Below are positions 1 through 64,000 of a DNA stretch of 64,000 nucleotides, piece after piece. Source of the DNA: Chitinispirillaceae bacterium. GTDB taxonomy: Bacteria; Fibrobacterota; Chitinivibrionia; Chitinivibrionales; Chitinispirillaceae. Numbering within the stretch: position 1 is the first letter of the stretch; each line of letters begins with the position of its first letter. The position numbers and the translations under genes were made by a program. The DNA lies in assembly GCA_016932075.1 (NCBI GenBank), contig JAFGDP010000061.1, forward strand, positions 1 through 64,000, given 5' to 3'. The notes beneath the pieces were generated by a model. It was not told the DNA's origin. It worked only from the letters and a program-made list of their open reading frames with translations, and made no database searches.

Positions 1-1712
1 CCGGGCTCCCCTTCCTCTGCATTTCCGTCAACCGCGCCGGAAGCATCGGCCACGTCACGTTCCAGGCCGTTGCGCACCTCGCGTCCGTCGTCTTCCCACC
101 CGTCATTGCCGACCGTCACTTCAATACTGCCGCAATTGAGGTTCTGCTGCTGGAGCGAGTCCCTCAACAACTGCATGTTGGTTTCCACGATCTGCCTGAC
201 CTGGTGGCTTTCCACGTTAATCCGAGCAAACACCACGTCGCCTTCGACCCTGATACGCAGCTGTACGTCGCCGAGCGTTTCCGGTCGAAGGTGCAGCCGG
301 ATCTCATGCATGCCGTTGCGAATGGCGGCATGCAGTTTTTCCGTGATCTGGCTCATGATCGTCTCGTCAGGAGCCCGGAATGACGGAAGCACCGATTTTG
401 CCTCGAATCCCGCAAGTATCTGGCCCGTCGTGATCTTTCCCGACAGGTCGGTCAGGGGCAGCAGCTCCTCCGCCAGCTTTACTCCGGCGTCTAACCCGCC
501 CATGAACACCGGTTTCAACCCTGCAAACGGCAGATCCAGCTTGATCGCCTGATTGGCCGCCTCGCTGTTCTGCTGCGCCAGAAGCTCCTTTCCTTCGATC
601 TTCAGGAGCTTGCGCATCACCTGCGTATCAAAGGGGAACTGCGACGCGGTTGCCGGACTGCGCACCGATTCCATCACGGTGGTGGTCTGCGCCATCACCT
701 TGAGGCTTACCTGCGCGCCATTGCCTTGCCCGTACTTTACGCAGATCTCACGGATCTTCTGCACCAGCATTGCCATTGTTTGAGAGGAGTCCTGGAAAAA
801 TTTCCCGAACACCTGCTCGATATGCGCGCTGGGCATGGAAACGTTCATCGGATTGAGCGCCTGCCCGATATTGCCGGAGAACGGCTGGGCCAGCTTCTGT
901 GAAAGCTCAGCCTGCACCTTGTCGGCAATGCCGAGCATTGAGACGCCGATCTCGATCCTGAAAGTGCGCACCTGAATGAATGACGCCAATGCCCGCGCCT
1001 GCGGCACGTCAATGGTCGCATTCTGGTTCAAGGCGATTGTCTGGTTTTTCGCGACCGCGTCGTCCAGCACGCCCGCTATCTGCTTGAGCGCGTACAGAAT
1101 CTCGGAAAACTGCACTGCGAGGTCATTCGCATTATTTGAAATAGATAGACTCTGCAATGCGGGATCCACGGTCAGGTTGAGCGCCTGGGAAATCTCGGTC
1201 AGCGCCTGACTGATCAATGCACTCGCCTCGCTAAATAGCTGCTGCTGTCCTGCGGTTGAATACTGGTCAATGCCGGTCAGTTGCATAAAGCCGTCAGCGC
1301 TTATAGCAAGCCCTGAAGGCAGTGAACCGTCCTGCATTTTTCCCATCAGATTCAACAACTTGAGAAGATCTTCTGAAGCAAGACTGGAAGCTAAGAGATC
1401 CCCGCTTAACGCTTCGAGTGCCGCTGTTTGCTCCTCTGTATTACCTGCTGCCGATAAAAGCAGCTGTTTGACAGCGGCTTCCTGCGCTTTCGTCTGGTTC
1501 GTGGAAGCCTCGGTCACCGCGCATGCCTGCCCGTTTGAACGGGCGACCGCGCCGTACACATTCTCAAACGTGGCAACGTTCTTGTGCGCATCCGTATCCT
1601 GGGAACCGAACCCCTGCGCCTGGCCGGGCCTGTGCCCGCCATGCGACCGGTCCATCCGGCCCTGCTGCATCGTCTTCGTAAAATGAGATGAAGCCATCGC
1701 GTCTGGTCTCAC
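1..1712 (-). CDS. fliK: Flagellar hook-length control protein FliK (3' end beyond window)
   Basis: FliK measures hook length and switches the flagellar export apparatus from hook to filament substrates. About 570 codons are open on the minus strand with no stop before the window edge. The first ~400 residues are low-complexity, rich in Gln and Ala. Near the left edge is the FliK C-terminal (Flg_hook) core, with LRPETLGDVQLRIRVEGD followed by a VRQIVETN-like helix and LNCGSIEV. I chose the GTG start at 1712 because AAAGGAGG lies 9 nt upstream; an ATG five codons further in is the alternative. It lies 64 bp downstream of a MotE-like gene in the same direction, the usual flagellar-operon order. 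The gene is cut only by the window; I see no frameshift. Confidence 0.88.
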   Translation of the reverse strand, partial: MRPDAMASSHFTKTMQQGRMDRSHGGHRPGQAQGFGSQDTDAHKNVATFENVYGAVARSNGQACAVTEASTNQTKAQEAAVKQLLLSAAGNTEEQTAALEALSGDLLASSLASEDLLKLLNLMGKMQDGSLPSGLAISADGFMQLTGIDQYSTAGQQQLFSEASALISQALTEISQALNLTVDPALQSLSISNNANDLAVQFSEILYALKQIAGVLDDAVAKNQTIALNQNATIDVPQARALASFIQVRTFRIEIGVSMLGIADKVQAELSQKLAQPFSGNIGQALNPMNVSMPSAHIEQVFGKFFQDSSQTMAMLVQKIREICVKYGQGNGAQVSLKVMAQTTTVMESVRSPATASQFPFDTQVMRKLLKIEGKELLAQQNSEAANQAIKLDLPFAGLKPVFMGGLDAGVKLAEELLPLTDLSGKITTGQILAGFEAKSVLPSFRAPDETIMSQITEKLHAAIRNGMHEIRLHLRPETLGDVQLRIRVEGDVVFARINVESHQVRQIVETNMQLLRDSLQQQNLNCGSIEVTVGNDGWEDDGREVRNGLERDVADASGAVDGNAEEGEP

Positions 1713-1776
1713 TGTTATTCACCTCCTTTCTTGTGTCTGAAATGAAAAAAAACACCCGTACCACCTTTCTGATTGT

Positions 1777-2361
1777 TTACCTTCCCGCCCCGCCCATCTT
1801 CTTTGTCAGGCGTGTCGCCTTTTCCTGCGGGAGCGCGGCAAGGATCTTCGCCTTTTGCCGGTCATCGCCGATATTGTCAATAATGCGCGCCGCCAGGTCG
1901 TCCTGCAGGGTCGCGATGATCTGCGCCGCTTCCGCCGGCCGCATGGCCGAATAGACCCGCGCAAGCTGCGCAATCTTTTTCGTTTCAAGGGAATCGCTTT
2001 CCGATACCAGCGTTTCGATCTTTTCACGCGAGGAGCTGATTTCCTGCTTCTGCGCCTCAAGATCGCGCTGAAACAGCTCAAGCTTCTGCCGCTCCTCTTC
2101 CAGATCTTTTCTCTCTTTTGCCATTTCCTGCCGCTGCCGCTCGATCGCCTGGTAGGTCTTTGAGTTCTCGTTTGCCAGCGAGTCCGCGATCTTTTCATGC
2201 TCGATTAACTCGATTTTTTCCATGATCTCCTCGGGAGGCTTCTCGGGTCCGAACTCGACGCGGAGATTGCCGGTCACATGCAGGATGCTGAAGAAAACAA
2301 CCGGGAACGAAATCAGCATGACCAGGGCGATAATGACAAAATCCTTGAACTTGAAATCCAT
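1777..2361 (-). CDS. MotE-like flagellar membrane protein
   Basis: A 194-residue protein with one N-terminal membrane helix (about residues 8-30, rich in I/L/V/F). A long charged coiled coil follows (about 50-130: Glu/Lys/Gln repeats such as RQEMAKERKDLEEERQKLE). The C-terminal helical region (RPAEAAQIIATLQDDLAARI, then KILAALPQEKATRLTKKM) resembles the MgtE N-terminal domain. This architecture is typical of the MotE family, which in some bacteria stabilises the periplasmic motility protein MotC and in many genomes sits beside fliK. The ATG at 2361 has GAGG 10 nt upstream; a GTG two codons earlier is possible. The position directly before fliK supports a flagellar role. The exact partner is unknown. 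Confidence 0.75.
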   Translation of the reverse strand: MDFKFKDFVIIALVMLISFPVVFFSILHVTGNLRVEFGPEKPPEEIMEKIELIEHEKIADSLANENSKTYQAIERQRQEMAKERKDLEEERQKLELFQRDLEAQKQEISSSREKIETLVSESDSLETKKIAQLARVYSAMRPAEAAQIIATLQDDLAARIIDNIGDDRQKAKILAALPQEKATRLTKKMGGAGR

Positions 2362-2704
2362 AGACACTGTACCTCAATAGAGTGACCGGTTTCAGTTATT
2401 GCAAGGTATATGCCATAAAATACGGTTTAATGATTGATCCGGCAATCCTATTAATCATAAAGCGTTACAGTAAGCACTTAATGTTCCGCTTCTGATTTTT
2501 TTCATTCCGCTGTACAGGATAAACGGAAGCAAGTGCCAGAGAGGGGCAATTTATTCCAGATCGCCAACAGATGCCAATCACGCGAGCAGGAAGCTCATAA
2601 AGGAAGGTTTTTTTCACGAAAAGCAACGCGCGCCACGCAGCAAAGCCATTCTTATATTTTCTTCTCCGTGATCTCCGTGCCCTCCGTGAGAGACCTGCCG
2701 GCTT
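2362..2704. other. Intergenic stretch with CTCCGTG repeats
   Basis: No convincing gene lies in these 343 bases. At 2664-2688 the heptamer CTCCGTG occurs three times at 9-bp spacing. This resembles a short degenerate repeat found between genes in many bacteria. The left part should carry the promoter of the MotE/FliK unit, but I see no clear consensus. Confidence 0.35.
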
Positions 2705-3277
2705 TTACCCCGCAAGCGGAAGGCCGATCGTGAGGAGAATCCACTGAATGGCCTGATAATCCCTTATATCAATATCAGGTGCATGATTATGGAAGAACAA
2801 TGTCTTCATCTTGAACGTGATAACGAGGTGGCGGAGCATGACACCCATGCCATAGGACATGAGCATGTCGACGAAAAAATCCCCCTCGGAAATACTCCTG
2901 CCATTGGGATAGGTGATATCAAGATAAGCATAGGTGCTTGCAACTCCCGGGTCCACCTCCAAAAAAAGCTCCGTATTCACATCAATCGGGATATAGAGCC
3001 TCGGCACAAGCGCCAGGTCCAGGAAATGCGCGCCGACCCGGTAAAAGTCAAAATTATCATTGTTTTTGGCGGTGAACCACACATAGTCCGCATGGAATCC
3101 CAGGCCTGCGTACTTGTGGACCTTTGCATTGATGTCAATGCTGCCGCCGGGCCCGATATTGGTTTCATCAGACTTCTCACCCACGCCAATGGCCGGACCC
3201 GCGCTTATGGTCTTGTTCACCTCAAATGCATGGCCGGCACTTGCGATTATAATAAGGAAAAAGCATACCGCTCTCAT
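2705..3277 (-). CDS. Small outer-membrane beta-barrel protein
   Basis: A 190-residue protein with a signal peptide (MRAVCFFLIIIASAGHA) and alternating amphipathic strands (GLGFHADYVWF, LVPRLYIPIDVNTELFLEVDPG, MGVMLRHLVITFKMKTLFF), as in porin-family barrels with eight or so strands. The start has GGAG 7 nt upstream. Its mature N-terminus (SAGPAIGVGEKSDETNIGPG) matches that of the protein at 9899-10417, so the two are paralogues. The function is unknown. The barrel call rests on strand pattern only; a lipid-binding or adhesin role is equally possible. Confidence 0.6.
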   Translation of the reverse strand: MRAVCFFLIIIASAGHAFEVNKTISAGPAIGVGEKSDETNIGPGGSIDINAKVHKYAGLGFHADYVWFTAKNNDNFDFYRVGAHFLDLALVPRLYIPIDVNTELFLEVDPGVASTYAYLDITYPNGRSISEGDFFVDMLMSYGMGVMLRHLVITFKMKTLFFHNHAPDIDIRDYQAIQWILLTIGLPLAG

Positions 3278-3507
3278 GATTGCTCCGGAAAAAATCGTTG
3301 AGGCCGGGAGTTAAAATACTGCTTAGGATTGCCGGCGTCAATCAACAAACAGCGCCGCCGCACGGGGACACTGATCCATAGCTTACCTTTTCCTATAGTA
3401 TTGCTTGACGGATTCATATCTTTTTTCACGGCGGCCGAAATACATAGGCAGAACATATATTTAAACGCCCTGCTGAAATCCTTACCTCTTTTCATGAAAG
3501 GCGTACT

Positions 3508-4317
3508 ATGGAACGGTACCTCGATAAAATACAGGAATGGATCGCTCTGTACGGATTGAAGGTCGTCGCCGCTATTGTCATTCTCATCATCGGCTGGATC
3601 GCCGCGAAGAGCATCCGCGCGATTGTGAGGCGGATGCTTAAAAAAGGACGCGCTGACGCCGCGCTGGTGTCATTCGTGTCCAGCCTCACCTATATCGCGC
3701 TCATGGCGTTTGTCATCATAGCGGCGGTCGGCCAGCTTGGCGTGCAAACGGCGTCGTTTATAGCCGTTATTGGAGCCGCGGGCCTTGCCGTTGGCCTGGC
3801 CCTCCAGGGCTCGCTGGCCAACTTTGCGGCCGGCGTGCTGATGATCATTTTCAAACCCTTCAAAGTCGGAGACTATATAGAAGGCGGAGGGGTCGCGGGT
3901 ATCGTTGAGGAGATAAGCGTTTTCACCACTGAATTGAAATCGCCCGACAACAAAAAGATCATTGTACCGAACGGTAAGATGATGGGAGACAATATCGTCA
4001 ACTATTCCGCCAAAGAGATGCGTCGGATCGATATCGTGGCGGGCGTCAGCTACAAGGACGATCTTGACAAGGTCCGCAACGTGCTGGAAAAGATTCTTGC
4101 CGACGATACGCGTGTGCTCAAGGACCCCGCTCCGACCATCGGCGTGCTTGAACTGGGAGAAAGCAGCGTGAACTTCGCGGTTCGTCCGTGGGTCAAAACC
4201 CCGGATTACTGGGACGTGTTCTTTGCGACGCAGGAGCGGATCAAGAAACAGTTCGACGCCGAAGGAATCTGCATCCCGTTCCCGCAACAGGATGTGCATC
4301 TTTATAAAAACGGCTGA
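3508..4317 (+). CDS. MscS-type mechanosensitive ion channel
   Basis: A 269-residue small-conductance mechanosensitive channel of about the minimal MscS length. It opens under membrane tension to release solutes during osmotic downshock. Helices TM1 and TM2 span about residues 17-38 and 50-75. The pore helix TM3 has the glycine/alanine packing pattern AVIGAAGLAVGLALQGSLAN (about 87-106), followed by FAAGVLMIIFKPFKVGDYIE leading into the beta domain. The cytoplasmic cage includes IVPNGKMMGDNIVNYS and the C-terminal alpha/beta domain. AAAGG lies just ahead of the ATG. It is read away from the neighbouring minus-strand barrel gene and appears to stand alone. Confidence 0.93.
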   Translation: MERYLDKIQEWIALYGLKVVAAIVILIIGWIAAKSIRAIVRRMLKKGRADAALVSFVSSLTYIALMAFVIIAAVGQLGVQTASFIAVIGAAGLAVGLALQGSLANFAAGVLMIIFKPFKVGDYIEGGGVAGIVEEISVFTTELKSPDNKKIIVPNGKMMGDNIVNYSAKEMRRIDIVAGVSYKDDLDKVRNVLEKILADDTRVLKDPAPTIGVLELGESSVNFAVRPWVKTPDYWDVFFATQERIKKQFDAEGICIPFPQQDVHLYKNG

Positions 4318-4436
4318 TTGCAGCGCTGCCGTGCAGCCATTGAAAAAAACCTTGTGCGGCAGGCACCGGTACGCTGGAAAAACATATATCCGGTGCGCAT
4401 GACTATTTTCGACATCACCCGAACCAAGGAGGAACC

Positions 4437-5330
4437 ATGAAACGAGCGGTACGCAATGTGCTGTTTTCCGTTATCTCGTTCACCGTTACGACAGGCCTTG
4501 CGGCCGAGCCGTGGAAGGTCGACATCAACACCAATATCGCGACCACGCTCAATACCTACAGCGACAACTGGACCGGCGGCGAGGCAGGCTCGTTCACCTG
4601 GGCTGGGCTGTTTCTGGGCATCGCCGAAAAACAGATCTCGGACAAGCTCAACACGAAATCGACCCTTAAGATGCAGTTCGGCCAGACAAAAATCCAGGAA
4701 AAAACCAGCAAGGAGTGGAGCGTCCCTGAAAAATCGACCGACCTCATCGACGCCGAAGAGCTGTTCCGTTTCACGCTGGGGTTGTGGGTCGATCCGTTCA
4801 TCAGCGCGCGGGCGATCAGCCAGTTTCTGGACCGAAGCGACCCGCTTTTGGAACGGTACGTCAATCCCGCGGACATCACCGAGGCGGCCGGTATCAGCCG
4901 CACCCTGAAAAAAACCGAAACCGTCGAGTGGTCAAGCCGTCTGGGCGGTGCCGCGCGCCAGTATGTTGACCGGCAGAAGCTTGACTCGATAACGGGCGAC
5001 CGCGAAAACGACATCACCAACGACGGCGGCGTCGAGTTCAATATGGACCTCAAGGCGATGAACAAGGAAAAATGTATCACACTGCTCAGCTCGCTGCGGA
5101 TATACGAAGCGCTCGTCAGCTCAAAGGCGGACGAGTTCGAAGGCACCGACATGGAGAACGACTGGCGCTACCCCCACGTCAAATGGGAGAACACCCTCAC
5201 CCTGACGTTCGCCAAATACCTCATGCTCAACGTATCCGCGTACGCCTACTACGACAAGGACATCGACGACGACGTGCGCCTCAAGGAGACGTTTCAGGCA
5301 GGGCTGACCTATATATTTTCGAAAAAGTAA
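4437..5330 (+). CDS. DUF3078-like outer-membrane protein
   Basis: A 297-residue exported protein with a signal peptide ending near GLAAEP. The body is a beta-strand-rich outer-membrane type (NTNIATTLNTYSDNWTGGE, AGLFLGIAEKQISDKLNTKS, LRIYEALVSS, TLTFAKYLMLNVSAYAYYDK) ending in a barrel-like LTYIFSKK. The layout resembles DUF3078 proteins of FCB bacteria, whose function is not established. AAGGAGG lies directly ahead of the ATG. It converges on the OmpA-type gene and the two share a strong terminator (5358-5395). The DUF3078 label is tentative; 'exported beta-barrel' is the safer description. Confidence 0.55.
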   Translation: MKRAVRNVLFSVISFTVTTGLAAEPWKVDINTNIATTLNTYSDNWTGGEAGSFTWAGLFLGIAEKQISDKLNTKSTLKMQFGQTKIQEKTSKEWSVPEKSTDLIDAEELFRFTLGLWVDPFISARAISQFLDRSDPLLERYVNPADITEAAGISRTLKKTETVEWSSRLGGAARQYVDRQKLDSITGDRENDITNDGGVEFNMDLKAMNKEKCITLLSSLRIYEALVSSKADEFEGTDMENDWRYPHVKWENTLTLTFAKYLMLNVSAYAYYDKDIDDDVRLKETFQAGLTYIFSKK

Positions 5331-5357
5331 AAGGCTCGGTGCCGGCGTCCAGAAAAA

Positions 5358-5395
5358 AACGCGCCCCGGTGAACAGCTCTTCACCGGGGCGCGTT
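5358..5395. terminator. Bidirectional rho-independent terminator
   Basis: A perfect 16-bp stem (AACGCGCCCCGGTGAA and its complement) closes a 6-nt loop. On the minus strand it is followed by a run of seven T, and on the plus strand by a weaker GGTTTT. It sits between the convergent DUF3078-like and OmpA-type genes and can serve both. Confidence 0.9.
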
Positions 5396-5461
5396 GGTTT
5401 TCCTATTTACCACGACGCGCGTTATTGAATTGCAGCGACCTGTCCTGACGTTTCAGTCGTG

Positions 5462-7243
5462 TCAGTTGCTGCGGGTGATCTCAACGCGGCGGTTCTTCGC
5501 CCGTCCTTCCCTGGTCGCGTTATCGGCAATCGGCCTGTCCGGCCCATAGCCGACCGCGGTGAGCCGGTCCGGCGCGATGCCTTTGTCGATCAGGTACTGC
5601 CGCACCGATTCGGCGCGTTCCTGCGACAGTTGCAGGTTCATGGCCGCGTTGCCGGTATTATCGGTATGGCCCTGAATCTCAATGTTCACTTCTGGCCATT
5701 CGCGCAGCGATTCCGCCACTTCATCAAGCACGACAAACGAACCTGAAAGCAGGGTCGCCTTGCCGCTTTGAAAGTTCACGCCTTTGAGCACCAAAGCGTC
5801 GCGGGTGATCTCCTTGGACTTCGGACACCCCTGCGTTTCGGCAACGCCGGGATTGTTCGGACACTTGTCCATGCTGTCCGGGATGCCGTCGCCGTCGTTA
5901 TCGTCGTCCGGGCAACCGTCCTGGTCCTGGTAGCCGTCCTTGTCCTCGGGATCGTTCTGGCACTGATCAATACGGTCGGGAACGCCGTCGTTATCGCTGT
6001 CCACGTCGGCGCAGCCGTTGTTCGCGGCGATGCCCGCTTCGTTCGGGCACTTATCGTTTGCGTCGAGAATGCCGTCATTGTCGTTGTCATTGTCAGGGCA
6101 GCCGTCATCGTCCTGGAACCCGTCCTTGTCCTCAGCCTCATTTACGCACTTATCCAGGCGGTCAACCATGCCGTCATTGTCCGCGTCCGTGTCCGGGCAG
6201 CCGCTGTTTTCGGCAATGCCCGCCTCTTGCGGGCACTTGTCCTCGGGATCAACAATACCGTCCTTGTCCGCATCCTTCGGTCCGGACGGTTTCTGCCACC
6301 CGATCGCCAGGTACGCGTTATACAGCATGTTTGCCTGATGCTTCACGGTCTTTCCGGTCTCGCTGTAACTGGTGTGCGCAAAATCGACATTGGATTCCGA
6401 GAGCCCTATGTCGCCAGCCAGGGTGACATAAAAACCGGTTTCCGGATGGGTGAGCTTGATTCCCGGCGTCAGGAAAATCGGATCATCGATCAGATCGGAT
6501 ACCCAGGGTTTCTGGTCAAGGGTAGTGAAACGCTCTTCTGCGCTGAGTTCGGTAAACAGCGTAACCCAGTCGGCCGGGGACGCTTCAAACCCAAGTGACA
6601 CGGTCAGCGCCTCGTTGTCCTCGGGCGTGTTGAAGACCCCTCCCACATTGATATGCAGTTTCATCGGTATCGCCGCTTGAAGCCGGTCAAAATGGATGGT
6701 GCTGATAATCATGGGGTGAATGATATATTCTCCCGAAGACCAGTTGCCCTCGCCAACGTAATAGGCATGACGCGGAAAAAAACCCTCGGTTTCATCGCCG
6801 GTCGGAAACTGCGCCGCAAGGTAGTAGGCCAGGGTCACCGGCGATTTGTCGCTCACGAGCCAGATATCGGCCAGCTTCACCGACACCTCAAGATCACCTA
6901 CGCCCATGGGCCTGGTGTGGCCGAATTGCGGATTGTCGTAGTACGCGGGAAGGTTTATCGCAAGATCAAGCATGGGCGCAACCCCGATACCGATATAGCC
7001 CGCGCCTGATACCTGGCGCGGACCTCCATAGCGGTCCTCTTCCGGCGTCATGGAGTGAAGGTAGTGCCACTCCTGGCCATATTCCGCCGCCCCGCCGATA
7101 TGGATTCCGCCTAGGCCGAGCGCTTCAGCGGACTGGCATCTGACCACGCCGCCGTGCCCCCCGGCGCTGAGGGTATTTGCGGCGAATGCTGCCGCCGCAA
7201 GAGAAGTAACAACGACGATTGCACATCTGAACAGACGGTTCAT
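5462..7243 (-). CDS. OmpA-family protein with thrombospondin type 3 repeats
   Basis: A 593-residue outer-membrane protein. After a signal peptide (about 1-26) comes a ~300-residue beta-barrel-like region. Aspartate-rich type 3 thrombospondin repeats follow (about 325-470; units like DADKDGIVDPEDKCP and DNDNDGILDANDKCP), which bind calcium and form a stiff linker. The C-terminus is an OmpA peptidoglycan-binding domain (about 480-593) with NIEIQGHTDNTG, LSQERAESVRQYL and NRRVEI. This is a common FCB layout for tethering the outer membrane to the wall. The start has AAAGGAG 6 nt upstream. It ends at the strong bidirectional terminator. The specific role of its barrel is unknown. Confidence 0.92.
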   Translation of the reverse strand: MNRLFRCAIVVVTSLAAAAFAANTLSAGGHGGVVRCQSAEALGLGGIHIGGAAEYGQEWHYLHSMTPEEDRYGGPRQVSGAGYIGIGVAPMLDLAINLPAYYDNPQFGHTRPMGVGDLEVSVKLADIWLVSDKSPVTLAYYLAAQFPTGDETEGFFPRHAYYVGEGNWSSGEYIIHPMIISTIHFDRLQAAIPMKLHINVGGVFNTPEDNEALTVSLGFEASPADWVTLFTELSAEERFTTLDQKPWVSDLIDDPIFLTPGIKLTHPETGFYVTLAGDIGLSESNVDFAHTSYSETGKTVKHQANMLYNAYLAIGWQKPSGPKDADKDGIVDPEDKCPQEAGIAENSGCPDTDADNDGMVDRLDKCVNEAEDKDGFQDDDGCPDNDNDNDGILDANDKCPNEAGIAANNGCADVDSDNDGVPDRIDQCQNDPEDKDGYQDQDGCPDDDNDGDGIPDSMDKCPNNPGVAETQGCPKSKEITRDALVLKGVNFQSGKATLLSGSFVVLDEVAESLREWPEVNIEIQGHTDNTGNAAMNLQLSQERAESVRQYLIDKGIAPDRLTAVGYGPDRPIADNATREGRAKNRRVEITRSN

Positions 7244-7638
7244 ATGGCGCTCCTTTCAATGGTTATTATCAGATGAAACCGATAGGACAATTGATAGAAA
7301 ATCGTATTAATGAAGGGAACCTGATTGAATATAATTAACCCCCGCTAATTTTAAAAAAAAAACGGCTTTTAAGAACGTACTGGCAGGTAGCCACACATCA
7401 GTCACGCGCCGAAAGACACCGTTGCCGGGCAGGAATGGCAAAAAAGATAGCTTAACCAAAGACCGCTGATACGGAAACACCAAAAAAATTGCATCAATTT
7501 TTTGACATGGAGTTTCCAAAACCATTTATATTATTGCAGAATGCAAAGTGGGGCGAGGTCATCATCCTTTCATTTTGGATAAGCAAACCTCACTGCGCGC
7601 ATATCATTTTTTTCTACCCTTATACGAAGGAGTTTTTC
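7244..7638. other. Divergent intergenic region
   Basis: The region lies between the OmpA-type gene (leftward) and a lipoprotein gene (rightward). Apart from the candidate promoter at 7502-7532 I see no gene or repeat. The open frames here show no signal peptide, domain or ribosome binding site. Confidence 0.4.
7502..7532 (+). promoter_or_regulatory. Candidate sigma-70 promoter
   Basis: TTGACA at 7502-7507 and TATATT at 7527-7532 with a 19-bp spacer (or TTTATA with 17 bp). It would give a leader of about 100 nt before the lipoprotein start at 7639. Confidence 0.45.
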
Positions 7639-8130
7639 ATGAAACGGTTATGGGCGGTTGCGGTCGCATGTTGCGCTTTTTCGCTGGTGTCCATTGGATG
7701 CAAGGACGACAACCCTGCAGGGCCGTCGAACAACGACCTGATAGGAAAATGGGTGTTTTCCAAGGCTGTCACGCATATGAGTATAACCGGCGGCGGGATG
7801 TCTATGACCATCGATACCACCATTAATTTCACGGGCAATAACGACTATATTGAGCTGAGAAGCGATAACACCTACACTGTCGTTTCCGACGAAGATTGGA
7901 GCCTGCCCAAAAAAGCGATGAATAAAACAGCGTATTCATCGACGGAAACAGGGACGTGGTCTCTTTCCGGCAGTTCCTTAACGACCATTTCCACAGAGGG
8001 AGATACCACGGTCGTAACGGTCTCACAAAGTGGCTCCTCTGCAACATTCTCCCAGTCACTAAACGAATACGATCCTGACCTTGATATGACCATAAGCGGG
8101 ACCACTGTTTTGCATGCCACAAAACAGTAA
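7639..8130 (+). CDS. Lipocalin-like lipoprotein
   Basis: A 163-residue lipoprotein. The signal ends in a lipobox (SLVSIGC) followed by KDDN, and the mature part begins with a proline/asparagine-rich linker. LIGKWVFSKAVTHM, ELRSDNTYTVVS, GTWSLSGSSLTTIS and a final strand resemble the small lipocalin-like lipoproteins abundant in Bacteroidota and Fibrobacterota. The ATG at 7639 is preferred because AAGGAG lies 8 nt upstream and the lipobox fits only this start; the frame is open further upstream without a signal. The ligand and role are unknown. It appears monocistronic, with a hairpin at 8200-8235. Confidence 0.7.
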   Translation: MKRLWAVAVACCAFSLVSIGCKDDNPAGPSNNDLIGKWVFSKAVTHMSITGGGMSMTIDTTINFTGNNDYIELRSDNTYTVVSDEDWSLPKKAMNKTAYSSTETGTWSLSGSSLTTISTEGDTTVVTVSQSGSSATFSQSLNEYDPDLDMTISGTTVLHATKQ

Positions 8131-8199
8131 CCAAGCAAATGATCGCGCCTTGTGGATGATACGGTAACGGGAATCACCTGTTGCCGTTAACTACCCCGC

Positions 8200-8235
8200 A
8201 AGTCACGTACCCTTTCATTAAGCGGTACGTGACTT
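8200..8235 (+). terminator. Probable terminator after lipoprotein gene
   Basis: A 12-bp perfect stem (AAGTCACGTACC and its complement) with a 12-nt loop, followed by an interrupted T tract (TTTATGTTT). It lies about 70 bp beyond the lipoprotein stop. Confidence 0.6.
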
Positions 8236-8348
8236 TATGTTTCGAAAACCGATGAAAACGACATGAACACCTGGCGGCAACGGTCAATGTTGCATGGAAT
8301 ACAAACATCACGTGTGTTTATCCCTGACAAAAGCGCTATACTATATTC

Positions 8349-8714
8349 ATGCCCTCCAATCTCTCCTGGATTTTAATAGCTCTCAGAATCGGATTTTATA
8401 CCGGTCTGTTCCTGCTGTTTGCCCTGTGGGAAGGCAGCACGAACGAAACGGTGAGAGGAATTGGCGGCGGCGTGATCATGGCAGACCTTGTAACCTGGCT
8501 CGGCAGGGCGATCATAAAGATCCAGCGCTACCTGTACGAATTCGCCTGGGACGCCCTGATCAACATTGCGGTGGTTCTGGTGTTCATCGTGCTATGGGAT
8601 ATACCGTTCCCGACCGAAGGAGAAGGCATGGCCATGGGCATGATGGCGTTTCTGGTCGTCAGCCCGGTCAAAGCGGTCTGGTATATCCTGCTGGAGATGG
8701 CTGAAAAGGAATGA
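8349..8714 (+). CDS. Small integral membrane protein, unknown function
   Basis: A 121-residue protein with three probable membrane helices: about 7-25 (ILIALRIGFYTGLFLLFAL), about 65-85 (DALINIAVVLVFIVLWDI) and about 92-115 (MAMGMMAFLVVSPVKAVWYI). There is no recognisable domain and I do not recognise the family. No clear ribosome binding site precedes the ATG; TATACT lies close upstream, so the transcript may have a very short leader. It converges on the gene at 8739. Codon use looks like its neighbours, which supports a real gene. Confidence 0.55.
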   Translation: MPSNLSWILIALRIGFYTGLFLLFALWEGSTNETVRGIGGGVIMADLVTWLGRAIIKIQRYLYEFAWDALINIAVVLVFIVLWDIPFPTEGEGMAMGMMAFLVVSPVKAVWYILLEMAEKE

Positions 8715-8738
8715 TGAAGCGCCCTTTCCCCCGCACGG

Positions 8739-9680
8739 TCACCGGAGTCCAGTCCGCACGCTTTTCTGGCGGGTGAACATGTCGGAAATCGCAACGCCGA
8801 TACACATGCCGAACGAATAGGAGTTACTTGCCGGTTCGAGAAACGGGGAACGCTGCACGTCAATGCCGTCGCTTATGGTGATGGTATCGACATTGCTGAT
8901 GCCGGACGGTCGCAGTCCGAACCATGGCCTGAACTCCAGCCCGAACAGGTGCGCGAACCCGGTCTGAATCGGCAGCTCGATCGACAAACCGACTTTTTTT
9001 TCGAGTGCGAGCACCGGAGCGTCAACATCGCCCATCATGTCCCCAAGCATCCCCAAATCTATCTGCATGGCGCCTGACACCATGAATTTGCATGATAGTC
9101 TGCATCCGATCGTTCTGTTGCTGCTCGGCCGGTATGTTGCATGCACGGTGAGCGGCACGTAGAACCATTTATATATTTCCTTCATCGGGAACAGCTTGCG
9201 GCTCCAGCTATGATACTCGATCCCTGCCTGAAATCCCAGCAGATACCTCCCCCTGGAAAAATACGGCCCTGCGCCAATGCCGTATGCGGTAAACTCGTTG
9301 TTTTTTTTGGTTTCATACGGGTCCGCGATAAGTATGGTGTCGCTGCCTTCGATCACCGTTTCCTGGGTGGCGCCGTCATAGGTGTGCTTGCCGCCGCCTG
9401 TCCTGAAAAAGGCGCTTGCGTAAAGCGGATAGGACCTGCCGACAACCGTGGCGCCGATGTCCAATAAAGCCGTGTATCCATACTCATCGCTTTTCGGCTC
9501 GCCCCTGATCACCCGTTGCCCGAGCATGGAGAGCGTTTTCTCGTCAAAGATTTCCGAGTAATGGTAATAGTGCTGATCGAGCGCGATCGTAAGAACGTTG
9601 CCGAGCGCCGGGGAGTTCTCGCCGGCGCATGCCGCAACGACTGTTGCGCACAAAAAAAGCTGAATCGTTCGATGCTTCAC
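8739..9680 (-). CDS. Exported protein of unknown function, probably outer membrane
   Basis: A 313-residue protein with an N-terminal signal (RTIQLFLCATVVAACAGE). The C-A-G segment could be a lipobox, but it lies early and is unconvincing. The body has repeated beta strands with aromatic ends (GYTALLDIGATVVGRSYPLYASAFF, YLLGFQAGIEYHSW, YVPLTVHATYRP, FGLEFRPWFGLRP, YSFGMCIGVAISDMF), suggesting an outer-membrane barrel of about 12 strands. The start is GTG, with AAAGG 11 nt upstream. I do not recognise the family. It is transcribed away from the promoter and barrel gene at 9818-10417. Confidence 0.55.
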   Translation of the reverse strand: MKHRTIQLFLCATVVAACAGENSPALGNVLTIALDQHYYHYSEIFDEKTLSMLGQRVIRGEPKSDEYGYTALLDIGATVVGRSYPLYASAFFRTGGGKHTYDGATQETVIEGSDTILIADPYETKKNNEFTAYGIGAGPYFSRGRYLLGFQAGIEYHSWSRKLFPMKEIYKWFYVPLTVHATYRPSSNRTIGCRLSCKFMVSGAMQIDLGMLGDMMGDVDAPVLALEKKVGLSIELPIQTGFAHLFGLEFRPWFGLRPSGISNVDTITISDGIDVQRSPFLEPASNSYSFGMCIGVAISDMFTRQKSVRTGLR

Positions 9681-9817
9681 CTTCTCATGAACCTTTCACG
9701 ACGCCGTAATCCGTAGCGCTGGACAGAAGTATAAAAAAAGTATATATATCCGGCAGATGCAGCGGCAAGGGACTTTTCATCCATTTGTCTGTTTCGATCA
9801 GCAGCCAGGTTTTTGCA

Positions 9818-9845
9818 TTGACAAAATGTGCCCGGAACGTATAAT
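9818..9845 (+). promoter_or_regulatory. Consensus sigma-70 promoter
   Basis: A perfect TTGACA (9818-9823) and a perfect TATAAT (9840-9845) with a 16-bp spacer. The predicted start near 9852 lies after the ATG at 9848, so that ATG cannot be the start codon. This supports the GTG start at 9899. Confidence 0.85.
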
Positions 9846-9898
9846 TTATGAAAACTTTCCGTTTAAACCGTGTCACCATTCCATTAAAGGAGGACCTT

Positions 9899-10417
9899 GT
9901 GAGGCGAGCCACTGTTCTGTTCGTTCTTCTGGCGGTTGCGGCATCGTATGCGGGCGGAGGATTCACCGTGACCGGAGGCATTGCAAAAGCTGTAGGCGAG
10001 GGATCCGACGAGGTCAATCTCGGGATCAATTTCGGCGGATCGATCTATGGGCTGGTGACGCCGGAGTTCGGCCTTGGCGGAGAGTTCCGCTGGAACCGCT
10101 GGACCTTCGACGTTCCTGACGAGATCGACCTGTCCCTTCAATACTACGAATTTCTCTTTTCGCCGGTTTTTATTATTCCTTTCGAAGCCAATGCCAGACT
10201 TGCGCTCCAGCCCGGCATCGGGATGTTCAACGGCGTGGCGAGCATCTCTTACATGGGCGAATCCGACAGCGACTCCGAGGCGGATTTCGGCATCTCTCTG
10301 CAGGGACAGCTCGTTATTGTGCGCTTTGTCCTGCAGCCGGCCTTTAAGATTGTCTTTACCGAGGGAGAAACGACCAAGTGGTTTGATTTCAACGTGGGAT
10401 ATCAACAGGAGTTCTGA
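9899..10417 (+). CDS. Small outer-membrane beta-barrel protein
   Basis: A 172-residue paralogue of the barrel protein at 2705-3277. Both begin the mature chain with a G-x-A-x-x-VGE-x-SDE-x-N-x-G pattern (here GGIAKAVGEGSDEVNLG). A signal peptide (RRATVLFVLLAVAASYAGG) and alternating strands (FGLGGEFRWNRWTF, YYEFLFSPVFIIPFEANARLALQPG, LQGQLVIVRFVLQPAFKIVF) support export to the outer membrane. The GTG start is chosen because AAAGGAGG lies 5 nt ahead and because a perfect promoter lies so close that the ATG 51 nt upstream would not be transcribed. The function is unknown. Confidence 0.65.
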   Translation: MRRATVLFVLLAVAASYAGGGFTVTGGIAKAVGEGSDEVNLGINFGGSIYGLVTPEFGLGGEFRWNRWTFDVPDEIDLSLQYYEFLFSPVFIIPFEANARLALQPGIGMFNGVASISYMGESDSDSEADFGISLQGQLVIVRFVLQPAFKIVFTEGETTKWFDFNVGYQQEF

Positions 10418-10468
10418 ACAGGTAATTTCCCCGGCCTTCAGTTTCCGGAAATCTTTGCGTGCATGTTT

Positions 10469-11323
10469 TTAAAACACAAACGTCAGGCCGAAACCGACGA
10501 ATCCGGCCGCGCCAAGGGTAAAGGTGACGCCGCTCAGAATCGCCGAGGTCCGGTAGGAGCTGTTGAGCGAGTCCCACTCTTCCTCGCTGGCTCCCGGCTT
10601 GTTGATATCATAGTCGAGCGCCTGTTGGTGGTTATCCCTCGCAGTAAAGGCCAGAACGGTCCCGGTGAGCACGCCCACCACGCCGACGCCAAGCGACGCG
10701 TACCTTACGATGGTCCGCATCTGCGAATGCTCCTGACCGCCCCTTGACGTGGAGCCTAGCTTACCCGGTGAGGTCCCGGCGTCGGCTTTTTTCTTTTCAA
10801 GATTATAGGAAAACGGCTGATCTTCGGGCACCTGCTGTATCTTGTCGTTTATGGTAAAATGAAACTGTCCGTTCTGCCTGAACACGCTCTGCATGATCAG
10901 GATATCCGGGTTCTGGCATTTAATGCCGTACACCGAATAGCGGAGATTTGCGAATTTCACCTCAACTTCGCCGGACTCCCGCGCGACCAGGATGCCGTTC
11001 CAGTCGAACGCATCCGGCGACTGCTCGGCCTGTGGATTGAGAACCGTATCATTGATGGACGTGAACAGAACCGGATGCTCCTGCGTTCCATTGACCTTAA
11101 GATTTCCCTTGATCGTTATTCCGGTAAACGGTTTGAACAGGAGGTTGCAGCCCTCATTAATTGCCAGGTATTTGCCTTTGGGAATTACGATGTCCCTGTC
11201 AACGACATACGGGTTGCCGGTTGAATCAAGGGTCATGCCGCCCAGGTTTCCACCGATATTGGTTTCGGCAGCCAAACAAACGAGACAACCGGTTACCATG
11301 ATAATCGCATATACCAATCGCAT
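10469..11323 (-). CDS. Exported protein with beta-helix-like N-terminus and two membrane helices
   Basis: A 284-residue protein. A signal peptide ends near CLAAETN. The first ~150 residues have short repeating strands (DIVIPKGKYLAINEGCNLLFKP, ITIKGNLKVNGT, PVLFTSIND, VEVKFANLRYSVYGIKCQ) like a right-handed beta-helix. A charged linker follows (KKKADAGTSPGK), and near the C-terminus are two hydrophobic helices (about 207-230 and 260-284). I cannot name the family; similar helix-plus-two-TM proteins occur in FCB genomes. The start has AGAGG 7 nt upstream. It is read leftward, divergent from the pectin locus. Confidence 0.55.
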   Translation of the reverse strand: MRLVYAIIMVTGCLVCLAAETNIGGNLGGMTLDSTGNPYVVDRDIVIPKGKYLAINEGCNLLFKPFTGITIKGNLKVNGTQEHPVLFTSINDTVLNPQAEQSPDAFDWNGILVARESGEVEVKFANLRYSVYGIKCQNPDILIMQSVFRQNGQFHFTINDKIQQVPEDQPFSYNLEKKKADAGTSPGKLGSTSRGGQEHSQMRTIVRYASLGVGVVGVLTGTVLAFTARDNHQQALDYDINKPGASEEEWDSLNSSYRTSAILSGVTFTLGAAGFVGFGLTFVF

Positions 11324-11708
11324 TATACGGCCTCTTTTTAAAAAGACATGGATAGAACGAGCACGTTCAAGTTAACCTATTAAAATACATATTTTATGGC
11401 GCACATCCAAGCCCATTTGCGCAAACAGTAACATTGAGTCGCTGCACTTCGGCCTTATACTACATATACTGTCACGCGATAAAAACCTCTCGTGTTGTAC
11501 GGTACTATCCCTGCCGTTTTTTACCCTGCTCCAAAACGCGGTATGACAGTAATACACAGGTTAGCATGTTCACTGGAGTGAACAAAACATACAGGCTTCC
11601 ACGCTATTTCACGCCGGAACAGCTAAGGCATAGCTATATTACAATGTGAAGGTTTGTGCTTTTTATCAAGATAATTTTCATTGTTTCAGGACAGCCCCTG
11701 ATGACACT
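11324..11708. other. Intergenic region upstream of the pectin locus
   Basis: No gene is supported here. A short frame ending near 11647 contains TPEQLRHSYIT, which recalls the HxLRHS box of tyrosine recombinases, but nothing else of that family is present. The palindrome at 11568-11583 is listed separately. The promoter element of the next gene begins at 11709. Confidence 0.35.
11568..11583. promoter_or_regulatory. Palindrome GTTCAC-N4-GTGAAC
   Basis: An inverted repeat of two 6-bp half-sites with a 4-bp spacer (TGGA). The same half-sites and spacing recur upstream of the TIGR02147 regulator (51925-51940). It is a possible operator; the evidence is only the repetition. Confidence 0.3.
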
Positions 11709-11767
11709 AGTTTATAAGTTTTTGGCAATTTCAGCTATAGATTTATGGCAATTATGCCATATATTTT
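11709..11767 (+). promoter_or_regulatory. Pectin-locus promoter element, copy A
   Basis: Box AGTTTATAAGTTTTTGGC (11709-11726), 8 nt, CTATAG (11735-11740), 19 nt, TATATTTT (11760-11767). If TATATT is the -10 hexamer, CTATAG covers the -35 region and the 18-bp box is just upstream. This is the geometry of an activator site overlapping -35, as for AraC-type class II activation. The predicted start near 11774 gives a ~37-nt leader before the ATG at 11811. Three other copies share boxes and spacing exactly or nearly so. Confidence 0.85.
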
Positions 11768-11810
11768 GAAGAGCAGGTACCTTTAATAACTTTTAAGGAG
11801 GGTGGCGCGT

Positions 11811-12632
11811 ATGGCGAAAAAAGTGTTTCTTTTCGCGATTATTGCATGTTTTGCTTCTGTTAATGCGGATGCCTTGTTCTATACTGACTTTTGTACGACC
11901 CCGGCCGGATTTGCCGAATCGTCAGCAAAAGCGACTGCCAAGGGCGCCGATGATACCCTGGTGGTCAATCCATCCGGCGCCTCAGCGCCGAAGGATACCG
12001 TGATCGACGGATGCACTATTTCCGCCTATTACAGCTCTTCCGGCGAAAGAGTCGTCACCCTGTCCAAGGCTTCACAATCTTTTGTCAAGTTTGGCGACAC
12101 CGCCGGTTGCACGCCCGGACGCCTCAGCCTGAAAAATACGGGAAGCTCGATAACAATGCCCGAAGTAACCGGGCCATGCACCATTACTTACTACGGTGCC
12201 GGCTCCTCGGCTTCTGCAGGAAGGGGATTTCAATGCCTGGTCAATGATATATCAACCCCCGAAGCCGGTATTTCCGAGCTGCTGCTCGAGGAGCAGCAGG
12301 CGACACGAAAAATCGTCTATTCATGTCCCACTGAAGGACCGGTGGTGTTCAAGCTGATTGCTCAGGGAAGCGTGTACCTGTATGATGTCAAGGTCGAATC
12401 AGGCACTGCAGGGGTGGTACAGGGCCGCACCGTAAGCAAGAATTATTCTCCGCTTTGGACAAAAGACAACCTGATCATCAATACCGACCGCGCACGCGTT
12501 GAGATCTTCACCCTTGCCGGTGAAAGGATCATGACATCCGACCTGCAGATGATCCCTATTTCCAGCATCTCGAAAGGCCTGTATCTTGCGCGCATCGCCG
12601 GTACAAATGAACGGCTGAAGATTGTCAAATAA
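11811..12632 (+). CDS. Secreted protein with C-terminal sorting-type domain, unknown function
   Basis: A 273-residue exported protein. A signal peptide ends near VNADA. The main domain (about 20-195) is strand-rich and contains YTDFCTTPAGF, SLKNTGSSITMPEV and GPVVFKLIAQGSVYLYDVKV. This is like the non-catalytic N-terminal modules of some FCB pectate lyases and may bind carbohydrate. The last ~60 residues (ARVEIFTLAGERIMTSDL, then ISKGLYLARIAGTNERLKIVK-type end) form a type A sorting-like domain. The ATG at 11811 is chosen because AAGGAGG lies 8 nt ahead; the in-frame GTG three codons earlier would abut it. It is first behind promoter copy A and is followed by a terminator, then the pectinesterase. 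Confidence 0.65.
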   Translation: MAKKVFLFAIIACFASVNADALFYTDFCTTPAGFAESSAKATAKGADDTLVVNPSGASAPKDTVIDGCTISAYYSSSGERVVTLSKASQSFVKFGDTAGCTPGRLSLKNTGSSITMPEVTGPCTITYYGAGSSASAGRGFQCLVNDISTPEAGISELLLEEQQATRKIVYSCPTEGPVVFKLIAQGSVYLYDVKVESGTAGVVQGRTVSKNYSPLWTKDNLIINTDRARVEIFTLAGERIMTSDLQMIPISSISKGLYLARIAGTNERLKIVK

Positions 12633-12653
12633 GCGCTTTTAAAAATGTGATCG

Positions 12654-12683
12654 AAAAGGCGGACTCCTGAGTTCGCCTTTTTT
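12654..12683 (+). terminator. Rho-independent terminator
   Basis: A stem of GGCGGACT with its complement (one G-T pair) and a 4-nt loop, flanked by AAAA on the left and a T6 run on the right. It ends the unit of the secreted protein at 11811. The pectinesterase downstream therefore depends on read-through or its own promoter. Confidence 0.8.
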
Positions 12684-12726
12684 ATATAAAGGCATGTTCT
12701 ACACCATTATATCCTGCTGAGGACGC

Positions 12727-14190
12727 ATGAAAAACAGTCTTATTATTCACTTGTCCGCATGTATCATCGTAACCATGGCATCAGTACTATGCGGACAGAC
12801 ACTCCAGTCGCAGCTTGCAGATAAAATTGATCTTATTGTGGCTGCCGATGGCTCCGGTTCACATACCACGGTGCAGGACGCGATCAATGCCATCCCTGAT
12901 GATAATCCATCCAGGAAAGTGATTTTTCTGAAAAAAGGGACCTACCTTGAAAAAATTATTGTTCCCTGGAAAAAGAAACATATCACGCTGGTGGGCGAAC
13001 AGGTCGACAGCACCGTGATTTCGTATAACGATGCCTCGCGCGAAACCATTGCCATGAACACCTTCACCTCGCACACCATGCGGGTGGATGCACATTATTT
13101 CGAGGCCATGAACCTGACCATCAGGAACACCGCGACCAGCGCCCAGGCAGTGGCCCTCCATTCTAACGGTGACTGCCAGACCTTTCTGCACTGCCGGATC
13201 AGGGGATGGCAGGACACCTATTTCAGCAACATCCGGACACGCACCTATTTCAAAGACTGCTTCTTGGAGGGCGCGGTCGACTACCTGTTCGGGTTCGGCA
13301 TCGTCCTGTTCGACAGCTGCCTTATCAATACTATCAGGACCGGCGGCTATATGACTGCAGCGGCCACCTCGCAGGATTATAGATTCGGCCTTACCTTCAT
13401 GCATTGCAGGATCGTTAACCCGCCTTCCGTCACGTCGTTTTATCTGGGACGGCCATGGTTCGCCCATGCGCGCACCGTGCTTATGTACTGCTGGGAAAGC
13501 TCTGCGGTCAATCCCGCCGGGTGGAAGGCGTGGAACGGACGTGAAGACACCTGCTTCTACCGGGAGTACCAATGCACCGGTCCGGGAAGCGGCATCTCGG
13601 CAAGAGTGGCGTTCGGCAGGCAGCTTACCGACCAGGAGGCTGCGAGCTATACCAGAGACTCCATCTTTTCGGCCAAGGCATTTCCGCAGGGCGCTACAGC
13701 AGATACGTTTGAAACCAACACGATCCTGCGACGGTTCCAGATTTCGACGACGCCCAATATGGTCGATATCGCGCGGAGTTTCTTGAAATGCGGCAGGGAC
13801 ACTTTTCCACCGATACCTAGCTATGACTGGCGGCCACGGGTGGATACGAATCCGGTGTACGCCATTGTGCGGGCGAACACGCCGCGGTTGCTTGATTCGG
13901 GCAGAGCAGCCGTCCGTTATAAAGGAGCGAACAGGAGTTCAAGGCTCATTTTTGCCTTTGATCCGCTGTCCAATAGCCTGCGGGTGATTGTCCAACCGCG
14001 ATACGCCGGCTCCCTCAGGGTATCGGTTTTTGATCTGCGCGGCAACGTCGTGGTTTCCAGGACGTTTTCAATCGACCAGCGCCGTACATCAGCGTCTATT
14101 GAATTGCCAAAACTCGCCTACGGTATTTATTGCTGCAAGGGGTCAATCGGAGAACATGACGTGTATGGAAAGACCGTCCTGGTCCATTGA
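12727..14190 (+). CDS. Secreted pectinesterase (CE8 family)
   Basis: A 487-residue enzyme that removes methyl esters from homogalacturonan, making it a substrate for pectate lyases. After the signal peptide (about 1-24), the parallel beta-helix carries the family motifs: QAVAL (Gln141), GWQDTYF (Asp163), EGAVDYLFG (Asp185) and LGRPW (Arg242, Trp244), which match the known catalytic and substrate residues. The usual phenylalanines in VDFIFG are Tyr and Leu here. A C-terminal module (RVSVFDLRGNVVVSRTF ... YGIYCC) looks like a sorting domain. TGAGG lies 5 nt ahead of the ATG. It converges on GH105 with a shared terminator. Confidence 0.93.
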   Translation: MKNSLIIHLSACIIVTMASVLCGQTLQSQLADKIDLIVAADGSGSHTTVQDAINAIPDDNPSRKVIFLKKGTYLEKIIVPWKKKHITLVGEQVDSTVISYNDASRETIAMNTFTSHTMRVDAHYFEAMNLTIRNTATSAQAVALHSNGDCQTFLHCRIRGWQDTYFSNIRTRTYFKDCFLEGAVDYLFGFGIVLFDSCLINTIRTGGYMTAAATSQDYRFGLTFMHCRIVNPPSVTSFYLGRPWFAHARTVLMYCWESSAVNPAGWKAWNGREDTCFYREYQCTGPGSGISARVAFGRQLTDQEAASYTRDSIFSAKAFPQGATADTFETNTILRRFQISTTPNMVDIARSFLKCGRDTFPPIPSYDWRPRVDTNPVYAIVRANTPRLLDSGRAAVRYKGANRSSRLIFAFDPLSNSLRVIVQPRYAGSLRVSVFDLRGNVVVSRTFSIDQRRTSASIELPKLAYGIYCCKGSIGEHDVYGKTVLVH

Positions 14191-14205
14191 GAAGTGCTGA
14201 AAAAT

Positions 14206-14305
14206 AAAAAAGGATTGGATACATTCCCACTATCCCGGTAAGGCGAAGGGGGGTAAGGGAAGGTACTTACCGGTACTATGGCGCGATGTAAATCCAATCC
14301 TTTTT
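14206..14305. terminator. Long bidirectional terminator with nested hairpin
   Basis: The outer arms AAAAAGGATTGGAT (ending 14220) and ATCCAATCCTTTTT (from 14292) pair across about 71 nt. Inside, CCGGTAAG (14235-14242) pairs with CTTACCGG (14266-14273). T runs follow the stem on both strands. It separates the convergent pectinesterase and GH105 genes. Confidence 0.75.
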
Positions 14306-14327
14306 ATGCATAGCGTAAAAATCCATT

Positions 14328-15998
14328 TCAGCCGCCGTTGACCACGACGAGCGTTGCGGTGTAAACCGACGCGCCCGACGTGACCCGGACAAGGTATGAT
14401 CCGGCCGAGATGTTTTTCGTATCGAGAACAAGCTCATGCGTGCCCTGCGCCAGTAGTCCGGCGTCACGATGGAACACCGCAGTCCCCTGACAATCATAAA
14501 TGGTGACGGACACCCGCTGGGGCAGTCCAAGGGCCAGCGTTAGTCGCGCGCTTCCTGCCGCAGCGTGCAGCGAGACCCTTTTCGTTATCGAGAGGACCGG
14601 ACTCACTATGGTCGAAGAACCGGAAATAAAGTTCGCCGTGACCGTCTTTTCGTTATTCATAGTGATCGTGGTCGACAGGCTGCTGCCGGTCGCGCTGTCG
14701 CTCCACCGGTCAAGCCTAAAGCCGCTCGCCGGAACCGCGGTCAGGGTCACGGTCGAGCCTGAATCATGGAACATCTCCCCGGTAGGGTTGGTCACGCTCC
14801 CCCGCCCTGCAGTCGTGATGGTGAGACGAAATTTCCGTTTGGAGAGTTCCATTGCCGAGGCTGCCATGAGTACACCGCAGTATCCGTGAGGATGAACCGC
14901 CGGCGGGCAATTGACCTTTGCCTGGCTTACATATCCGGAATAGTCGTTCTGGATGCCCATACCTCCGACAAATTGATTGATAACCGGCAGATTCTGGTTA
15001 TCACGCGTAATTTTAGTTTTTACTCCGTCCCATCCCTTTTCTGCAACCGCCAGATAGCTGTTATCGAGAAATCCGCAATCAACAGCGGTCTTGAGCGCGT
15101 AAACGAACATTCCGCTCCCGGATGATTCCAGCCAGTTATCCGAAGCGCTCCCCTTGTCCATGACCTGATACCAGAGTCCGGTGGCGGGATCCTGCGTGTT
15201 TTTTATCCCTTCTGCTATATTGACAAGCAGGGCGGCCATTTCGTCATAGGAAGCATGGTCTTTGGGAAAATATTTCAGCATTTCCACCATGGCCATGGCA
15301 AACCACCCCATGGCACGGCACCATATTTCCGGAGAACATCCGTTTGCCGGGTCTGCCCATGACGCCTCTTTGCTTGCATCCCATCCATGGACCAGCAGCT
15401 TTTTGGAAGCAACATACGCATGTGACGACAGCAGAAGCGTCTGGAACGCCGCCATGCTGTCGCAATACGCCTTTTCGCCGATCCGGTAGCCGTATTTCAC
15501 GAAAAACGGCAGTGCCATATACACACCGTCGCACCACATCTGGTTCGGATACCGTTCTTTATGCCAGAATCCGCCGGAAGCATTGGTCGGCTGTCTTTTC
15601 ATAAGACTGAACAGCCTGTCAGCCGCGAGCTTGTATTTCTGCTGTCCGGTTTCCTGAAACAAAAACAGGCAGACGATGGCCGGATGCAGTTTATCAAGGC
15701 TTTGCGCCGTGGAATCGAAGCTGATGTTGCCGCTTGCGTTCACGAACTGGTCCACGTATTTCTTGATATAGGCAAGGTAATCGGCGTCGTTTGTATAGGC
15801 ATAGGTCCGCTCAATTCCCTGAAGAACAATGCCGTTTGAATACTCCCATCCCTTATTGGTCATGTCATTGATGGAATTAGGCCATCGCTGGATTATTGCA
15901 TCGGAAAAATCAACTGCCCATGAGGTTGGTGATACCGTTACAGAGGAATGCGAGATGCATACCAGTGCGATTACCGGCACCAATATTTTAAGGTTCAT
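14328..15998 (-). CDS. Secreted GH105 unsaturated galacturonyl hydrolase
   Basis: A 556-residue exported enzyme. GH105 removes the unsaturated uronate from oligosaccharides made by pectate or rhamnogalacturonan lyases. Following the signal peptide (about 1-19), the (alpha/alpha)6 domain spans about 25-390, with HKERYPNQMWCDGVYMALPF holding the catalytic Asp157. Next comes an InlB B-repeat-like module (about 392-460: TITTAGRGSVTNPTGEMFHD, GFRLDRWSDSATG, KTVTANF). A sorting-type C-terminus follows (VSVTIYDCQGTAVF ... GSYLVRVTSG). Secretion is notable because many GH105 enzymes are cytoplasmic. It ends a unit with the GH31 and porin-like genes, 30 bp behind the latter. Confidence 0.9.
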   Translation of the reverse strand: MNLKILVPVIALVCISHSSVTVSPTSWAVDFSDAIIQRWPNSINDMTNKGWEYSNGIVLQGIERTYAYTNDADYLAYIKKYVDQFVNASGNISFDSTAQSLDKLHPAIVCLFLFQETGQQKYKLAADRLFSLMKRQPTNASGGFWHKERYPNQMWCDGVYMALPFFVKYGYRIGEKAYCDSMAAFQTLLLSSHAYVASKKLLVHGWDASKEASWADPANGCSPEIWCRAMGWFAMAMVEMLKYFPKDHASYDEMAALLVNIAEGIKNTQDPATGLWYQVMDKGSASDNWLESSGSGMFVYALKTAVDCGFLDNSYLAVAEKGWDGVKTKITRDNQNLPVINQFVGGMGIQNDYSGYVSQAKVNCPPAVHPHGYCGVLMAASAMELSKRKFRLTITTAGRGSVTNPTGEMFHDSGSTVTLTAVPASGFRLDRWSDSATGSSLSTTITMNNEKTVTANFISGSSTIVSPVLSITKRVSLHAAAGSARLTLALGLPQRVSVTIYDCQGTAVFHRDAGLLAQGTHELVLDTKNISAGSYLVRVTSGASVYTATLVVVNGG

Positions 15999-16028
15999 TC
16001 TTGATCTCCCTGCGCAGTCATTGATACC

Positions 16029-17273
16029 TCAGAACGAATACATAATACGTAATTTATAGTGCCAGTCACCGGGACCGTTCATGCGTTCGATCGGGTCATA
16101 GTTGCCACCGGCATCGCGGCTCCGGAAGTGGTCTCTCCCGATCAACCCCTTCAACGCCAATCCTTTGACAATGGTTTTCTGTCCAAAAACAGACCACTTG
16201 TAAAATGACCGCGGCTCACCCTCAGGATAATACGTCGGGTTAGGTCTGGTACTCTCTCGGGGAATATTATACAGTTTCGTACGGTCGGTTCCAAAATATT
16301 CCATTTCAGCGGCCACGACATCGATGATATTGAAACAGGGAATATTCATCCCAAGCATAAAAGGCATCCGCTCCGTCATTTTCGGATAGTCGGCTCCGTA
16401 ATTCTTTACGCCTAAAATTGCTATTTCACCGTATATCTTACCGTCGTCCGGGCCCATCATGTCTGCGAATGGCAGCACGGGCTTCGGATCAATGGTGAGC
16501 CTGCCTATAACTTTGACTCCCTTCTTTGTATACCGCAGCGTATCGCCGTTTTCGATAACATAATTACCCTGCTCGTCCGTAACAAGATTTGAAGGAAAGG
16601 TCGTTTCATCCGGATTAATTGGTATCATCCGGTTTAAGTTTATACCCGCGCCGAAATCTATCATTTTCATCAGGAATTTATACCCGGCAACAAAGGAAAG
16701 CGAATAATCAAAAAAAGGAGGCTCGGCATACTCACTTGTAAATAACAGGTTAAGCCGGAGATTATCAAATAACGTGCTTGAAACATGAAATCCCATCAGC
16801 CTGATCTTTGCAAAGTCAAAATCGGATATTACATAACACGGATACGCTCCGCTCCGGACAAGATATTCACCCAGGTTTTTCGCTTCAGGATTGTACTTGA
16901 ACGGAAAATACCCGGCGGCAATCTGCAGGTAGGAATTTTCAGGATCACCGAAGGAATAGATGCCTTGCGCCTCTTTGAGCAATACCGATTTTTTCTGCTG
17001 AAAGTCATTCAAATTCGCCCCGTATTCCGCTTCGATTCCGAGAATGATTTTTAATCGTTCCCTGACAATGGCATTGAGCGTCAGCCTTCCGTTAAAATGC
17101 TGGTCGAATGCTTTCTCTATCAGCGACCCATCGTTCGGCGTCATCTTTTGAATCTGCCCTATCTGATAGTAAGCGAAACCCGAAGGAATGATTGTAATAT
17201 CAGATTCATCGGCCATGGTGATACCGCACCAACATACTATCGCTGCCAGAAAAACAGACGGTCTAATGCTCAT
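16029..17273 (-). CDS. Porin-like outer-membrane protein of the pectin locus
   Basis: A 414-residue exported protein with a signal peptide (SIRPSVFLAAIVCWCGITMA). It has many amphipathic strands (ERLKIILGIEAEYGANL, YLQIAAGYFPFKY, LRLNLLFTSEYAEP, GEIAILGVKNYGADY) and a C-terminal strand ending WHYKLRIMYSF, whose last residue is the aromatic typical of outer-membrane barrels. The ATG at 17273 has AAGGAG ahead of it; the frame is open 14 codons further without a signal. Lying between the GH31 and GH105 genes, it may pass oligogalacturonides, analogous in role to KdgM but without visible similarity to it. That role is inferred from position. Confidence 0.65.
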   Translation of the reverse strand: MSIRPSVFLAAIVCWCGITMADESDITIIPSGFAYYQIGQIQKMTPNDGSLIEKAFDQHFNGRLTLNAIVRERLKIILGIEAEYGANLNDFQQKKSVLLKEAQGIYSFGDPENSYLQIAAGYFPFKYNPEAKNLGEYLVRSGAYPCYVISDFDFAKIRLMGFHVSSTLFDNLRLNLLFTSEYAEPPFFDYSLSFVAGYKFLMKMIDFGAGINLNRMIPINPDETTFPSNLVTDEQGNYVIENGDTLRYTKKGVKVIGRLTIDPKPVLPFADMMGPDDGKIYGEIAILGVKNYGADYPKMTERMPFMLGMNIPCFNIIDVVAAEMEYFGTDRTKLYNIPRESTRPNPTYYPEGEPRSFYKWSVFGQKTIVKGLALKGLIGRDHFRSRDAGGNYDPIERMNGPGDWHYKLRIMYSF

Positions 17274-17439
17274 GATACACTGCTCCTTTGCGGAAAAAGT
17301 TGCTTGTACGAACATCTATGGATATACTCCACCTCGGTATCAGCTCCTCCTTGACACTGCATGAGGAGGGAAAGAACAATCAGTATCCCCTCCCCACAGC
17401 CTATGCACTTACTAAAATATGCCACGTCAGCTCCGCATT

Positions 17440-19932
17440 TTACGGAACAATGATCTTGGCCGTTCCCGCTGATATGCCGGTTACACTCGTCGTAACAAGG
17501 AAAACTCCCTTTCCGGTGACAATGGAAACCGGTGTTGACGAGTACCGGTTCAGGGGTACATTTTTCTTTATAATTTCCCTTCCGGCCATGGAAAAAATCC
17601 TGACCGTCGCCACGCTATTGCCGGAAAGTCCGGTCATGCGTGGAATCGTGAGCGCCACTCCCTTCCCGCTACCCATGGCCGTCATCCTTCCCTTTGCCTG
17701 AACCGGTTCGTACGGTTCGGCAATCCCGGTGGGCGTGCCATTAACCGTGACCGTAATGGGCTGGTTCGCGACAAACGGCACGGTAAGCTTTTTCGCCGTG
17801 GCATCGTAAGCCGGAGCAGTGATCTGTGTCGTGCCGAGGTAGACTGAGGTCGGTGCGCTGGGAAGCCTGACGACCACGGTTCCGGGAACGGTCATTGCTG
17901 GTGCGGATATTGTTATTGCATTATTGGCAGCCACGGCACAGGTCATGACCTTTTTCTTGTCTCCATCGACGTAATCCACATACGTAAATGACACACTCTG
18001 GCCCGCAGCTCCGGGGAAAGCATTTATAGCAATGGTCCGTTTGCTGTCGAATGCGGGGTCCCATTTTTTTGCAAGACCGGCAAACACCTGACCAGTCGGA
18101 TAGATGGAATTGGCCTTGATATATACCGGAATCTGCGTCAGCGACATGGTGGGCGACGTGATATTTGAGCCGCCGCCGGTCTGTTCGTCCGCCCAGTTGT
18201 GCATATTGATCCATTTCCCGGCCGGTAGATAAACGCTGCGCGAATTGGAGTTCGATGTGATAGGCGCAACAAGCATGGCGGGTCCGAACAGGTATTCGTC
18301 GACCAGGGAATACGTTTTTGAATCATCAGGGTACTCGCCCACGAGCGGTTTCATGGTGACGCCGTTTTCCGCGGAAGTGTTGATGATGGAATAAATATAC
18401 GGCAGAAGATCGAACCGCTGGTTGAAAATTTCCCGCACATACTCCTGGTTGGCTTCACTCAGTTTCCATGGCTCCTTTCCGTCAAGCATCAGCTCCATGA
18501 ATCCGGAATAGACGCCGTACGAAAGCCACCGGCAGTAATTCTGTATACTCGGCATGCTTTTCTGTTTATACCCGCAGATGTCGCTCCCCCACATGGGAAA
18601 ACCGAGGATACCGGCGCGAAAGGAGTTGCCAACGCTGGTTACCAGACCGCCCCAGTCGGCATACGTGTCGCCGTTCCAGATCGCGCTGATGTATTGCTGG
18701 CAACGCGCCACTGCGCAGCGCGGGAAAATAAAGCAGTTCAGTCCGAGCCCTGCGTCAACCCTTAGAAACTCTTCGGATATTTTACAGTTAAGATATGCGT
18801 ATTTCTTATGACGTTCAGCGGCCGGAGTACCGTCCTTGAATGGCGGAAGATCATCAGACCCCCAACCATTATCAATACGGTCGAGTTTATGACCCATGAT
18901 ACCGTACGGATACTGACCGGTTTTTAGTTTGTTGCGGTACCAGTTTACTTGGGTTTGGTCAGTCAGGTCGAGATACTGGTTATCCGATGAGGTAAACGCT
19001 CCTGCAGGCGGCGTCCCGTCGAACACGCCCGGCATGATCCATGTAACAAGATTAACATAGTATTGGTCTGAAAGCGTTTTAATCCACGTACCCGGGTTGC
19101 CGAAATCCCCTTCAAAGTTCATGTTCGACCATCCCTGGGACCCGTTGTTGTACGGCCGGTCAAGCCAGATGGTGGAATACGGTATTTTTACCGCCGCGAA
19201 CTGCACGGCATGGTCGAGGATCATGGCACTGCCGGTATAATTATCGTGCCATACCAGAGGACCGCAGGCCCACATGGGGACCAACCGGGGCGCTCCAATC
19301 ACCTTGAAAAAGTGCTTATGGACCTTTGAGAGCGATGGACCGTAAAACAGGTACCAGTTGATGGTAGAAGTGTTATAGGTAATGGTGGTCTGGCTGGACA
19401 CAGCGAAGGAATAGGTGCCATAGGCAAAACTGTCGAAAAAACCGGCATATCCGAGGGTCGTATAGTAAAATCCTGAGTACACTTCCGCGTCCTCATCAGA
19501 CCGCTGGTAGGCGGTTACCTGGTCCTTTATATTGGATTTTCCGCGAAGGTCGGGATTGGTCTCGATGTTATGTTCGGTGATTCCGTAAAAATGCTCGCCC
19601 TGGTCCTTGAGCGTCAACATAACGCTGGAAACTGAAGGATTGGTCGATTTGAAATAAAGGCCGCCTTCAATGCCGGTAATGGTAACGGTGTAGTTTGACG
19701 CCAGCGTAATCGTCATCGTTGTGGTATTTGAAGTAACCGATGAAATGGTGGTGTATCTAACCGACCCGAACGTAAACGCCGTAATATCGGCAAGCGTTTT
19801 TCCTCCGGCCGAGACCTTGATATCCATGGGCGAATTGGTCACATCAACGGTCAATTCGCCGAACGTCCAACCCGAGGCCGCCACGACCAGAAAAAGAATT
19901 CCGCTTATGATTCCCGCCATTTTTTTCAGCAT
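17440..19932 (-). CDS. Secreted GH31 alpha-glycosidase, copy 1
   Basis: An 830-residue exported glycoside hydrolase of family 31 (alpha-glucosidase/alpha-xylosidase type). After the signal peptide come the N-terminal beta domain (about 25-215) and the catalytic barrel (about 218-560), with WLDRPYNN, GHKLDRIDNGW (nucleophile Asp351 in K-x-D) and WNGDTYADWGGL (acid/base Asp422). Beta domains and a sorting-type end follow (ATVRIFSMAGREIIKKNV ... AKIIVP). GGAG lies 6 nt ahead of the ATG. A close paralogue lies at 32591-35080. The substrate is unknown; the pectin context suggests alpha-linked side chains. It is the first gene behind promoter copy B. Confidence 0.9.
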   Translation of the reverse strand: MLKKMAGIISGILFLVVAASGWTFGELTVDVTNSPMDIKVSAGGKTLADITAFTFGSVRYTTISSVTSNTTTMTITLASNYTVTITGIEGGLYFKSTNPSVSSVMLTLKDQGEHFYGITEHNIETNPDLRGKSNIKDQVTAYQRSDEDAEVYSGFYYTTLGYAGFFDSFAYGTYSFAVSSQTTITYNTSTINWYLFYGPSLSKVHKHFFKVIGAPRLVPMWACGPLVWHDNYTGSAMILDHAVQFAAVKIPYSTIWLDRPYNNGSQGWSNMNFEGDFGNPGTWIKTLSDQYYVNLVTWIMPGVFDGTPPAGAFTSSDNQYLDLTDQTQVNWYRNKLKTGQYPYGIMGHKLDRIDNGWGSDDLPPFKDGTPAAERHKKYAYLNCKISEEFLRVDAGLGLNCFIFPRCAVARCQQYISAIWNGDTYADWGGLVTSVGNSFRAGILGFPMWGSDICGYKQKSMPSIQNYCRWLSYGVYSGFMELMLDGKEPWKLSEANQEYVREIFNQRFDLLPYIYSIINTSAENGVTMKPLVGEYPDDSKTYSLVDEYLFGPAMLVAPITSNSNSRSVYLPAGKWINMHNWADEQTGGGSNITSPTMSLTQIPVYIKANSIYPTGQVFAGLAKKWDPAFDSKRTIAINAFPGAAGQSVSFTYVDYVDGDKKKVMTCAVAANNAITISAPAMTVPGTVVVRLPSAPTSVYLGTTQITAPAYDATAKKLTVPFVANQPITVTVNGTPTGIAEPYEPVQAKGRMTAMGSGKGVALTIPRMTGLSGNSVATVRIFSMAGREIIKKNVPLNRYSSTPVSIVTGKGVFLVTTSVTGISAGTAKIIVP

Positions 19933-20032
19933 GCATTACTCCTTTTTTTTCCGGTGAACTACTTCAGTAAATCTGAATAATGAGAAGTGTTTTTTCAATG
20001 TAGCACGGCAGTTCCTGATATTGCACATGAAT

Positions 20033-20091
20033 AAAATATATGCCCTTTTTTGCATAAATCTATAGCCAATTACGCCAAAAACTTATAAACT
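20033..20091 (-). promoter_or_regulatory. Pectin-locus promoter element, copy B
   Basis: On the minus strand: AGTTTATAAGTTTTTGGC (20091-20074), 8 nt, CTATAG (20065-20060), 19 nt, TATATTTT (20040-20033). The predicted start near 20028 gives a ~96-nt leader before GH31 copy 1. A partial match to the first box (AACTTATAAATT) lies at 20195-20206, close to the AraC gene, and a TATAAT at 20163-20168 may serve that gene. Confidence 0.85.
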
Positions 20092-20257
20092 AATACCATT
20101 TTTCTTGCATTTTATTCCCAGCCTGCCACTGCCCCGGATTATTTTAGGTACTATACTGGTTATATAATCTTAATGGAGCCCATCACTAAGCATTAACTTA
20201 TAAATTAATTTCATACTGAGCGGATTACGTGCTGCCACGCCCAAGCAGCAGGTTCGT

Positions 20258-21130
20258 ATGACAAATCTACAAGTATATAAAAAGAGTTCTACCCTCTCGG
20301 TCATTGACTGGCGCGACCGTCGCGCGGACGAACGGCTCTGGATGCTCACCAAATCGGGGCTCAAGCCCGGCGTCCTCATTGTCCGCCATGCTGGCAATTC
20401 CATCTGGCGAAAGGGCGCGCAAATCCAGCGGAACAATTCCGACCTGTTCGGCATCGAGCTTGTTACCTCAGGCGACCTTCGATTCGTCCAGAACGGCAAG
20501 GAATATATCGTCGAGCCGGGAAATATTTTCATCAAGAAACGCGGAGGCAACCATCTTTACGAACCAGGTCCGGCTGGATTCGTGCATAAGAGGTTTATCA
20601 GGCTCGACGGACCGATCATCGAAACCATCACGGGCGAGCTTGGCATAGACCAGATCGATGTATGCCGCCTGTCGCACCCGCACCGGTTCGCCACGATGCA
20701 AAAAAGGGCGATCATGCTTACCAGGGACCAGCCAGAAGGGTATGTGATGCGCCTCTCGCTCCTTGCGCTTGAAATCCTTCTCTTTCTTGCTCAGGACGTG
20801 ACGGGTTCACGTTACCCTGCCGCGCTCTATGCCTCGATCGACTATCTGCGCCGTAACCTTCACCGGAAAATAGCGATTTCCGATCTGTCGCGAAATGTCG
20901 GCATCAGCGACACGCAGCTGTTCCGGCTCTTCAAGACACACCTTAAGGAATCCCCCCTTGCCTACTTCAACAACATGAAAATCAAACGGGCCGGCGAACT
21001 GCTCAGGCATACGCTTATCCCCCTCAAGGAGATCGCCTTCAGCCTCGGCTACGAAGAACCTGCGTATTTTACCAATCAGTTCAGGAAAGCAATGGGAATA
21101 TCACCGCGAGAATACCGTAAAAAGGCGTAA
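20258..21130 (+). CDS. AraC-family transcriptional regulator, candidate pectin regulator
   Basis: A 290-residue regulator with an N-terminal cupin-like sensing domain (about 30-150: NSDLFGIELVTSGDLRFVQNGKE and VEPGNIFIKKRGGNHLYEPG) and a C-terminal double helix-turn-helix (about 190-290: KIAISDLSRNVGISDTQLFR, LKEIAFSLGYEEPAYFTNQF, GISPREYRKK). The ribosome binding site is weak (AGCAGG). It is divergent from the GH31 unit and its promoter copy B, and its end lies 3 bp from the convergent end of the catabolic operon. This position makes it the best candidate to bind the four shared promoter elements. The inducer is probably a uronate, but that is inference. Confidence 0.92.
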   Translation: MTNLQVYKKSSTLSVIDWRDRRADERLWMLTKSGLKPGVLIVRHAGNSIWRKGAQIQRNNSDLFGIELVTSGDLRFVQNGKEYIVEPGNIFIKKRGGNHLYEPGPAGFVHKRFIRLDGPIIETITGELGIDQIDVCRLSHPHRFATMQKRAIMLTRDQPEGYVMRLSLLALEILLFLAQDVTGSRYPAALYASIDYLRRNLHRKIAISDLSRNVGISDTQLFRLFKTHLKESPLAYFNNMKIKRAGELLRHTLIPLKEIAFSLGYEEPAYFTNQFRKAMGISPREYRKKA

Positions 21131-21133
21131 GGC

Positions 21134-22405
21134 TCAGCGGGAGACGCCCTTCCATGCCCACAACCCCGTACCTGGATTGGAAATAAAGAAAATTTCCTCG
21201 CCGTCGTTCATTCTGTTGGGCCCTTCCGCCAGACTGGACGGATCGTATCGTGTGAGCAGCTCGTCAACTGGTGCGTACTGGAACCCTACGGAAGCGACCT
21301 CCCCGGCGCTCAATCCTCCCGCGCAGTAGGTGATGGAAAAACGTCCCTCTGACGATCCGTGCATCAAGTGGGCGGCGGCGCACAGGTTGTTCCTCAACGC
21401 ATCGTCATCCTTGACCGCCTGCAAGACGGCTTGAGTGCCGCGGTAGCCATGCGCGCGAATGAGCCGGTCAATCTCCGCATCCTCCCCGAAGGTCTTTATG
21501 CCTGGCGCAATGATAACAAGCTCGCCGCCGTCGGCGATGGCCATGCGGGTACGGTAGATCGCCTTGTTGCCAAGCCAAGTGCTCTTATACTCGCATGGAT
21601 CAAGATAGACGACGACCTTTGAAGGACGATGGTCAAGAAGGGATATATTTACCCGCTGCGACAGCCGGGCGGCACGCAGGAAACACTCCCGGTCATTTCC
21701 GATAAACAGGCCCCGCGTTGCCAGCGATCCGTCCTTATTCTGTCCGACCACCGTCATCGCGTGCACCAGGGGAAGCGGCGCGAGAAACATGTCCGCGATA
21801 TAATTGAGAACGTTGCTGACCGGCGAATCGATATGCCCCATGATACGTTCCATGCCGTAAACAGCGCCGAGGAAATGGGTCCTATGGATGTTTTCCGCGC
21901 CGCCGAGGCCGACAACAATATTCTTGCTGTGCCCCGCCATGCCCGCGACCTCATGCGGAACGACCTGACTTAATGAGAGGATGCAATCAAACGACCGGTC
22001 CAGAAGCATCTTGTTGATTGCGACGGGAATGCGGCAGTCGACGGCTCCCCCGGAAACATCCTTGATATATGTCGCAGGAACCTCGCCCAGCGGCACGCAA
22101 TCGGTACGCCAGCGGTGTTCAAAAAAAAGACGGGCCGGAACCGGGCCGAACATCGTCGTTACTTCGGGGCCGGACATGGCCGCGTGCGTGCCGAGTGCGG
22201 GCAGTATCGCTGCCACCGCATCGGGGTTCCGCTCATATGCAAAGCGTGCCAGGACGCCTGCGCGCGAATGAAGCCGCGTGATATCAGGCGGAACGATCAG
22301 AATTTTTTTGGCGGCACCGATTCGATCAAGCGCGGTATCGAGCCCAACACGCAGATCGTCATCAGTCATCGCGCATTCCGGTCCACCGTGTTCGAAAAAA
22401 AGCAT
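21134..22405 (-). CDS. LarA-superfamily nickel-dependent hydroxyacid racemase/epimerase
   Basis: A 423-residue protein of the DUF2088/LarA superfamily, which racemises or epimerises 2-hydroxyacids using a nickel-pincer (NPN) cofactor. Key residues fit: DITR (Arg44; LarA Arg75), GTH (His74; His108), and His151, Lys161, His177, whose spacing of 10 and 26 equals that of LarA His174, Lys184 and His200. It is the last gene of the galacturonate operon, 12 bp after the PfkB kinase. Some members of the superfamily are reported to epimerise gluconate at C2, which would link mannonate and gluconate. That substrate is inference. The start is uncertain: Met13 is an alternative and no strong ribosome site is seen. 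Confidence 0.82.
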   Translation of the reverse strand: MLFFEHGGPECAMTDDDLRVGLDTALDRIGAAKKILIVPPDITRLHSRAGVLARFAYERNPDAVAAILPALGTHAAMSGPEVTTMFGPVPARLFFEHRWRTDCVPLGEVPATYIKDVSGGAVDCRIPVAINKMLLDRSFDCILSLSQVVPHEVAGMAGHSKNIVVGLGGAENIHRTHFLGAVYGMERIMGHIDSPVSNVLNYIADMFLAPLPLVHAMTVVGQNKDGSLATRGLFIGNDRECFLRAARLSQRVNISLLDHRPSKVVVYLDPCEYKSTWLGNKAIYRTRMAIADGGELVIIAPGIKTFGEDAEIDRLIRAHGYRGTQAVLQAVKDDDALRNNLCAAAHLMHGSSEGRFSITYCAGGLSAGEVASVGFQYAPVDELLTRYDPSSLAEGPNRMNDGEEIFFISNPGTGLWAWKGVSR

Positions 22406-22417
22406 GGTACAACAGCC

Positions 22418-23500
22418 CTATCGCTGGATACGCGCGGACCCGCCGTAGGCAAACGCACGCACCTGCTCAAGGGTCGCCATGGTAGTATCGCCGGGAAACG
22501 TGGTAAGCAGTGCGCCGTGAGCCCATCCGAGCTTGACCGCATGTTCAGGATCTTCATTGGTTAAGAGGCCGTAAAAGAAACCTGACGCAAATCCGTCACC
22601 ACCGCCGACGCGGTCGTAAATAACCAATTCGCATGTGGGCGAAACATAGGTTGTTCCGTCGACCCAGGCAACCGCTCCCCAGGAATGGTGGCTGGCGGAA
22701 TGCACTTCACGAAGCGTGGTGGCAACTACTTTAACCTGCGGATGTTTTTTCACAACGCCGTCGATCATGGCGCAGAACAGGCCCGGATCAAGCGTTGATT
22801 TCTTCTCAACATCCGGCCCGGGGATGCCAAGCCCTTTCTGGAGATCTTCCTCGTTGCCGACCAGCACATCCACCTGTCTTACGATTTCGTCAATGACCGC
22901 GTGCGCACGTTTCTGCCCGCCCCAGATATCCCACAGTTTCTGCCGGAAATTCAAATCGAACGAAACGACTGCCCCCGCTTTTTTTGCCGCCTTCATGCCT
23001 TCGATGATCACCCGCCCGGTCGTTTCAGAAAGTGCTGCGAAAATGCCGCCGCTGTGGAACCAGCGGACGCCCCCGGAAAAAATCGCCTGCCAGTCAATAT
23101 CACCCGGTTTCAGTTGGGCGGCGGCTTCATTCGATCGGTTGTAAAACACCACGGGCGCGCGGGAACCCCACCCGCGGTCGCTGTATACCGTGGCCATGTT
23201 GGGCCCGTTTACGCCGTTATGCTCGAACCGTTTGTAAAACGGCGTGACGCCCATGGCGCGCACCCGCTCGGCGATCATGTCACCGATGGGATAATCGACC
23301 ATCGCGGAAACAATACCGGTTTTCATGCCGAAGCAGTTCGCCAGATTGGCGGCACAGTTGAATTCTCCTCCGCTCACATGAACGTCGCATCTGGTTGCCT
23401 TGCGGAAAGGAATGGTGCCGGGGTCCAACCGGTGGACAAGAGCGCCAAGCGAAACGAAATCGAACGATCCTTTTTCTGCGATATCCAATCCGTACTTCAC
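22418..23500 (-). CDS. PfkB-family sugar (acid) kinase
   Basis: A 360-residue ribokinase-fold kinase. VSGGEFNCAANLANCFG near residues 43-59 is the substrate-side PfkB pattern. VSFDLNFRQKLWD and VGNEEDLQKGLG are mid-domain signatures, and YDRVGGGDGFASGFFYG near residues 300-316 contains the anion hole and catalytic Asp. The GGGD form is typical of the 2-keto-3-deoxygluconate kinase branch, so KDG is the default substrate. However, the operon lacks a mannonate dehydratase and carries 6-phosphogluconate dehydrogenase, so gluconate is an open alternative. It is fifth from the end of its operon counting from gnd, between SDR and LarA-type genes. Confidence 0.8.
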   Translation of the reverse strand: MKYGLDIAEKGSFDFVSLGALVHRLDPGTIPFRKATRCDVHVSGGEFNCAANLANCFGMKTGIVSAMVDYPIGDMIAERVRAMGVTPFYKRFEHNGVNGPNMATVYSDRGWGSRAPVVFYNRSNEAAAQLKPGDIDWQAIFSGGVRWFHSGGIFAALSETTGRVIIEGMKAAKKAGAVVSFDLNFRQKLWDIWGGQKRAHAVIDEIVRQVDVLVGNEEDLQKGLGIPGPDVEKKSTLDPGLFCAMIDGVVKKHPQVKVVATTLREVHSASHHSWGAVAWVDGTTYVSPTCELVIYDRVGGGDGFASGFFYGLLTNEDPEHAVKLGWAHGALLTTFPGDTTMATLEQVRAFAYGGSARIQR

Positions 23501-23546
23501 GGCTCAATCCTCCTTAGCGTTCGTAGTACCATATGACAATAACGCA

Positions 23547-24398
23547 TTACACTCCTGCGAAAACATTGAATCCGCCGTCCACCGGAAGAACGGTTCCGGT
23601 AACAAAACGGGACATGTCGGAAACAAGGTACAGCAGCGTCCCCTCCAGCTCCCCGGGCGTGCCGAACCGTTTCATCGGCGTTGCCTCGATGATTTTTTTC
23701 CCGCGGTTGCTGAGTTCACCGGTCTTTTGATCATACAGAAGGTACCGGTTCTGATCAGTGACGAGGAATCCGGGCGCCATGGCGTTTACGCGAATGTTCT
23801 GCGGTGCGAAATGAACCGCCAGCCACTGTGTTAAATTGTTGATTGACGCCTTTGCCGCAGAGTAGGCCGGAATTTTCGTGAGCGGACGGTATGAATTCAT
23901 CGACGAGATGTTGAGTATGACGCCCTTTTTGCATGCCACCATGTCCCTCCCAAACACCATTATCGGAAGCAGGGTACCGGTAAAATTAAGGTCAAACACC
24001 TGGCGAAATGCGTCAAGCTCAAGTCCGAAAAACGTCTGATCAAGATGTTCGCGAAACGCTTCTTCGATTGTTTCGGCAGCGGTCGTCGCTTTGGCAGAAT
24101 TACCCCCCGCGGCATTGATAAGGATGTCCACCGAACCCAGGCGATCGTTTACCGTCCGTTTCGCCTCGTCGAGAGATTTTTTATCAAGGACGTCGGCCCT
24201 GATGCCGATCACCGTACCGCCGGTCGCTGCGGCGATCTCTTCCGCCTTTTCGACCGCACGCCCTTCCTTGCGGCTCAGGATCGCCGTCACAACGCCGTTG
24301 CGGGCCAGGCACGCGACCAATGAGGAGCCGATGCCGCCGGTCCCTCCGGTTATCACGCATTTCTTATCCTTGAGATCCCCCAAAACAGGATACGCCAT
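23547..24398 (-). CDS. SDR oxidoreductase, probable fructuronate reductase (mannonate forming)
   Basis: A 283-residue short-chain dehydrogenase. It has the Rossmann motif TGGTGGIG (near residues 17-24), NAAGG, the catalytic Ser in ISSMNS and YSAAK (Tyr and Lys), and ends GGFNVFAGV. That ending is characteristic of the SDR-type D-mannonate oxidoreductases found in uronate operons that lack classical UxuB. It would reduce fructuronate to mannonate with NAD(P)H. The ATG at 24398 is chosen because GGAGGGG stands 8-10 nt ahead; the frame is open 14 codons upstream into the uxaC end. The position between uxaC and the kinase supports the role. Confidence 0.8.
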   Translation of the reverse strand: MAYPVLGDLKDKKCVITGGTGGIGSSLVACLARNGVVTAILSRKEGRAVEKAEEIAAATGGTVIGIRADVLDKKSLDEAKRTVNDRLGSVDILINAAGGNSAKATTAAETIEEAFREHLDQTFFGLELDAFRQVFDLNFTGTLLPIMVFGRDMVACKKGVILNISSMNSYRPLTKIPAYSAAKASINNLTQWLAVHFAPQNIRVNAMAPGFLVTDQNRYLLYDQKTGELSNRGKKIIEATPMKRFGTPGELEGTLLYLVSDMSRFVTGTVLPVDGGFNVFAGV

Positions 24399-24436
24399 AT
24401 TTCTCCACCCCTCCTGTTCGGCCTGCACGGCAGCAC

Positions 24437-25852
24437 TCAATAGCCGAAATAGGCCTTTGCATTGTTGTAACAGACGTCCTTGACGATTCCGCCGATCGTA
24501 TTGAAATCATCTGGCAGATCGCCATGCTCCATCTCGTTGCCCAGAATATCGCATAAAAAACGACGGAAATATTCATGCCGCGGGAAGGAGAGCAGCGACC
24601 GGGAATCCGTCGTCATGCCGATGAAACGGCCGAGCACCCCAAGACCGGAAAGAGCTTCAATTTGACGGGTGATGCCGTCTTTCTGGTCGAGGAACCACCA
24701 CGGGGGGCCGAATTGGATCTTGCCGGGGACCGACCCGTCCTGGAACGCGCCCATGATGCTCACCAGCATCTCGTTGTGACCGGGAAATCCGTTAAACAGA
24801 ATCGTTTTCGCGAGTCTTCCGGCCGAGTCAAGCCGGTCAAGAAACAAGCAGAGCTGCCGGGCCTGAAGCATGTCGCCGATGCAGTCAACACCGGTGTCCG
24901 GTCCAAGGAGCCTGAATATCGAGCTTCTGACATTGCGGATGATGCCGAAATGGAACTGCTGCGCCCATCCGCGCTTTTGGTTCATGGCGCAGAGTTCGGA
25001 TAAAATCGTTGTCTTGAATCGGGCCGCCTCGTTCACGGACACCTGTTTTCCCGAACGCACCCTAGACAGGAGCGTATCCATTTCGCGGTCGGTGAACACA
25101 TCGGAAGCAAGCGCCTCAAAGGCGTGGTCGGAGCTTCGGCAGCCGCGCTTATGGAAAAACCGGTGACGCCTGTCGAGCGCTTCGAGCAGCGTGTCGAAGG
25201 AGGATATCGTCATGCCGGAGGCTTTTTCAAGAGCCTCGATATATCGATTGTATACCGACGGATCATCGATGGAGGTCGCTTTATCGGGCCGCCAGGTAGG
25301 CAGTACCCTGACGCCGAATTTTTCCCGATCGAGCTGCTCATGCCACGAAAGATCATCGGTCGGATCGTCGGTGGTGCACAGGATTCTGACGTTCATGCGA
25401 AGGAGCAGGTTCCTCGGTGAAAACGACCGGTCTTTCAACCGTTCATTGCATTCGGCATAGATCCCGGAAGCGGTTTTCTCCGAAAGCAGCGTGTCGATAC
25501 CGAAATATCGTTTCAGTTCCAGGTGGGTCCAGTCGTAGAGCGGATTACGCACCGCGGCCGGCAGGGTACGCGCCCACGCACGGAATTTTTCCTCGTCGGG
25601 AACGGTGCCGGTAATGCATTCCTCGCTCACTCCGTTGGTGCGCATTATTCGCCATTTGTAATGGTCGCCCTTGAGCCATGCCTCGGTGATGCTGCCGAAC
25701 AGTTCGTTTTGTGCAATCCGCTCCGGTGAAAGATGACAATGATAATCAAGGACGGGCATCTGCTCAGCGCATTCATGATAGAGCCTGGAAGCCGCCTTCG
25801 TATGCAAAAGAAAATCATCTGACAAGTAAGCCATTCGCGTATTCCGTTTCAT
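24437..25852 (-). CDS. uxaC: Uronate isomerase UxaC
   Basis: A 471-residue amidohydrolase-fold isomerase of normal family length. It converts D-galacturonate to D-tagaturonate (and glucuronate to fructuronate) in the cytoplasm. The metal-binding pair is in VLDYHCHLSP (His38, His40). Other family stretches are LLRMNVRILCTTDDPTDDL, KQVSVNEAARFKTTI, NGFPGHNEMLVSIMG, FGPPWWFLDQKDG and GMTTDSRSLLSFPRHEYFRR. Met7 is an alternative start. It follows gnd by 48 bp and precedes the SDR gene in the same operon. It is the first catabolic step after uptake. Confidence 0.95.
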   Translation of the reverse strand: MKRNTRMAYLSDDFLLHTKAASRLYHECAEQMPVLDYHCHLSPERIAQNELFGSITEAWLKGDHYKWRIMRTNGVSEECITGTVPDEEKFRAWARTLPAAVRNPLYDWTHLELKRYFGIDTLLSEKTASGIYAECNERLKDRSFSPRNLLLRMNVRILCTTDDPTDDLSWHEQLDREKFGVRVLPTWRPDKATSIDDPSVYNRYIEALEKASGMTISSFDTLLEALDRRHRFFHKRGCRSSDHAFEALASDVFTDREMDTLLSRVRSGKQVSVNEAARFKTTILSELCAMNQKRGWAQQFHFGIIRNVRSSIFRLLGPDTGVDCIGDMLQARQLCLFLDRLDSAGRLAKTILFNGFPGHNEMLVSIMGAFQDGSVPGKIQFGPPWWFLDQKDGITRQIEALSGLGVLGRFIGMTTDSRSLLSFPRHEYFRRFLCDILGNEMEHGDLPDDFNTIGGIVKDVCYNNAKAYFGY

Positions 25853-25900
25853 GATGAAGATAGTGCTCCCCGCCCGCTTGGGAGGAGCCGTTTGGCCGCA

Positions 25901-27355
25901 TTACACCGTGTAACTCCCCGAGGCGACATCGCCTCCCCTCCCGGTCCAGTTCGAATGAAAAATCTGGTCTTTCGGCTTATCGATTCGTCGATAGGTATGC
26001 GCTCCGAAATAGTCACGCTGCGCCTGCAGGAGATTGGCCGGGAGCACGGCGCTCCGATACCCGTCGTAGAAAGCAAGTGCGGAGGAAAATGCCGGCACCG
26101 GTATGCCAAGAAGCGCCGCCTGCGATACGACATTCCGCCACGACGATTGGCACCGGTCAATAACCGATTTGAAATAATCATCGAGCAGAAGGTTGCCGAG
26201 GTCACGATTCTTCGCAAAGGCGTTTTTAATGTCTTCAAGGAATACGCTCCTGATAATGCACCCGCTTCTCCACAACATGGCGATATTGCCGTAATCCAGG
26301 TTCCAGCCATACTCTTTGGCGGCCTCGCGCAGGCACATGAAACCCTGCGCGTAGGAAACGATCTTTGAGGCGAGCAGCGCCTGCCGTACCTCATCGACAA
26401 ACCTCTGTTTATCTCCAGTAAACGTATTCTCAGGACCTGACAATCTTTTCGACGCCAGGACCCGCTCGTCTTTGATCGCCGACAAACAGCGGGCGTATAC
26501 CGCCTCGGCGATGAGCGTTACCGGGACGCCCAAATCCAGCGAATTGACGCTGAACCATTTTCCGGTGCCCTTTTGGCCCGCCTGGTCCAGGATCTTTTCA
26601 ACAAGGGGCGATCCATCGTCGTCTTTGAACGCCAGTATTTCAGCGGTTATTTCAATGAGATAGCTGTTGAGCTCGGTTTCGTTCCATTGGGCGAATATTC
26701 GGTGCATAGCATCGCATGAGAGCCCCATTCCGCGCGCCAGAAGATGGTATGCCTCGCAGATGATCTGCATGTCCCCGTATTCGATCGCGTTGTGCGCCAT
26801 TTTGACATAATGGCCAGCGCCATTGTCACCCACCCAGTCACAGCACGGCGTGCCGTCCGGCGTCTTCGCTGCTATTGCGCGGAGAATATCCTTTACAAGA
26901 GGCCATGCTTTCGAGCTGCCGCCCGGCATGATGGAAGGCCCCCTGCGGGCGCCCTCCTCCCCGCCCGAAACACCGGTACCAATATAGAAAAGCCCCTTAT
27001 CCCCAAGATATCGTGTCCGTCGAATCGTATCGGTGAAATGGGAATTCCCTCCGTCTATTATGCAATCGCCGGAAGAACAGTAAGGAACAATCTGTTCTAT
27101 CGTATCATCCACGGCCTTTCCCGCCTTGACCATAAGCATGATTTTGCGTGGCGATTTTAAAAGGCCCATCATCTCTTCAATGGAATGCGCACCGATTACG
27201 TTTGTTCCCTTTGCGGCCTGGTTGAGGAATTCATCGACCTTGGAAAGCGTCCTGTTAAAAGCAACGACCGCGTACCCATGGTCATTCATATTCAAGATAA
27301 GGTTCTGACCCATGACGGCAAGCCCGATTACCGCGATATCTCCTTTTTGATGCAT
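25901..27355 (-). CDS. gnd: 6-phosphogluconate dehydrogenase (decarboxylating)
   Basis: A 484-residue long-form enzyme that converts 6-phosphogluconate to ribulose 5-phosphate and CO2 with NAD(P)+. GLAVMGQNLILNM is the dinucleotide site, SGGEEGARRGPSIMPGG the substrate loop, and GAGHYVKMAHNAIEYGDMQ carries the catalytic Lys and His-Asn. AQRDYFGAHTYRRID is the C-terminal tail that reaches the partner subunit. The ATG at 27355 has GGGAGG 9 nt ahead. Finding gnd inside a galacturonate operon, between the TRAP genes and uxaC, is unusual. It suggests that gluconate 6-phosphate is formed from uronate or that the operon also handles gluconate. Confidence 0.95.
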   Translation of the reverse strand: MHQKGDIAVIGLAVMGQNLILNMNDHGYAVVAFNRTLSKVDEFLNQAAKGTNVIGAHSIEEMMGLLKSPRKIMLMVKAGKAVDDTIEQIVPYCSSGDCIIDGGNSHFTDTIRRTRYLGDKGLFYIGTGVSGGEEGARRGPSIMPGGSSKAWPLVKDILRAIAAKTPDGTPCCDWVGDNGAGHYVKMAHNAIEYGDMQIICEAYHLLARGMGLSCDAMHRIFAQWNETELNSYLIEITAEILAFKDDDGSPLVEKILDQAGQKGTGKWFSVNSLDLGVPVTLIAEAVYARCLSAIKDERVLASKRLSGPENTFTGDKQRFVDEVRQALLASKIVSYAQGFMCLREAAKEYGWNLDYGNIAMLWRSGCIIRSVFLEDIKNAFAKNRDLGNLLLDDYFKSVIDRCQSSWRNVVSQAALLGIPVPAFSSALAFYDGYRSAVLPANLLQAQRDYFGAHTYRRIDKPKDQIFHSNWTGRGGDVASGSYTV

Positions 27356-27390
27356 ACCGGAAAACCTCCCTTTTGCAAAGAATCCCACGT

Positions 27391-28683
27391 TTATTTAAAT
27401 CCGAACAGTCCGGGAACGAACATCGATACCGCCGGAATATAGGTAATCAACATGAGCGCCGCGATCATGGCGATAAAAAAAGGAATAAGCGACGGCGTCA
27501 CTTTGGCAATGGTTGTCTTGCCGATACCGCAGCCGACGAACAGGGCCGTTCCCACGGGCGGCGTGCACAGTCCGATACACAGGTTGGCAATCAACAATAC
27601 CCCGAAATGAATCGGGTTGATGCCGAGAGCGGTGACTACCGGCAGCAGTATCGGGGTGAAGATCAGTATTGCCGGCGTCATGTCCATGAAGGTGCCGACG
27701 ATCAGCAGTATGGTATTAATGATCAGCATAATGACGATGGTATTGTCCGATACCGCCAAAAGCGCGGTGCTTATCGTCTGGGGAATGTTCTCATACGCCA
27801 GTATCCATGACATCGCGGTCGAGGTCGCGATGAGCAGCATGACGACCGCGGTCGTTATCCCGGTATCGAGCAGGATTTTGGGGATATCCCGCGGTTTGAC
27901 CTCGCGGTACACAATCACGGAAAGAATAAACGCATATACCACGGCGATTGCCGCCGCTTCGGTTGCGGTGAAAATGCCGCCGATGATACCGCCCATGACA
28001 ATAAAAACGAGGAGAAGGCTTAAAAACGCGCGCTTGAACCGTATCATGACTTCCTTGAAGCCGGTCCGCTCCCCCCCTCCGTACCGGCGTTTCACCGAAA
28101 TGATGCCGCATACGGTCATGATGCACAACCCCACAAGTATTCCCGGCAAAATGCCGGCAAGAAATATCGCCGCTATGGAAACGCTTCCCGCAGCCAGCGA
28201 ATAGACGATCATGGCATTGCTCGGCGGTATCAGGAGCCCGGTGGTCGCCGCGGTGACGGTCACTGAAACGTTGAAGTGCTGATCGTATTTTTTCCTGTTC
28301 ATTTCCGGCATCATGAAACCGCCGATGGCGGATACGGCCGCGACCGCCGACCCGGAAATGCTGCCGAACATCATGCAGGTAAGCACATTAACATACGATA
28401 GACCGCCGGGGAGCCAACCGACGAGCGCTCCGGCGAAATCTATGAGCCGTCGCGCGATGCCTCCCCTGCCCATGAGGAGCCCGGAAAGAATAAAAAAGGG
28501 AATGGCAAGCAGGGCGAACGTATCGATGCCGGTGGCCATTTTCTGCGCGATGATGGTCAATGCCGGAATATTGCCAATGGAGAGAATGGTCAGCAGGGTG
28601 GCGATACCGATCGCAAAGGCGATAGGCACATTCATGACAAGAAGGACGACGAAACCTGCCCCTAGTACGAAAACAGGACTCAT
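27391..28683 (-). CDS. TRAP transporter large permease (DctM type)
   Basis: A 430-residue membrane protein with about 12 helices and the DctM pattern (FALLAIPFFILSGLLMGRGG, GSISGSAVAAVSAIGGFMMP, NAMIVYSLAAGS, TPPVGTALFVGCGI). With the small permease and the binding protein it forms a sodium-driven importer for organic acids, here most likely uronates. The start ATG at 28683 overlaps the stop of the small permease gene (ATGA), implying translational coupling; the frame is open 8 codons further. It is followed after 35 bp by gnd. Confidence 0.95.
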   Translation of the reverse strand: MSPVFVLGAGFVVLLVMNVPIAFAIGIATLLTILSIGNIPALTIIAQKMATGIDTFALLAIPFFILSGLLMGRGGIARRLIDFAGALVGWLPGGLSYVNVLTCMMFGSISGSAVAAVSAIGGFMMPEMNRKKYDQHFNVSVTVTAATTGLLIPPSNAMIVYSLAAGSVSIAAIFLAGILPGILVGLCIMTVCGIISVKRRYGGGERTGFKEVMIRFKRAFLSLLLVFIVMGGIIGGIFTATEAAAIAVVYAFILSVIVYREVKPRDIPKILLDTGITTAVVMLLIATSTAMSWILAYENIPQTISTALLAVSDNTIVIMLIINTILLIVGTFMDMTPAILIFTPILLPVVTALGINPIHFGVLLIANLCIGLCTPPVGTALFVGCGIGKTTIAKVTPSLIPFFIAMIAALMLITYIPAVSMFVPGLFGFK

Positions 28684-29186
28684 ACCTGCGCTCTTTCCCT
28701 TTTCCACAATTTCGTGATCGCGTTGCTGAAAAAAAGCGCAGAGTAAAAGGCAATAAAAAAACCGCTGATGGGCAGGCAGAGATACACGTACCCCATCTTC
28801 CAGTTGAGCGCCGGGGAGACCTGGTTGGTAGAAAGGGTCGTTTGGACCAGCTCGATGCCGCCTATGATCATGACGGCGACGGTAAACACGCCCACTATCA
28901 GGTATACGATCAGCTCAACAGCGATCTGTACGCGGAAGGAAAGTTTTAAAACGAAAAAATCAACGCCGAGGTGCGCTTTCCGGTTGACCGCGACCGCGGC
29001 GCCCAGGAGCCCGACCCACATGAGAAGAAAGGTCGAAAACTCTTCGGTCCAGGAGCTGGGATTGTTCAGGACAAACCGTGTGACGATCTGCCAGACCACG
29101 TCGACGACGAGAACGCCGAGCGATACCATGGTCAGCAGCTCCAGCGACTTGTCAAGTATTGTTTTTACGCGATGCAGGATATTCAT
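28680..29186 (-). CDS. TRAP transporter small permease (DctQ type)
   Basis: A 168-residue protein with four membrane helices (about 15-35, 48-68, 90-112, 132-155) and the DctQ signature ending the second helix (WTEEFSTFLLMWVGLLGAAVAV followed by RKAHLGVDF). It links the binding protein to the large permease. It starts 10 bp after the dctP stop and its stop overlaps the next start by ATGA, so all three transporter genes form one unit. Confidence 0.93.
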   Translation of the reverse strand: MNILHRVKTILDKSLELLTMVSLGVLVVDVVWQIVTRFVLNNPSSWTEEFSTFLLMWVGLLGAAVAVNRKAHLGVDFFVLKLSFRVQIAVELIVYLIVGVFTVAVMIIGGIELVQTTLSTNQVSPALNWKMGYVYLCLPISGFFIAFYSALFFSNAITKLWKRERAQV

Positions 29187-29196
29187 ATTCGCGTTA

Positions 29197-30186
29197 TTAC
29201 TTCAGCGACTGTATCTGGTCTATCAGCGCTCCGGTCTCGGTGCCGTCGTACTGCTTGTACATGGGCATGACTTTTTCTCGGAACGGTTTTTTATCGGGCC
29301 TGTTGATAGTGACGCCCGCAGCCTCCACGGCCGAAAGAGAATGTGCGGTCTTCTCCTTCCACAGCTTTCTCTGATACACCGATGACGAATCGGCGGCATT
29401 CTGCAGGATCGTCTTGATATCATCGGAAAGCTTGTTCCACCATTTCGTGCTGATCAGAAGAACGTCCGGAGGGCCGGCGTGTTCGTCGAGAGAATAGTAC
29501 TTGCAGGTCTCGTAATGCTTCGAGGTCTCAAAACTGGGCGGATTGTTCTCCGCCCCGTCCACCATTCCCTGCGCGAGCGAGGTGTACAGCTCACCCCAGT
29601 CAATCGGCGTGGGCGATGCGCCAAGCGCCTCAATGGTCGCCATGGAGGTTTTTGATTTCTGGACTCTTATCTTTTTCCCTTTCAGGTCTTCGGGCGTGTT
29701 GACGGGATTGTCGCGCATGTAAAAACTGCGGAATCCGGCATCATAATAGCACAGCCCCTTGAGCCCCTTTTCTTCACCTTTGCGGAGTATACCCTTGCCG
29801 ATATCACCGAGAAACACCTTCCAGGCATGCTCTTCATCCCTGAACAGATAGGGGACGCTGAACACGCTCATAGACGGAATGAAGCTTTCAAGCGGCGAGG
29901 ACGATGTCTTTGTCATGGCGACGCTGCCCAACTGGAGTTGCTCAATGATCTCCCGTTCGCTGCCGAGCTGTTCACTCGGGTAGATATCGATCCTGACCCT
30001 GCCCTTGGAATCCTCAAAAACGAGTCGTGCCATGTGCTCCATGGCCTTGTGCACCGGATGCGTGACATCCAGGCCGTGTCCGAGCTTGAGTACTATGGTT
30101 TTATCCTTGCTGCCGCACCCTCCGATCGCCAGGAGGGCAAACAGCATATACGAGACCCGTTTCAGTAACACTTTGCTAAAAACCAT
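29197..30186 (-). CDS. TRAP transporter substrate-binding lipoprotein (DctP type)
   Basis: A 329-residue binding protein anchored by a lipobox (LLAIGGC, Cys24) in place of the free periplasmic form. The DctP core includes GHGLDVTHPVHKAMEHMA, YPSEQLGSEREIIEQLQ, FRSFYMRDNPVNTPEDLKGK (with the Arg that usually pairs with the substrate carboxylate), KIRVQKS, and WGELYTSLAQGMVDGAENN. The context of uxaC and the epimerase suggests galacturonate or a related uronate as ligand. It begins 116 bp after the epimerase stop, the widest gap in the operon, with AGGGG 8 nt ahead of the ATG. Confidence 0.93.
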   Translation of the reverse strand: MVFSKVLLKRVSYMLFALLAIGGCGSKDKTIVLKLGHGLDVTHPVHKAMEHMARLVFEDSKGRVRIDIYPSEQLGSEREIIEQLQLGSVAMTKTSSSPLESFIPSMSVFSVPYLFRDEEHAWKVFLGDIGKGILRKGEEKGLKGLCYYDAGFRSFYMRDNPVNTPEDLKGKKIRVQKSKTSMATIEALGASPTPIDWGELYTSLAQGMVDGAENNPPSFETSKHYETCKYYSLDEHAGPPDVLLISTKWWNKLSDDIKTILQNAADSSSVYQRKLWKEKTAHSLSAVEAAGVTINRPDKKPFREKVMPMYKQYDGTETGALIDQIQSLK

Positions 30187-30302
30187 CTTTCATTCCCCTG
30201 ACTATGAAAACATGATTATGCGTATGACCAATTTCAAGGGCATCTGGATCTGACGAGAGCCTGCCTGACGCAGCAAGAACAATCCTTGTCCGGGAAACGA
30301 TG

Positions 30303-32264
30303 TCACGCTATATCTGCAAGGAGGTCCTGGTATTGCTTGAATGCTGCAAGTTTTTTGCGTGCCTTCGCAACGGAGTCAGCGCTTGCCATCCCAGTTGTTT
30401 CAGCCAGAAAAAGAATATACTTGGCGACGCCCCGGGCATACAGCAATCGTGCCTGATCCGAAATCCCATAAAACCTTGCCCGCTGTGCATATCCCTCAAT
30501 CGAATGATCCCCCAGGCGTTCAATACTGCCGTGCGCCGCCAGGATAAAGAGGAAATTATACTCGAACCAGAAGACATGGTCCGGCGACGGTTTGAGCGAA
30601 TCGAGCACCTGCCTGAGGTCATCGGGTGAGGCGAACACCCCATCCGCCGTTATGCCTTCGGCCGCAAGCGTTGCAGTAATGAATTCACGCGCAAAACACT
30701 TCGGCGTTTCGTCCGGTGAAAATGCGCTTGTAACGACAAGCTCTTTACCGAATGCATACCAATCCATCCACAGCTTCCGGTCAGCAGGATCGCTGGAACG
30801 AGATAAAGCAACACCCATCTCATAGGTGTAACGGCCGGATGTTTTTATTTCAAAGTTTCCGCCTGTTTCTGATCCGATTATCCGGTAATCCTCCTCGGAT
30901 TTGCCGCTCCCGGAATGAAATCCGATGGACACCTCGAATTTCTTCGCGACAGCGAATAAGGACTGTATTTTTTTCCGCAGTCCCGACGCGTCACCATAGG
31001 GGCAGTTTTTCTGAAATCCTATATTGGGAGCGATAAAATCGAATTTCATCCCAAGCGCATCGGCCATAGCCAGACAGACAGCTAACGTTTCCGGCGAGGT
31101 CTCCCCGGACAGCTCATCGATTGACAGCTCGCGCAAATACCTTCTCCCTGCCTCGGAATGGAACATCGCCGCCCGCAACTCCATATGCCGCTGGTCACGA
31201 CGTTTCAGCTTTTGCATTGCGGGCATAAGATAGGTCACCATCTTTTTAAGATACGGTTCCGGTATCAGCAATCCATGCGAGGTTATTTTTTCCCTTACGA
31301 CTTCATAGAATGCACGATCAACCTTTTTTTTGAACACCAATTCCAGAGCATCCGGGTCATCAACAGGTTCATGTAACGCCAGTTCCGGACTCAGATCATA
31401 CGTGATGTATGAAGCAAACAGGCTTCCTTCCACGAGTTCGGATTCGATCGCATCGAATCGCCCGCCGATGGGCTGGTGGTCGGCGTTAAATCCCCACGGA
31501 ATATCCTTATGGTGGAATCCGTGTTTGAGCATGGTAATAATTGATGCGTGCGACATACCCCTCATCGACTGTCCCTGGTGCCCTTCGGGAACCGAACCGC
31601 CGATAAAAGGGAACGGCACCTGTTCCAGCGATTTTTCGAGAAGCGCATTGACATCATACACCAGTTCGCGCGGTACGGAATTCTGGTTTGCCGTAAGCGG
31701 AAGTCCCAATTCCTTCATGACCCATGCAACCGCGGGCCAGTGCAAGGTCGTAAACCGCGCCCCGATGCCGAGGCTGGTGCGTTTCAGCCGTTCATCGGCT
31801 CTTGGAAATATGGTGCTGCCGGGATCGCGCGCAACCAATGCTTTTTTCAACAGCACAAGATTGTTCCAGTATAACGGTACGGCTTTCAACGCGGGAGTTA
31901 TATCGGTCGTCCCCTCAAAGCGCGGGATATCGGACGCGCCGGTCACCAGCGCACAATCGCCGCTCCTGGTTGATTCAACGACGAACAGAACCGCGCTGCC
32001 GATTGAAAAATAGGACTTTGGCCATACCATAACCTGCCGCATGAGCGGCGCAGGTTTTCCGGATGAGGCCATAGCGATCGCCGCGGACACGCCGTCGGCT
32101 TCCTGAATCAGCTCTTTGACAAGAGAAGGAAAATCAAGTGTCAGGTCAGGAGAAATGGCAGGATTATTTTTTATAAGCAGCCTGTTTTTTACCAGGAACT
32201 TGTTTATCGCGGACACGCTTGCAACAGGCCCATGAGGAAGCGGATCAACCAGCGTTGTCGACAA
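30303..32264 (-). CDS. uxaE: Tagaturonate epimerase (UxaE-like), long form
   Basis: A 653-residue cytoplasmic protein with no signal peptide. It carries metal-site-like stretches seen in UxaE-type tagaturonate/fructuronate 3-epimerases: GFNADHQPIGGRFDAIES, DFIAPNIGFQKNCPYG and GFHSGSGKSEEDY. The family converts tagaturonate to fructuronate, bridging UxaC to the mannonate branch. It is considerably longer than the ~480 residues I expect for Thermotoga UxaE, with an extended N-terminal third. The start is TTG with AAAGG 8 nt upstream. It leads the catabolic operon behind promoter copy C. The family call is from motif memory, so moderately sure. Confidence 0.72.
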   Translation of the reverse strand: MSTTLVDPLPHGPVASVSAINKFLVKNRLLIKNNPAISPDLTLDFPSLVKELIQEADGVSAAIAMASSGKPAPLMRQVMVWPKSYFSIGSAVLFVVESTRSGDCALVTGASDIPRFEGTTDITPALKAVPLYWNNLVLLKKALVARDPGSTIFPRADERLKRTSLGIGARFTTLHWPAVAWVMKELGLPLTANQNSVPRELVYDVNALLEKSLEQVPFPFIGGSVPEGHQGQSMRGMSHASIITMLKHGFHHKDIPWGFNADHQPIGGRFDAIESELVEGSLFASYITYDLSPELALHEPVDDPDALELVFKKKVDRAFYEVVREKITSHGLLIPEPYLKKMVTYLMPAMQKLKRRDQRHMELRAAMFHSEAGRRYLRELSIDELSGETSPETLAVCLAMADALGMKFDFIAPNIGFQKNCPYGDASGLRKKIQSLFAVAKKFEVSIGFHSGSGKSEEDYRIIGSETGGNFEIKTSGRYTYEMGVALSRSSDPADRKLWMDWYAFGKELVVTSAFSPDETPKCFAREFITATLAAEGITADGVFASPDDLRQVLDSLKPSPDHVFWFEYNFLFILAAHGSIERLGDHSIEGYAQRARFYGISDQARLLYARGVAKYILFLAETTGMASADSVAKARKKLAAFKQYQDLLADIA

Positions 32265-32316
32265 GATAGGCGCCTTTCGTTATGTAGCAGCAGGATATCG
32301 TTTGTTCACTTCTTAT

Positions 32317-32375
32317 AAAATATACGGCCCACGCTTTAAAATTCTATAGGGATTTGTACCAAAAACTTATAAACT
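32317..32375 (-). promoter_or_regulatory. Pectin-locus promoter element, copy C
   Basis: On the minus strand: AGTTTATAAGTTTTTGGT (32375-32358; last base differs from the other copies), 8 nt, CTATAG (32349-32344), 19 nt, TATATTTT (32324-32317). The predicted start near 32312 gives a ~48-nt leader before the TTG start of the epimerase gene. It would drive the whole uronate operon down to 21134. Confidence 0.85.
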
Positions 32376-32523
32376 ATTGCCACGGCAGAGGCGAACGAGC
32401 AGTATAGGATCCATGATTATTTGCATGATTATCCTTGGCCTTACAGAGTATTGACATGAGCCTTTACTCCTTGCAGTCTCTCATCGCACATATACCTATA
32501 TACTTGCATTGATACCCGCAAAA

Positions 32524-32553
32524 AGTGCCCTGGAGCATTATTTCCAGGGCACT
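32524..32553 (-). terminator. Rho-independent terminator after GH31 copy 2
   Basis: A perfect 11-bp stem (AGTGCCCTGGA and its complement) with an 8-nt loop, followed on the minus strand by TTTTT. It ends the DUF5018-lipoprotein/GH31 unit before promoter copy C. Confidence 0.85.
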
Positions 32554-32590
32554 GCTATGCTTCGAGCGCCAGATTCGGTTTCAAGCCGTG

Positions 32591-35080
32591 CTAGGGCGCC
32601 ATGATTTTCACTCTTCCGGCAATTTCTCCCTTTACATCTACTTGTACAATACTGGCCCCGCGCGAAAGTGACAGGGCGACAGGAGTAACCACGCCGTGAT
32701 TGAGCGTGACGGTCTGTTTTACGATGATTCTTCCCGCCAGATCAAAAACAGAAATCGTGGCTTTGCCGTTTTTTCCTGTTCCGGCAATTGACGGCACCAG
32801 GAGCATTGTGCCGCGGGCGGTCTGCCGTATCTTGATAAGTCCCTGGGCGCGTAGTGCCCGTGAGGTGCCGATTACCTTCTGCGGCGTTGCTTCAATAGTG
32901 ACATTGACCGGCGTGTTGGCGGCGAACGGTATCACCAGTTTTTTTACGGTCGCATCGTACTGAGGATCAGCGACAACCGTTGTATCAACGCGTACACTGA
33001 TAGGCGCGTCCCACAGCCGTACCGCAACCGTGCAGGGAACAGTCAATGCCGGCGACGTAATTGATATATCATAGTCAGGAGAAACCGAGACTTTCATCTC
33101 CTTATGGCGGTTACTGTCCAGATAATCGACATAGGTGAATGTCGCGCTGTCCCCCGCAAATCCGGGGAAGGCATTGATCACGATGTTGCGCTTGCTGTCA
33201 AAATCAGCATCCCATTTCTTTTCCAGGCCGGCGAACACCTTTCCCGTGGGATAGATTGAATTAACCTTGATATATACCGGGATCTGGTCCAAGGTTATGG
33301 CCGGAGAGGTTATCATGGCCCCGCCGAACTGCTGATCAGCCCAATTATGCGCATAGATCCACCTGCCGGCGGGGAGATACAACTGCCTCGTAGTAGCTGC
33401 AGACGCAATCGGCGCCACGAGCATTGCCGGGCCGAACATATACTCATCGACGATGGAAATCGTCTGTGGATCGTGCGGGTACTCGCCCACGAGCGGCATC
33501 ATGGTGACGCCATTTTCCGCGGAAGTATTTAGTATAGAATAAATATACGGCAACAGCGTAAACCGCTGGTAAAAAATGTTCCGTACATGTTCCTGATTGG
33601 TAGCGTTTAATTTCCACGGCTCCTTTCCGTCAAGCATAAGCTCCATAAAACCGGAATACACGCCAAAAAGCAGCCAGCGGCAGTAATTTTCAATACTCGG
33701 CATGGCTTTCTGCGTATAGCCGCAGATATCGCTCCCCCACATGGGGAATGCAAGGATGCCTGCCCGGAACGCGTTGCCAAGACTTGTTACCATCCCTGCC
33801 CAGTCGGCATACGTATCGCCGTTCCATATTGCGCTCGTGTACTGCTGGCAGCCCGCCACGGCGCAGCGCGGGAAAAGAAAGCAATTATCGCCAAGCCCTG
33901 CATCGACCCGCAGGAACTCCTCTGATATTTTGCAGTTCAGATACGCATACTTCTTGTGGCGTTCGGCCGCGGGCGTACCGTCCTTGAACGCGGGGAGATC
34001 ACCCGATGCCCATCCATTGTCAACGCGGTCGAGCTTGTGGCCTTTGATTCCGTACGGATACTGACCGGTCTTCAGTTTATTGCGGTACCAGTCAACCTGT
34101 GCCGGGTCAGTCAGATCAAGATACTGGTTGGGAGAAGAGGTGAATGCGCCTGCCGGCGGCGTCCCGTCGAATACTCCCGGCATAATCCATGTGACAAGAT
34201 TCACATAGTATTGGTCTGAAAGCGTTTTAATCCACGTACCCGGGTTGCCGAAATTCCCTTCAAAATTCATATTTGACCATCCCTGGGCACCGTTATTGTA
34301 TGGCCGGTCGAGCCAGATCGTGGAATACGGAATTTTAATCTGGGTGAATTGTTCCGCATGATCAAGGATCATGGCGCTTCCCGTATAGTTATCATGCCAT
34401 ACCAAAGGACCGCACGCCCACATGGGGACCTTGAGGGGAGCCCCGATAATTTTGTAATACGATTTCTGGATCTTTGAAAGCTGCGGCCCGTAGAAAAGAT
34501 ACCAGTTGATAACCGACGTGTTATAGGTTATCGTCGTCGCTCCCGACACACCGAACGTGTAGGCGCCATAGGCAAAACCGTCAAAATACCCCGCATATCC
34601 AAGTGTCGTGAAATAAAAACCCGAATAGATCTCGGCATCCTCATCCGACCGCTGGTAGGCGGTTATTTTATCGAGCACATTAGATCGCCCCCGCAAATCA
34701 GGATTCGTGGCAATATTATGCTCCGTGATCCCGTAGAAATGCTCGCCATGGTCTTTCAAGGTCAACATGACGGTGGTAACCGACGGATTCGTCGATTTGA
34801 AACGGATGCCGCCGTCAACGCCGGTGATAGTCACCAAAGCGCTTGACGACAGGGTGAGCGTAAATGACGTGTCAGTCTCCGCTACCGACGAAACGGCAGT
34901 ATACTTTACGGTTCCGAAGGTGAAAGCGGTAATATTTGCCAGGGTAGTGCCACCAGCCGAAACATTGATGTCCATCGGTGAACTTGTCACGTCAACCGTA
35001 ATCTCGCCGGAAGTCCAGCCGTATATGAGGCAGGACATGACGAGCAACAGGCTGAAAACCTTTCTTGCAGACTTCTGCAT
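32591..35080 (-). CDS. Secreted GH31 alpha-glycosidase, copy 2
   Basis: An 829-residue paralogue of the enzyme at 17440-19932, near-identical over long catalytic stretches (NYTGSAMILDHA, YSTIWLDRPYNNG, KLDR-x-DNGW, IWNGDTYADW). It has a signal peptide, an N-terminal beta domain, and a GH31 barrel with the K-x-D nucleophile and GDTYADW acid/base. C-terminal beta modules and a sorting-type end follow (ATISVFDLAGRIIVKQTV ... GRVKIMAP). Divergence is strongest in the C-terminal ~150 residues and in the signal peptide. GGAGGGG lies 4-5 nt before the ATG. It is third in the unit driven by promoter copy D, after two DUF5018 lipoproteins. The substrate is unknown. Confidence 0.9.
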   Translation of the reverse strand: MQKSARKVFSLLLVMSCLIYGWTSGEITVDVTSSPMDINVSAGGTTLANITAFTFGTVKYTAVSSVAETDTSFTLTLSSSALVTITGVDGGIRFKSTNPSVTTVMLTLKDHGEHFYGITEHNIATNPDLRGRSNVLDKITAYQRSDEDAEIYSGFYFTTLGYAGYFDGFAYGAYTFGVSGATTITYNTSVINWYLFYGPQLSKIQKSYYKIIGAPLKVPMWACGPLVWHDNYTGSAMILDHAEQFTQIKIPYSTIWLDRPYNNGAQGWSNMNFEGNFGNPGTWIKTLSDQYYVNLVTWIMPGVFDGTPPAGAFTSSPNQYLDLTDPAQVDWYRNKLKTGQYPYGIKGHKLDRVDNGWASGDLPAFKDGTPAAERHKKYAYLNCKISEEFLRVDAGLGDNCFLFPRCAVAGCQQYTSAIWNGDTYADWAGMVTSLGNAFRAGILAFPMWGSDICGYTQKAMPSIENYCRWLLFGVYSGFMELMLDGKEPWKLNATNQEHVRNIFYQRFTLLPYIYSILNTSAENGVTMMPLVGEYPHDPQTISIVDEYMFGPAMLVAPIASAATTRQLYLPAGRWIYAHNWADQQFGGAMITSPAITLDQIPVYIKVNSIYPTGKVFAGLEKKWDADFDSKRNIVINAFPGFAGDSATFTYVDYLDSNRHKEMKVSVSPDYDISITSPALTVPCTVAVRLWDAPISVRVDTTVVADPQYDATVKKLVIPFAANTPVNVTIEATPQKVIGTSRALRAQGLIKIRQTARGTMLLVPSIAGTGKNGKATISVFDLAGRIIVKQTVTLNHGVVTPVALSLSRGASIVQVDVKGEIAGRVKIMAP

Positions 35081-35195
35081 ACGACCCCTCCATTCTTTTT
35101 ATATCAACTGTTAATTGTCGTGCAACACCCGAATAAACAGGATGAAATGACCGTTTTCATTTCATCCTGTCAGACCGCATCCTCCGCAACTGGAA

Positions 35196-36254
35196 TCATT
35201 CGAGTATCCATGCAATGCCGGCCCGGATCATGGCCCACGCCTCGTCGGTAATGTATTCGTACGCGTGCGCGTGGATGCCGATAGTGACGGCCCTGTTAAG
35301 CGTGGTTGAAACGCCGTCCGCCAGCGTGGTTCCCTTTTCGACCGCGCAGGCCGCGGTCAAGAGCCCTCCGGAAAAGGCTATCGCGCTGCTGTCTATTCCC
35401 ATAAATTCAACCATGGCAGATACGAGCGTATCAGATTTAAACTTTGCAATAGATAAATGTTCAATGGTAGGTATGAAGCCGATTTCTGCTTCCTCCGGTG
35501 TCGAGGTGCCATTTGCCAGTTGAAACTCCGTGCCGGCAGTTATGCCCCCTGTCAATTTTTCGTTTGCCCCTTGGGAAATGAGCAATGTCAACGCATCGTA
35601 ATTAGACACTGCCCCTGGATACGACGACCAATTCAGCACATTTGCCTTGGCAGATGCCCATGCTTCCAGATTTACGAGCGGCAACGGGTGGCCCCTGAAC
35701 GGGGACAGATCGCTTGAATTCGGCGATTCAGACAAAACCGCGAAGTCGTAGTTGGCGAAACTGTCAACCCATGCCGTGAGCGTGGTCGATTCTACCACCC
35801 GTACGACATATCCCCATGAACGCAGCTTGTTTATTACCGGCACGTCGCGCGTATCACCGCTATCGTTGGCGGTTGAGACGAACAGGCAGTGTTTCTGGAT
35901 GGTCACGGTAACGGTATAGGCGGCCGTTGAATTATCCTCGGCAATCACGGTATAGACGACAGGAGCCGAAAAGTTATTCGCCGTCGCACCGCTCGTCTGC
36001 GCAACGCCGCCGACTTCGACTTTCACACCGGTCGTGGTAAACGTGGCGACAAGCGCCGACACATCGGTGCCGCGCGGCACCGTAAGCGCAATGGTCTTTG
36101 CGGCAGTATCGACAATGCCGGTTACCGGGGGATTTGCCAGCGAAAAGGCGGTGATCGCCTTTTCGCTGCTCTGTGAAGCGGTCGGACTGCAGGACGAGAA
36201 CAGAAAGGTTGCCGCAATTGACGCGGCAAAACCGAGAAGCAGATATTTTTTCAT
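35196..36254 (-). CDS. DUF5018-containing lipoprotein with ThuA-like domain
   Basis: A 352-residue lipoprotein (lipobox LFSSC). An Ig-like DUF5018-type module follows (about 28-115: EKAITAFSLANPPVTGIVD, TFTTTGVKVEVGG, YTVIAEDNSTAAYTVTV). The C-terminal domain (about 118-352: LFVSTANDSGDTRDVPVINK, YDFAVLSESPNSSDLSPF, VTIGIHAHAYEYITDEAWAM) has the alternating alpha/beta pattern of ThuA/class I glutamine amidotransferase-like folds. The ATG at 36254 has AAAGGAG 6 nt ahead. It lies between a related lipoprotein and GH31 copy 2. A cell-surface sugar-binding or scaffold role is plausible but not shown. Confidence 0.6.
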   Translation of the reverse strand: MKKYLLLGFAASIAATFLFSSCSPTASQSSEKAITAFSLANPPVTGIVDTAAKTIALTVPRGTDVSALVATFTTTGVKVEVGGVAQTSGATANNFSAPVVYTVIAEDNSTAAYTVTVTIQKHCLFVSTANDSGDTRDVPVINKLRSWGYVVRVVESTTLTAWVDSFANYDFAVLSESPNSSDLSPFRGHPLPLVNLEAWASAKANVLNWSSYPGAVSNYDALTLLISQGANEKLTGGITAGTEFQLANGTSTPEEAEIGFIPTIEHLSIAKFKSDTLVSAMVEFMGIDSSAIAFSGGLLTAACAVEKGTTLADGVSTTLNRAVTIGIHAHAYEYITDEAWAMIRAGIAWILE

Positions 36255-36332
36255 GATGCGCTCCTTTTTAAAAAACACGGTGCGTTGGTGACTGTTGCTT
36301 TCCATTTTTTGCTTTTGACGCCATGCGACGGT

Positions 36333-37574
36333 TCACGGAACCAGTGAAAAACCCTGCGGCAAATCCACGCCTCCGGGGAAAAACGCACCGTCGGTTGTCC
36401 AGATTATCCAATCCAGCGAGCCTTGGTAGGCGTTGTTGTTCGACATGTCGCCAAGGCGGATAAAAATGCTTGTCGTGGAAGCCGTCGCGGTCCCTGCCAC
36501 CGTCGCGGTAGGGGCACCGTCAACATGCACGTTGACCGCCAGCCCGGATTCGGTGATTTCATAGGACACGAAATAGGTATGCCACGCCCCTTCACTGACG
36601 GTCGCCGAGCTTATGGTTGAGGTGCCGTTTTGCAGGCTGATCTGCCCGTTCCGGATCTCAAGCTGCGCACGGTAGCTGTTCTGAAAATCAAGCATCCAGG
36701 CAAGCGTTCCGGCGCCGCCGTCCGCCCTTGCTTTGAACGCAAGCGTCATTTTCGAGCCCACCGGAAGCGGGCTGGCGAACTGATACCGGTAATGCGCCTG
36801 CAAAGACGGATCATTTGAGTTAAAGGAGAGGATACCGTCGCTGACCGTGCAATAGGTGTTCATGGATTCCCGGTCCAGCCATCCGGCCGGCGGTTCAACA
36901 GCGGTCGTCCAATCATGCGTGGTCCAGTCCGCCGGAACGCTTTGCACCACGCTCACGGCATAATCAGCGGTGGTATTGTCGGCTCCCTTGACCGTATACA
37001 CCACCGTGCCAGTAAAATCGTTCGCCGTGACACCGCTTTCCTGGACCGTTGTACCCACCGAGACACCGACACCCGTCGTGGCGAACTCCGCGACAAGCGC
37101 GGTCACATCGGTGCCGCCCGGCACTGCAACCTTGATGGTCTTTTTAGATTCGTCAATTGATCCGGTGGCTGGAATGGACGGGAAGGAATACTGCGTTATC
37201 CTTTTGTATGCCACCGTCACGGTCACGGTATACGTTGCCGTGGAGTTGTCCTCCGCAGTGACGATATACTGGACAGGGGAAGAAAAATCGTTCACCGTCA
37301 TACCGCTTATCTGCGGCTCCGAACCGATGCCGACCGACACGCCGGTCGTGGTGAAAACCGCCGTGAGCGATCTGACATTCGTTCCCTCGGGCACAAGCAA
37401 TGAAATGGTCTTTGCGCTTTCATCAATCGTTCCGGTCACCGCCGGATTCACCATTGAAAAAGCGGTTATCGCCTTTTCGCTGCTCTGCGTCGATACGGGA
37501 TCCTTGTCACAGCCATGCAATGCCACGAGCGCAGCACAGGACAAGACGCGAAATAATAAAACTTGCACTTTCAT
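36333..37574 (-). CDS. Lipoprotein with two DUF5018 modules and a LamG-like domain
   Basis: A 413-residue lipoprotein (lipobox VALHGC). There are two tandem DUF5018-type modules (about 33-120 and 125-210), the first nearly the same as that of the next gene (EKAITAFSMVNPAVTG, FTTTGVSVGIG, AEDNSTATYTVTVT). A concanavalin-like domain follows (about 215-400: YRYQFASPLPVGSKMTLAFK, WHTYFVSYEITES, IFIRLGDMSN). Lectin-like folds of this kind often bind polysaccharide, so this may hold pectin fragments at the surface. AAAGG lies 10 nt before the ATG. It is first behind promoter copy D. Confidence 0.65.
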   Translation of the reverse strand: MKVQVLLFRVLSCAALVALHGCDKDPVSTQSSEKAITAFSMVNPAVTGTIDESAKTISLLVPEGTNVRSLTAVFTTTGVSVGIGSEPQISGMTVNDFSSPVQYIVTAEDNSTATYTVTVTVAYKRITQYSFPSIPATGSIDESKKTIKVAVPGGTDVTALVAEFATTGVGVSVGTTVQESGVTANDFTGTVVYTVKGADNTTADYAVSVVQSVPADWTTHDWTTAVEPPAGWLDRESMNTYCTVSDGILSFNSNDPSLQAHYRYQFASPLPVGSKMTLAFKARADGGAGTLAWMLDFQNSYRAQLEIRNGQISLQNGTSTISSATVSEGAWHTYFVSYEITESGLAVNVHVDGAPTATVAGTATASTTSIFIRLGDMSNNNAYQGSLDWIIWTTDGAFFPGGVDLPQGFSLVP

Positions 37575-37600
37575 GAAACCGTAACCTTTCTATCATATCC

Positions 37601-37659
37601 AAAATATATAGACAATTTTCACCAAATCTATAGGCGATCGTGCCAAAAACTTATAAACT
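37601..37659 (-). promoter_or_regulatory. Pectin-locus promoter element, copy D
   Basis: On the minus strand: AGTTTATAAGTTTTTGGC (37659-37642), 8 nt, CTATAG (37633-37628), 19 nt, TATATTTT (37608-37601). The predicted start near 37596 gives a ~22-nt leader before the lipoprotein at 37574, which carries its own AAAGG. It would drive both lipoproteins and GH31 copy 2. Confidence 0.85.
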
Positions 37660-37692
37660 TATGACACCGTATGGAGGCGCCTGAAAGATGTA

Positions 37693-39222
37693 TCAGTCAA
37701 TATCATGGAGGTTATATGCGGCCAAGAATCCGTCGTTGAACGCCGCGCCCGCGCCACCGCCCTTCGTATTTACGCAATAAAAACCGCGCGCGATCCTCTC
37801 CGGCAGGAACCTCTCGCCGCCTGAAGCAAAACCTGTAAAAATCCGTCGTCCCGACAGGGTAAAAAGCGCCGTTCCATCGCCGGACCTCGGGGCAATGCCC
37901 TGACGCGTGCGCACCGCTATCGGGGCGATCGCGGTGACGGACCCGCTTTCAAAGCAGCCGATGTCGGGCGCCTTGCCGGTAAAGGTCACCCCCACGTTGG
38001 CGCCCGCGTCGATGAGCGCGCTGGCCGTTTTCAGACGGAACAATTTGGATTCCGGCAGCGTCCCGTCAGGATTGCGCTGCGCGCGCGCAAGCGACGTATC
38101 GAGGCTTTCGAAATCCGACGCGCTGACCGAAAAACCGCTGTTCCAGGTGTTGTTCCGTTCGGTCGCGTTTGCAATGGTGTTCGGACCCGAAAGCGACACA
38201 TTGTTGGCCAAATCATGTTTCTGGCCGGAGTTGAGGGTTCCTCCCAGGGCGAAATTCGTGTTGTTCGCATAGGCCAGGCAGTTGTAAAGGGTCAGGCCGC
38301 CGGCGTTGTTGTTCTGGTCAAACCCTTTTTTCGGCTGTCCGAATACTATGCATCGTGTCAGTTTATTGTTCTGCTGCTTGCTGTTGCCGCCGATCTTGAA
38401 TCCGTTCCCGTTGCCCTCGAACCCGCTGAAGCTCCATACGTTCACGCCGTTGCGGAACGCCCAGCAGTTTTCGAACGTCACCTTTTCGGGACTGTCGTAG
38501 GTATCGTACCCGTCGTCGGAGTTCTCCCATGCGCGGCAGCCGATGAACGTGTTGCCCGGTCCTTGCGTCTGTTTCGGCGCGAAGCCATCGGCCATGGAAC
38601 CGTTTTTATAGGCTCCGTCAAAGTTCCGGTACGCGTCACAGTTAATGGCTGTTACGTTTGAACCGCCCTTGTTGATTTCAAGACCGCTGTTCCAGTTCTC
38701 GTAAAAAGCGCAGTTCTCAAAAGTAATGTACGACCCTGAAACGTACGCGCCCTGATACCCGGCCTTGGTTATGTAAATGCCCCTGAAATACCAGTAGCTG
38801 CCCGTGATATCGAATCCGTACGAGGTGATGTCCGGATTAAGCACCTTGCTGTTGTTCGAATAGGAAAAATTGAATATCGCGCGGGAGTTGTTATAGGCGA
38901 TCAGGCTGATCGGCCTGCCGGAGCTGCCGGATTTGGAAAAGACGATGGTGTTCTTCCTCGAAGAATTGTAGGGTATGGCATAGGCACCTCCCTGAAGCAG
39001 GACGGTATCGCCGGCACCCGCCCGGGAGAGGGCGGTCGCATGGTCAAGAGCCGAATTGAAACTCGTCCCGCTGTTGCCCGATGAGCCGGTGGGCGTGACG
39101 TATATGGTTGTCGCCAGAACAAATGACACCCAAAGCAGAATGGTTGCGACATTTCCATACAAAAACCGTGCGCCCTGACCGGTTCGAGGCATGTCATCCG
39201 TAAGGTCTGATGTGCGTTGCAT
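37693..39222 (-). CDS. Secreted pectate lyase, PL9 family
   Basis: A 509-residue right-handed beta-helix enzyme that cleaves polygalacturonate by beta-elimination. The signal/anchor helix is unusually deep (about 24-40) behind a charged N-terminus (MQRTSDLTDDMPRTG). The PL9 core has MADGFAPKQTQGPGN (catalytic-type Lys217), then GCRAWENSDDGYDTYD with the calcium-binding acid cluster, and GFDQNNNAGGLTLYNC. The C-terminus has a degraded sorting-type motif (ALFTLSGRRIFTGF). The ATG at 39222 has AAAGGGG 8 nt ahead; the frame is open far upstream without a signal. It is the last of eight lyases in the array. Confidence 0.88.
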   Translation of the reverse strand: MQRTSDLTDDMPRTGQGARFLYGNVATILLWVSFVLATTIYVTPTGSSGNSGTSFNSALDHATALSRAGAGDTVLLQGGAYAIPYNSSRKNTIVFSKSGSSGRPISLIAYNNSRAIFNFSYSNNSKVLNPDITSYGFDITGSYWYFRGIYITKAGYQGAYVSGSYITFENCAFYENWNSGLEINKGGSNVTAINCDAYRNFDGAYKNGSMADGFAPKQTQGPGNTFIGCRAWENSDDGYDTYDSPEKVTFENCWAFRNGVNVWSFSGFEGNGNGFKIGGNSKQQNNKLTRCIVFGQPKKGFDQNNNAGGLTLYNCLAYANNTNFALGGTLNSGQKHDLANNVSLSGPNTIANATERNNTWNSGFSVSASDFESLDTSLARAQRNPDGTLPESKLFRLKTASALIDAGANVGVTFTGKAPDIGCFESGSVTAIAPIAVRTRQGIAPRSGDGTALFTLSGRRIFTGFASGGERFLPERIARGFYCVNTKGGGAGAAFNDGFLAAYNLHDID

Positions 39223-39257
39223 GTGAAATCCCCTTTTGAATATGAATCGTTTCCGTG

Positions 39258-40451
39258 TCAAAACGTCGTTCGGCGCCACGTACCGTGCGCGCTCTTTACA
39301 ATGTACACGCCGGGATTCGTAGAGAGGCTGGACCTGGTTGCGATTCGTACACCTGCAAGGTTCCATACTCCCGCAACGCTCCGTCGATCACGGACACCTG
39401 TCCTGGCAACCGTATACGAAGTAATGCCGCGCACTCCCGACGAGCCGATCTTCCCTACCCCGGCGTATTGCATCACAATCTCCTTGACCCGTGCCGCCGA
39501 ATCAACACCATGCTGATAGAAATCAGAGGGTGTCCATCGGACACCAGACGGGTCCTGTTCAAACGTCTGGGTATTTACCTGAATGCTCCCCACATCCTTG
39601 AGCCATCCGGTGCCGTAGAACTGCGAACAGTCCTCGAAATCCTCGAAATAGTTATGCTCCGAATTGATCTGCGATCCCTCTCCGATGCCGATGCCGTAGT
39701 CGCGGATCTCGCTGTAGTAGTTGTTGTACACATGCACCAGGCCGTACCTGACGCGGGGATGGCGCTCTTTTGTCCCGTCGAACCAGTTGTGGTGAAAAGT
39801 GATGTGCAGGTGCCCTATGTCCTGTGACCCGTTCGAGTCGTCATGGCCCACAAGGCACGTCTTTCCGTGATCGTGGAAATGATTCCACGATACGGTGCAG
39901 TAATCGGAACCGCGCTTGATGTCGACGCAGCCGTCGGATGAGTTCGACAGGTCGCAATGGTCGATCCAGACGTGATGAGAAAACATCTGGACATTGATCA
40001 GGTCGTCCGATCCGCCGGTCATGGTAAGGTTGCGGATGATAATATTGTGCACCGCGTTCGGCGGCGCCTCGGTCATCTCGTCGTCGAAGGGCAGGCCGAT
40101 GTTGAACCCGCCGCCGCCGTTGATGACGGCGCTCGAACCGACGCCGATAATCGACTTGTCGGAGGTCACGTTGTGCATTCCCCTTGGCAGCGTGATGGCG
40201 CCGGAAACAAGAATAATTCGCGGACCTTCCGTCGCAATGGCGGAAAGAAGCTGCTCCGCGGTGGTGACGGTCACGGTCGTCCCGCCCCGTCCGCCCGTGG
40301 TGCCGCCGTGAAGCGTCTGTCCTCCGGCGCCATCGATTGCCGCAAATCCGGTCATGGCAAAATCAGGGGCGGCGGCTTCCGTTGCGGGCGGGATCGCCGT
40401 AACCATGACGAGCGCCGCGGCGATGGAGGTTACAACGCGATTATTTGACAT
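39258..40451 (-). CDS. Secreted pectate lyase, PL1 family (a)
   Basis: A 397-residue beta-helix pectate lyase. Signal peptide (about 1-27), then GGTTGGRGGTTVTVTTAEQL typical of the PL1 N-cap. HHVWIDHCDLSNSSDGCVDI is the vWiDH motif with calcium-site acids, and TKERHPRVRYG carries the catalytic Arg (R-x-P-x-x-R). The end (GVWNLAGVRIATRSSL ... GVYIVKSAHG) is a sorting-type domain. AGGAGG precedes the ATG by 8 nt. It overlaps the upstream lyase gene by 11 bp, implying coupled translation. Confidence 0.94.
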   Translation of the reverse strand: MSNNRVVTSIAAALVMVTAIPPATEAAAPDFAMTGFAAIDGAGGQTLHGGTTGGRGGTTVTVTTAEQLLSAIATEGPRIILVSGAITLPRGMHNVTSDKSIIGVGSSAVINGGGGFNIGLPFDDEMTEAPPNAVHNIIIRNLTMTGGSDDLINVQMFSHHVWIDHCDLSNSSDGCVDIKRGSDYCTVSWNHFHDHGKTCLVGHDDSNGSQDIGHLHITFHHNWFDGTKERHPRVRYGLVHVYNNYYSEIRDYGIGIGEGSQINSEHNYFEDFEDCSQFYGTGWLKDVGSIQVNTQTFEQDPSGVRWTPSDFYQHGVDSAARVKEIVMQYAGVGKIGSSGVRGITSYTVARTGVRDRRSVAGVWNLAGVRIATRSSLSTNPGVYIVKSAHGTWRRTTF

Positions 40452-41706
40452 ACACGATCCTCCTCGCCGTTTGTTCCTTGCCGAATCGGATCAGGGCGAC
40501 ATGGGCACCGTTGCCGATATCCGACCCCCTCAATCGGGTGTCGTACCTGACGCCCGGAGCGACGCGTCCCCGGAACAGGACCGCCTCGTGCCTGCCGCGG
40601 GCGTCAATCAGTGCAATGGAAACCATGCCCGAACGGCGCGCGATAAAGGCAAGGGACCGGTCATTCGAGAATGCTCGACGCAGGAGTACCACACCGGCCG
40701 CACCGGGGCTCGATATTCCGTGACAGGAGGCGATAGCGGTCGTTCCACCGGCACCGGCCTGTGCCCGCACAATGGCAGGGACATCCGCCGCATCATCAAG
40801 GGTATAGGAATAATAGGTTTTCGGGTCAAACGCGCTGCCGCGGGTTTCCGGGGTGCCGGAATTGACAAACACATTGTTCCGTTCGACCAGGTCGCCGTCG
40901 GGTGACTCGGCATAGCCGACATACATCGGAAACGGCACGTTCTCGAAATAATTGCCTTCGATAACCACGTCGGCCTCGCAGGCAGAGGCGACGCCGTAGA
41001 GCTCGTTGCTGAGGTAGTAGTTGTTGAAGCAATGGACCTCGCCGAACCGCACGCGCGGGTGGCGCTGGCGCGTACCGTTGAACCAGTTGTGGTGCAGCGT
41101 GGTTTTCAAGTATCCGACATCGTCCTGGTACCCGTCGGAATGGCCGATCAGGATGCTCTTGCTGTGGTTGAGAAAGAGGCAGTAGGAAATGGTAATGTAG
41201 TTCGACTGGCGCGTGATGTCGAACAGGCCGTCGTGGTTCTCGCCGTCAGGGTCCGGCGTGTCGCCGTCGGTGAACGTGCAGTGGTCGACCCACAAATGTG
41301 TGGTGTTCTGGTTGACCTTAAGCAGGTCGTCGGGCGCATTGACGAAGGTGATGTTACGGATGATGATATTGTCGCGCCGGTACAGTTCAAGCCCGCCGTT
41401 TATGATCCGCGCGTCATTGCCCAGGCCGATCAGCGTCTTGTTGCTGCGGAGCGCGTTCGTGGTTCCATCGAGGTCGATCGTGCCCGACACTTCGATGATA
41501 AGCGTATCGTTCAGGTCCATATACTCCTTGAGTGAATCGAAGGCGCTCACCCTCACGGTGCGGCCGCCGGCCCCGCCGGTCGGAGCGCCGCCGACCGCGC
41601 AGAAACCGTCGGGGCGGTCCGTCATTTTGCAGCGGCCGTACTGGGCATGCGCCAGCGACAGCGCACCGATACAACAGCAACAGAAAAGTAAAAATCGATT
41701 CGTCAT
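40441..41706 (-). CDS. Secreted pectate lyase, PL1 family (b)
   Basis: A 421-residue enzyme. The signal peptide (TNRFLLFCCCCIGALSLAHA) has an odd run of four cysteines. PL1 core: TGGAGGRTVRVSAFDSL, THLWVDHCTFTDGDTPDPDG, and TRQRHPRVRFGEVHCFNNYY with the catalytic R-x-P-x-x-R. The C-terminal module (SIALIDARGRHEAVLFRG ... RRIVYVK) is sorting-like. The ATG at 41706 is taken because GGAGAGG sits just ahead; the frame continues 16 codons upstream with no signal. It lies 44 bp after the previous gene's stop in the leftward array. Confidence 0.94.
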   Translation of the reverse strand: MTNRFLLFCCCCIGALSLAHAQYGRCKMTDRPDGFCAVGGAPTGGAGGRTVRVSAFDSLKEYMDLNDTLIIEVSGTIDLDGTTNALRSNKTLIGLGNDARIINGGLELYRRDNIIIRNITFVNAPDDLLKVNQNTTHLWVDHCTFTDGDTPDPDGENHDGLFDITRQSNYITISYCLFLNHSKSILIGHSDGYQDDVGYLKTTLHHNWFNGTRQRHPRVRFGEVHCFNNYYLSNELYGVASACEADVVIEGNYFENVPFPMYVGYAESPDGDLVERNNVFVNSGTPETRGSAFDPKTYYSYTLDDAADVPAIVRAQAGAGGTTAIASCHGISSPGAAGVVLLRRAFSNDRSLAFIARRSGMVSIALIDARGRHEAVLFRGRVAPGVRYDTRLRGSDIGNGAHVALIRFGKEQTARRIVYVK

Positions 41707-41750
41707 ACCCCTCTCCAATCCCTTTCTTAAAATTGCACAGACCTGCCGTT

Positions 41751-43010
41751 TCAATCGACGGCCGTCAGCATATGCATTGATTGAACAGACGCGGCGTCTA
41801 CCCGGATCATTCTCACCCCCTTACCATGAGCGAAAATGAACCTTCCCTCCTTCATGATCTCCTGATTGCTGATCAGACAGCGGCCGGAAAGATCATGCAC
41901 GCTTACGGCAACCGCGGTCGCGGTGTTATTGATCACGCTGCAAATCCCGTTTCGCCGCTCTATCCGGACCGGCGGCTCCAGTTGGCCGGCGATCAAACGG
42001 GCCTTTTTTCTGGAAATCACCCCGGTTGACCACGAGGTAATGGTATTCCCGGCCTGACTGCGGATCGCGTCTTCGATGATACCGGGATCTTCAACCGCGT
42101 ACGGATACCAGGGCGTGAAGCTGCTGCCGCGACTCAACGTGTCGCCGATGACGTTTTTATACACGTTATTTTTAAGCGTGATTTTCCCGTTCTGGTTGTA
42201 GTAATTGACCGGGTTTCTGACCCCGTTGAAAATGTTGGATTCGGCAAGAATGTCCGCCATGAATCCCACCCGTATGCAATGGTTTGCGAAGGTGGAGCTG
42301 AAAAGGTTGTTGTACAGATGCACCTTGCCGTAACGTACTCTTGGCATGCGCTCCTTGACCAGGTTGCCCCACCAGCAGTGATGAAAGGTGCAGTTGAATT
42401 TGCCCGAGTCCGAAGGCTGATTGTCCGCATTACCGATGAGGTTTGAAAACTGGTGATCGTTTCCCGTACGCGTGTAGGAAAAAGTGCACCATGAAACGGT
42501 AATCGAATCCGCCGCCTTGGTAAAATCCATGTTTCCGTCGTTTCCGTCGAGCATCGCGAGGTGATCGAGCCATATCCTGGTCGCGGACTCGATATGCACG
42601 GCGTCCGGCCCCTCTTCGCAGGTGCCCGGTCCGGACGTCCCGGTGCAGGGGGTGGTGATATGGACCAGCACATTCCGCACGATTACGTTGCTGACATTTT
42701 CGATTTTCAGCGTTCCTTCAATGACGGCGCCCGGCTCGCCAAGGACGGTTTTGTCGCCTGATCGTATCGAGCACTCTCCGGTGAGCGTTCCGCGCACCCG
42801 TATCACCATTGGTGCCGCCTTTTCAGCTTGGTTATTGAACTCCTCGCTCGTGGCAACCGTTACCTCCTGCCCGCCATTGCCGCCGGTCGTACCTTTAGCC
42901 CAGCCGCCGGGAACGCCGTTCGGATTCGCCGTAACCGCCAAACCGGCCACGGTGCAGCAAAGCAGCGCGACAAAGCCCCAAAACAACGTTGACCCGCGCG
43001 GCATCACCAT
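41751..43010 (-). CDS. Secreted pectate/pectin lyase, PL1 family (c)
   Basis: A 419-residue enzyme with a signal peptide (about 5-27). PL1 core: GTTGGNGGQEVTVATSEEF, TRIWLDHLAMLDGNDGNMDF and KERMPRVRYGKVHLYNNLF (catalytic R-x-P-x-x-R). The site WLDHLA in place of W-[VI]-DHC and the GNDGNMDF loop differ from the other array members, so the preferred pectin form may differ. The C-terminus has VSVHDLSGRCLISNQEI and then a poorly matching end. Two in-frame ATGs (43010, 43004) overlap the upstream stop; either may be used. Confidence 0.92.
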   Translation of the reverse strand: MVMPRGSTLFWGFVALLCCTVAGLAVTANPNGVPGGWAKGTTGGNGGQEVTVATSEEFNNQAEKAAPMVIRVRGTLTGECSIRSGDKTVLGEPGAVIEGTLKIENVSNVIVRNVLVHITTPCTGTSGPGTCEEGPDAVHIESATRIWLDHLAMLDGNDGNMDFTKAADSITVSWCTFSYTRTGNDHQFSNLIGNADNQPSDSGKFNCTFHHCWWGNLVKERMPRVRYGKVHLYNNLFSSTFANHCIRVGFMADILAESNIFNGVRNPVNYYNQNGKITLKNNVYKNVIGDTLSRGSSFTPWYPYAVEDPGIIEDAIRSQAGNTITSWSTGVISRKKARLIAGQLEPPVRIERRNGICSVINNTATAVAVSVHDLSGRCLISNQEIMKEGRFIFAHGKGVRMIRVDAASVQSMHMLTAVD

Positions 43011-44473
43011 AGTGAGATCCGTTCGTTATGCCCGCCGCCGGTATCCGTCAGGTGAACGCAATATGTGCCGCGTGTCAATCCGTTCAGGTCGAAAACCGCG
43101 ATATGTGCAGCGGCTGACCTGCCCATGATACATGCAACCCTCCTGCCCCAAAGATCAAAAACGGTCGCCTCTTGAATCTGCGGACCAAAAGAGCCGGTCT
43201 TCACACGCAGCAGTCCGGTTTTGGGCGACCAGGAACAAACGCCGGACGGCCCTGCAAGGGCCGGTCCGGTCAACACGGCCGAACCCCCGTACTCGAACGC
43301 ACCGAGATCAGGCGCGCTCCCGCCGTACGGCAACCCGACGTCGACCCCCTTATTGATGAGCTGACTGCTCGCGGCAAGCCGGAGAAACCCGTTGTTCGGC
43401 AGCCGGTAATCAACCGTTCGGGGCGCCAGTGCAAGCGATGTGTCGATGCTCTGAAAGTCGGCAGCCGAAACCGTCATGCCCTGCCACGAATTGCTCGCAA
43501 GCGTGGCCGTGGCATCGATAGTGGGAGCGCCGCCTGAAAATGAAATATTGTTCTTCAAAACGTGTTTTTTCAGGGTGCCGCCGGTCGGGGTCTCGTAAAA
43601 GGAAAAATTGGCCGCGCCGTTGCGGAATCCGGTGCAGTTGTAAATCGTCTGGCCGGCAGTGGTATGGTTCTGGTCGAACCCCTTGCTGACGTTATCGAAT
43701 GCAACCGAGCGGGTCACGATCATTTCCGAGGTGTCACCGGCGCCGCCCAGTTTGAACGCATTGCCGTCTCCCGCCCAGGACGAATTGCCCCAGATATTTA
43801 TTCCATTGCGGAACGCGAAGCAGCTGTCGACGAGAATGGCCGCCGGGCAGCCGTAAAAATCCCAGCCATCATCGGCATTGAGCCATGCCCTGCATCCGCG
43901 AAACACGTTCCCCTCGCCCACGCCTGACTTGGCGGCAAATCCGTCGGCGTTTTCGCCGTTGTTTGGCGCGTCGTAGTTGCGATACGAGTCGCAGTTGAGG
44001 ACCAGGCAGTCGTGCGCGCCATTGGTCAGTTTTATCCCTTCAAGTCCGTTGTCGTGCGCCACACAACCTTCGATAATATGATGACCGCCGGTAGAGAGGC
44101 AGATACCGTTGGAGCCGGCATTTTTCACTTCAATTCCCCGGACATGCCAGTAATCCTTGCTTATATAAAGGCCACGGTCTGAAAGCCCGGTAAAATCGAA
44201 CACCGGTTTTTCACCGTTGTACGCCCAGAGCTTGCAGAGGTTTCCCGATGCGCCGCTTACGTTGGGCTTGACCTGCGCGGAAAGCGCGTAGGTGCCGCCC
44301 CGCAGATAAACGGTATCACCCGCCGCCATTTTCGCGAACGCGGCCTGCGGGGTTTTAAGCGGCGCGCCTGATGTTCCTGCCGCGCCGTCATCACCGGTCG
44401 GCGAAACGAAATACGGTGCGGCACCGAGTGTTGCTGCCGCGGCTGCCACGGTTAAAACGGAAATACGGATCAT
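43004..44473 (-). CDS. Secreted pectate lyase, PL9 family (b)
   Basis: A 489-residue beta-helix lyase with a signal peptide (IRISVLTVAAAAATLGAAP). PL9 features: PYFVSPTGDDGAAGTSGAPL, NADGFAAKSGVGEGN with the catalytic-type Lys, GCRAWLNADDGWDFYG with the calcium acids, and GFDQNHTTAGQTIYNC. It ends with a sorting-type module (EATVFDLWGRRVACIM ... GTYCVHLTD). The ATG at 44473 has GAAAGGACC ahead and overlaps the upstream stop by one base (TGATG). It shares the stretch INKGVDVGLPYGGSAPDLG, nearly unchanged, with the neighbour at 44473-45984, a sign of tandem duplication. Confidence 0.9.
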   Translation of the reverse strand: MIRISVLTVAAAAATLGAAPYFVSPTGDDGAAGTSGAPLKTPQAAFAKMAAGDTVYLRGGTYALSAQVKPNVSGASGNLCKLWAYNGEKPVFDFTGLSDRGLYISKDYWHVRGIEVKNAGSNGICLSTGGHHIIEGCVAHDNGLEGIKLTNGAHDCLVLNCDSYRNYDAPNNGENADGFAAKSGVGEGNVFRGCRAWLNADDGWDFYGCPAAILVDSCFAFRNGINIWGNSSWAGDGNAFKLGGAGDTSEMIVTRSVAFDNVSKGFDQNHTTAGQTIYNCTGFRNGAANFSFYETPTGGTLKKHVLKNNISFSGGAPTIDATATLASNSWQGMTVSAADFQSIDTSLALAPRTVDYRLPNNGFLRLAASSQLINKGVDVGLPYGGSAPDLGAFEYGGSAVLTGPALAGPSGVCSWSPKTGLLRVKTGSFGPQIQEATVFDLWGRRVACIMGRSAAAHIAVFDLNGLTRGTYCVHLTDTGGGHNERISLW

Positions 44474-45984
44474 CACCGGTCCTTTCGGGAAAATGTCAAT
44501 ACGGGTGGTTGCAGAACCCGGCCACCCATCAGGAAAATCCGTACGCCTGCAGGACCGGACCCACCTGCAAAACGGCATGCACGGCCGGAAAGGTCGAATA
44601 CTCCCACAGCATGCTTCATGGGCCTCAGTCGAGAATCCCCCACCCGGCATGCGGATCCAGGCAGCACACCGCTCGACAAACCGTATTCAAACGCCCCGAG
44701 GTCCGGCGCGCTGCCGCCATAGGGCAGCCCGACATTCACACCCTTGTCGATCAGGTCACTGCCGCTCACGAGCCTGCCGAAAGCGTTGGCGGGAAGATCA
44801 CCATTTGCCTGGCGCGGCGCCTTGGCGAGGTTCGGATCAAGGCTCATGAAATCATCGGCGGACGCGGTTACGGTTGCAAGGTCCCATGAGTTGTTCTGCA
44901 GGACCGCGCCTGATGAAAACTCCAGCTCCATTGACGCCTTTGCATCAAACGATACGCAATTCTTGAACTCGTTCACAGCGCCGGAACTCGCGTCCTCCTC
45001 GAACATGTAGTTGTATCCGTTACCGAACGAGAGGCAGTTGTGCACGATCACGCCGCCCTTGTGGCTGTTCTGGTCAAATCCTTTTTTCGACCGGAAATTG
45101 TTGTCAAAGGCTATGCAGTTCTTCACCACGTGCGTGCCCGCCGAGCTGCCGCCGCTGCCGTTCCCGCCGAGCTTGAACCCGTTGCCGTTGCCGGAAAAGG
45201 AGCTCATGGGCCTTCCCATTCTCGCCTCGTATATTGAATCAAATTGTGACTGATCGCCGTTGTGCCAGGTCCAGCAATCCCTTATTTCAACCGGCCAGTC
45301 GGTTTCGTACAGGTCCCAGCCATCGTCGGAATTTTCCCATGCCCTGCACCCGCGAAACATGTTGCCTTTGCCGTTGTGCATCTTGCAGGCGAACCCGTCG
45401 GCATCGCTTCCCCGGTTGTCAAAGTCAAAATTACGATACGCATCGCAGTTGATGATCTGGTTGTACGCGCACATCGCCCCGCCCGGATTATCCGTGTCGT
45501 GCGCGAACCCGAGCTGGATCCCTGAATCGCCGTTATGGTGCAAAACGCACTGCTCGATGATATTGCAGTTCCCCTCGACCTTGATGCCGTTGTCGCCGCC
45601 GTAGCATATCTCAAGTCCCTTGATGTGCCAGTAATTACCGGTAAGCAAAAACGCCCGGTTCGAGGAGCCGTAGGGCTGGGCGGAAAAATCCAGCACCGGT
45701 CTTTCACCGTGATAGGCGAATAAACAGATCCGGGCGTCCGCCGCCCCGTCCCTGGACAGAACGATGGTGCCCGCATACGGGTGCGTGCCCGCGCGCACAT
45801 AGATCGTATCGCCGGCAGCGGCCTTTTCGACTGCGGCGGGAATGGTTTTAAGCGGCGCCGAAACAGAGGTTCCATCATTGCCGTCTGCGCCACTGGTGGA
45901 CACATAAAGCGCTTTTGCCCAGACGGGTACTGCAAATATTGCAAGTAAAAGTACGGCTATCGAAAAAGAGCAAAACAGTCTCAT
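44473..45984 (-). CDS. Secreted pectate lyase, PL9 family (c)
   Basis: A 503-residue beta-helix lyase. Signal peptide (LFCSFSIAVLLLAIFAVPVWA), ALYVSTSGADGNDGTSVSAP, DADGFACKMHNGKGN with the catalytic-type Lys, GCRAWENSDDGWDLYE with the calcium acids, and GFDQNSHKGGVIVHNC. Relative to its neighbour it carries an insert of about 25 residues after the DDG segment (HNGDQSQFDSIYEARMGRP). The C-terminal motif (VGVFDLSGRACRFAGG) is short. AAGGAG lies 5 nt before the ATG at 45984; a GTG one codon earlier is possible. Confidence 0.9.
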   Translation of the reverse strand: MRLFCSFSIAVLLLAIFAVPVWAKALYVSTSGADGNDGTSVSAPLKTIPAAVEKAAAGDTIYVRAGTHPYAGTIVLSRDGAADARICLFAYHGERPVLDFSAQPYGSSNRAFLLTGNYWHIKGLEICYGGDNGIKVEGNCNIIEQCVLHHNGDSGIQLGFAHDTDNPGGAMCAYNQIINCDAYRNFDFDNRGSDADGFACKMHNGKGNMFRGCRAWENSDDGWDLYETDWPVEIRDCWTWHNGDQSQFDSIYEARMGRPMSSFSGNGNGFKLGGNGSGGSSAGTHVVKNCIAFDNNFRSKKGFDQNSHKGGVIVHNCLSFGNGYNYMFEEDASSGAVNEFKNCVSFDAKASMELEFSSGAVLQNNSWDLATVTASADDFMSLDPNLAKAPRQANGDLPANAFGRLVSGSDLIDKGVNVGLPYGGSAPDLGAFEYGLSSGVLPGSACRVGDSRLRPMKHAVGVFDLSGRACRFAGGSGPAGVRIFLMGGRVLQPPVLTFSRKDR

Positions 45985-46076
45985 CACGGCTCCTTGGCTC
46001 TATGGTTCTTGCTGCCGGTCATTTCAGCTGAAACGCTTCGTCAGGATGGCAAATCATGAAATTTGACAGAAGTGGC

Positions 46077-47285
46077 TTACCGTTGCCGCTCCGGTCTGAT
46101 AATTACGATCCCCTGCGCTTTGGACCGGTGGTCCAGAGAACCACGCGTCAGTTTCCTTCCGTGAATATCGAATACCTCCCCGGCGGGTATGTGTGAGTTT
46201 TTAAGCAGAGCATGCACTCTGACCAGTTGCTTTTTCCCGGCTGTCGCAGTACCCATCGCGATATTATCGATCGCTACCGAATTATTGCCGAATCCCGCGT
46301 ATCGCGCCACGGTTGTTTTGACTGAATTCACCGGATCAAGGGTGTACCGATACGGTAGTGTCGATGAATTCCACCAATCGCAACCAGTCTGGGAGATAAC
46401 ATTATTGCCGCACGAACCGGTAAAAAGGTTCCCTGACTGGCAGATATAACCATTGGGCAGCCCGTCCACCGGAAATTTGTCGGTCGACATGGGAAGTTTC
46501 ACGTTTTCGTAGTGGCAGTTTTCCACCTTGGCGTGCGCGCCGTCACGCGCGGCGAGACCATAATCGGTAATATTGCCGTAGTAGTTATTGAACATATGCG
46601 TGGCACCAAATCTGATACTCGGATTGCGGCCATCGGTATTCACGAAGTAATTATGATGGTATGTTACCCGTATCTTGCTGTCTTCCGCCTGCTGGTTGGT
46701 ATTATCGGTATGGCCGACGAGCGAACATTTCATGTGATCGTGCAAATAACACCAGGAGATGGTGATTGCTGCCGACCCCTTTTTGATGTCGAGGAGGCCG
46801 TCGTAGGTATCCTGGTCGATTCCTGACCCGATTTTGCTGTGCAGCTCGCAGTGGTCAACCCATCCGCGTTGAACATTGTCGAGGGTGAGGGCGTCATCGG
46901 GATATTCCACTTCGCGTATCTTCAGATTTTTCACGATGACGTTGGTATAATCCCGGATGTTCAGACCCACGCCCACGAGCTCGCTGGAACTCCCGGTGCC
47001 CTGAATCGTTATGTTCGCTCCCCGTTTGATGGTAATGAGGGTCGAGCCGGAGATTCGACCGCTAATGGTAACGACTTCCGCTGTGCTATTATCCTCCCGG
47101 TCGCTGGCCCACGATTCCAAAGCAGACAGGGAACTGATCGTTCTTGAGGCTCCCCCGGCTCCTCCGGTGGTCCCGCCGTTGGTCGTTGCATAACCGATCA
47201 TGTCGAAATTGGGTGTGGCGATCGTGGCCGCCCATGCGCATAGCACCACCATTGTCGTCATACTGCCAGACCCGCGCCATTTCAT
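46077..47285 (-). CDS. Secreted pectate lyase, PL1 family (d)
   Basis: A 402-residue enzyme with a signal peptide (about 1-23). PL1 core: GGTTGGAGGASRTISSLSAL, RGWVDHCELHSKIGSGIDQD, ISWCYLHDHMKCSLVGHTDN and GRNPSIRFGATHMFNNYYG, where R-N-P-S-I-R is the catalytic box. A sorting-type motif is at the end (GEVFDIHGRKLTRGSL ... GIVIIRPERQR). AAAAGGAG stands 5 nt before the ATG at 47285; the upstream extension of the frame overlaps the preceding gene and lacks a signal. It follows the first lyase of the array by 44 bp. Confidence 0.94.
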   Translation of the reverse strand: MKWRGSGSMTTMVVLCAWAATIATPNFDMIGYATTNGGTTGGAGGASRTISSLSALESWASDREDNSTAEVVTISGRISGSTLITIKRGANITIQGTGSSSELVGVGLNIRDYTNVIVKNLKIREVEYPDDALTLDNVQRGWVDHCELHSKIGSGIDQDTYDGLLDIKKGSAAITISWCYLHDHMKCSLVGHTDNTNQQAEDSKIRVTYHHNYFVNTDGRNPSIRFGATHMFNNYYGNITDYGLAARDGAHAKVENCHYENVKLPMSTDKFPVDGLPNGYICQSGNLFTGSCGNNVISQTGCDWWNSSTLPYRYTLDPVNSVKTTVARYAGFGNNSVAIDNIAMGTATAGKKQLVRVHALLKNSHIPAGEVFDIHGRKLTRGSLDHRSKAQGIVIIRPERQR

Positions 47286-47329
47286 AACTTCTCCTTTTAA
47301 AAAAGTTTCAATACTGTCACCATACCTAT

Positions 47330-48655
47330 TCAGCGTTCTATAATGAGTTTTTGCGTACCCTGCCGCCCGTTCAGTGAATAGTTGATGAGGTGCATTCCAT
47401 TGTCTCCCCATGAGCGCCCGAACGACGCATCGGAAATGGCATTCGTTCCCCGTGCGATCCGCGTCGAACCCGATGCGACCACTCTCCCGTCAATGGAGAA
47501 TACCCGATAGGTCATTAATCCGGCGTGTTCTGAAATAATTCTGATGATTCCCTGGTTTATGGAAAACACCGGGTTGCCGGAGGAATTCGATGTTGCTGGG
47601 AGAGGATTTTCCGTCACCCCAACCCGCTGTATTTGACTCCCTTGAGCGCCGACGTCGTTCCAGACGTTATTACACACCTGGCTTGCGCTCACCAAATTAT
47701 AGGAATACGGCGGCGTGAAACTGCATGTTGACGTGGTCGGCTGACTGCCCTTGCAATGGAAAAAAATATTGTCCTTGACGTCCCAGCATCCCGGCTCATC
47801 GCAATAATACGCGCCGATCGGTCCTTCTTCGAATCCCTGGTCGTCATCAACTTCGCCGCTGCCGATCTGCTGGAAATAGTTGCCTTCGATCCGCAGTTTG
47901 GCGCCCACGCGTGAGTTGATCCCTGTCGCGCCGACACCGTCTTTGGTGCAGATATACACATTGTTGAAGATATGACCGGTGCCGCCCCGGTAACTGGGCT
48001 GACGGGAGTTACAGTTCAGTAAATAATTGTAACAATAGGTCATTTTCCGGTCGTAGGTGTCGCCCGATGAAGAGCCCACCAGACTGGTTTTGTAACTGTC
48101 GTGCAAATAGCAGCGTGATACGGTGATGTACTCCGATGCTTTCTTTGCGTCAAGCAGGCCGTCGTAGTAGTCCTTGTCGTGGTCCAGGTCGTTGTACAAC
48201 TCGCAATGATCCACCCAGACGTGATCGACCGGACCTTCGATGCTGATACAGTCCTTGTCGCCGATATTGACGTGATGAATGATAAGGTTCTGAATGATGA
48301 TGTTGTTCGACTTGACGATCTTGATACCGACGCCGTTGAAAATCCCGTTCGCGCCCGAACCGATGATCGAGATATTGCTGACCTCTTTGACGTTGATCTT
48401 GCCTTCATCCGGTGAATTCGACGGCGTGATGGTGTCGTTGACGTAAATGATAAGCCCGCTTGCATCCGGCTCAAGCAGGTCCTGGAGCTGGTTGCCTGTT
48501 GAAACGGTATGCGTTGAGCCCCCCCTCCCTCCGGTGGTCCCGCCGTCAAGGTTGGCAAAGCCGATGGGTGACGAGGGCAACGCGTACCCTGCAGACAGGA
48601 AAGAGATCGCGCCGAGAATCGAGGCTGCTTTAGCGAGGTATCTGTTTGTTCTCAT
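47330..48655 (-). CDS. Secreted pectate lyase, PL1 family (e), first of array
   Basis: A 441-residue enzyme with a signal peptide (RTNRYLAKAASILGAISFLS). PL1 core: GGTTGGRGGSTHTVSTGNQL, DHVWVDHCELYNDLDHDKDY and NSRQPSYRGGTGHIFNNVY, where the catalytic box R-x-P-x-x-R is kept although the following residues differ from the usual RxG. Extra cysteines occur in YYCDEPGCWDVKDN. The end (YRVFSIDGRVVASGST ... GTQKLIIER) is sorting-like. AAAAAGGAG is 7 nt before the ATG at 48655. The 183 bp upstream show none of the shared pectin promoter boxes, so this array may answer to a different signal. Confidence 0.93.
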   Translation of the reverse strand: MRTNRYLAKAASILGAISFLSAGYALPSSPIGFANLDGGTTGGRGGSTHTVSTGNQLQDLLEPDASGLIIYVNDTITPSNSPDEGKINVKEVSNISIIGSGANGIFNGVGIKIVKSNNIIIQNLIIHHVNIGDKDCISIEGPVDHVWVDHCELYNDLDHDKDYYDGLLDAKKASEYITVSRCYLHDSYKTSLVGSSSGDTYDRKMTYCYNYLLNCNSRQPSYRGGTGHIFNNVYICTKDGVGATGINSRVGAKLRIEGNYFQQIGSGEVDDDQGFEEGPIGAYYCDEPGCWDVKDNIFFHCKGSQPTTSTCSFTPPYSYNLVSASQVCNNVWNDVGAQGSQIQRVGVTENPLPATSNSSGNPVFSINQGIIRIISEHAGLMTYRVFSIDGRVVASGSTRIARGTNAISDASFGRSWGDNGMHLINYSLNGRQGTQKLIIER

Positions 48656-48838
48656 TGGTGCGCTCCTTTTTAAGGTTATTCTGGAAATTGCGTTCTTTGC
48701 GTTATCGTACTCGTATCCCATGACGTTTTACAATCGAATCGGGAACCTTGGCCATACGGTTAATCGCGTAAACAGCGATAATAGTTAAAACATTTCGTCT
48801 CATAACTCAGCCAATTCTAAAAAAATCTTTATCTGTCC

Positions 48839-51013
48839 CTATCGAACTTTCTGAATTTGCACAAACCGCTGTCCGCTACGCTGATTTTCATACAAGAGTC
48901 TGATCCACGCTTCGTTGCGCGCACGGTTTTCCACCCGTACTTCGTCTATCATGCCGTCAAACCATTGTGATTCGTCGTCGGACTGCCTTCCTATGGTCAG
49001 ATCGTAGAAATTGTTCGAAATCGACGCGCTCACTCCTGCCGCAGCCGCAGTGCTGTCCGCTAGCATGCCGTTGACGTACAGATACTGCCGCATGCCGCGG
49101 CGCACGCCGGTCAGATGGGTCCAGACGTTGATTGTTGCCGGTGATGACGTGGTGGTATCCACGCCATAGCCGCGCAGCCCGCCGTAGAATTCCCACTGGT
49201 TCCGCTCGTTCATTCTGAGCCCGTACTGCGCGCTGCCCTTGGAAACGATCACGCGATTGTCCCGCTGCACATTGCGGCCGTACACCCACGCCGAAACCGT
49301 GTAAAAACTGTCGGCCTGCACGTCAAGGCTGGTGTTGCGCGCATTGAGCACCGAGACACACTGTGAAGAACCGTCAAAATCGAGCCCTCTTCCCGCAACT
49401 GCAGAAACGTCAGACGAGCCGTCCATTTCAGTGGGCGTGCCAGTATATCCGTTTGCAGTCGCGTCGTTCTTCTCATCACCACCAGCCTCTCCAAAGTGCC
49501 AGACCCCCTGAAATCCTTCCGTGGTTCTGAACACAAGCGATGGCACAGAGGTTTTTCGCGCTGCTGGATTTCCCCAGTAAATGCGGCACGCGGGTGTCGA
49601 GGCATTGCCGAACACCGTGTCTATTCGTACCCACACAACGGCGCTTGAGGTTGCCGAGTCCCAGTATTCGATCTCAAACGAGAGAAGCGAGTTGTCAGGC
49701 CGGGCCAGCAGCAGGTCCTCTCCCTCTTTTCGCGCCTGGCTGAAGTCGATTTCCACAGCGGTGAGCCGCACGAGCACGGGAAAACCATACACGTTCTGGC
49801 CAACGTTCGCGCCGGTTGAAGTCGTATTAAGCGTCATCTGCGCCGCATTCTGCCATGCCGCGTACGGATCAAGCACAAAAACCCCTGCCGAGTCAATAAC
49901 AACATTGGTAAACAGGACTATCGCAGGATGGGCGCTGCTCTGCTGATACACAATGCTTCCATACACGCCCTGCGCCAGGGAATCAAAGGTGACGCTTGTG
50001 GCGCCGGCGACGGTCTGCGCAGACCGCATCGTGCCAGGCATATAAACATGTCCTGCCAACGCCTGCAGCGAATCAGGCAGCGGCACCACAAGGGTTGCGG
50101 TCCCAAGAATCGCAGCATCCGGAATCGTGATTACTCGCTGACTGTTAATAGTGATGCCGGTTCGGAATATCCTATCCCCGGAGGCTGCATGCAGGTTATA
50201 GCTTCCTTGACTAATATTGTATAAACGATAGGTTCCATCCGTAGTGGTTGTTGCGCTCAGCGATGAGTGTAACACACTGTCAAAATGAGGATTATGCGTT
50301 GCAGGAACAAGTGTTACATGAACCCCTGCTGCCGGCGATCCTGCCTGCATGATCCGGCCTGAGATCTCGTTTTCGACATTCAGTGTAAGCGTGTCTGATG
50401 ACTTGACAATAATATCGCTGAACAGCACTATTGGCGGCTCAGGTTGTGTTGCTCTGAACCGTATGCTGGAAAGAATTCCCAGCGGCACGCCGGACAATTC
50501 GGCAAGCGCGTCCATGCCCGTTGTTTGCTTCTGGAGAATGGTACCTGGAATAGAAATAATCCCTGGCGTTGCAGCAAGGCTGTCGGGTAGCAGAAACCTG
50601 AGAAATGCCGCGGCCCTGAGCACCTGGTCCCCCACCCGTGTCTCCCGCTGGGCAATCACTGAAACAGCGTTGACCAGTATCTGGGTGCTGTCAGCGGGAT
50701 TCATTGCCCATACGTTATAAGCACCCGGCTGCAGGCTGTCGAAATGATACTGTCCCGCCTTGTCCGTTGTATCGAAACGACCTGGCAACAATGCCCCGTC
50801 AGTTGCAGGATCATAACCCGTGTCAATAAGCGCCACAATAGCGCCTGTCACTTCCTCCCCTGTGACTGCAACGATGTGTCCGCTTACCTCGGTGTCAGAT
50901 CCGCCGCCCGCGATATTGATATCGGCGCAGCCGGAAATCAGTGCCGCACCTGTTACTGCCACAAACAACGCTCCGGCAATACGCACAACGCTATTCCTAT
51001 TTTTTATCTTCAT
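48839..51013 (-). CDS. Lipoprotein with carboxypeptidase-like, DUF2341 and LamG domains
   Basis: A 724-residue surface lipoprotein (lipobox AALISGC). After a glycine/serine linker come carboxypeptidase-regulatory-like beta modules (about 40-120 and again 230-300: VSGHIVAVTGEEVTGAIVAL, GQYHFDSLQPGAYNVWAMNP). A DUF2341 domain follows (about 395-490: FPVLVRLTAVEIDFSQARKE, ACRIYWGN), then a LamG lectin-like domain (about 510-720: VWHFGEAGGDEKNDATANG, DGMIDEVRVENRARNEAWI). Such proteins are common in Fibrobacterota beside TIGR02147 regulators. GGGGAG precedes the ATG at 51013. The start lies 17 bp inside the end of the regulator gene, so they are co-transcribed. A polysaccharide-binding role is inferred. 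Confidence 0.8.
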   Translation of the reverse strand: MKIKNRNSVVRIAGALFVAVTGAALISGCADINIAGGGSDTEVSGHIVAVTGEEVTGAIVALIDTGYDPATDGALLPGRFDTTDKAGQYHFDSLQPGAYNVWAMNPADSTQILVNAVSVIAQRETRVGDQVLRAAAFLRFLLPDSLAATPGIISIPGTILQKQTTGMDALAELSGVPLGILSSIRFRATQPEPPIVLFSDIIVKSSDTLTLNVENEISGRIMQAGSPAAGVHVTLVPATHNPHFDSVLHSSLSATTTTDGTYRLYNISQGSYNLHAASGDRIFRTGITINSQRVITIPDAAILGTATLVVPLPDSLQALAGHVYMPGTMRSAQTVAGATSVTFDSLAQGVYGSIVYQQSSAHPAIVLFTNVVIDSAGVFVLDPYAAWQNAAQMTLNTTSTGANVGQNVYGFPVLVRLTAVEIDFSQARKEGEDLLLARPDNSLLSFEIEYWDSATSSAVVWVRIDTVFGNASTPACRIYWGNPAARKTSVPSLVFRTTEGFQGVWHFGEAGGDEKNDATANGYTGTPTEMDGSSDVSAVAGRGLDFDGSSQCVSVLNARNTSLDVQADSFYTVSAWVYGRNVQRDNRVIVSKGSAQYGLRMNERNQWEFYGGLRGYGVDTTTSSPATINVWTHLTGVRRGMRQYLYVNGMLADSTAAAAGVSASISNNFYDLTIGRQSDDESQWFDGMIDEVRVENRARNEAWIRLLYENQRSGQRFVQIQKVR

Positions 51014-51836
51014 TGGCTCCCCGCGTTGCCGGAAAAAGGTTGAACGTGAACTGGTACACGCGATCAGGCTCATTGTCCAGTTTCGCAATCTCCAGAAGCT
51101 CTTTTCTGAATTCACGCGTCTTGAGTTTGAACAGCTCGAACGTATCCTTTGAAATACTGAACGTAGTTGACGCGCTCAGCCGCTCGGCGCGTGATACCAC
51201 ATCGAATGACCTGCGCGACAGTTCCAGCATCTCGATCTGAAACTTTTCAATGATAAACGCATCCTGCGCTGCCGGTTTTACGCCAATCACCACGTCAGTC
51301 TGATGATACAGGCCGTTTTCATCCCGCTCAATAAGTCCGATCCGCTCGAGCAGCACAATCGACGCCTGCGCCTCCTTCGCAGATATCTGCGGCATCAGGT
51401 ACGAGCCGAGCAGTGCATAATCGTCCTTGAACTCGATCATGCACGCGATTTCCCTGATAATGCTGTGGTACCACTTTGAATAGAACTCATACTGGTCCTT
51501 GTCAATAGTCTTGATATCAAGCGGCTTTCGGCACTCCACGATACGGCTGTAGTACATCGCCTTCTCGGCAATCGTCTTTCCCTGGTTGAAAAACACCAGG
51601 TTCTCAAAGTATTCCTTCTCCTCCTTTGACAGGTCCATTGCCGCGGCGATCTTTTCAATGCTGCTTTTTGTAAGGTTACGCTTGCCCTCAATGACGTAGT
51701 ACAGGAACGCAGAAGCGTTAATGCCTGCCTTTTTCGAAAAGTAGCGGTACGAGAAGTACTTTTTCGCGGCCTTCTGGGCATTGTAATAGTCCTTGAGGAA
51801 TAGCCGGTAATTCTGGTACTCGAAAATATTAGGCAT
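50997..51836 (-). CDS. TIGR02147-family putative transcriptional regulator
   Basis: A 279-residue protein matching the TIGR02147 family known mainly from Fibrobacter and relatives. It opens with the hallmark MPNIFEYQNYRLFLKDYYNA, then a helix-turn-helix-like stretch (RYFSKKAGINASAFLYYVIE, NLTKSSIEKIAAAMDLSKEE). A winged-helix-like middle follows (SAKEAQASIVLLERIGLIER) and a charged end (ELLEIAKLDNEPDRVYQFTF). I chose the Met at 51836, not two upstream Mets, because family members start there and because a -10-like TATATT (51879-51884, minus strand) is too near the upstream Mets. Palindromic sites upstream suggest self-regulation. Its targets are unknown. Confidence 0.82.
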   Translation of the reverse strand: MPNIFEYQNYRLFLKDYYNAQKAAKKYFSYRYFSKKAGINASAFLYYVIEGKRNLTKSSIEKIAAAMDLSKEEKEYFENLVFFNQGKTIAEKAMYYSRIVECRKPLDIKTIDKDQYEFYSKWYHSIIREIACMIEFKDDYALLGSYLMPQISAKEAQASIVLLERIGLIERDENGLYHQTDVVIGVKPAAQDAFIIEKFQIEMLELSRRSFDVVSRAERLSASTTFSISKDTFELFKLKTREFRKELLEIAKLDNEPDRVYQFTFNLFPATRGANEDKK

Positions 51837-51924
51837 ATGCGTGTCTATCCCCCTCGTCCCTCCTGTGTCTGTGAACATAATATAGCCATTTTTTGTCATT
51901 TTTGCTTGTTTTTGTGTAATTGGT

Positions 51925-51940
51925 GTTCACCTTAGTGAAC
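51925..51940. promoter_or_regulatory. Palindrome GTTCAC-N4-GTGAAC upstream of TIGR02147 gene
   Basis: Half-sites GTTCAC and GTGAAC with spacer CTTA. A third half-site (GTTCAC, minus strand) lies at 51876-51871, next to a TATATT at 51884-51879. The same palindrome occurs at 11568-11583. It is a candidate operator for the regulator just downstream. Confidence 0.4.
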
Positions 51941-52080
51941 AGAGGATGGATAATTATATGAATGATAACAGGTTCTGGTTTTGGGGATTCCGACCCTATC
52001 CAGGGCCGATTATATAAAAACCTAATGAGCGATGTTTAACCTTAGAGTATGCCTTGTATAGCAAATAAGTTAGCTCTTTC

Positions 52081-52236
52081 ATGCGATACAAGTTCCTTGG
52101 ATTTGATTACGCGATAATCCCCCCTTCTGAACTCGGGCTTGTCCACAAGATTTCCATTATCAGGGTCGGGATCGGTATCGCTATCGATATCGTGTTTTTA
52201 TGTAGCCTGATTCCTCTAGTAACAATCCTTTCTTAA
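52081..52236 (+). pseudogene. Fragment of a PorV/PorQ-like gene fused to a hexamer repeat
   Basis: Reading from 52081 gives MRYKFLGFDYA, then IIPPSELGLVHKISII. This matches the last ~30 residues of the intact protein at 57390-58352 (MRYDFLGFDYA, PPSELGLIHKISII). The frame then runs through the GGTATC repeat (VGIGIAIDIV) to a stop at 52234. Nothing upstream matches the rest of the gene and there is no ribosome binding site. So this is a 3' remnant, probably copied together with the repeat that also follows the intact gene. Confidence 0.75.
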
Positions 52237-52304
52237 TTCGAATTCCGATACCGACGCCGATACCAATTATATTATCAGGATCGGTATCGGTATCGATATT
52301 GTTC
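52162..52304. repeat. Hexamer-arm palindromic repeat, copy 1 plus a half copy
   Basis: The left arm (52163-52192) is built from GGTATC/GCTATC/GATATC hexamers. The middle is T-rich with CCTGATTCCTCTAGTAACAA. The right arm (52242-52267) contains ATTCCGATACCGACGCCGAT, the complement type. A second left arm follows at 52276-52304 without a partner. The unit can fold into a long hairpin. Related copies are at 58379, 58487 and 59077. Confidence 0.8.
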
Positions 52305-52630
52305 TTATCTTTGACCTATTTCGCCTACCAGAGACCTTTGCCCCGTCACCTTTCAATACCTGCAATTCCATTATTTGACAAACCCTTCCAAAACGCATAT
52401 AATTAAATAACATAAGACAACCAAATTATCTGTTTTTTATAGGGTCTGGCACAATGTCTTAACAATAAGCAAGCAGCGAGGCCGCATGTCGGTTGCCTTA
52501 ACGCCGCGCCCTTGCGTGCGGACTCACAGGCAGCACGCCAATTATGAGGATAGCATCCTCTTCGTATGATTTTTTTCGTAATGCAGTTTGATTACAGCTG
52601 TTTGGCAGTGTCGTATAGATCGAATCTGTT

Positions 52631-55627
52631 ATGAAAAGATTCATTATTAAGAGCCCTTCAACACCTTTCCTTTTAATAATCCTCATTATTTCTGCAACCT
52701 TTGCTGAAATAGACACATTATGGGCAGCAGGAGACGGCGGCGGTGATTTTACCACTTCAGCAAACGGCACCGGTGCTCCGGATGGCAGCTATACCTACGA
52801 CCCTACCAATAGCAGTCACACCTTTAACAATTTCAACGGCGGCGCTGCCGAAAAAGGACGCATTGATTCGGTTAAGCTGATGACGTACATTTATACCAGC
52901 GCAAGTCAGTCAAACGATAATGCAACGCTTACCCCCGATATCACCGGCGTGGCAAAAACCATTACAACGGCAATGTGGAACAACCGCGTCGGTTCGGGAA
53001 ACGCGGGGTATGAATTTTTTGATATCACCGGTGACGGTATTGCCATTGACAACGCTCCTGCGGGATGGAGCTTTTCCGATTTCACCGCCACCTCTAACAT
53101 CGTTGTTAATAATGTCAAGAACCAGGGGCCTGACGGCGGAAACTTCTACTACGATGCCTTTGCTTTTCAGATTTTCTATACTCCCAGCAAACCCGACCTT
53201 ACGATTGACACGGTATACCAATCTTCTATCAACGGCACCGGCGAAGTCACCGTGCAATATGATTTAACGGACCTTGACCTTGATGCCTGCAAACTGACCA
53301 TCGAGTATTCATACGATGCATCAACGTGGTACCAGGCCTATATCAAAAGCGCCTCCACCGGCAGCGTGGATAATACCGGGGTTGATGCCGGCACCTCCAC
53401 CGGTCAGATAACCGCCATAGCAACCGATGTGTCGGATGCGACATTTGTCTGGGACACGCCAAACGGCAACAACGAAAACGGCGCCTTTACCGGTGAGGAC
53501 GCCAGCGCTTATATACGGATCACGCCGAATGACGGGGGGCAGGACGGCGACCTTCGGACAAGCGGTGCCTTTGTCGTTGATAACCAGGCACCCGCAGGGT
53601 ACGATTGTTTGACGCCAATCAACGGAACGGACTGGCCCGGCCCGCAACCGACCCTGACGTCCGTCCAGGCAACGGACCTCAGCACGATCTCCTACCTCTT
53701 TGATATAGACACCATTACCAGCGCCTTTACCGGCGATGCCTATCAGACAAGCGACTGGCAGTCAAACGATTACAACTGGACGACAAACCCCCTGGAAACG
53801 GGTGGGTACTACTGGTGGCGTGTCAAAGCCAGCGATATCTTCGGCAATGAAGGCGCCTTTGCTATCGACACCTTCGATTTCCAGATATCCACCACCCGCC
53901 CGAACATGGTCATCGACAGCGTGAAACAGACTTCCATTGACGGCACCGGCCAGGTGACGGTGTACTGGGACCTTGCTGACCCGCAAAGCGAAAACTGCAA
54001 ACTGACAATCGAATATTCATTTGATTACGTTGCCTGGTACCAGGCCCATATCCAGAGCTCGTCAGCCGGCGCGGTCGACAATACCGGCGTGAGCGGCGGC
54101 ACATCCGCCGGACAGGTCACCGGCATCGGTACCAATACGAATAACCAGACCTTTGTCTGGGACAGCGATAATGCCGGAAATGAAAACGGGGCATTTGCCG
54201 GTGAAGACGCCGCGGTCTGGATCAGAGGCGTACCCAACGACGGAGCCGAAGACGGAGAGACCATTACCTCTTCGGATTTCATGCTGGACAATCAGGCGCC
54301 CACCGGTTATTCGTGCAGCAGCCCGGCCAACAGCGCAACCGACATCGTGTTATCGCCTACGTTACTAGCCAACAGCGCCACTGACCAATCAACCATGGAG
54401 TATTATTTTGAATGTGCAACGGATGCTGCTTTTACCACCGGCGTGCAGCACAGCGAATGGCAAAGCGGTGTGAGCTGGGAGCCTCCTGCCAGGCTTAACG
54501 GCAACACCACCTATTACTGGCATGTCAAGGCCCGTGACGCCTACGGTAATGAAGGAACCTATGCGGCCTACTTCTCCTTTACGACAAGCACCGGATGGAC
54601 CTATCCCGCCTCGGGTACGATCGGCCCGTGCACCGGGCCCGCCATTGGAGACGGCGTGGTCTATGTGGGTACCGCGGGAACCGATGATAAACTCTACTGC
54701 ATTGATATTACGGACGGCTCGCTGAAGTGGAGCACGGCGATCGGAGCGGATGTTGTTGCCGTGAGCGCGGCCTATGATGAAAGCGCGGGCAAATATACCG
54801 TGTATGTGGGCTATTCCAAAAATGTGGTTGCGTACTGGGACAACGGCAGTTCGTCAGCGGTCAAATGGTCCAGAACATACGGCAACCCGGCCAACGACCC
54901 CTCCGAGGCCATTCCCGATCCTGTCATGGGCAACGCCTATTACGCTTATAACAAGCTTGGCTACAAAGTATCAAATACCACTGGCAACGACGCGTCCGGC
55001 TGGCCCACCGCAAGTATTAATGCGAGTGAAAACAGCTCGCCGGTCATAGATGGGGCGAATGTCTATTTTGGTACTACCGGAGGGAATGTGTATAAATACC
55101 TGATTGACGGCACGTTACAGGGTAATGTGGCGACCAGCGGTTCAGCAATCAATACGCCGCTTGGCGCATGGCACGGCACCTTATTTGCAGCTCCGGATGA
55201 CAATTTCGTATACGCTATAAATATGTCAACCCTGACACTCACCTGGACATCCCCGAGCCTGGGCGCCGCCACCACCACCGGCGTTTTCTCTCTCGGCGGC
55301 TATATTCTCTATGTAGGGGCAGGAAACGATCTGGAAAAAATCACTAATAACGGGGCCTCGGCAACGGTTGCGGGCGCTCCCTGGCCATACAGTGCGGGCG
55401 GCGCCATCTATTCAATGCCGATCACCAATGAGGACGGCACAAAAATATTCTTCGGATGCGATGACAACAGCGCCTATGGAATAAATACCTCCGCATCGGA
55501 TTTGTCCGGTTTTCCAAAAACCGGCTCAGGAAACGCTTTGCATGGCGCACCGGTAATGGATGTTATAAACGGCATAGTCGTATTCACCTCGCTGGAAGGA
55601 AGGGTGTATGGCTATACGATACAGTGA
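52631..55627 (+). CDS. Large secreted protein with fibronectin-like repeats and PQQ-type propeller
   Basis: A 998-residue exported protein (signal about 1-25). The N-terminal ~180 residues form a beta domain. Two long repeats follow, about 190-420 and 425-650 (TIDTVYQSSINGTGEVTVQY and VIDSVKQTSIDGTGQVTVYW; FVWDTPNGNNENGAFTGEDA and FVWDSDNAGNENGAFAGEDA), each ending in a fibronectin-like part with YYWWRVKA or YYWHVKA. The last ~330 residues are PQQ-like beta-propeller blades (GVVYVGTAGTDDKLYCIDIT, ANVYFGTTGGNVYKYL, TKIFFGCDDNSAYGIN). It has no sorting domain of its own, but overlaps by 20 bp a gene that has one. No clear ribosome binding site is seen. The function is unknown. Confidence 0.75.
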   Translation: MKRFIIKSPSTPFLLIILIISATFAEIDTLWAAGDGGGDFTTSANGTGAPDGSYTYDPTNSSHTFNNFNGGAAEKGRIDSVKLMTYIYTSASQSNDNATLTPDITGVAKTITTAMWNNRVGSGNAGYEFFDITGDGIAIDNAPAGWSFSDFTATSNIVVNNVKNQGPDGGNFYYDAFAFQIFYTPSKPDLTIDTVYQSSINGTGEVTVQYDLTDLDLDACKLTIEYSYDASTWYQAYIKSASTGSVDNTGVDAGTSTGQITAIATDVSDATFVWDTPNGNNENGAFTGEDASAYIRITPNDGGQDGDLRTSGAFVVDNQAPAGYDCLTPINGTDWPGPQPTLTSVQATDLSTISYLFDIDTITSAFTGDAYQTSDWQSNDYNWTTNPLETGGYYWWRVKASDIFGNEGAFAIDTFDFQISTTRPNMVIDSVKQTSIDGTGQVTVYWDLADPQSENCKLTIEYSFDYVAWYQAHIQSSSAGAVDNTGVSGGTSAGQVTGIGTNTNNQTFVWDSDNAGNENGAFAGEDAAVWIRGVPNDGAEDGETITSSDFMLDNQAPTGYSCSSPANSATDIVLSPTLLANSATDQSTMEYYFECATDAAFTTGVQHSEWQSGVSWEPPARLNGNTTYYWHVKARDAYGNEGTYAAYFSFTTSTGWTYPASGTIGPCTGPAIGDGVVYVGTAGTDDKLYCIDITDGSLKWSTAIGADVVAVSAAYDESAGKYTVYVGYSKNVVAYWDNGSSSAVKWSRTYGNPANDPSEAIPDPVMGNAYYAYNKLGYKVSNTTGNDASGWPTASINASENSSPVIDGANVYFGTTGGNVYKYLIDGTLQGNVATSGSAINTPLGAWHGTLFAAPDDNFVYAINMSTLTLTWTSPSLGAATTTGVFSLGGYILYVGAGNDLEKITNNGASATVAGAPWPYSAGGAIYSMPITNEDGTKIFFGCDDNSAYGINTSASDLSGFPKTGSGNALHGAPVMDVINGIVVFTSLEGRVYGYTIQ

Positions 55628-57224
55628 CATTATTTCACTACTATTACTGCTATTCGGGATAGCATTCCCCTATACCTTCCGTCAGGACAATGCCCGGTCC
55701 GGCTATGCCCTGTCTGCCGTTTCGGTTCCTTTAAAGAAAGCTTCGTCCTTTGACATCGGCGCTCTTGTTGTTTCTTCGCCCTGCGTCGTTAATGACACCG
55801 TATATATAGGCGCCCGTGACAGTTCCGTCTACTGTTTATATCATGCCTCGCTGGTGTGGAAATTCAAGACACGCGGCTGGGTTGACGCCACGCCGACCTA
55901 TTACATGGGCAGAATATACGCGGGTTCACGGGACGGACTGGTGTATATGCTCGATGCGGCCACCGGTGATTCGGTCGGCGCGATATTCAACGGCAGCGCG
56001 CAGTGCTCCTCTCCCCTGGTGTATGACAGCCTGGTCGTGTTCGGTTCCGGCGGATGGTCGCAGGACATCAGGGCGCAGCATATCATCGGCGCCGACAACA
56101 ATGTCTGGTTTCATACCAACACGCAGATGGTCTACTCGAGTCCCGCGCTGAAAGATGGTATTGTCGTCTACGGCGAAAACGGCGGCAGCATAACCGCGCT
56201 CAACGCCTATTCCGGGGCCTTGCGCTGGACCTATCAGACCAGCGGCGGCGTGTATCTCTCCACGCCCGCGATATCCGGCCAAACCGTCTTTTTCTCTCCG
56301 GGAAGCTATGATAAGGGCATCTATGCCTTTTCACTAACGAGCGGCTCGCTCCTCTGGAAGAATACGAACAGCATGGAAGATACGACAATGGCCGCGAACA
56401 GGTACCTCTTTGACGAACTGATCAGGCATACACCCGCAACCCGGAAGAAGATGCTCGCTCTGTATAAAAAAGCGTATACAACAGGCTCGGCGGCTGTTGA
56501 CGTTCTGGAATCCCTAACGAGGAACGCTCCTTCAAGCCCAACGTTTATCCCGCTCGGCGGAAACGCGACCTCGTCCTTGGCAATCGGCGATTCCAATGTG
56601 TTCGTGATTCACAAGGAATACGGGCATCCGAAACCACGCTTCACCATTACCGCTTTTGACAAGAAGACCGGGGAAGAGAAGTGGCAGTTCAGCGAGCTGC
56701 GCAACAGCATCATGCTGGGGTTCTGCTCCAGTCCGGTCGTAAGCGATTCCATAGTCTTCTTCGGCTGGGGCGAGGGAAAGCTCTATGCCTTTCACGCGCG
56801 AAGGGGCGTCAAGCTCTGGGAGGACAGCCTGAGCGGAGATATCTGCGCTTCGCCGGCCATTGACGATCATACCCTGTACGTGGCCACGTCAACCGGGAAG
56901 ATCGTATCCTACGTTCCAGGGCCCGAGCCGCGGAGCTTCAAGCACGGCACCTACTGCTATCCCAACCCGGCCCGGGACGAGTCAAACATCCAGGTCTATG
57001 TGACCAGACCCGGTGCAATGGGTCTTGTGATCTATAACTCTGCGGAACGGCCGGTTCTCAGAACGTCGGCTAATTTGGCGGCCATGTCGCAAGCCGGCGA
57101 TGCCTATCGTTATCGCTGGAACCTTAGAAACGTCGCGAACGGCGTTTACTTTGCACGGATTGTCGTGAACTACAATGACGGCAGCACCGACAAAAAGGTG
57201 CTGAAGATAGCTGTTCTTAAATAA
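55608..57224 (+). CDS. PQQ-like beta-propeller protein with type A sorting domain
   Basis: A 538-residue exported protein (signal about 5-21). Repeated blades carry the PQQ/YncE-type pattern (VNDTVYIGARDSSVYCLYHA, GRIYAGSRDGLVYMLDAATG, DGIVVYGENGGSITALNAYS, HTLYVATSTGKIVSYVPG). The C-terminus is a textbook type A sorting domain: CYPNPARDESNIQVYV, then MGLVIYNSAERPVL, NGVYFARIVVNYNDG and a basic KKVLKIAVLK end. Its ATG lies 20 bp before the stop of the preceding large protein, implying coupled translation and a shared complex. The ligand is unknown. Confidence 0.85.
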   Translation: MAIRYSDIISLLLLLFGIAFPYTFRQDNARSGYALSAVSVPLKKASSFDIGALVVSSPCVVNDTVYIGARDSSVYCLYHASLVWKFKTRGWVDATPTYYMGRIYAGSRDGLVYMLDAATGDSVGAIFNGSAQCSSPLVYDSLVVFGSGGWSQDIRAQHIIGADNNVWFHTNTQMVYSSPALKDGIVVYGENGGSITALNAYSGALRWTYQTSGGVYLSTPAISGQTVFFSPGSYDKGIYAFSLTSGSLLWKNTNSMEDTTMAANRYLFDELIRHTPATRKKMLALYKKAYTTGSAAVDVLESLTRNAPSSPTFIPLGGNATSSLAIGDSNVFVIHKEYGHPKPRFTITAFDKKTGEEKWQFSELRNSIMLGFCSSPVVSDSIVFFGWGEGKLYAFHARRGVKLWEDSLSGDICASPAIDDHTLYVATSTGKIVSYVPGPEPRSFKHGTYCYPNPARDESNIQVYVTRPGAMGLVIYNSAERPVLRTSANLAAMSQAGDAYRYRWNLRNVANGVYFARIVVNYNDGSTDKKVLKIAVLK

Positions 57225-57295
57225 GTTAAAAAGATGAAGAGTTGAAAAGTTGAAAGGAGAAGAAAAACAGGAACTACCCAGGCACACTGTTGATC

Positions 57296-57376
57296 GTCAT
57301 GCCGGCGAAAGCCGGCATCCAGGATTGATACCGGTACTTACCAATTAGCCTGGATTCCGGCCTGCGCCGGAATGAC
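57296..57376. repeat. REP-like inverted repeat
   Basis: Left arm GTCATGCCGGC-GAAA-GCCGGCATCCAGG (57296-57323) and right arm CCTGGATTCCGG-CCTGC-GCCGGAATGAC (57349-57376). Each arm is itself a small hairpin and the two are mutually complementary. This GTCATNCCGGC type is widespread as an intergenic repeat in bacteria. It lies just before the PorV-like gene and includes an ATG that should not be taken as the gene start. Confidence 0.8.
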
Positions 57377-57389
57377 AACCGAAACCGTT

Positions 57390-58352
57390 ATGAACTTGAA
57401 ACAACGACATATCCTTCTCACCCTGTTCGCCATTACCACCATGGCCCTGCCATCCCATAGCGACTGGCTTGACGGCACGTTTGCCTCGGCCAACTATGCG
57501 GCGGCAGGCGAGTACCTCAAGCTGCCCCTGCATGCGCGAAACGCGGGCCTGGAAGGCGCGACCGTTGCGTGGCAAGACCACCATCTTACCGGCCTCCAGT
57601 ACAATCCGGCCATTCTCGATGCTGCTGATTCCATGACCGTTATCGCCACCACATCGTTTCTCACCTATGATCGCAGCCACTATGGCTTTGATTTTGCATC
57701 CGGCATTGGCGAGTTCATTGTCGCAGGTCTCTCCTTTTCCCGGCTCGGCGTAAACAACATCGAGGGACGCGACGAGTTCGGCGTGCTCACCGAGAAGTTT
57801 GGCGCTGGATTCAATGCGATCAGCGCCACGGTTGCCGGACGCCTGGCCATCCCGGTGTCGCTCGGCGCGCGCGGCCGCTACATCTTTGAAAACATTGAAA
57901 GCGAGCATTCCAATGGTATTGGATTTGACCTGGGTGCGACCTACCGGCCTCTGCGCCAGCTCTGCATTGGCGCAAGCGTGCAGAACCTAGCCTCGTACAT
58001 CTGGTGGAGCACAAGTACCCGCGATAAGGTGCTCATGATCGGCAGGTTCGGGGTGTGCGCAACGCTTCTCGATAACTCCCTCAAACTGGAGCTCGACGGT
58101 ATCAAGACCCTTACCCAGCCAGAAGAGGCGGCGTTTGCTGCAGAATACACCTTTGCCGGGATCATCTCTGTCCGTGCCGGCGGCCGCTCCGCGGTGAACC
58201 GCGAAGACCGGAAAGCAATGGACCCTGAATACTCGTTCGGCGCCGGCATGCGGTATGATTTCCTGGGATTCGACTATGCCCTTATCGTCCCCCCCTCTGA
58301 ACTCGGCCTCATCCACAAGATCTCCATTATCGGGAAAATACCGGGATTTTAA
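57390..58352 (+). CDS. PorV/PorQ-like outer-membrane protein
   Basis: A 320-residue outer-membrane barrel with a signal peptide (KQRHILLTLFAITTMALPSHS). The N-terminal block ARNAGLEGATVAWQDHHLTGLQYNPAIL is the hallmark of the PorV/PorQ (UPF0164-like) family, which in type IX secretion shuttles or anchors cargo at the surface. Later strands (LGARGRYIFENIES, LDLGATYRPLRQLCIGASVQ-type, FGAGMRYDFLGFDYALIV) fit a FadL-like barrel. It follows the sorting-domain protein, suggesting a cargo relationship. An ATG six codons earlier lies inside a repeat and is less likely. A 3' fragment of a paralogue lies at 52081. Confidence 0.75.
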   Translation: MNLKQRHILLTLFAITTMALPSHSDWLDGTFASANYAAAGEYLKLPLHARNAGLEGATVAWQDHHLTGLQYNPAILDAADSMTVIATTSFLTYDRSHYGFDFASGIGEFIVAGLSFSRLGVNNIEGRDEFGVLTEKFGAGFNAISATVAGRLAIPVSLGARGRYIFENIESEHSNGIGFDLGATYRPLRQLCIGASVQNLASYIWWSTSTRDKVLMIGRFGVCATLLDNSLKLELDGIKTLTQPEEAAFAAEYTFAGIISVRAGGRSAVNREDRKAMDPEYSFGAGMRYDFLGFDYALIVPPSELGLIHKISIIGKIPGF

Positions 58353-58378
58353 CAGAAAATCCGGGTGATTTTAATTCT

Positions 58379-58483
58379 CGGGGTCGGAATCGGAATCGGT
58401 ATCGTTTTTTTGCATGCTCCCCCCGAAACAACTCTTTTTTAATCCGAGTCCCGATTCCGATACCGACGCCGAGTACCGATTTT
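58379..58483. repeat. Hexamer-arm palindromic repeat, copy 2
   Basis: The left arm is GGGTCGGAATCGGAATCGGT and on to ATCG. The middle contains ACAACTCTTTTTTAATCCGA. The right arm is GATTCCGATACCGACGCCGA and on to GTACCGATTTTT. It starts about 25 bp after the PorV-like stop, the same relative place as copy 1 behind the gene fragment. Confidence 0.8.
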
Positions 58484-58486
58484 TTC

Positions 58487-58580
58487 TCGGAATCGGTATC
58501 GATATCAGTATCGTTTTTTGCCTGATTCCTTCAGCAACATTTCATTCCGATTACGATACCGACGGCTGATACCGATTTTT
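58487..58580. repeat. Hexamer-arm palindromic repeat, copy 3
   Basis: The left arm is CGGAATCGGTATCGATATCA and on to GTATCG. The middle contains GCCTGATTCCTTCAGCAACA. The right arm is CCGATTACGATACCGACGGC and on to TGATACCGATTTTT. It is directly adjacent to copy 2. Confidence 0.8.
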
Positions 58581-58656
58581 ATCGTAGCCAATATTGCAAT
58601 ATGTATCGTGTTGATATATTATATATTGCACTAATATTGAAAAGTAATGGATTAAG

Positions 58657-59040
58657 CCTGTTCAATGCAGCCATGACCCTGCTAACTCACCCATACTACC
58701 CTGTCTAGTCAGCCCACAATCCTGTTAAGTCACCCCCAATGGCCTGCTAAGTTACCCAAAATACCCTGTTAATTCAACCCATGACCCTGCTAGGATGAGC
58801 CCAAATACCTGCTAAGTCGCCCCAAACCCCCTGTCTAGGCTGCCCTTGACCCTGCTAGGTGACCCCTATAGACCTGCTAACTCACCCATACTACCCTGTC
58901 TAGTCAGCCCATACCCCTGTTAAGTCACCCCCAATGGCCTGCTAGGTCACTCAAAATACCCTGCTAGTGCTGCCCATGACCCTGTTAAGCCGGCCCATTA
59001 CCCTGCCAAGTCGACCCCATGATCCTGCTTGGAGCTGCAT
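58657..59040. repeat. Degenerate 21-bp minisatellite, about 18 units
   Basis: Units of 20-23 bp share a core like CCCTGCTAAGTCACCCATNA (for example CCTGCTAACTCACCCATACT, CCTGTTAAGTCACCCCCAAT, CCTGTTAATTCAACCCATGA). A block of four units near 58678-58760 recurs almost unchanged near 58864-58948, showing a higher-order duplication. All frames on both strands meet stops (the core holds TAA/TAG), so it is not coding. The units are neither identical nor spacer-separated, so it is not a CRISPR array. Confidence 0.85.
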
Positions 59041-59076
59041 GAGCATGAGTTTTCGTGCAGATTATGCTCAAATCAA

Positions 59077-59191
59077 GGTCGGTATCGCTATCGGTATCGA
59101 TATCGGTATCGATATCGTGTTTTTCCTGATTCCTCCAACAACAATCCTTTTTTAATCCGATTCCGATACCGACGTCGATACCGATTTTATT
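59077..59191. repeat. Hexamer-arm palindromic repeat, copy 4
   Basis: The cleanest copy. The left arm is six consecutive hexamers of the type GGTATC/GCTATC/GATATC (from 59079). The middle contains CCTGATTCCTCCAACAACAA and then TCCTTTTTTAATCCGA. The right arm is TTCCGATACCGACGTCGATA and on to CCGATTTTATT. It ends about 55 bp before the alcohol dehydrogenase gene. Confidence 0.82.
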
Positions 59192-59246
59192 ATCCGTACA
59201 TACAGCCCGTACGCATTATTTTCCTTCATACAAAGGAACCTCCCCT

Positions 59247-60230
59247 ATGAACGCAATGATTTTTGAACACGCACACCAACCATTGAAACTCAAACAGGTT
59301 GATATACCGGAACCATCATCCGGCCAGCTCCTTATAAAAGTCTCCGCATGCGGCGTGTGCAGGACCGATCTTCATATCGTTGACGGCGAGCTTGACGCGC
59401 CAAAACTGCCGCTCATACCCGGCCATCAGATTGTCGGCACTATTGTGAAAAAAGGCGCAGGAACCGACAGGTTCAGCATTGGCGACAAGGTCGGCGTTCC
59501 CTGGCTCGGATGGACCTGCGGCACGTGCCGGTTTTGCGCGTCCGGCCGGGAAAACCTGTGCGACAATGCGCTATTTACCGGGTACACCATAAATGGCGGA
59601 TTTGCCGGGTATGCGGTCGCTGACCAGCGCTACTGCTTTGCCATCCCGGCTCACTATCCAGACACCCAGGCAGCGCCTCTTTTGTGCGCAGGCCTCATAG
59701 GATACCGCGCTTACTCGTTTGCCAAAGACGCCACAGCCATCGGCATCTTCGGCTTTGGCGCTGCCGCGCATATTATAACCCAGATAGCGGTTTTTCAGGG
59801 AAAAACGGTGTTTGCGTTTACGCGCACGAATGACAGCGAAGCCCAGGAGTTTGCCCGCTCCCTTGGCGCAGTCTGGGCAGGCGCGTCTGACGGGAAACCA
59901 CCGGAGCTTCTTGACGCCGCCATTATTTTCGCGCCTGCCGGCGATCTGGTTCCGCGCGCGCTTGAAGCGGTTGTCAAGGGAGGCAGCGTTATCTGCGCCG
60001 GCATTCACATGAGCGATATCCCCTCGTTTCCCTACCATATTATATGGGGCGAACGCACGATCCGTTCCGTGGCAAACCTGACGCGCAAAGACGGCATCGA
60101 GTTCATGAACATCGCCCCACAGGTGCCGGTCAGGACCACGGTACACGAGTATGCGCTCAAGGATGCGAACCGGGCGCTCGACGATCTTCGAAAAGGCGCG
60201 TTCAGCGGGGCCGCGGTGCTGGTGGGGTGA
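59247..60230 (+). CDS. Zinc-dependent alcohol dehydrogenase (MDR family)
   Basis: A 327-residue medium-chain dehydrogenase. The catalytic zinc ligands are in ACGVCRTDLHI (Cys38) and PGHQIVG (His60). The structural zinc cysteines are in WTCGTCRFCASGRENLC. The nucleotide-binding fold begins AIGIFGFGAAAHII. It probably interconverts an alcohol and aldehyde with NAD(P)H during fermentation; the true substrate is not visible. AAAGGAA lies 7-8 nt before the ATG. It stands alone, between the repeat region and tRNA-Val. Confidence 0.92.
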   Translation: MNAMIFEHAHQPLKLKQVDIPEPSSGQLLIKVSACGVCRTDLHIVDGELDAPKLPLIPGHQIVGTIVKKGAGTDRFSIGDKVGVPWLGWTCGTCRFCASGRENLCDNALFTGYTINGGFAGYAVADQRYCFAIPAHYPDTQAAPLLCAGLIGYRAYSFAKDATAIGIFGFGAAAHIITQIAVFQGKTVFAFTRTNDSEAQEFARSLGAVWAGASDGKPPELLDAAIIFAPAGDLVPRALEAVVKGGSVICAGIHMSDIPSFPYHIIWGERTIRSVANLTRKDGIEFMNIAPQVPVRTTVHEYALKDANRALDDLRKGAFSGAAVLVG

Positions 60231-60270
60231 GTCTAAACCTATGGGTATCACCTTTTAAGATTTACCGCTA

Positions 60271-60299
60271 TTGACTGGTTATATCCCTCATGCTATTTT
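60271..60299 (+). promoter_or_regulatory. Candidate tRNA promoter
   Basis: TTGACT (60271-60276) and TATTTT (60294-60299) with a 17-bp spacer, placing the transcription start about 10 nt before the tRNA. Confidence 0.55.
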
Positions 60300-60316
60300 T
60301 CTAAAGAAGTTCTTAA

Positions 60317-60390
60317 GGGCGCATGGCTCAGCTGGTTAGAGCGCCGCGTTCACATCGCGGAGACCGCTGGTTCGAGTCCAGCTGCGCCCA
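60317..60390 (+). tRNA. tRNA-Val (anticodon CAC)
   Basis: A complete 74-nt cloverleaf. The acceptor GGGCGCA pairs with TGCGCCC, with discriminator A. The D arm is GCTC-AGCTGGTTA-GAGC. The anticodon stem CCGCG/CGCGG encloses loop TTCACAT, giving anticodon CAC. The T arm is CTGG-TTCGAGT-CCAG. The CCA end is not encoded. A T5 run follows and may help termination. Confidence 0.95.
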
Positions 60391-60524
60391 TTTTTCTATT
60401 TACATTACTTGTAAACCATACTATACTTGATTAATGACACCTCTCATGTTCGAGCAACCCTCCATCGAAACGGTCTATGGCGGGACGGTGCGATGAGAGG
60501 GACGCGAACCTGCCGGACTATTGA

Positions 60525-61988
60525 ATGAACAAACAATTCTTTTCGCTTTTGTTGCTGCCCATAGTAATCACAGGCACCGCGCATGCCCAGGACGACCTGT
60601 CCAAATGCCTCACGTTCAAAGCGCCGGCGCAGCGGTCAATTATAACCGTGCCCTCCTGTACCCTTGGTGTTGAAGAGTCATGCAAGCCCATCCACCGCAC
60701 CGCGATAAAAGTACGCTACTTTCCGGAGAATTCCGACACGACCGTCGTAAAAACCCTCAGTCACATCTATCGATCACCTTTTCAGCAGATCTGGGACCTA
60801 GCGAAAATACCGAACCAGCTTTTTGTCGGCATAGGAATCATTATCGAAGTCAATTTCGTCGACGGAGATGTGGCCGGTCTTTTCAGGGAAGGGATCTTTC
60901 TCGCGCACAAAGGAGTGACCTATCCCGATGACCGGCCGGTGTTTTATGAATATCCGGGCTCCCCGACCTTTTCCGGCGATTCGTCGGTTGTTCCCATCGA
61001 CAGCAGCCGCAGCGTGCAGTCGCAGCTGTACTGGAACGAAAAGAGCATCACGTTCCGGATCAGGGTCAATGATCCCTCTTTCTCCTCGAACGTAGCCGAG
61101 GATGTGTTTGAAAAATGCGGCGTGGAAGTCTGCATTGATCCTTCTCTTAAGCGAAGACCGTATCCCACTGAGGATGTTATGATATATGCGATTCCCCTGT
61201 CGAATAAACCAGTCTCCAGGATCACCTACAAACCGGTGTTCAGCGACAGCGGCAATTTCCGGCTTAATGCAGGATCGTTACGGTCCGCTTTTGAACACTC
61301 CTCGTCCCTTGAAGATGGCGAAGGATTTACGGTCACGTTCTCCATACCCAGCTATCTGTTCGGAAAAAACGTCCCCGATAAAATGGCCTATAACATCATC
61401 GCCAAAACGTCTGATTCGAACGGTGCCGTCCATACTGCTTCGATCATTGGCGCCGGCGGATACAACAATTACAGCCCCTACCTCTGGCACACCCTGGCAG
61501 TGGTGCCCAAACCATTTTTTAAAACGCGCTGGATCCTGTGGCTTTTTTCTTTTCTTGCGGGCCTTGCGTTCCCGCTCGTCATTTACGGGTGCGTACGTCT
61601 TTTCGTCAAAGACCGCCCTGTTCTCCTGCATATCAACCGTCCTGAGGAAAAAAACAAAGTGTTTCAGCGTGTCAAAGACGCGATCCACCTGCACATAACC
61701 AATCACGAAGTGTCGGTCGCTGATATCGCTGCCGAGCTTGCGAGCCCGCCAAAACATATCGAGTCCATGGTCCGGAAGGTCACCGGCATGTCATTTAAAA
61801 ACTACGTGATGTATCTGCGGACTGAAATCGTATGTGAGCGGCTCCGCTCGTCGCATTCCAGCGAAGTATCGATCGCCGAAAGCTGCGGATTTAAAAACGT
61901 GAATGAAATGGAGCGTTTTTTCAGGAAGTTCCATCATACCACGCCGTTCAACTTCCGCAGGACGCAGCAAATCTCGCAGCTCCAGTAG
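60525..61988 (+). CDS. Membrane-spanning AraC regulator with periplasmic sugar-binding-like domain
   Basis: A 487-residue one-component sensor. A signal peptide (about 1-21) leads a periplasmic part. Residues about 140-325 resemble a CBM9-like carbohydrate-binding domain (SVQSQLYWNEKSITFRIRVN, FEKCGVEVCIDPSLKRRPYP, DGEGFTVTFSIPSYLFG, MAYNIIAKTSD). One membrane helix spans about 336-360 (WILWLFSFLAGLAFPLVIYG). The cytoplasmic end (about 380-480) is an AraC-type double helix-turn-helix (HEVSVADIAAELASPPKHIE, EVSIAESCGFKNVNEMERFF, TTPFNFRR). It would report an outside ligand directly to DNA. It converges on the sigma-54 regulator, 6 bp away. The ligand and targets are unknown. Confidence 0.82.
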   Translation: MNKQFFSLLLLPIVITGTAHAQDDLSKCLTFKAPAQRSIITVPSCTLGVEESCKPIHRTAIKVRYFPENSDTTVVKTLSHIYRSPFQQIWDLAKIPNQLFVGIGIIIEVNFVDGDVAGLFREGIFLAHKGVTYPDDRPVFYEYPGSPTFSGDSSVVPIDSSRSVQSQLYWNEKSITFRIRVNDPSFSSNVAEDVFEKCGVEVCIDPSLKRRPYPTEDVMIYAIPLSNKPVSRITYKPVFSDSGNFRLNAGSLRSAFEHSSSLEDGEGFTVTFSIPSYLFGKNVPDKMAYNIIAKTSDSNGAVHTASIIGAGGYNNYSPYLWHTLAVVPKPFFKTRWILWLFSFLAGLAFPLVIYGCVRLFVKDRPVLLHINRPEEKNKVFQRVKDAIHLHITNHEVSVADIAAELASPPKHIESMVRKVTGMSFKNYVMYLRTEIVCERLRSSHSSEVSIAESCGFKNVNEMERFFRKFHHTTPFNFRRTQQISQLQ

Positions 61989-61994
61989 CTCTGC

Positions 61995-63353
61995 TCATTC
62001 GAACGACGACACGATATTGTACGATTTCATCTTGAGGTAGAGTGTCTTCGGATTTATTTCCAGTATCCGGGCTGCCTTGCCTTTGTGTCCTTTGACTAAA
62101 TTCAATACATGGAGAATGTGTCTTCGTTCCATTTCAGCAAGAGAAACCGCCGCGACGCCGCCATCGGTTTTCGGTATAGACGTCGCAACGTCTGTTCTGG
62201 CCCGTAGAAACGAAAGATCGGCGGCAGTCACCGATTTCCCGGGGGTCAAAATGCACGTACGCTCGACCACGTTACGCAGTTCCCGCACATTCCCTTTCCA
62301 TTCGTACGACGTGAGCACGTCCAGCGCACCCTGGTCGAACTCCTTCTGAAATCCCTGGGTCGTTATGAAATGGTCGACCAGAAGCGGTATGTCCTCAATG
62401 CGGTCCCGCAGCGGAGGCACGTTTACTGAAATGACATTAAGACGGTAGAAAAGATCGCTTCTGAATCGTCCCTGCATAACGAGATCCTGGAGCGGCTGAT
62501 TCGTGGCGCAGAAAATCCGCACATTGAGCTTGATGTCATGCGTTCCTCCTACCCTTCGTATATCACCGGTCTCGAGAAACCGCAGCAGCTTTGCCTGAAA
62601 ATGCTGCGGGATCTCCCCGATCTCGTCTAGAAACAGGGTCCCGCCATCCGCGATCTCGGCCAAGCCGAGCTTTTGAGTTTTCGCATCGGTAAAAGCTCCT
62701 TTTTCATGGCCGAACAGCTCGCTCTCCAGGAGCGTCTCAGAAAACGATGCGCCATTGACCGCGACAAACGGCTGTTCGGACCGCGTCGATGCTCCGTGGA
62801 TCGAACGCGCGACGAGATCCTTTCCCGTGCCGCTCTCTCCAAGAATGAGCACCGTGGAGTTGCTCTGTGCGACCCGCGCGATGATCTTTCCAAGGTCCTG
62901 CATCACCTTGCTTTTGCCAAGGATTTCCCCGCTCCGTCCGCTCCTGCGAAGTTCCTCCTGCATAAGCTGGACATCTAATTTCGAACGCTGGTGCTCGATG
63001 GCCCGTTCAATTTGTATGCACAGCTCGCTTAACTCATACGGCTTCCGGATGTATTCAAACGCCCCCATCTTCATGCACTCCACGCAGTTTTCCAGCGTTG
63101 CGTTGCCGGTCAGCACGATCACTTCCGACACGATGGAGTCCTTTTTCATTGCGCGCAGCACGTCAATGCCGCTTACCTTGGGCATCAGAATGTCGAGCAA
63201 GACCACGTGGTAAAAATCCTGGTGCAGGTGCGCAAGCGCGGTCTCACCGTTTTCCACGGCATCAACCGTATAACCCGCCCGCGACAGCTCATTCGACAGA
63301 AGCATCCGAAGGGTCGCTTCATCGTCGACAACAAGTATTTTCCCCTTGCTCAT
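61995..63353 (-). CDS. NtrC-family sigma-54-dependent response regulator
   Basis: A 452-residue regulator. The receiver domain (about 1-120) has phosphorylation site Asp54 (VVLLDILMPK) and Lys104. The AAA+ domain (about 143-375) has GESGTGKD (Walker A), GAFTDA (219-224, the sigma-54 contact loop), GGTLFLDEIGEIP (Walker B) and RFRSDLFYRLN. The Fis-type helix-turn-helix lies at the end (HKGKAARILEINPKTLYLKM). It activates sigma-54 promoters when phosphorylated by the partner kinase, whose stop overlaps this start (ATGA). Its targets are not visible in the window. Confidence 0.95.
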   Translation of the reverse strand: MSKGKILVVDDEATLRMLLSNELSRAGYTVDAVENGETALAHLHQDFYHVVLLDILMPKVSGIDVLRAMKKDSIVSEVIVLTGNATLENCVECMKMGAFEYIRKPYELSELCIQIERAIEHQRSKLDVQLMQEELRRSGRSGEILGKSKVMQDLGKIIARVAQSNSTVLILGESGTGKDLVARSIHGASTRSEQPFVAVNGASFSETLLESELFGHEKGAFTDAKTQKLGLAEIADGGTLFLDEIGEIPQHFQAKLLRFLETGDIRRVGGTHDIKLNVRIFCATNQPLQDLVMQGRFRSDLFYRLNVISVNVPPLRDRIEDIPLLVDHFITTQGFQKEFDQGALDVLTSYEWKGNVRELRNVVERTCILTPGKSVTAADLSFLRARTDVATSIPKTDGGVAAVSLAEMERRHILHVLNLVKGHKGKAARILEINPKTLYLKMKSYNIVSSFE

Positions 63354-64000
63354 ACGCCTTCTCCTGTGGCCTTCACGTCATAGAACGGCAGCTCAAGAAT
63401 AACACTCGTTCCCCTGTTCGGCTCGCTTGAGATACCGATGCGGCCGTTCAATTCGTCCATGGTTTTATAACAGAGCGCAAGCCCCATACCGATACCCTTG
63501 CCCACCTCCTTGGTGGTGAAAAAGGGATCAAACGCCTTTTCCAGCACCTCCTGGGTCATACCGGGTCCGTTGTCGCGGACGGTGAAAGCGACAAAACGCG
63601 ACACCCGGTTTTCGGACGACCTGGCGATATGCACCGTGGTCCCCGGCGGACAGAAGTCGATACAATTGGTCAGGAGGTTGATGAATACCTGCTCGAGCCT
63701 GTTCATATCCGCTCTGACCATGACGTCGTCGCGGATATCATTGAGAATGGTAATTTCGGAGCGCACCGCCTTCATATTGACAAAACGCAGTGCATTGGCG
63801 ATACATCCAAGCAGCGAACAGCCGGTGATGTTCGGCTCGCCGCTGTCCCTGGCAAAACGATGGAGATGGTCCACGATGTCGCGGCAGCGTATGGTCTCGT
63901 TATGAATGACTTGCAGATACGAGGCGAGTTCGCTTTTATTGATCTCCTCACTATTGCCAAGGCGTCCCAGGAGCGCGCTTGAAAAGCCGAGGATGGCGGT
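63350..64000 (-). CDS. Sensor histidine kinase (5' end beyond window)
   Basis: The last 216 residues of a histidine kinase. The edge of the window cuts the dimerisation domain just after the H-box (AILGFSSALLGRLGN, then VIHNETIRCRDIVDHLHRFA). The ATPase domain follows, with RLEQVFINLLTNCIDFCPPG (N box), VRDNGPGM (G1), FDPFFTTKEVGKGIGMGLAL (F and G2 boxes) and GTSVILELPF. It phosphorylates the overlapping NtrC-type regulator. The sensing domain lies outside the window, so the signal is unknown. Confidence 0.93.
   Translation of the reverse strand, partial: TAILGFSSALLGRLGNSEEINKSELASYLQVIHNETIRCRDIVDHLHRFARDSGEPNITGCSLLGCIANALRFVNMKAVRSEITILNDIRDDVMVRADMNRLEQVFINLLTNCIDFCPPGTTVHIARSSENRVSRFVAFTVRDNGPGMTQEVLEKAFDPFFTTKEVGKGIGMGLALCYKTMDELNGRIGISSEPNRGTSVILELPFYDVKATGEGV

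Follow-up and report, generated by a model that had tools for sequence, protein, structure and literature searches.

Routes from pectin sugars into the pentose phosphate pathway have previously been described from Thermotoga and, with the steps in another order, from a Lactobacillus. In Thermotoga maritima, the UxaR locus aldH-pelB-gnd-uxaRED-gntEK is the basis of a proposal, as presented in the accessible text of the citing papers, that mannonate is converted via gluconate and 6-phosphogluconate to ribulose 5-phosphate (Rodionova 2012, via PMC3750489, PMC6978723 and PMC7583248), and its epimerase has been assayed. The route from galacturonate to the pentose phosphate pathway is thus not new in itself. 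The assayed enzyme, GntE2, converts mannonate to gluconate, and the KM of known GntEs for mannonate is high (17 mM in case of GntE2 and 120 mM, PMC7583248). These proteins belong to the LarA family, where the cofactor NPN is bound by residues corresponding to R75, K184 and H200 of LarA (PMC7583248; PMC11770544). Within the family, the D-gluconate 2-epimerases GntE2 and GntE1 define groups 20 and 19, and a eukaryotic GntE has also been described (PMC11770544), whereas group 18 is a separate group that sits beside these assayed groups and that was assigned as hexonate epimerase by hypothesis, without an assay, in the accessible part of the classification (PMC7583248; PMC11770544). In Lactobacillus suebicus, galacturonate likewise proceeds through mannonate and 6-phosphogluconate to ribulose 5-phosphate in a redox-neutral manner, although there the kinase acts first and the epimerase second, with activities that were obtained from extracts without named genes and with gntK homologues suspected as the kinase (PMC6978723).

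A predicted operon for uronate utilization

The window investigated here, which denotes the whole analysed stretch of 64,000 nucleotides, contains a row of nine genes at 21134-32264, all on the minus strand and separated by intergenic gaps of -28 to 116 bases, a spacing as in an operon, which we thus predict it to be. All genes that the earlier note had claimed were located at the positions given there and on this strand, with families assigned by Pfam and NCBIfam profiles. The remainder of the window, as far as scanned with Pfam, is largely a pectin cluster with pectate lyases, Pel9A-like beta helices, one pectinesterase, one GH88 and two GH31 proteins. An AraC-family protein (20258-21130, plus strand; PF12833, PF02311), whose gene is convergent with the operon, is a possible regulator of the cluster. 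Promoter-like and terminator-like sites are found at about the level of shuffled sequence (8 vs 9.3 and 17 vs 13.9, respectively).

Based on protein families, residues, gene order, a conserved neighbourhood and the failure to find UxuA and Eda in four relatives, all of which is sequence-based evidence, we consider it quite likely that the operon uses galacturonate (and glucuronate) and drains into the pentose phosphate pathway, where the substrates of all steps and the precedence of epimerase over kinase are our inferences. Uronates would be imported by a TRAP transporter, whose solute-binding protein DctP (29197-30186; PF03480 294 bits, TIGR00787 above cut-off), small permease DctQ (28680-29186; PF04290 106 bits) and large permease DctM (27391-28707; TIGR00786 444 bits) are each matched by family profiles, with galacturonate or a related uronate as the presumed ligand of DctP. 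UxaC (24437-25852; PF02614 637 bits, PRK02925 574 with a cut-off of 387) would convert galacturonate to tagaturonate and glucuronate to fructuronate, and a UxaE-like protein would convert tagaturonate to fructuronate. The latter, a protein of 653 amino acids (30303-32264), is the weakest member of the operon. The proposed assignment as UxaE-type epimerase holds in so far as PF16257 matches above its cut-off (47 bits vs 27.1), but this match is partial, covering only 237 residues and positions 132-359 of 475 of the profile, and no NCBIfam family matched. The protein has at least 119 homologues besides itself (52-71% identity, mostly 635-665 residues long); the UxaE structures 6ilb and 9kcs align to its residues 368-484 in a sequence search, and UxaE-type structures align to positions 268-527 of 640 in a profile search. 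It is thus probably a tagaturonate/fructuronate epimerase from a long and divergent subfamily. Fructuronate would then be reduced to D-mannonate by an SDR of the D-mannonate oxidoreductase type (23547-24440; NF006132 366 bits, cut-off 281), which agrees with the mannonate-forming enzyme previously claimed. From there, the group-18 LarA protein would invert carbon 2, the PfkB-family kinase would phosphorylate carbon 6 and Gnd, a true decarboxylating 6-phosphogluconate dehydrogenase by its family match (25901-27388; TIGR00873 738 bits, cut-off 427), would oxidize and decarboxylate 6-phosphogluconate to ribulose 5-phosphate and CO2, thereby recovering the NAD(P)H used by the SDR.

The resemblance to the UxaR locus of T. 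maritima, as described in the accessible sources, extends to the pectin context and the clustering of gnd, uxaE, fructuronate reductase and a LarA-type GntE. However, LarA belongs to group 20 in T. maritima but is assigned to group 18 in the window, and a predicted PfkB kinase takes the place of GntK. Moreover, uxaC, which is under another regulator in T. maritima, is located inside the operon in the window, the UxaE-like protein exceeds its T. maritima counterpart in length and is divergent, and uptake appears to proceed by a TRAP transporter. T. maritima also contains kdgAK-uxuBA, whereas UxuA, Eda and KduI were found in the window neither by tblastn at 1e-5 nor among 40 proteins scanned with Pfam, in line with the reported lack of the classical mannonate dehydratase and KDPG aldolase in this stretch.

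Family features of the putative epimerase and the kinase

The LarA-type protein (21134-22405) scores 582 bits (cut-off 500) against NF052594, a model of LarA group 18 named 'nickel-dependent putative hexonate epimerase', and its sole match in the PDB is 4nar, the structure of GntE2. Its residues R44, K161 and H177 align with the NPN residues R41, K164 and H180 of GntE2, and the NPN-binding and catalytic positions are invariant in all 79 aligned sequences. The GntE specificity signature E, V, A, H is present as E152, V153, A345 and H346, where the placing of the latter two depends on the 4nar alignment. NPN residues, catalytic residues and signature are common to GntE2, GntE1 (as far as described in the accessible sources) and the window protein, which is probably an NPN-dependent mannonate/gluconate C2-epimerase, as the earlier note had suggested. 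As for the synthesis of NPN, LarC is found in three of the four Fibrobacterota relatives that carry a class A kinase, and LarB and LarE are both present in the one of them that was searched for these genes; among 50 genomes with a group-18 LarA, LarB, LarC and LarE are all below cut-off in 21.

The PfkB-family kinase (22418-23500; PF00294 62 bits, cut-off 25.8), which we designate class A, contains a GGGD motif ending at D302 that we take to be catalytic, and it shares the PfkB fold, this motif and a conserved arginine 186 with KdgK. Its nearest models are of the KDG-kinase type, each scoring below cut-off (NF041332 130/440 bits, NF040938 82/400, NF052444 26/400). Since a class D kinase that is linked to Eda in another locus (L119) likewise falls short (209/440), the KdgK cut-off cannot separate kinase types; those proteins of classes B and D that were compared with NCBIfam also remain under its curated cut-offs. 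In a comparison of active sites, no residue sets classes A and B apart from KDG kinases, and glutamate 125 is also found in KdgK of E. coli. Residues were thus dropped as a guide and leave the substrate undecided. TIGR01313 (GntK), the one gluconokinase family covered here, is absent among the 15 families matched by the window kinase and exceeds its cut-off in two of the 50 genomes with a group-18 LarA. In the accessible literature, our search found no published PfkB gluconokinase. A HAD-like protein (c11) was dropped as substitute for the kinase because it occurs together with PfkB class B and also in loci without a visible kinase.

The described similarities to KdgK raise the possibility that the window kinase is an ordinary KDG kinase for unsaturated uronates released by pectate lyases, and that LarA and Gnd are served by a kinase located elsewhere. 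This assignment would agree with the nearest families, with the closest PDB chain, which is a KDG kinase, with many database names, with the many pectate lyases and the GH88 protein of the cluster and with a locus (L113) where a class A kinase is accompanied by KduI and an SDR and neither LarA nor Gnd is found within 14.5 kb. We nevertheless consider it improbable. The class A kinase clusters away from KdgK-like paralogues (with a mean identity of 32% to class C and 42% to class D), and its usual neighbours are LarA and Gnd instead of Eda or KduI. In loci where class A or B adjoins LarA, it is the class C and D kinases that adjoin Eda, KduI or UxaC. Additionally, neither KduI nor Eda was found in the window, and Eda and UxuA were found in none of the four Fibrobacterota relatives with a class A kinase, in a search for these two families. 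The class A kinase is thus probably a hexonate (gluconate or mannonate) 6-kinase.

Conservation of the gene set and the proposed exit from mannonate

The association of these genes was investigated in 80 group-18 LarA loci, of which 40 have at least 5 kb of flank on both sides. Gnd and the mannonate-type SDR are each found on the same strand within 5 kb of LarA in 36 of these 40 loci, and a kinase of PfkB class A, B or D or a PfkA-like kinase is present in 30 (32 when the KdgK-like class C is included). In loci with two kinases, all selected on LarA, the class A or B protein is the one nearer to LarA in 11 of 11 cases. In a survey centred on the kinase, which was not selected on LarA, 16 of the 18 regions contain at least one of LarA and Gnd, and 14 contain both. 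Its regions include a row that combines PfkB-A and PfkB-D with Gnd, Eda and a LarA from a different group (L119), a GntE2-like LarA (4nar, E 6.6e-67) with PfkB-A and Gnd (L117), and a class A region without LarA and Gnd (L112). The gene set is seen in Bacteroidota, Planctomycetota, Ignavibacteria, Spirochaetes and Fibrobacterota, with the kinase slot filled by PfkB class A, class B or a PfkA-like protein; Carboxylicivirga linearis FB218 and Maribellus sp. YY47, for instance, carry the module with a class B kinase. Within Fibrobacterota, proteins resembling group-18 LarA are found in 11 of 167 genomes and the class A kinase in four, all inside the 11, a co-occurrence whose probability by chance, not corrected for kinship, is 1e-5. 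Evidence against the proposed exit is that UxuA lies between the SDR and a LarA-linked kinase in five loci and that Eda is present in 46 of the 50 genomes with a group-18 LarA. Among 18 additional class A genomes, Eda is found in 15, which are all those outside Fibrobacterota, and the genomes G019 and G022 likewise contain it.

A LarA protein acting on another sugar acid such as an aldarate or altronate, with Gnd providing NADPH or pentoses in a loose collection of genes, might account for the four full-flank loci where Gnd is missing and for the more distant Fibrobacterota LarAs (44-46%), which are without Gnd in the regions examined. It would also accord with the fact that we found no published assay of a group-18 protein and that the discoverers of group 19 doubted mannonate as its native substrate, according to the accessible text (PMC7583248). 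In light of the frequency of Gnd and the mannonate-type SDR and of the GntE signature, which together point to mannonate and 6-phosphogluconate, we regard this as very unlikely. An exit via LarA, kinase and Gnd is the best-supported reading of the locus, given the presence of Gnd in most group-18 loci, of LarA or Gnd in most kinase regions and of the signature.

With respect to the order of the two central steps, we clearly favour that the epimerase converts mannonate to gluconate before the kinase acts. Conversely, the PfkB protein could phosphorylate mannonate at carbon 6 and LarA could act as 6-phosphomannonate 2-epimerase, so that free gluconate would not be formed. Both activities were measured in extracts of galacturonate-grown L. 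suebicus, where mannonate alone yielded no gluconate (PMC6978723), and the KM of GntE2 would be compatible with this order. However, activity on free mannonate is documented for three LarA enzymes from the GntE branch, none of which is reported to act on a phosphorylated substrate in the accessible text of the respective studies (PMC7583248; PMC11770544), and the kinase suspected in the work on L. suebicus was a gntK homologue rather than a PfkB protein (PMC6978723). We thus view kinase-first conversion as unlikely, albeit the least remote of the alternatives. Of the exit proposed in the earlier note, the conversion of mannonate to 6-phosphogluconate and ribulose 5-phosphate is retained, whereas the placement of LarA before the kinase becomes a probable one in view of the opposite order in L. 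suebicus.

Collectively, our survey suggests a substrate on which LarA group 18 can be tested and points to a candidate new PfkB hexonate kinase, whose members are often named 'KDG kinase' in databases. If the kinase were to act first, both activities of the L. suebicus extracts would be linked to named genes for the first time, and a module widespread among bacteria would form 6-phosphogluconate while bypassing free gluconate. In the Fibrobacterota relatives, the pathway may be the sole exit from mannonate.

A pectin-sugar operon and its surroundings

The nine genes on the minus strand between 21134 and 32264, which are separated by intergenic gaps of -28 to 116 bases, constitute a real, operon-like pectin-sugar cluster. 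Family scans place UxaC, Gnd (6-phosphogluconate dehydrogenase), the D-mannonate-type SDR and the group-18 LarA each above its curated cut-off and also recover a PfkB kinase and a TRAP importer of three parts, thus confirming these assignments of the earlier note. Its UxaE-type epimerase was upheld in part, since the UxaE-like protein of 653 residues, the weakest member, exceeds the gathering score of PF16257 but matches it only partially. Residues 368–484 of this protein match solved UxaE structures in a sequence search, and a profile matches these structures over positions 268–527 of 640. Among the best 120 of its 2157 homologues, its own protein aside, identity amounts to 52–71% with lengths mostly of 635–665 residues.

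The operon is flanked by pectate lyases, Pel9A-like beta helices, a pectinesterase, a GH88 (14328–15998) and two GH31 enzymes of 830 and 829 residues, one on each side (17440–19932 and 32591–35080), which are 70% identical to each other. Eight pectate-lyase/beta-helix genes follow in succession on the minus strand (37693–48721), where three adjacent pairs, as called, overlap by 82–178 bases, suggesting wrong start codons. The combination of GH88 and pectate lyases is expected to produce unsaturated uronates; neither KduI nor Eda was found within the 64-kb window.

The group-18 LarA and its neighbours

With 582 bits, the LarA of the window exceeds the cut-off of 500 of NF052594, the group-18 model named 'nickel-dependent putative hexonate epimerase'. 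Its best named relatives come from Chitinispirillaceae and its sole PDB match is 4nar, which is GntE2 (PMC7583248). In the alignment with 4nar, R44, K161 and H177 coincide with R41, K164 and H180 of GntE2 (numbered as in PMC7583248); together with the catalytic positions they are invariant in 79 of 79 aligned sequences and are kept in the further LarA proteins compared. E152, V153, A345 and H346 agree with the GntE signature E, V, A, H described in a 2024 study that added one eukaryotic GntE (PMC11770544). The main text of that study does not mention 'LarAH18', 'group 18' or 'hexonate', and no assay of a group-18 LarA was found in the literature searched.

A genome scan returned at least 589 LarA relatives, from which the best 80 loci, a set biased to close relatives, were used. 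Forty of these contain at least 5 kb on either side of LarA, and within this distance and on the same strand Gnd and an SDR are each found in 36 of the 40, a class B PfkB in 24, a PdxB-like gene in 22 and LacI in 20. A kinase of class A (the kind found in the window), B, D or PfkA-like type on either strand is present in 30 of them, or 32 if the KdgK-like class C is included. The four of these 40 loci that are devoid of Gnd are L058, L069 and L074 from Acidobacteriota and L075 from Calditrichaceae. Within 8 kb in all 80 loci, whose contigs often end early, the counts are 62 for Gnd, 62 for SDR, 7 for UxuA and 11 for Eda.

A PdxB-like 4-phosphoerythronate dehydrogenase resides near LarA in 35 of the 80 loci (e.g. 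L009:4028–5167), in 33 of these 35 between LarA and Gnd. Since 4-phosphoerythronate is described to inhibit Gnd (PMC6449344), we would guess that this protein may serve in metabolite repair. In eight loci, the kinase slot is filled by a PfkA-like protein of the PRK14072 type (c12, L051:7808–9088), and a HAD-like protein (c11, L051:9106–9999) is found near LarA in ten, and also in five Fibrobacterota loci (L139–L143). Remoter LarA relatives in L144, L145 and L146 (44–46% identical to the window protein) have SDRs alongside, joined in L145 and L146 by a gene resembling 2-hydroxyacid dehydrogenases; no Gnd was found in the regions examined, and these proteins probably act on another substrate.

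The kinase, its substrate and the order of steps

To avoid selection on LarA, we searched by kinase and found class A in 4 of 167 Fibrobacterota genomes and in 17 of 395 drawn from another phylum. Three of the 21 are the genomes of L001, L024 and L029; from each of the remaining 18, a wider region of 13.4 to 19.9 kb was obtained. Of these 18 regions, 15 contain LarA, 15 Gnd, 16 either and 14 both. The regions lacking both, L112 and L113, each lie near a contig end, and L113 carries KduI and an SDR in their place. L117 and L119 contain a different LarA of about 30% identity to that of the window; the top-scoring model of both proteins is NF052594, yet below cut-off, and 4nar is the closest match of the one in L117. 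The order LarA, DUF4861 protein, class A kinase, Gnd, class D kinase, Eda in L119 thus leaves Gnd flanked by two kinases, with class D adjoining Eda. In L124 and L125, class A is located near LarA and class C near KduI and its SDR. As a point against gluconate phosphorylation, class A is the only PfkB seen in L117, where Eda, KduI and more SDRs are nearby.

Our tree of 66 PfkB proteins comprises 12 rows of class A, 39 of B, 13 of C and 2 of D. Five class A rows come with a locus, all five near LarA, as are all 39 of class B, and class C is judged KdgK-like by its position near UxaC, Eda or KduI. The class A fork has a support of 87/98, which is below the tree's own mark for a firm fork, and long branches meet in the tree. 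Mean identity is 78% within class A, 33% to B, 32% to C, 42% to D and 19% to KdgK of E. coli. Eleven of the 80 loci, all selected on LarA, contain two kinase classes, with A or B being nearer to LarA in all 11. Class C is nearer to Eda in six of the seven where Eda was mapped, the exception being L029, where it adjoins KduI.

As counter-evidence to gluconate phosphorylation, database names and nearest models describe the window kinase as a KDG kinase. Its score falls below the KDG-kinase cut-offs, which is no argument against this assignment because the Eda-linked class D kinase falls below them too. In L027, L029, L031, L037 and L052, UxuA stands between the SDR and the LarA-linked kinase, and a mixed or double role is thus possible there.

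The main rival to epimerisation preceding phosphorylation is the reverse order, which was measured in extracts of L. suebicus, where mannonate is phosphorylated first and epimerised second and mannonate alone yields no gluconate; the study did not name the genes behind these activities (PMC6978723). GntE enzymes have a high KM for mannonate, which would agree with this order, but they do accept the free compound (PMC7583248). Weighing the L. suebicus order against this activity, we consider it distinctly likelier that the epimerase would act before the kinase.

Classical genes, cofactor synthesis and the published route

UxuA and Eda, whose absence the earlier note had proposed to check, are missing from all four Fibrobacterota genomes that carry a class A kinase (G001, G052, G070 and G071), whose many contigs make absence no proof, but not from all carriers. 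Among the 50 genomes searched out of the 80 with a group-18 LarA, 25 have UxuA matches, not all of them complete, 46 have Eda and two have GntK (TIGR01313) above cut-off; in 18 further class A genomes the numbers are 7 for UxuA and 15 for Eda. Within Fibrobacterota, a group-18-like LarA occurs in 11 of 167 genomes, in one of them (G086) with only 44% identity, and all four kinase genomes are among these 11 (chance 1e-5, without correction for kinship).

In 21 of the 50 genomes (G009, G010, G012, G016, G018, G019, G020, G022, G023, G024, G025, G029, G030, G035, G036, G038, G039, G042, G043, G048 and G050), LarB, LarC and LarE, which synthesize the NPN cofactor, are all absent at cut-off, although the aligned LarA proteins retain the NPN residues. 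LarC has no match in G403, a 3.3-Mb genome with its LarA locus on a 3.3-Mb contig. G015, G026 and G041 contain short LarC-like matches (open frames of 268–284 residues), a LarE match below and a LarB match barely above cut-off, perhaps another cofactor-synthesis set; G015 has a full-scoring LarE as well.

The conversion of mannonate to gluconate was described by Desguin and co-workers for GntE2 of T. maritima (group 20) and GntE1 of C. glutamicum (group 19), in a paper that credits Rodionova 2012 with the idea that epimerisation opens the pentose phosphate pathway to mannonate and likewise hypothesises a hexonate substrate for group 18 (PMC7583248). In T. maritima the genes are arranged as aldH-pelB-gnd-uxaRED-gntEK (PMC3750489). 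Since the route from mannonate via gluconate and 6-phosphogluconate to ribulose 5-phosphate had been proposed for T. maritima, the proposal of the earlier note is already published. The operon is thus very probably a variant of the galacturonate-to-pentose-phosphate route of T. maritima, in which the kinase is exchanged and a LarA of group 18 takes the place of the group 20 enzyme GntE2.
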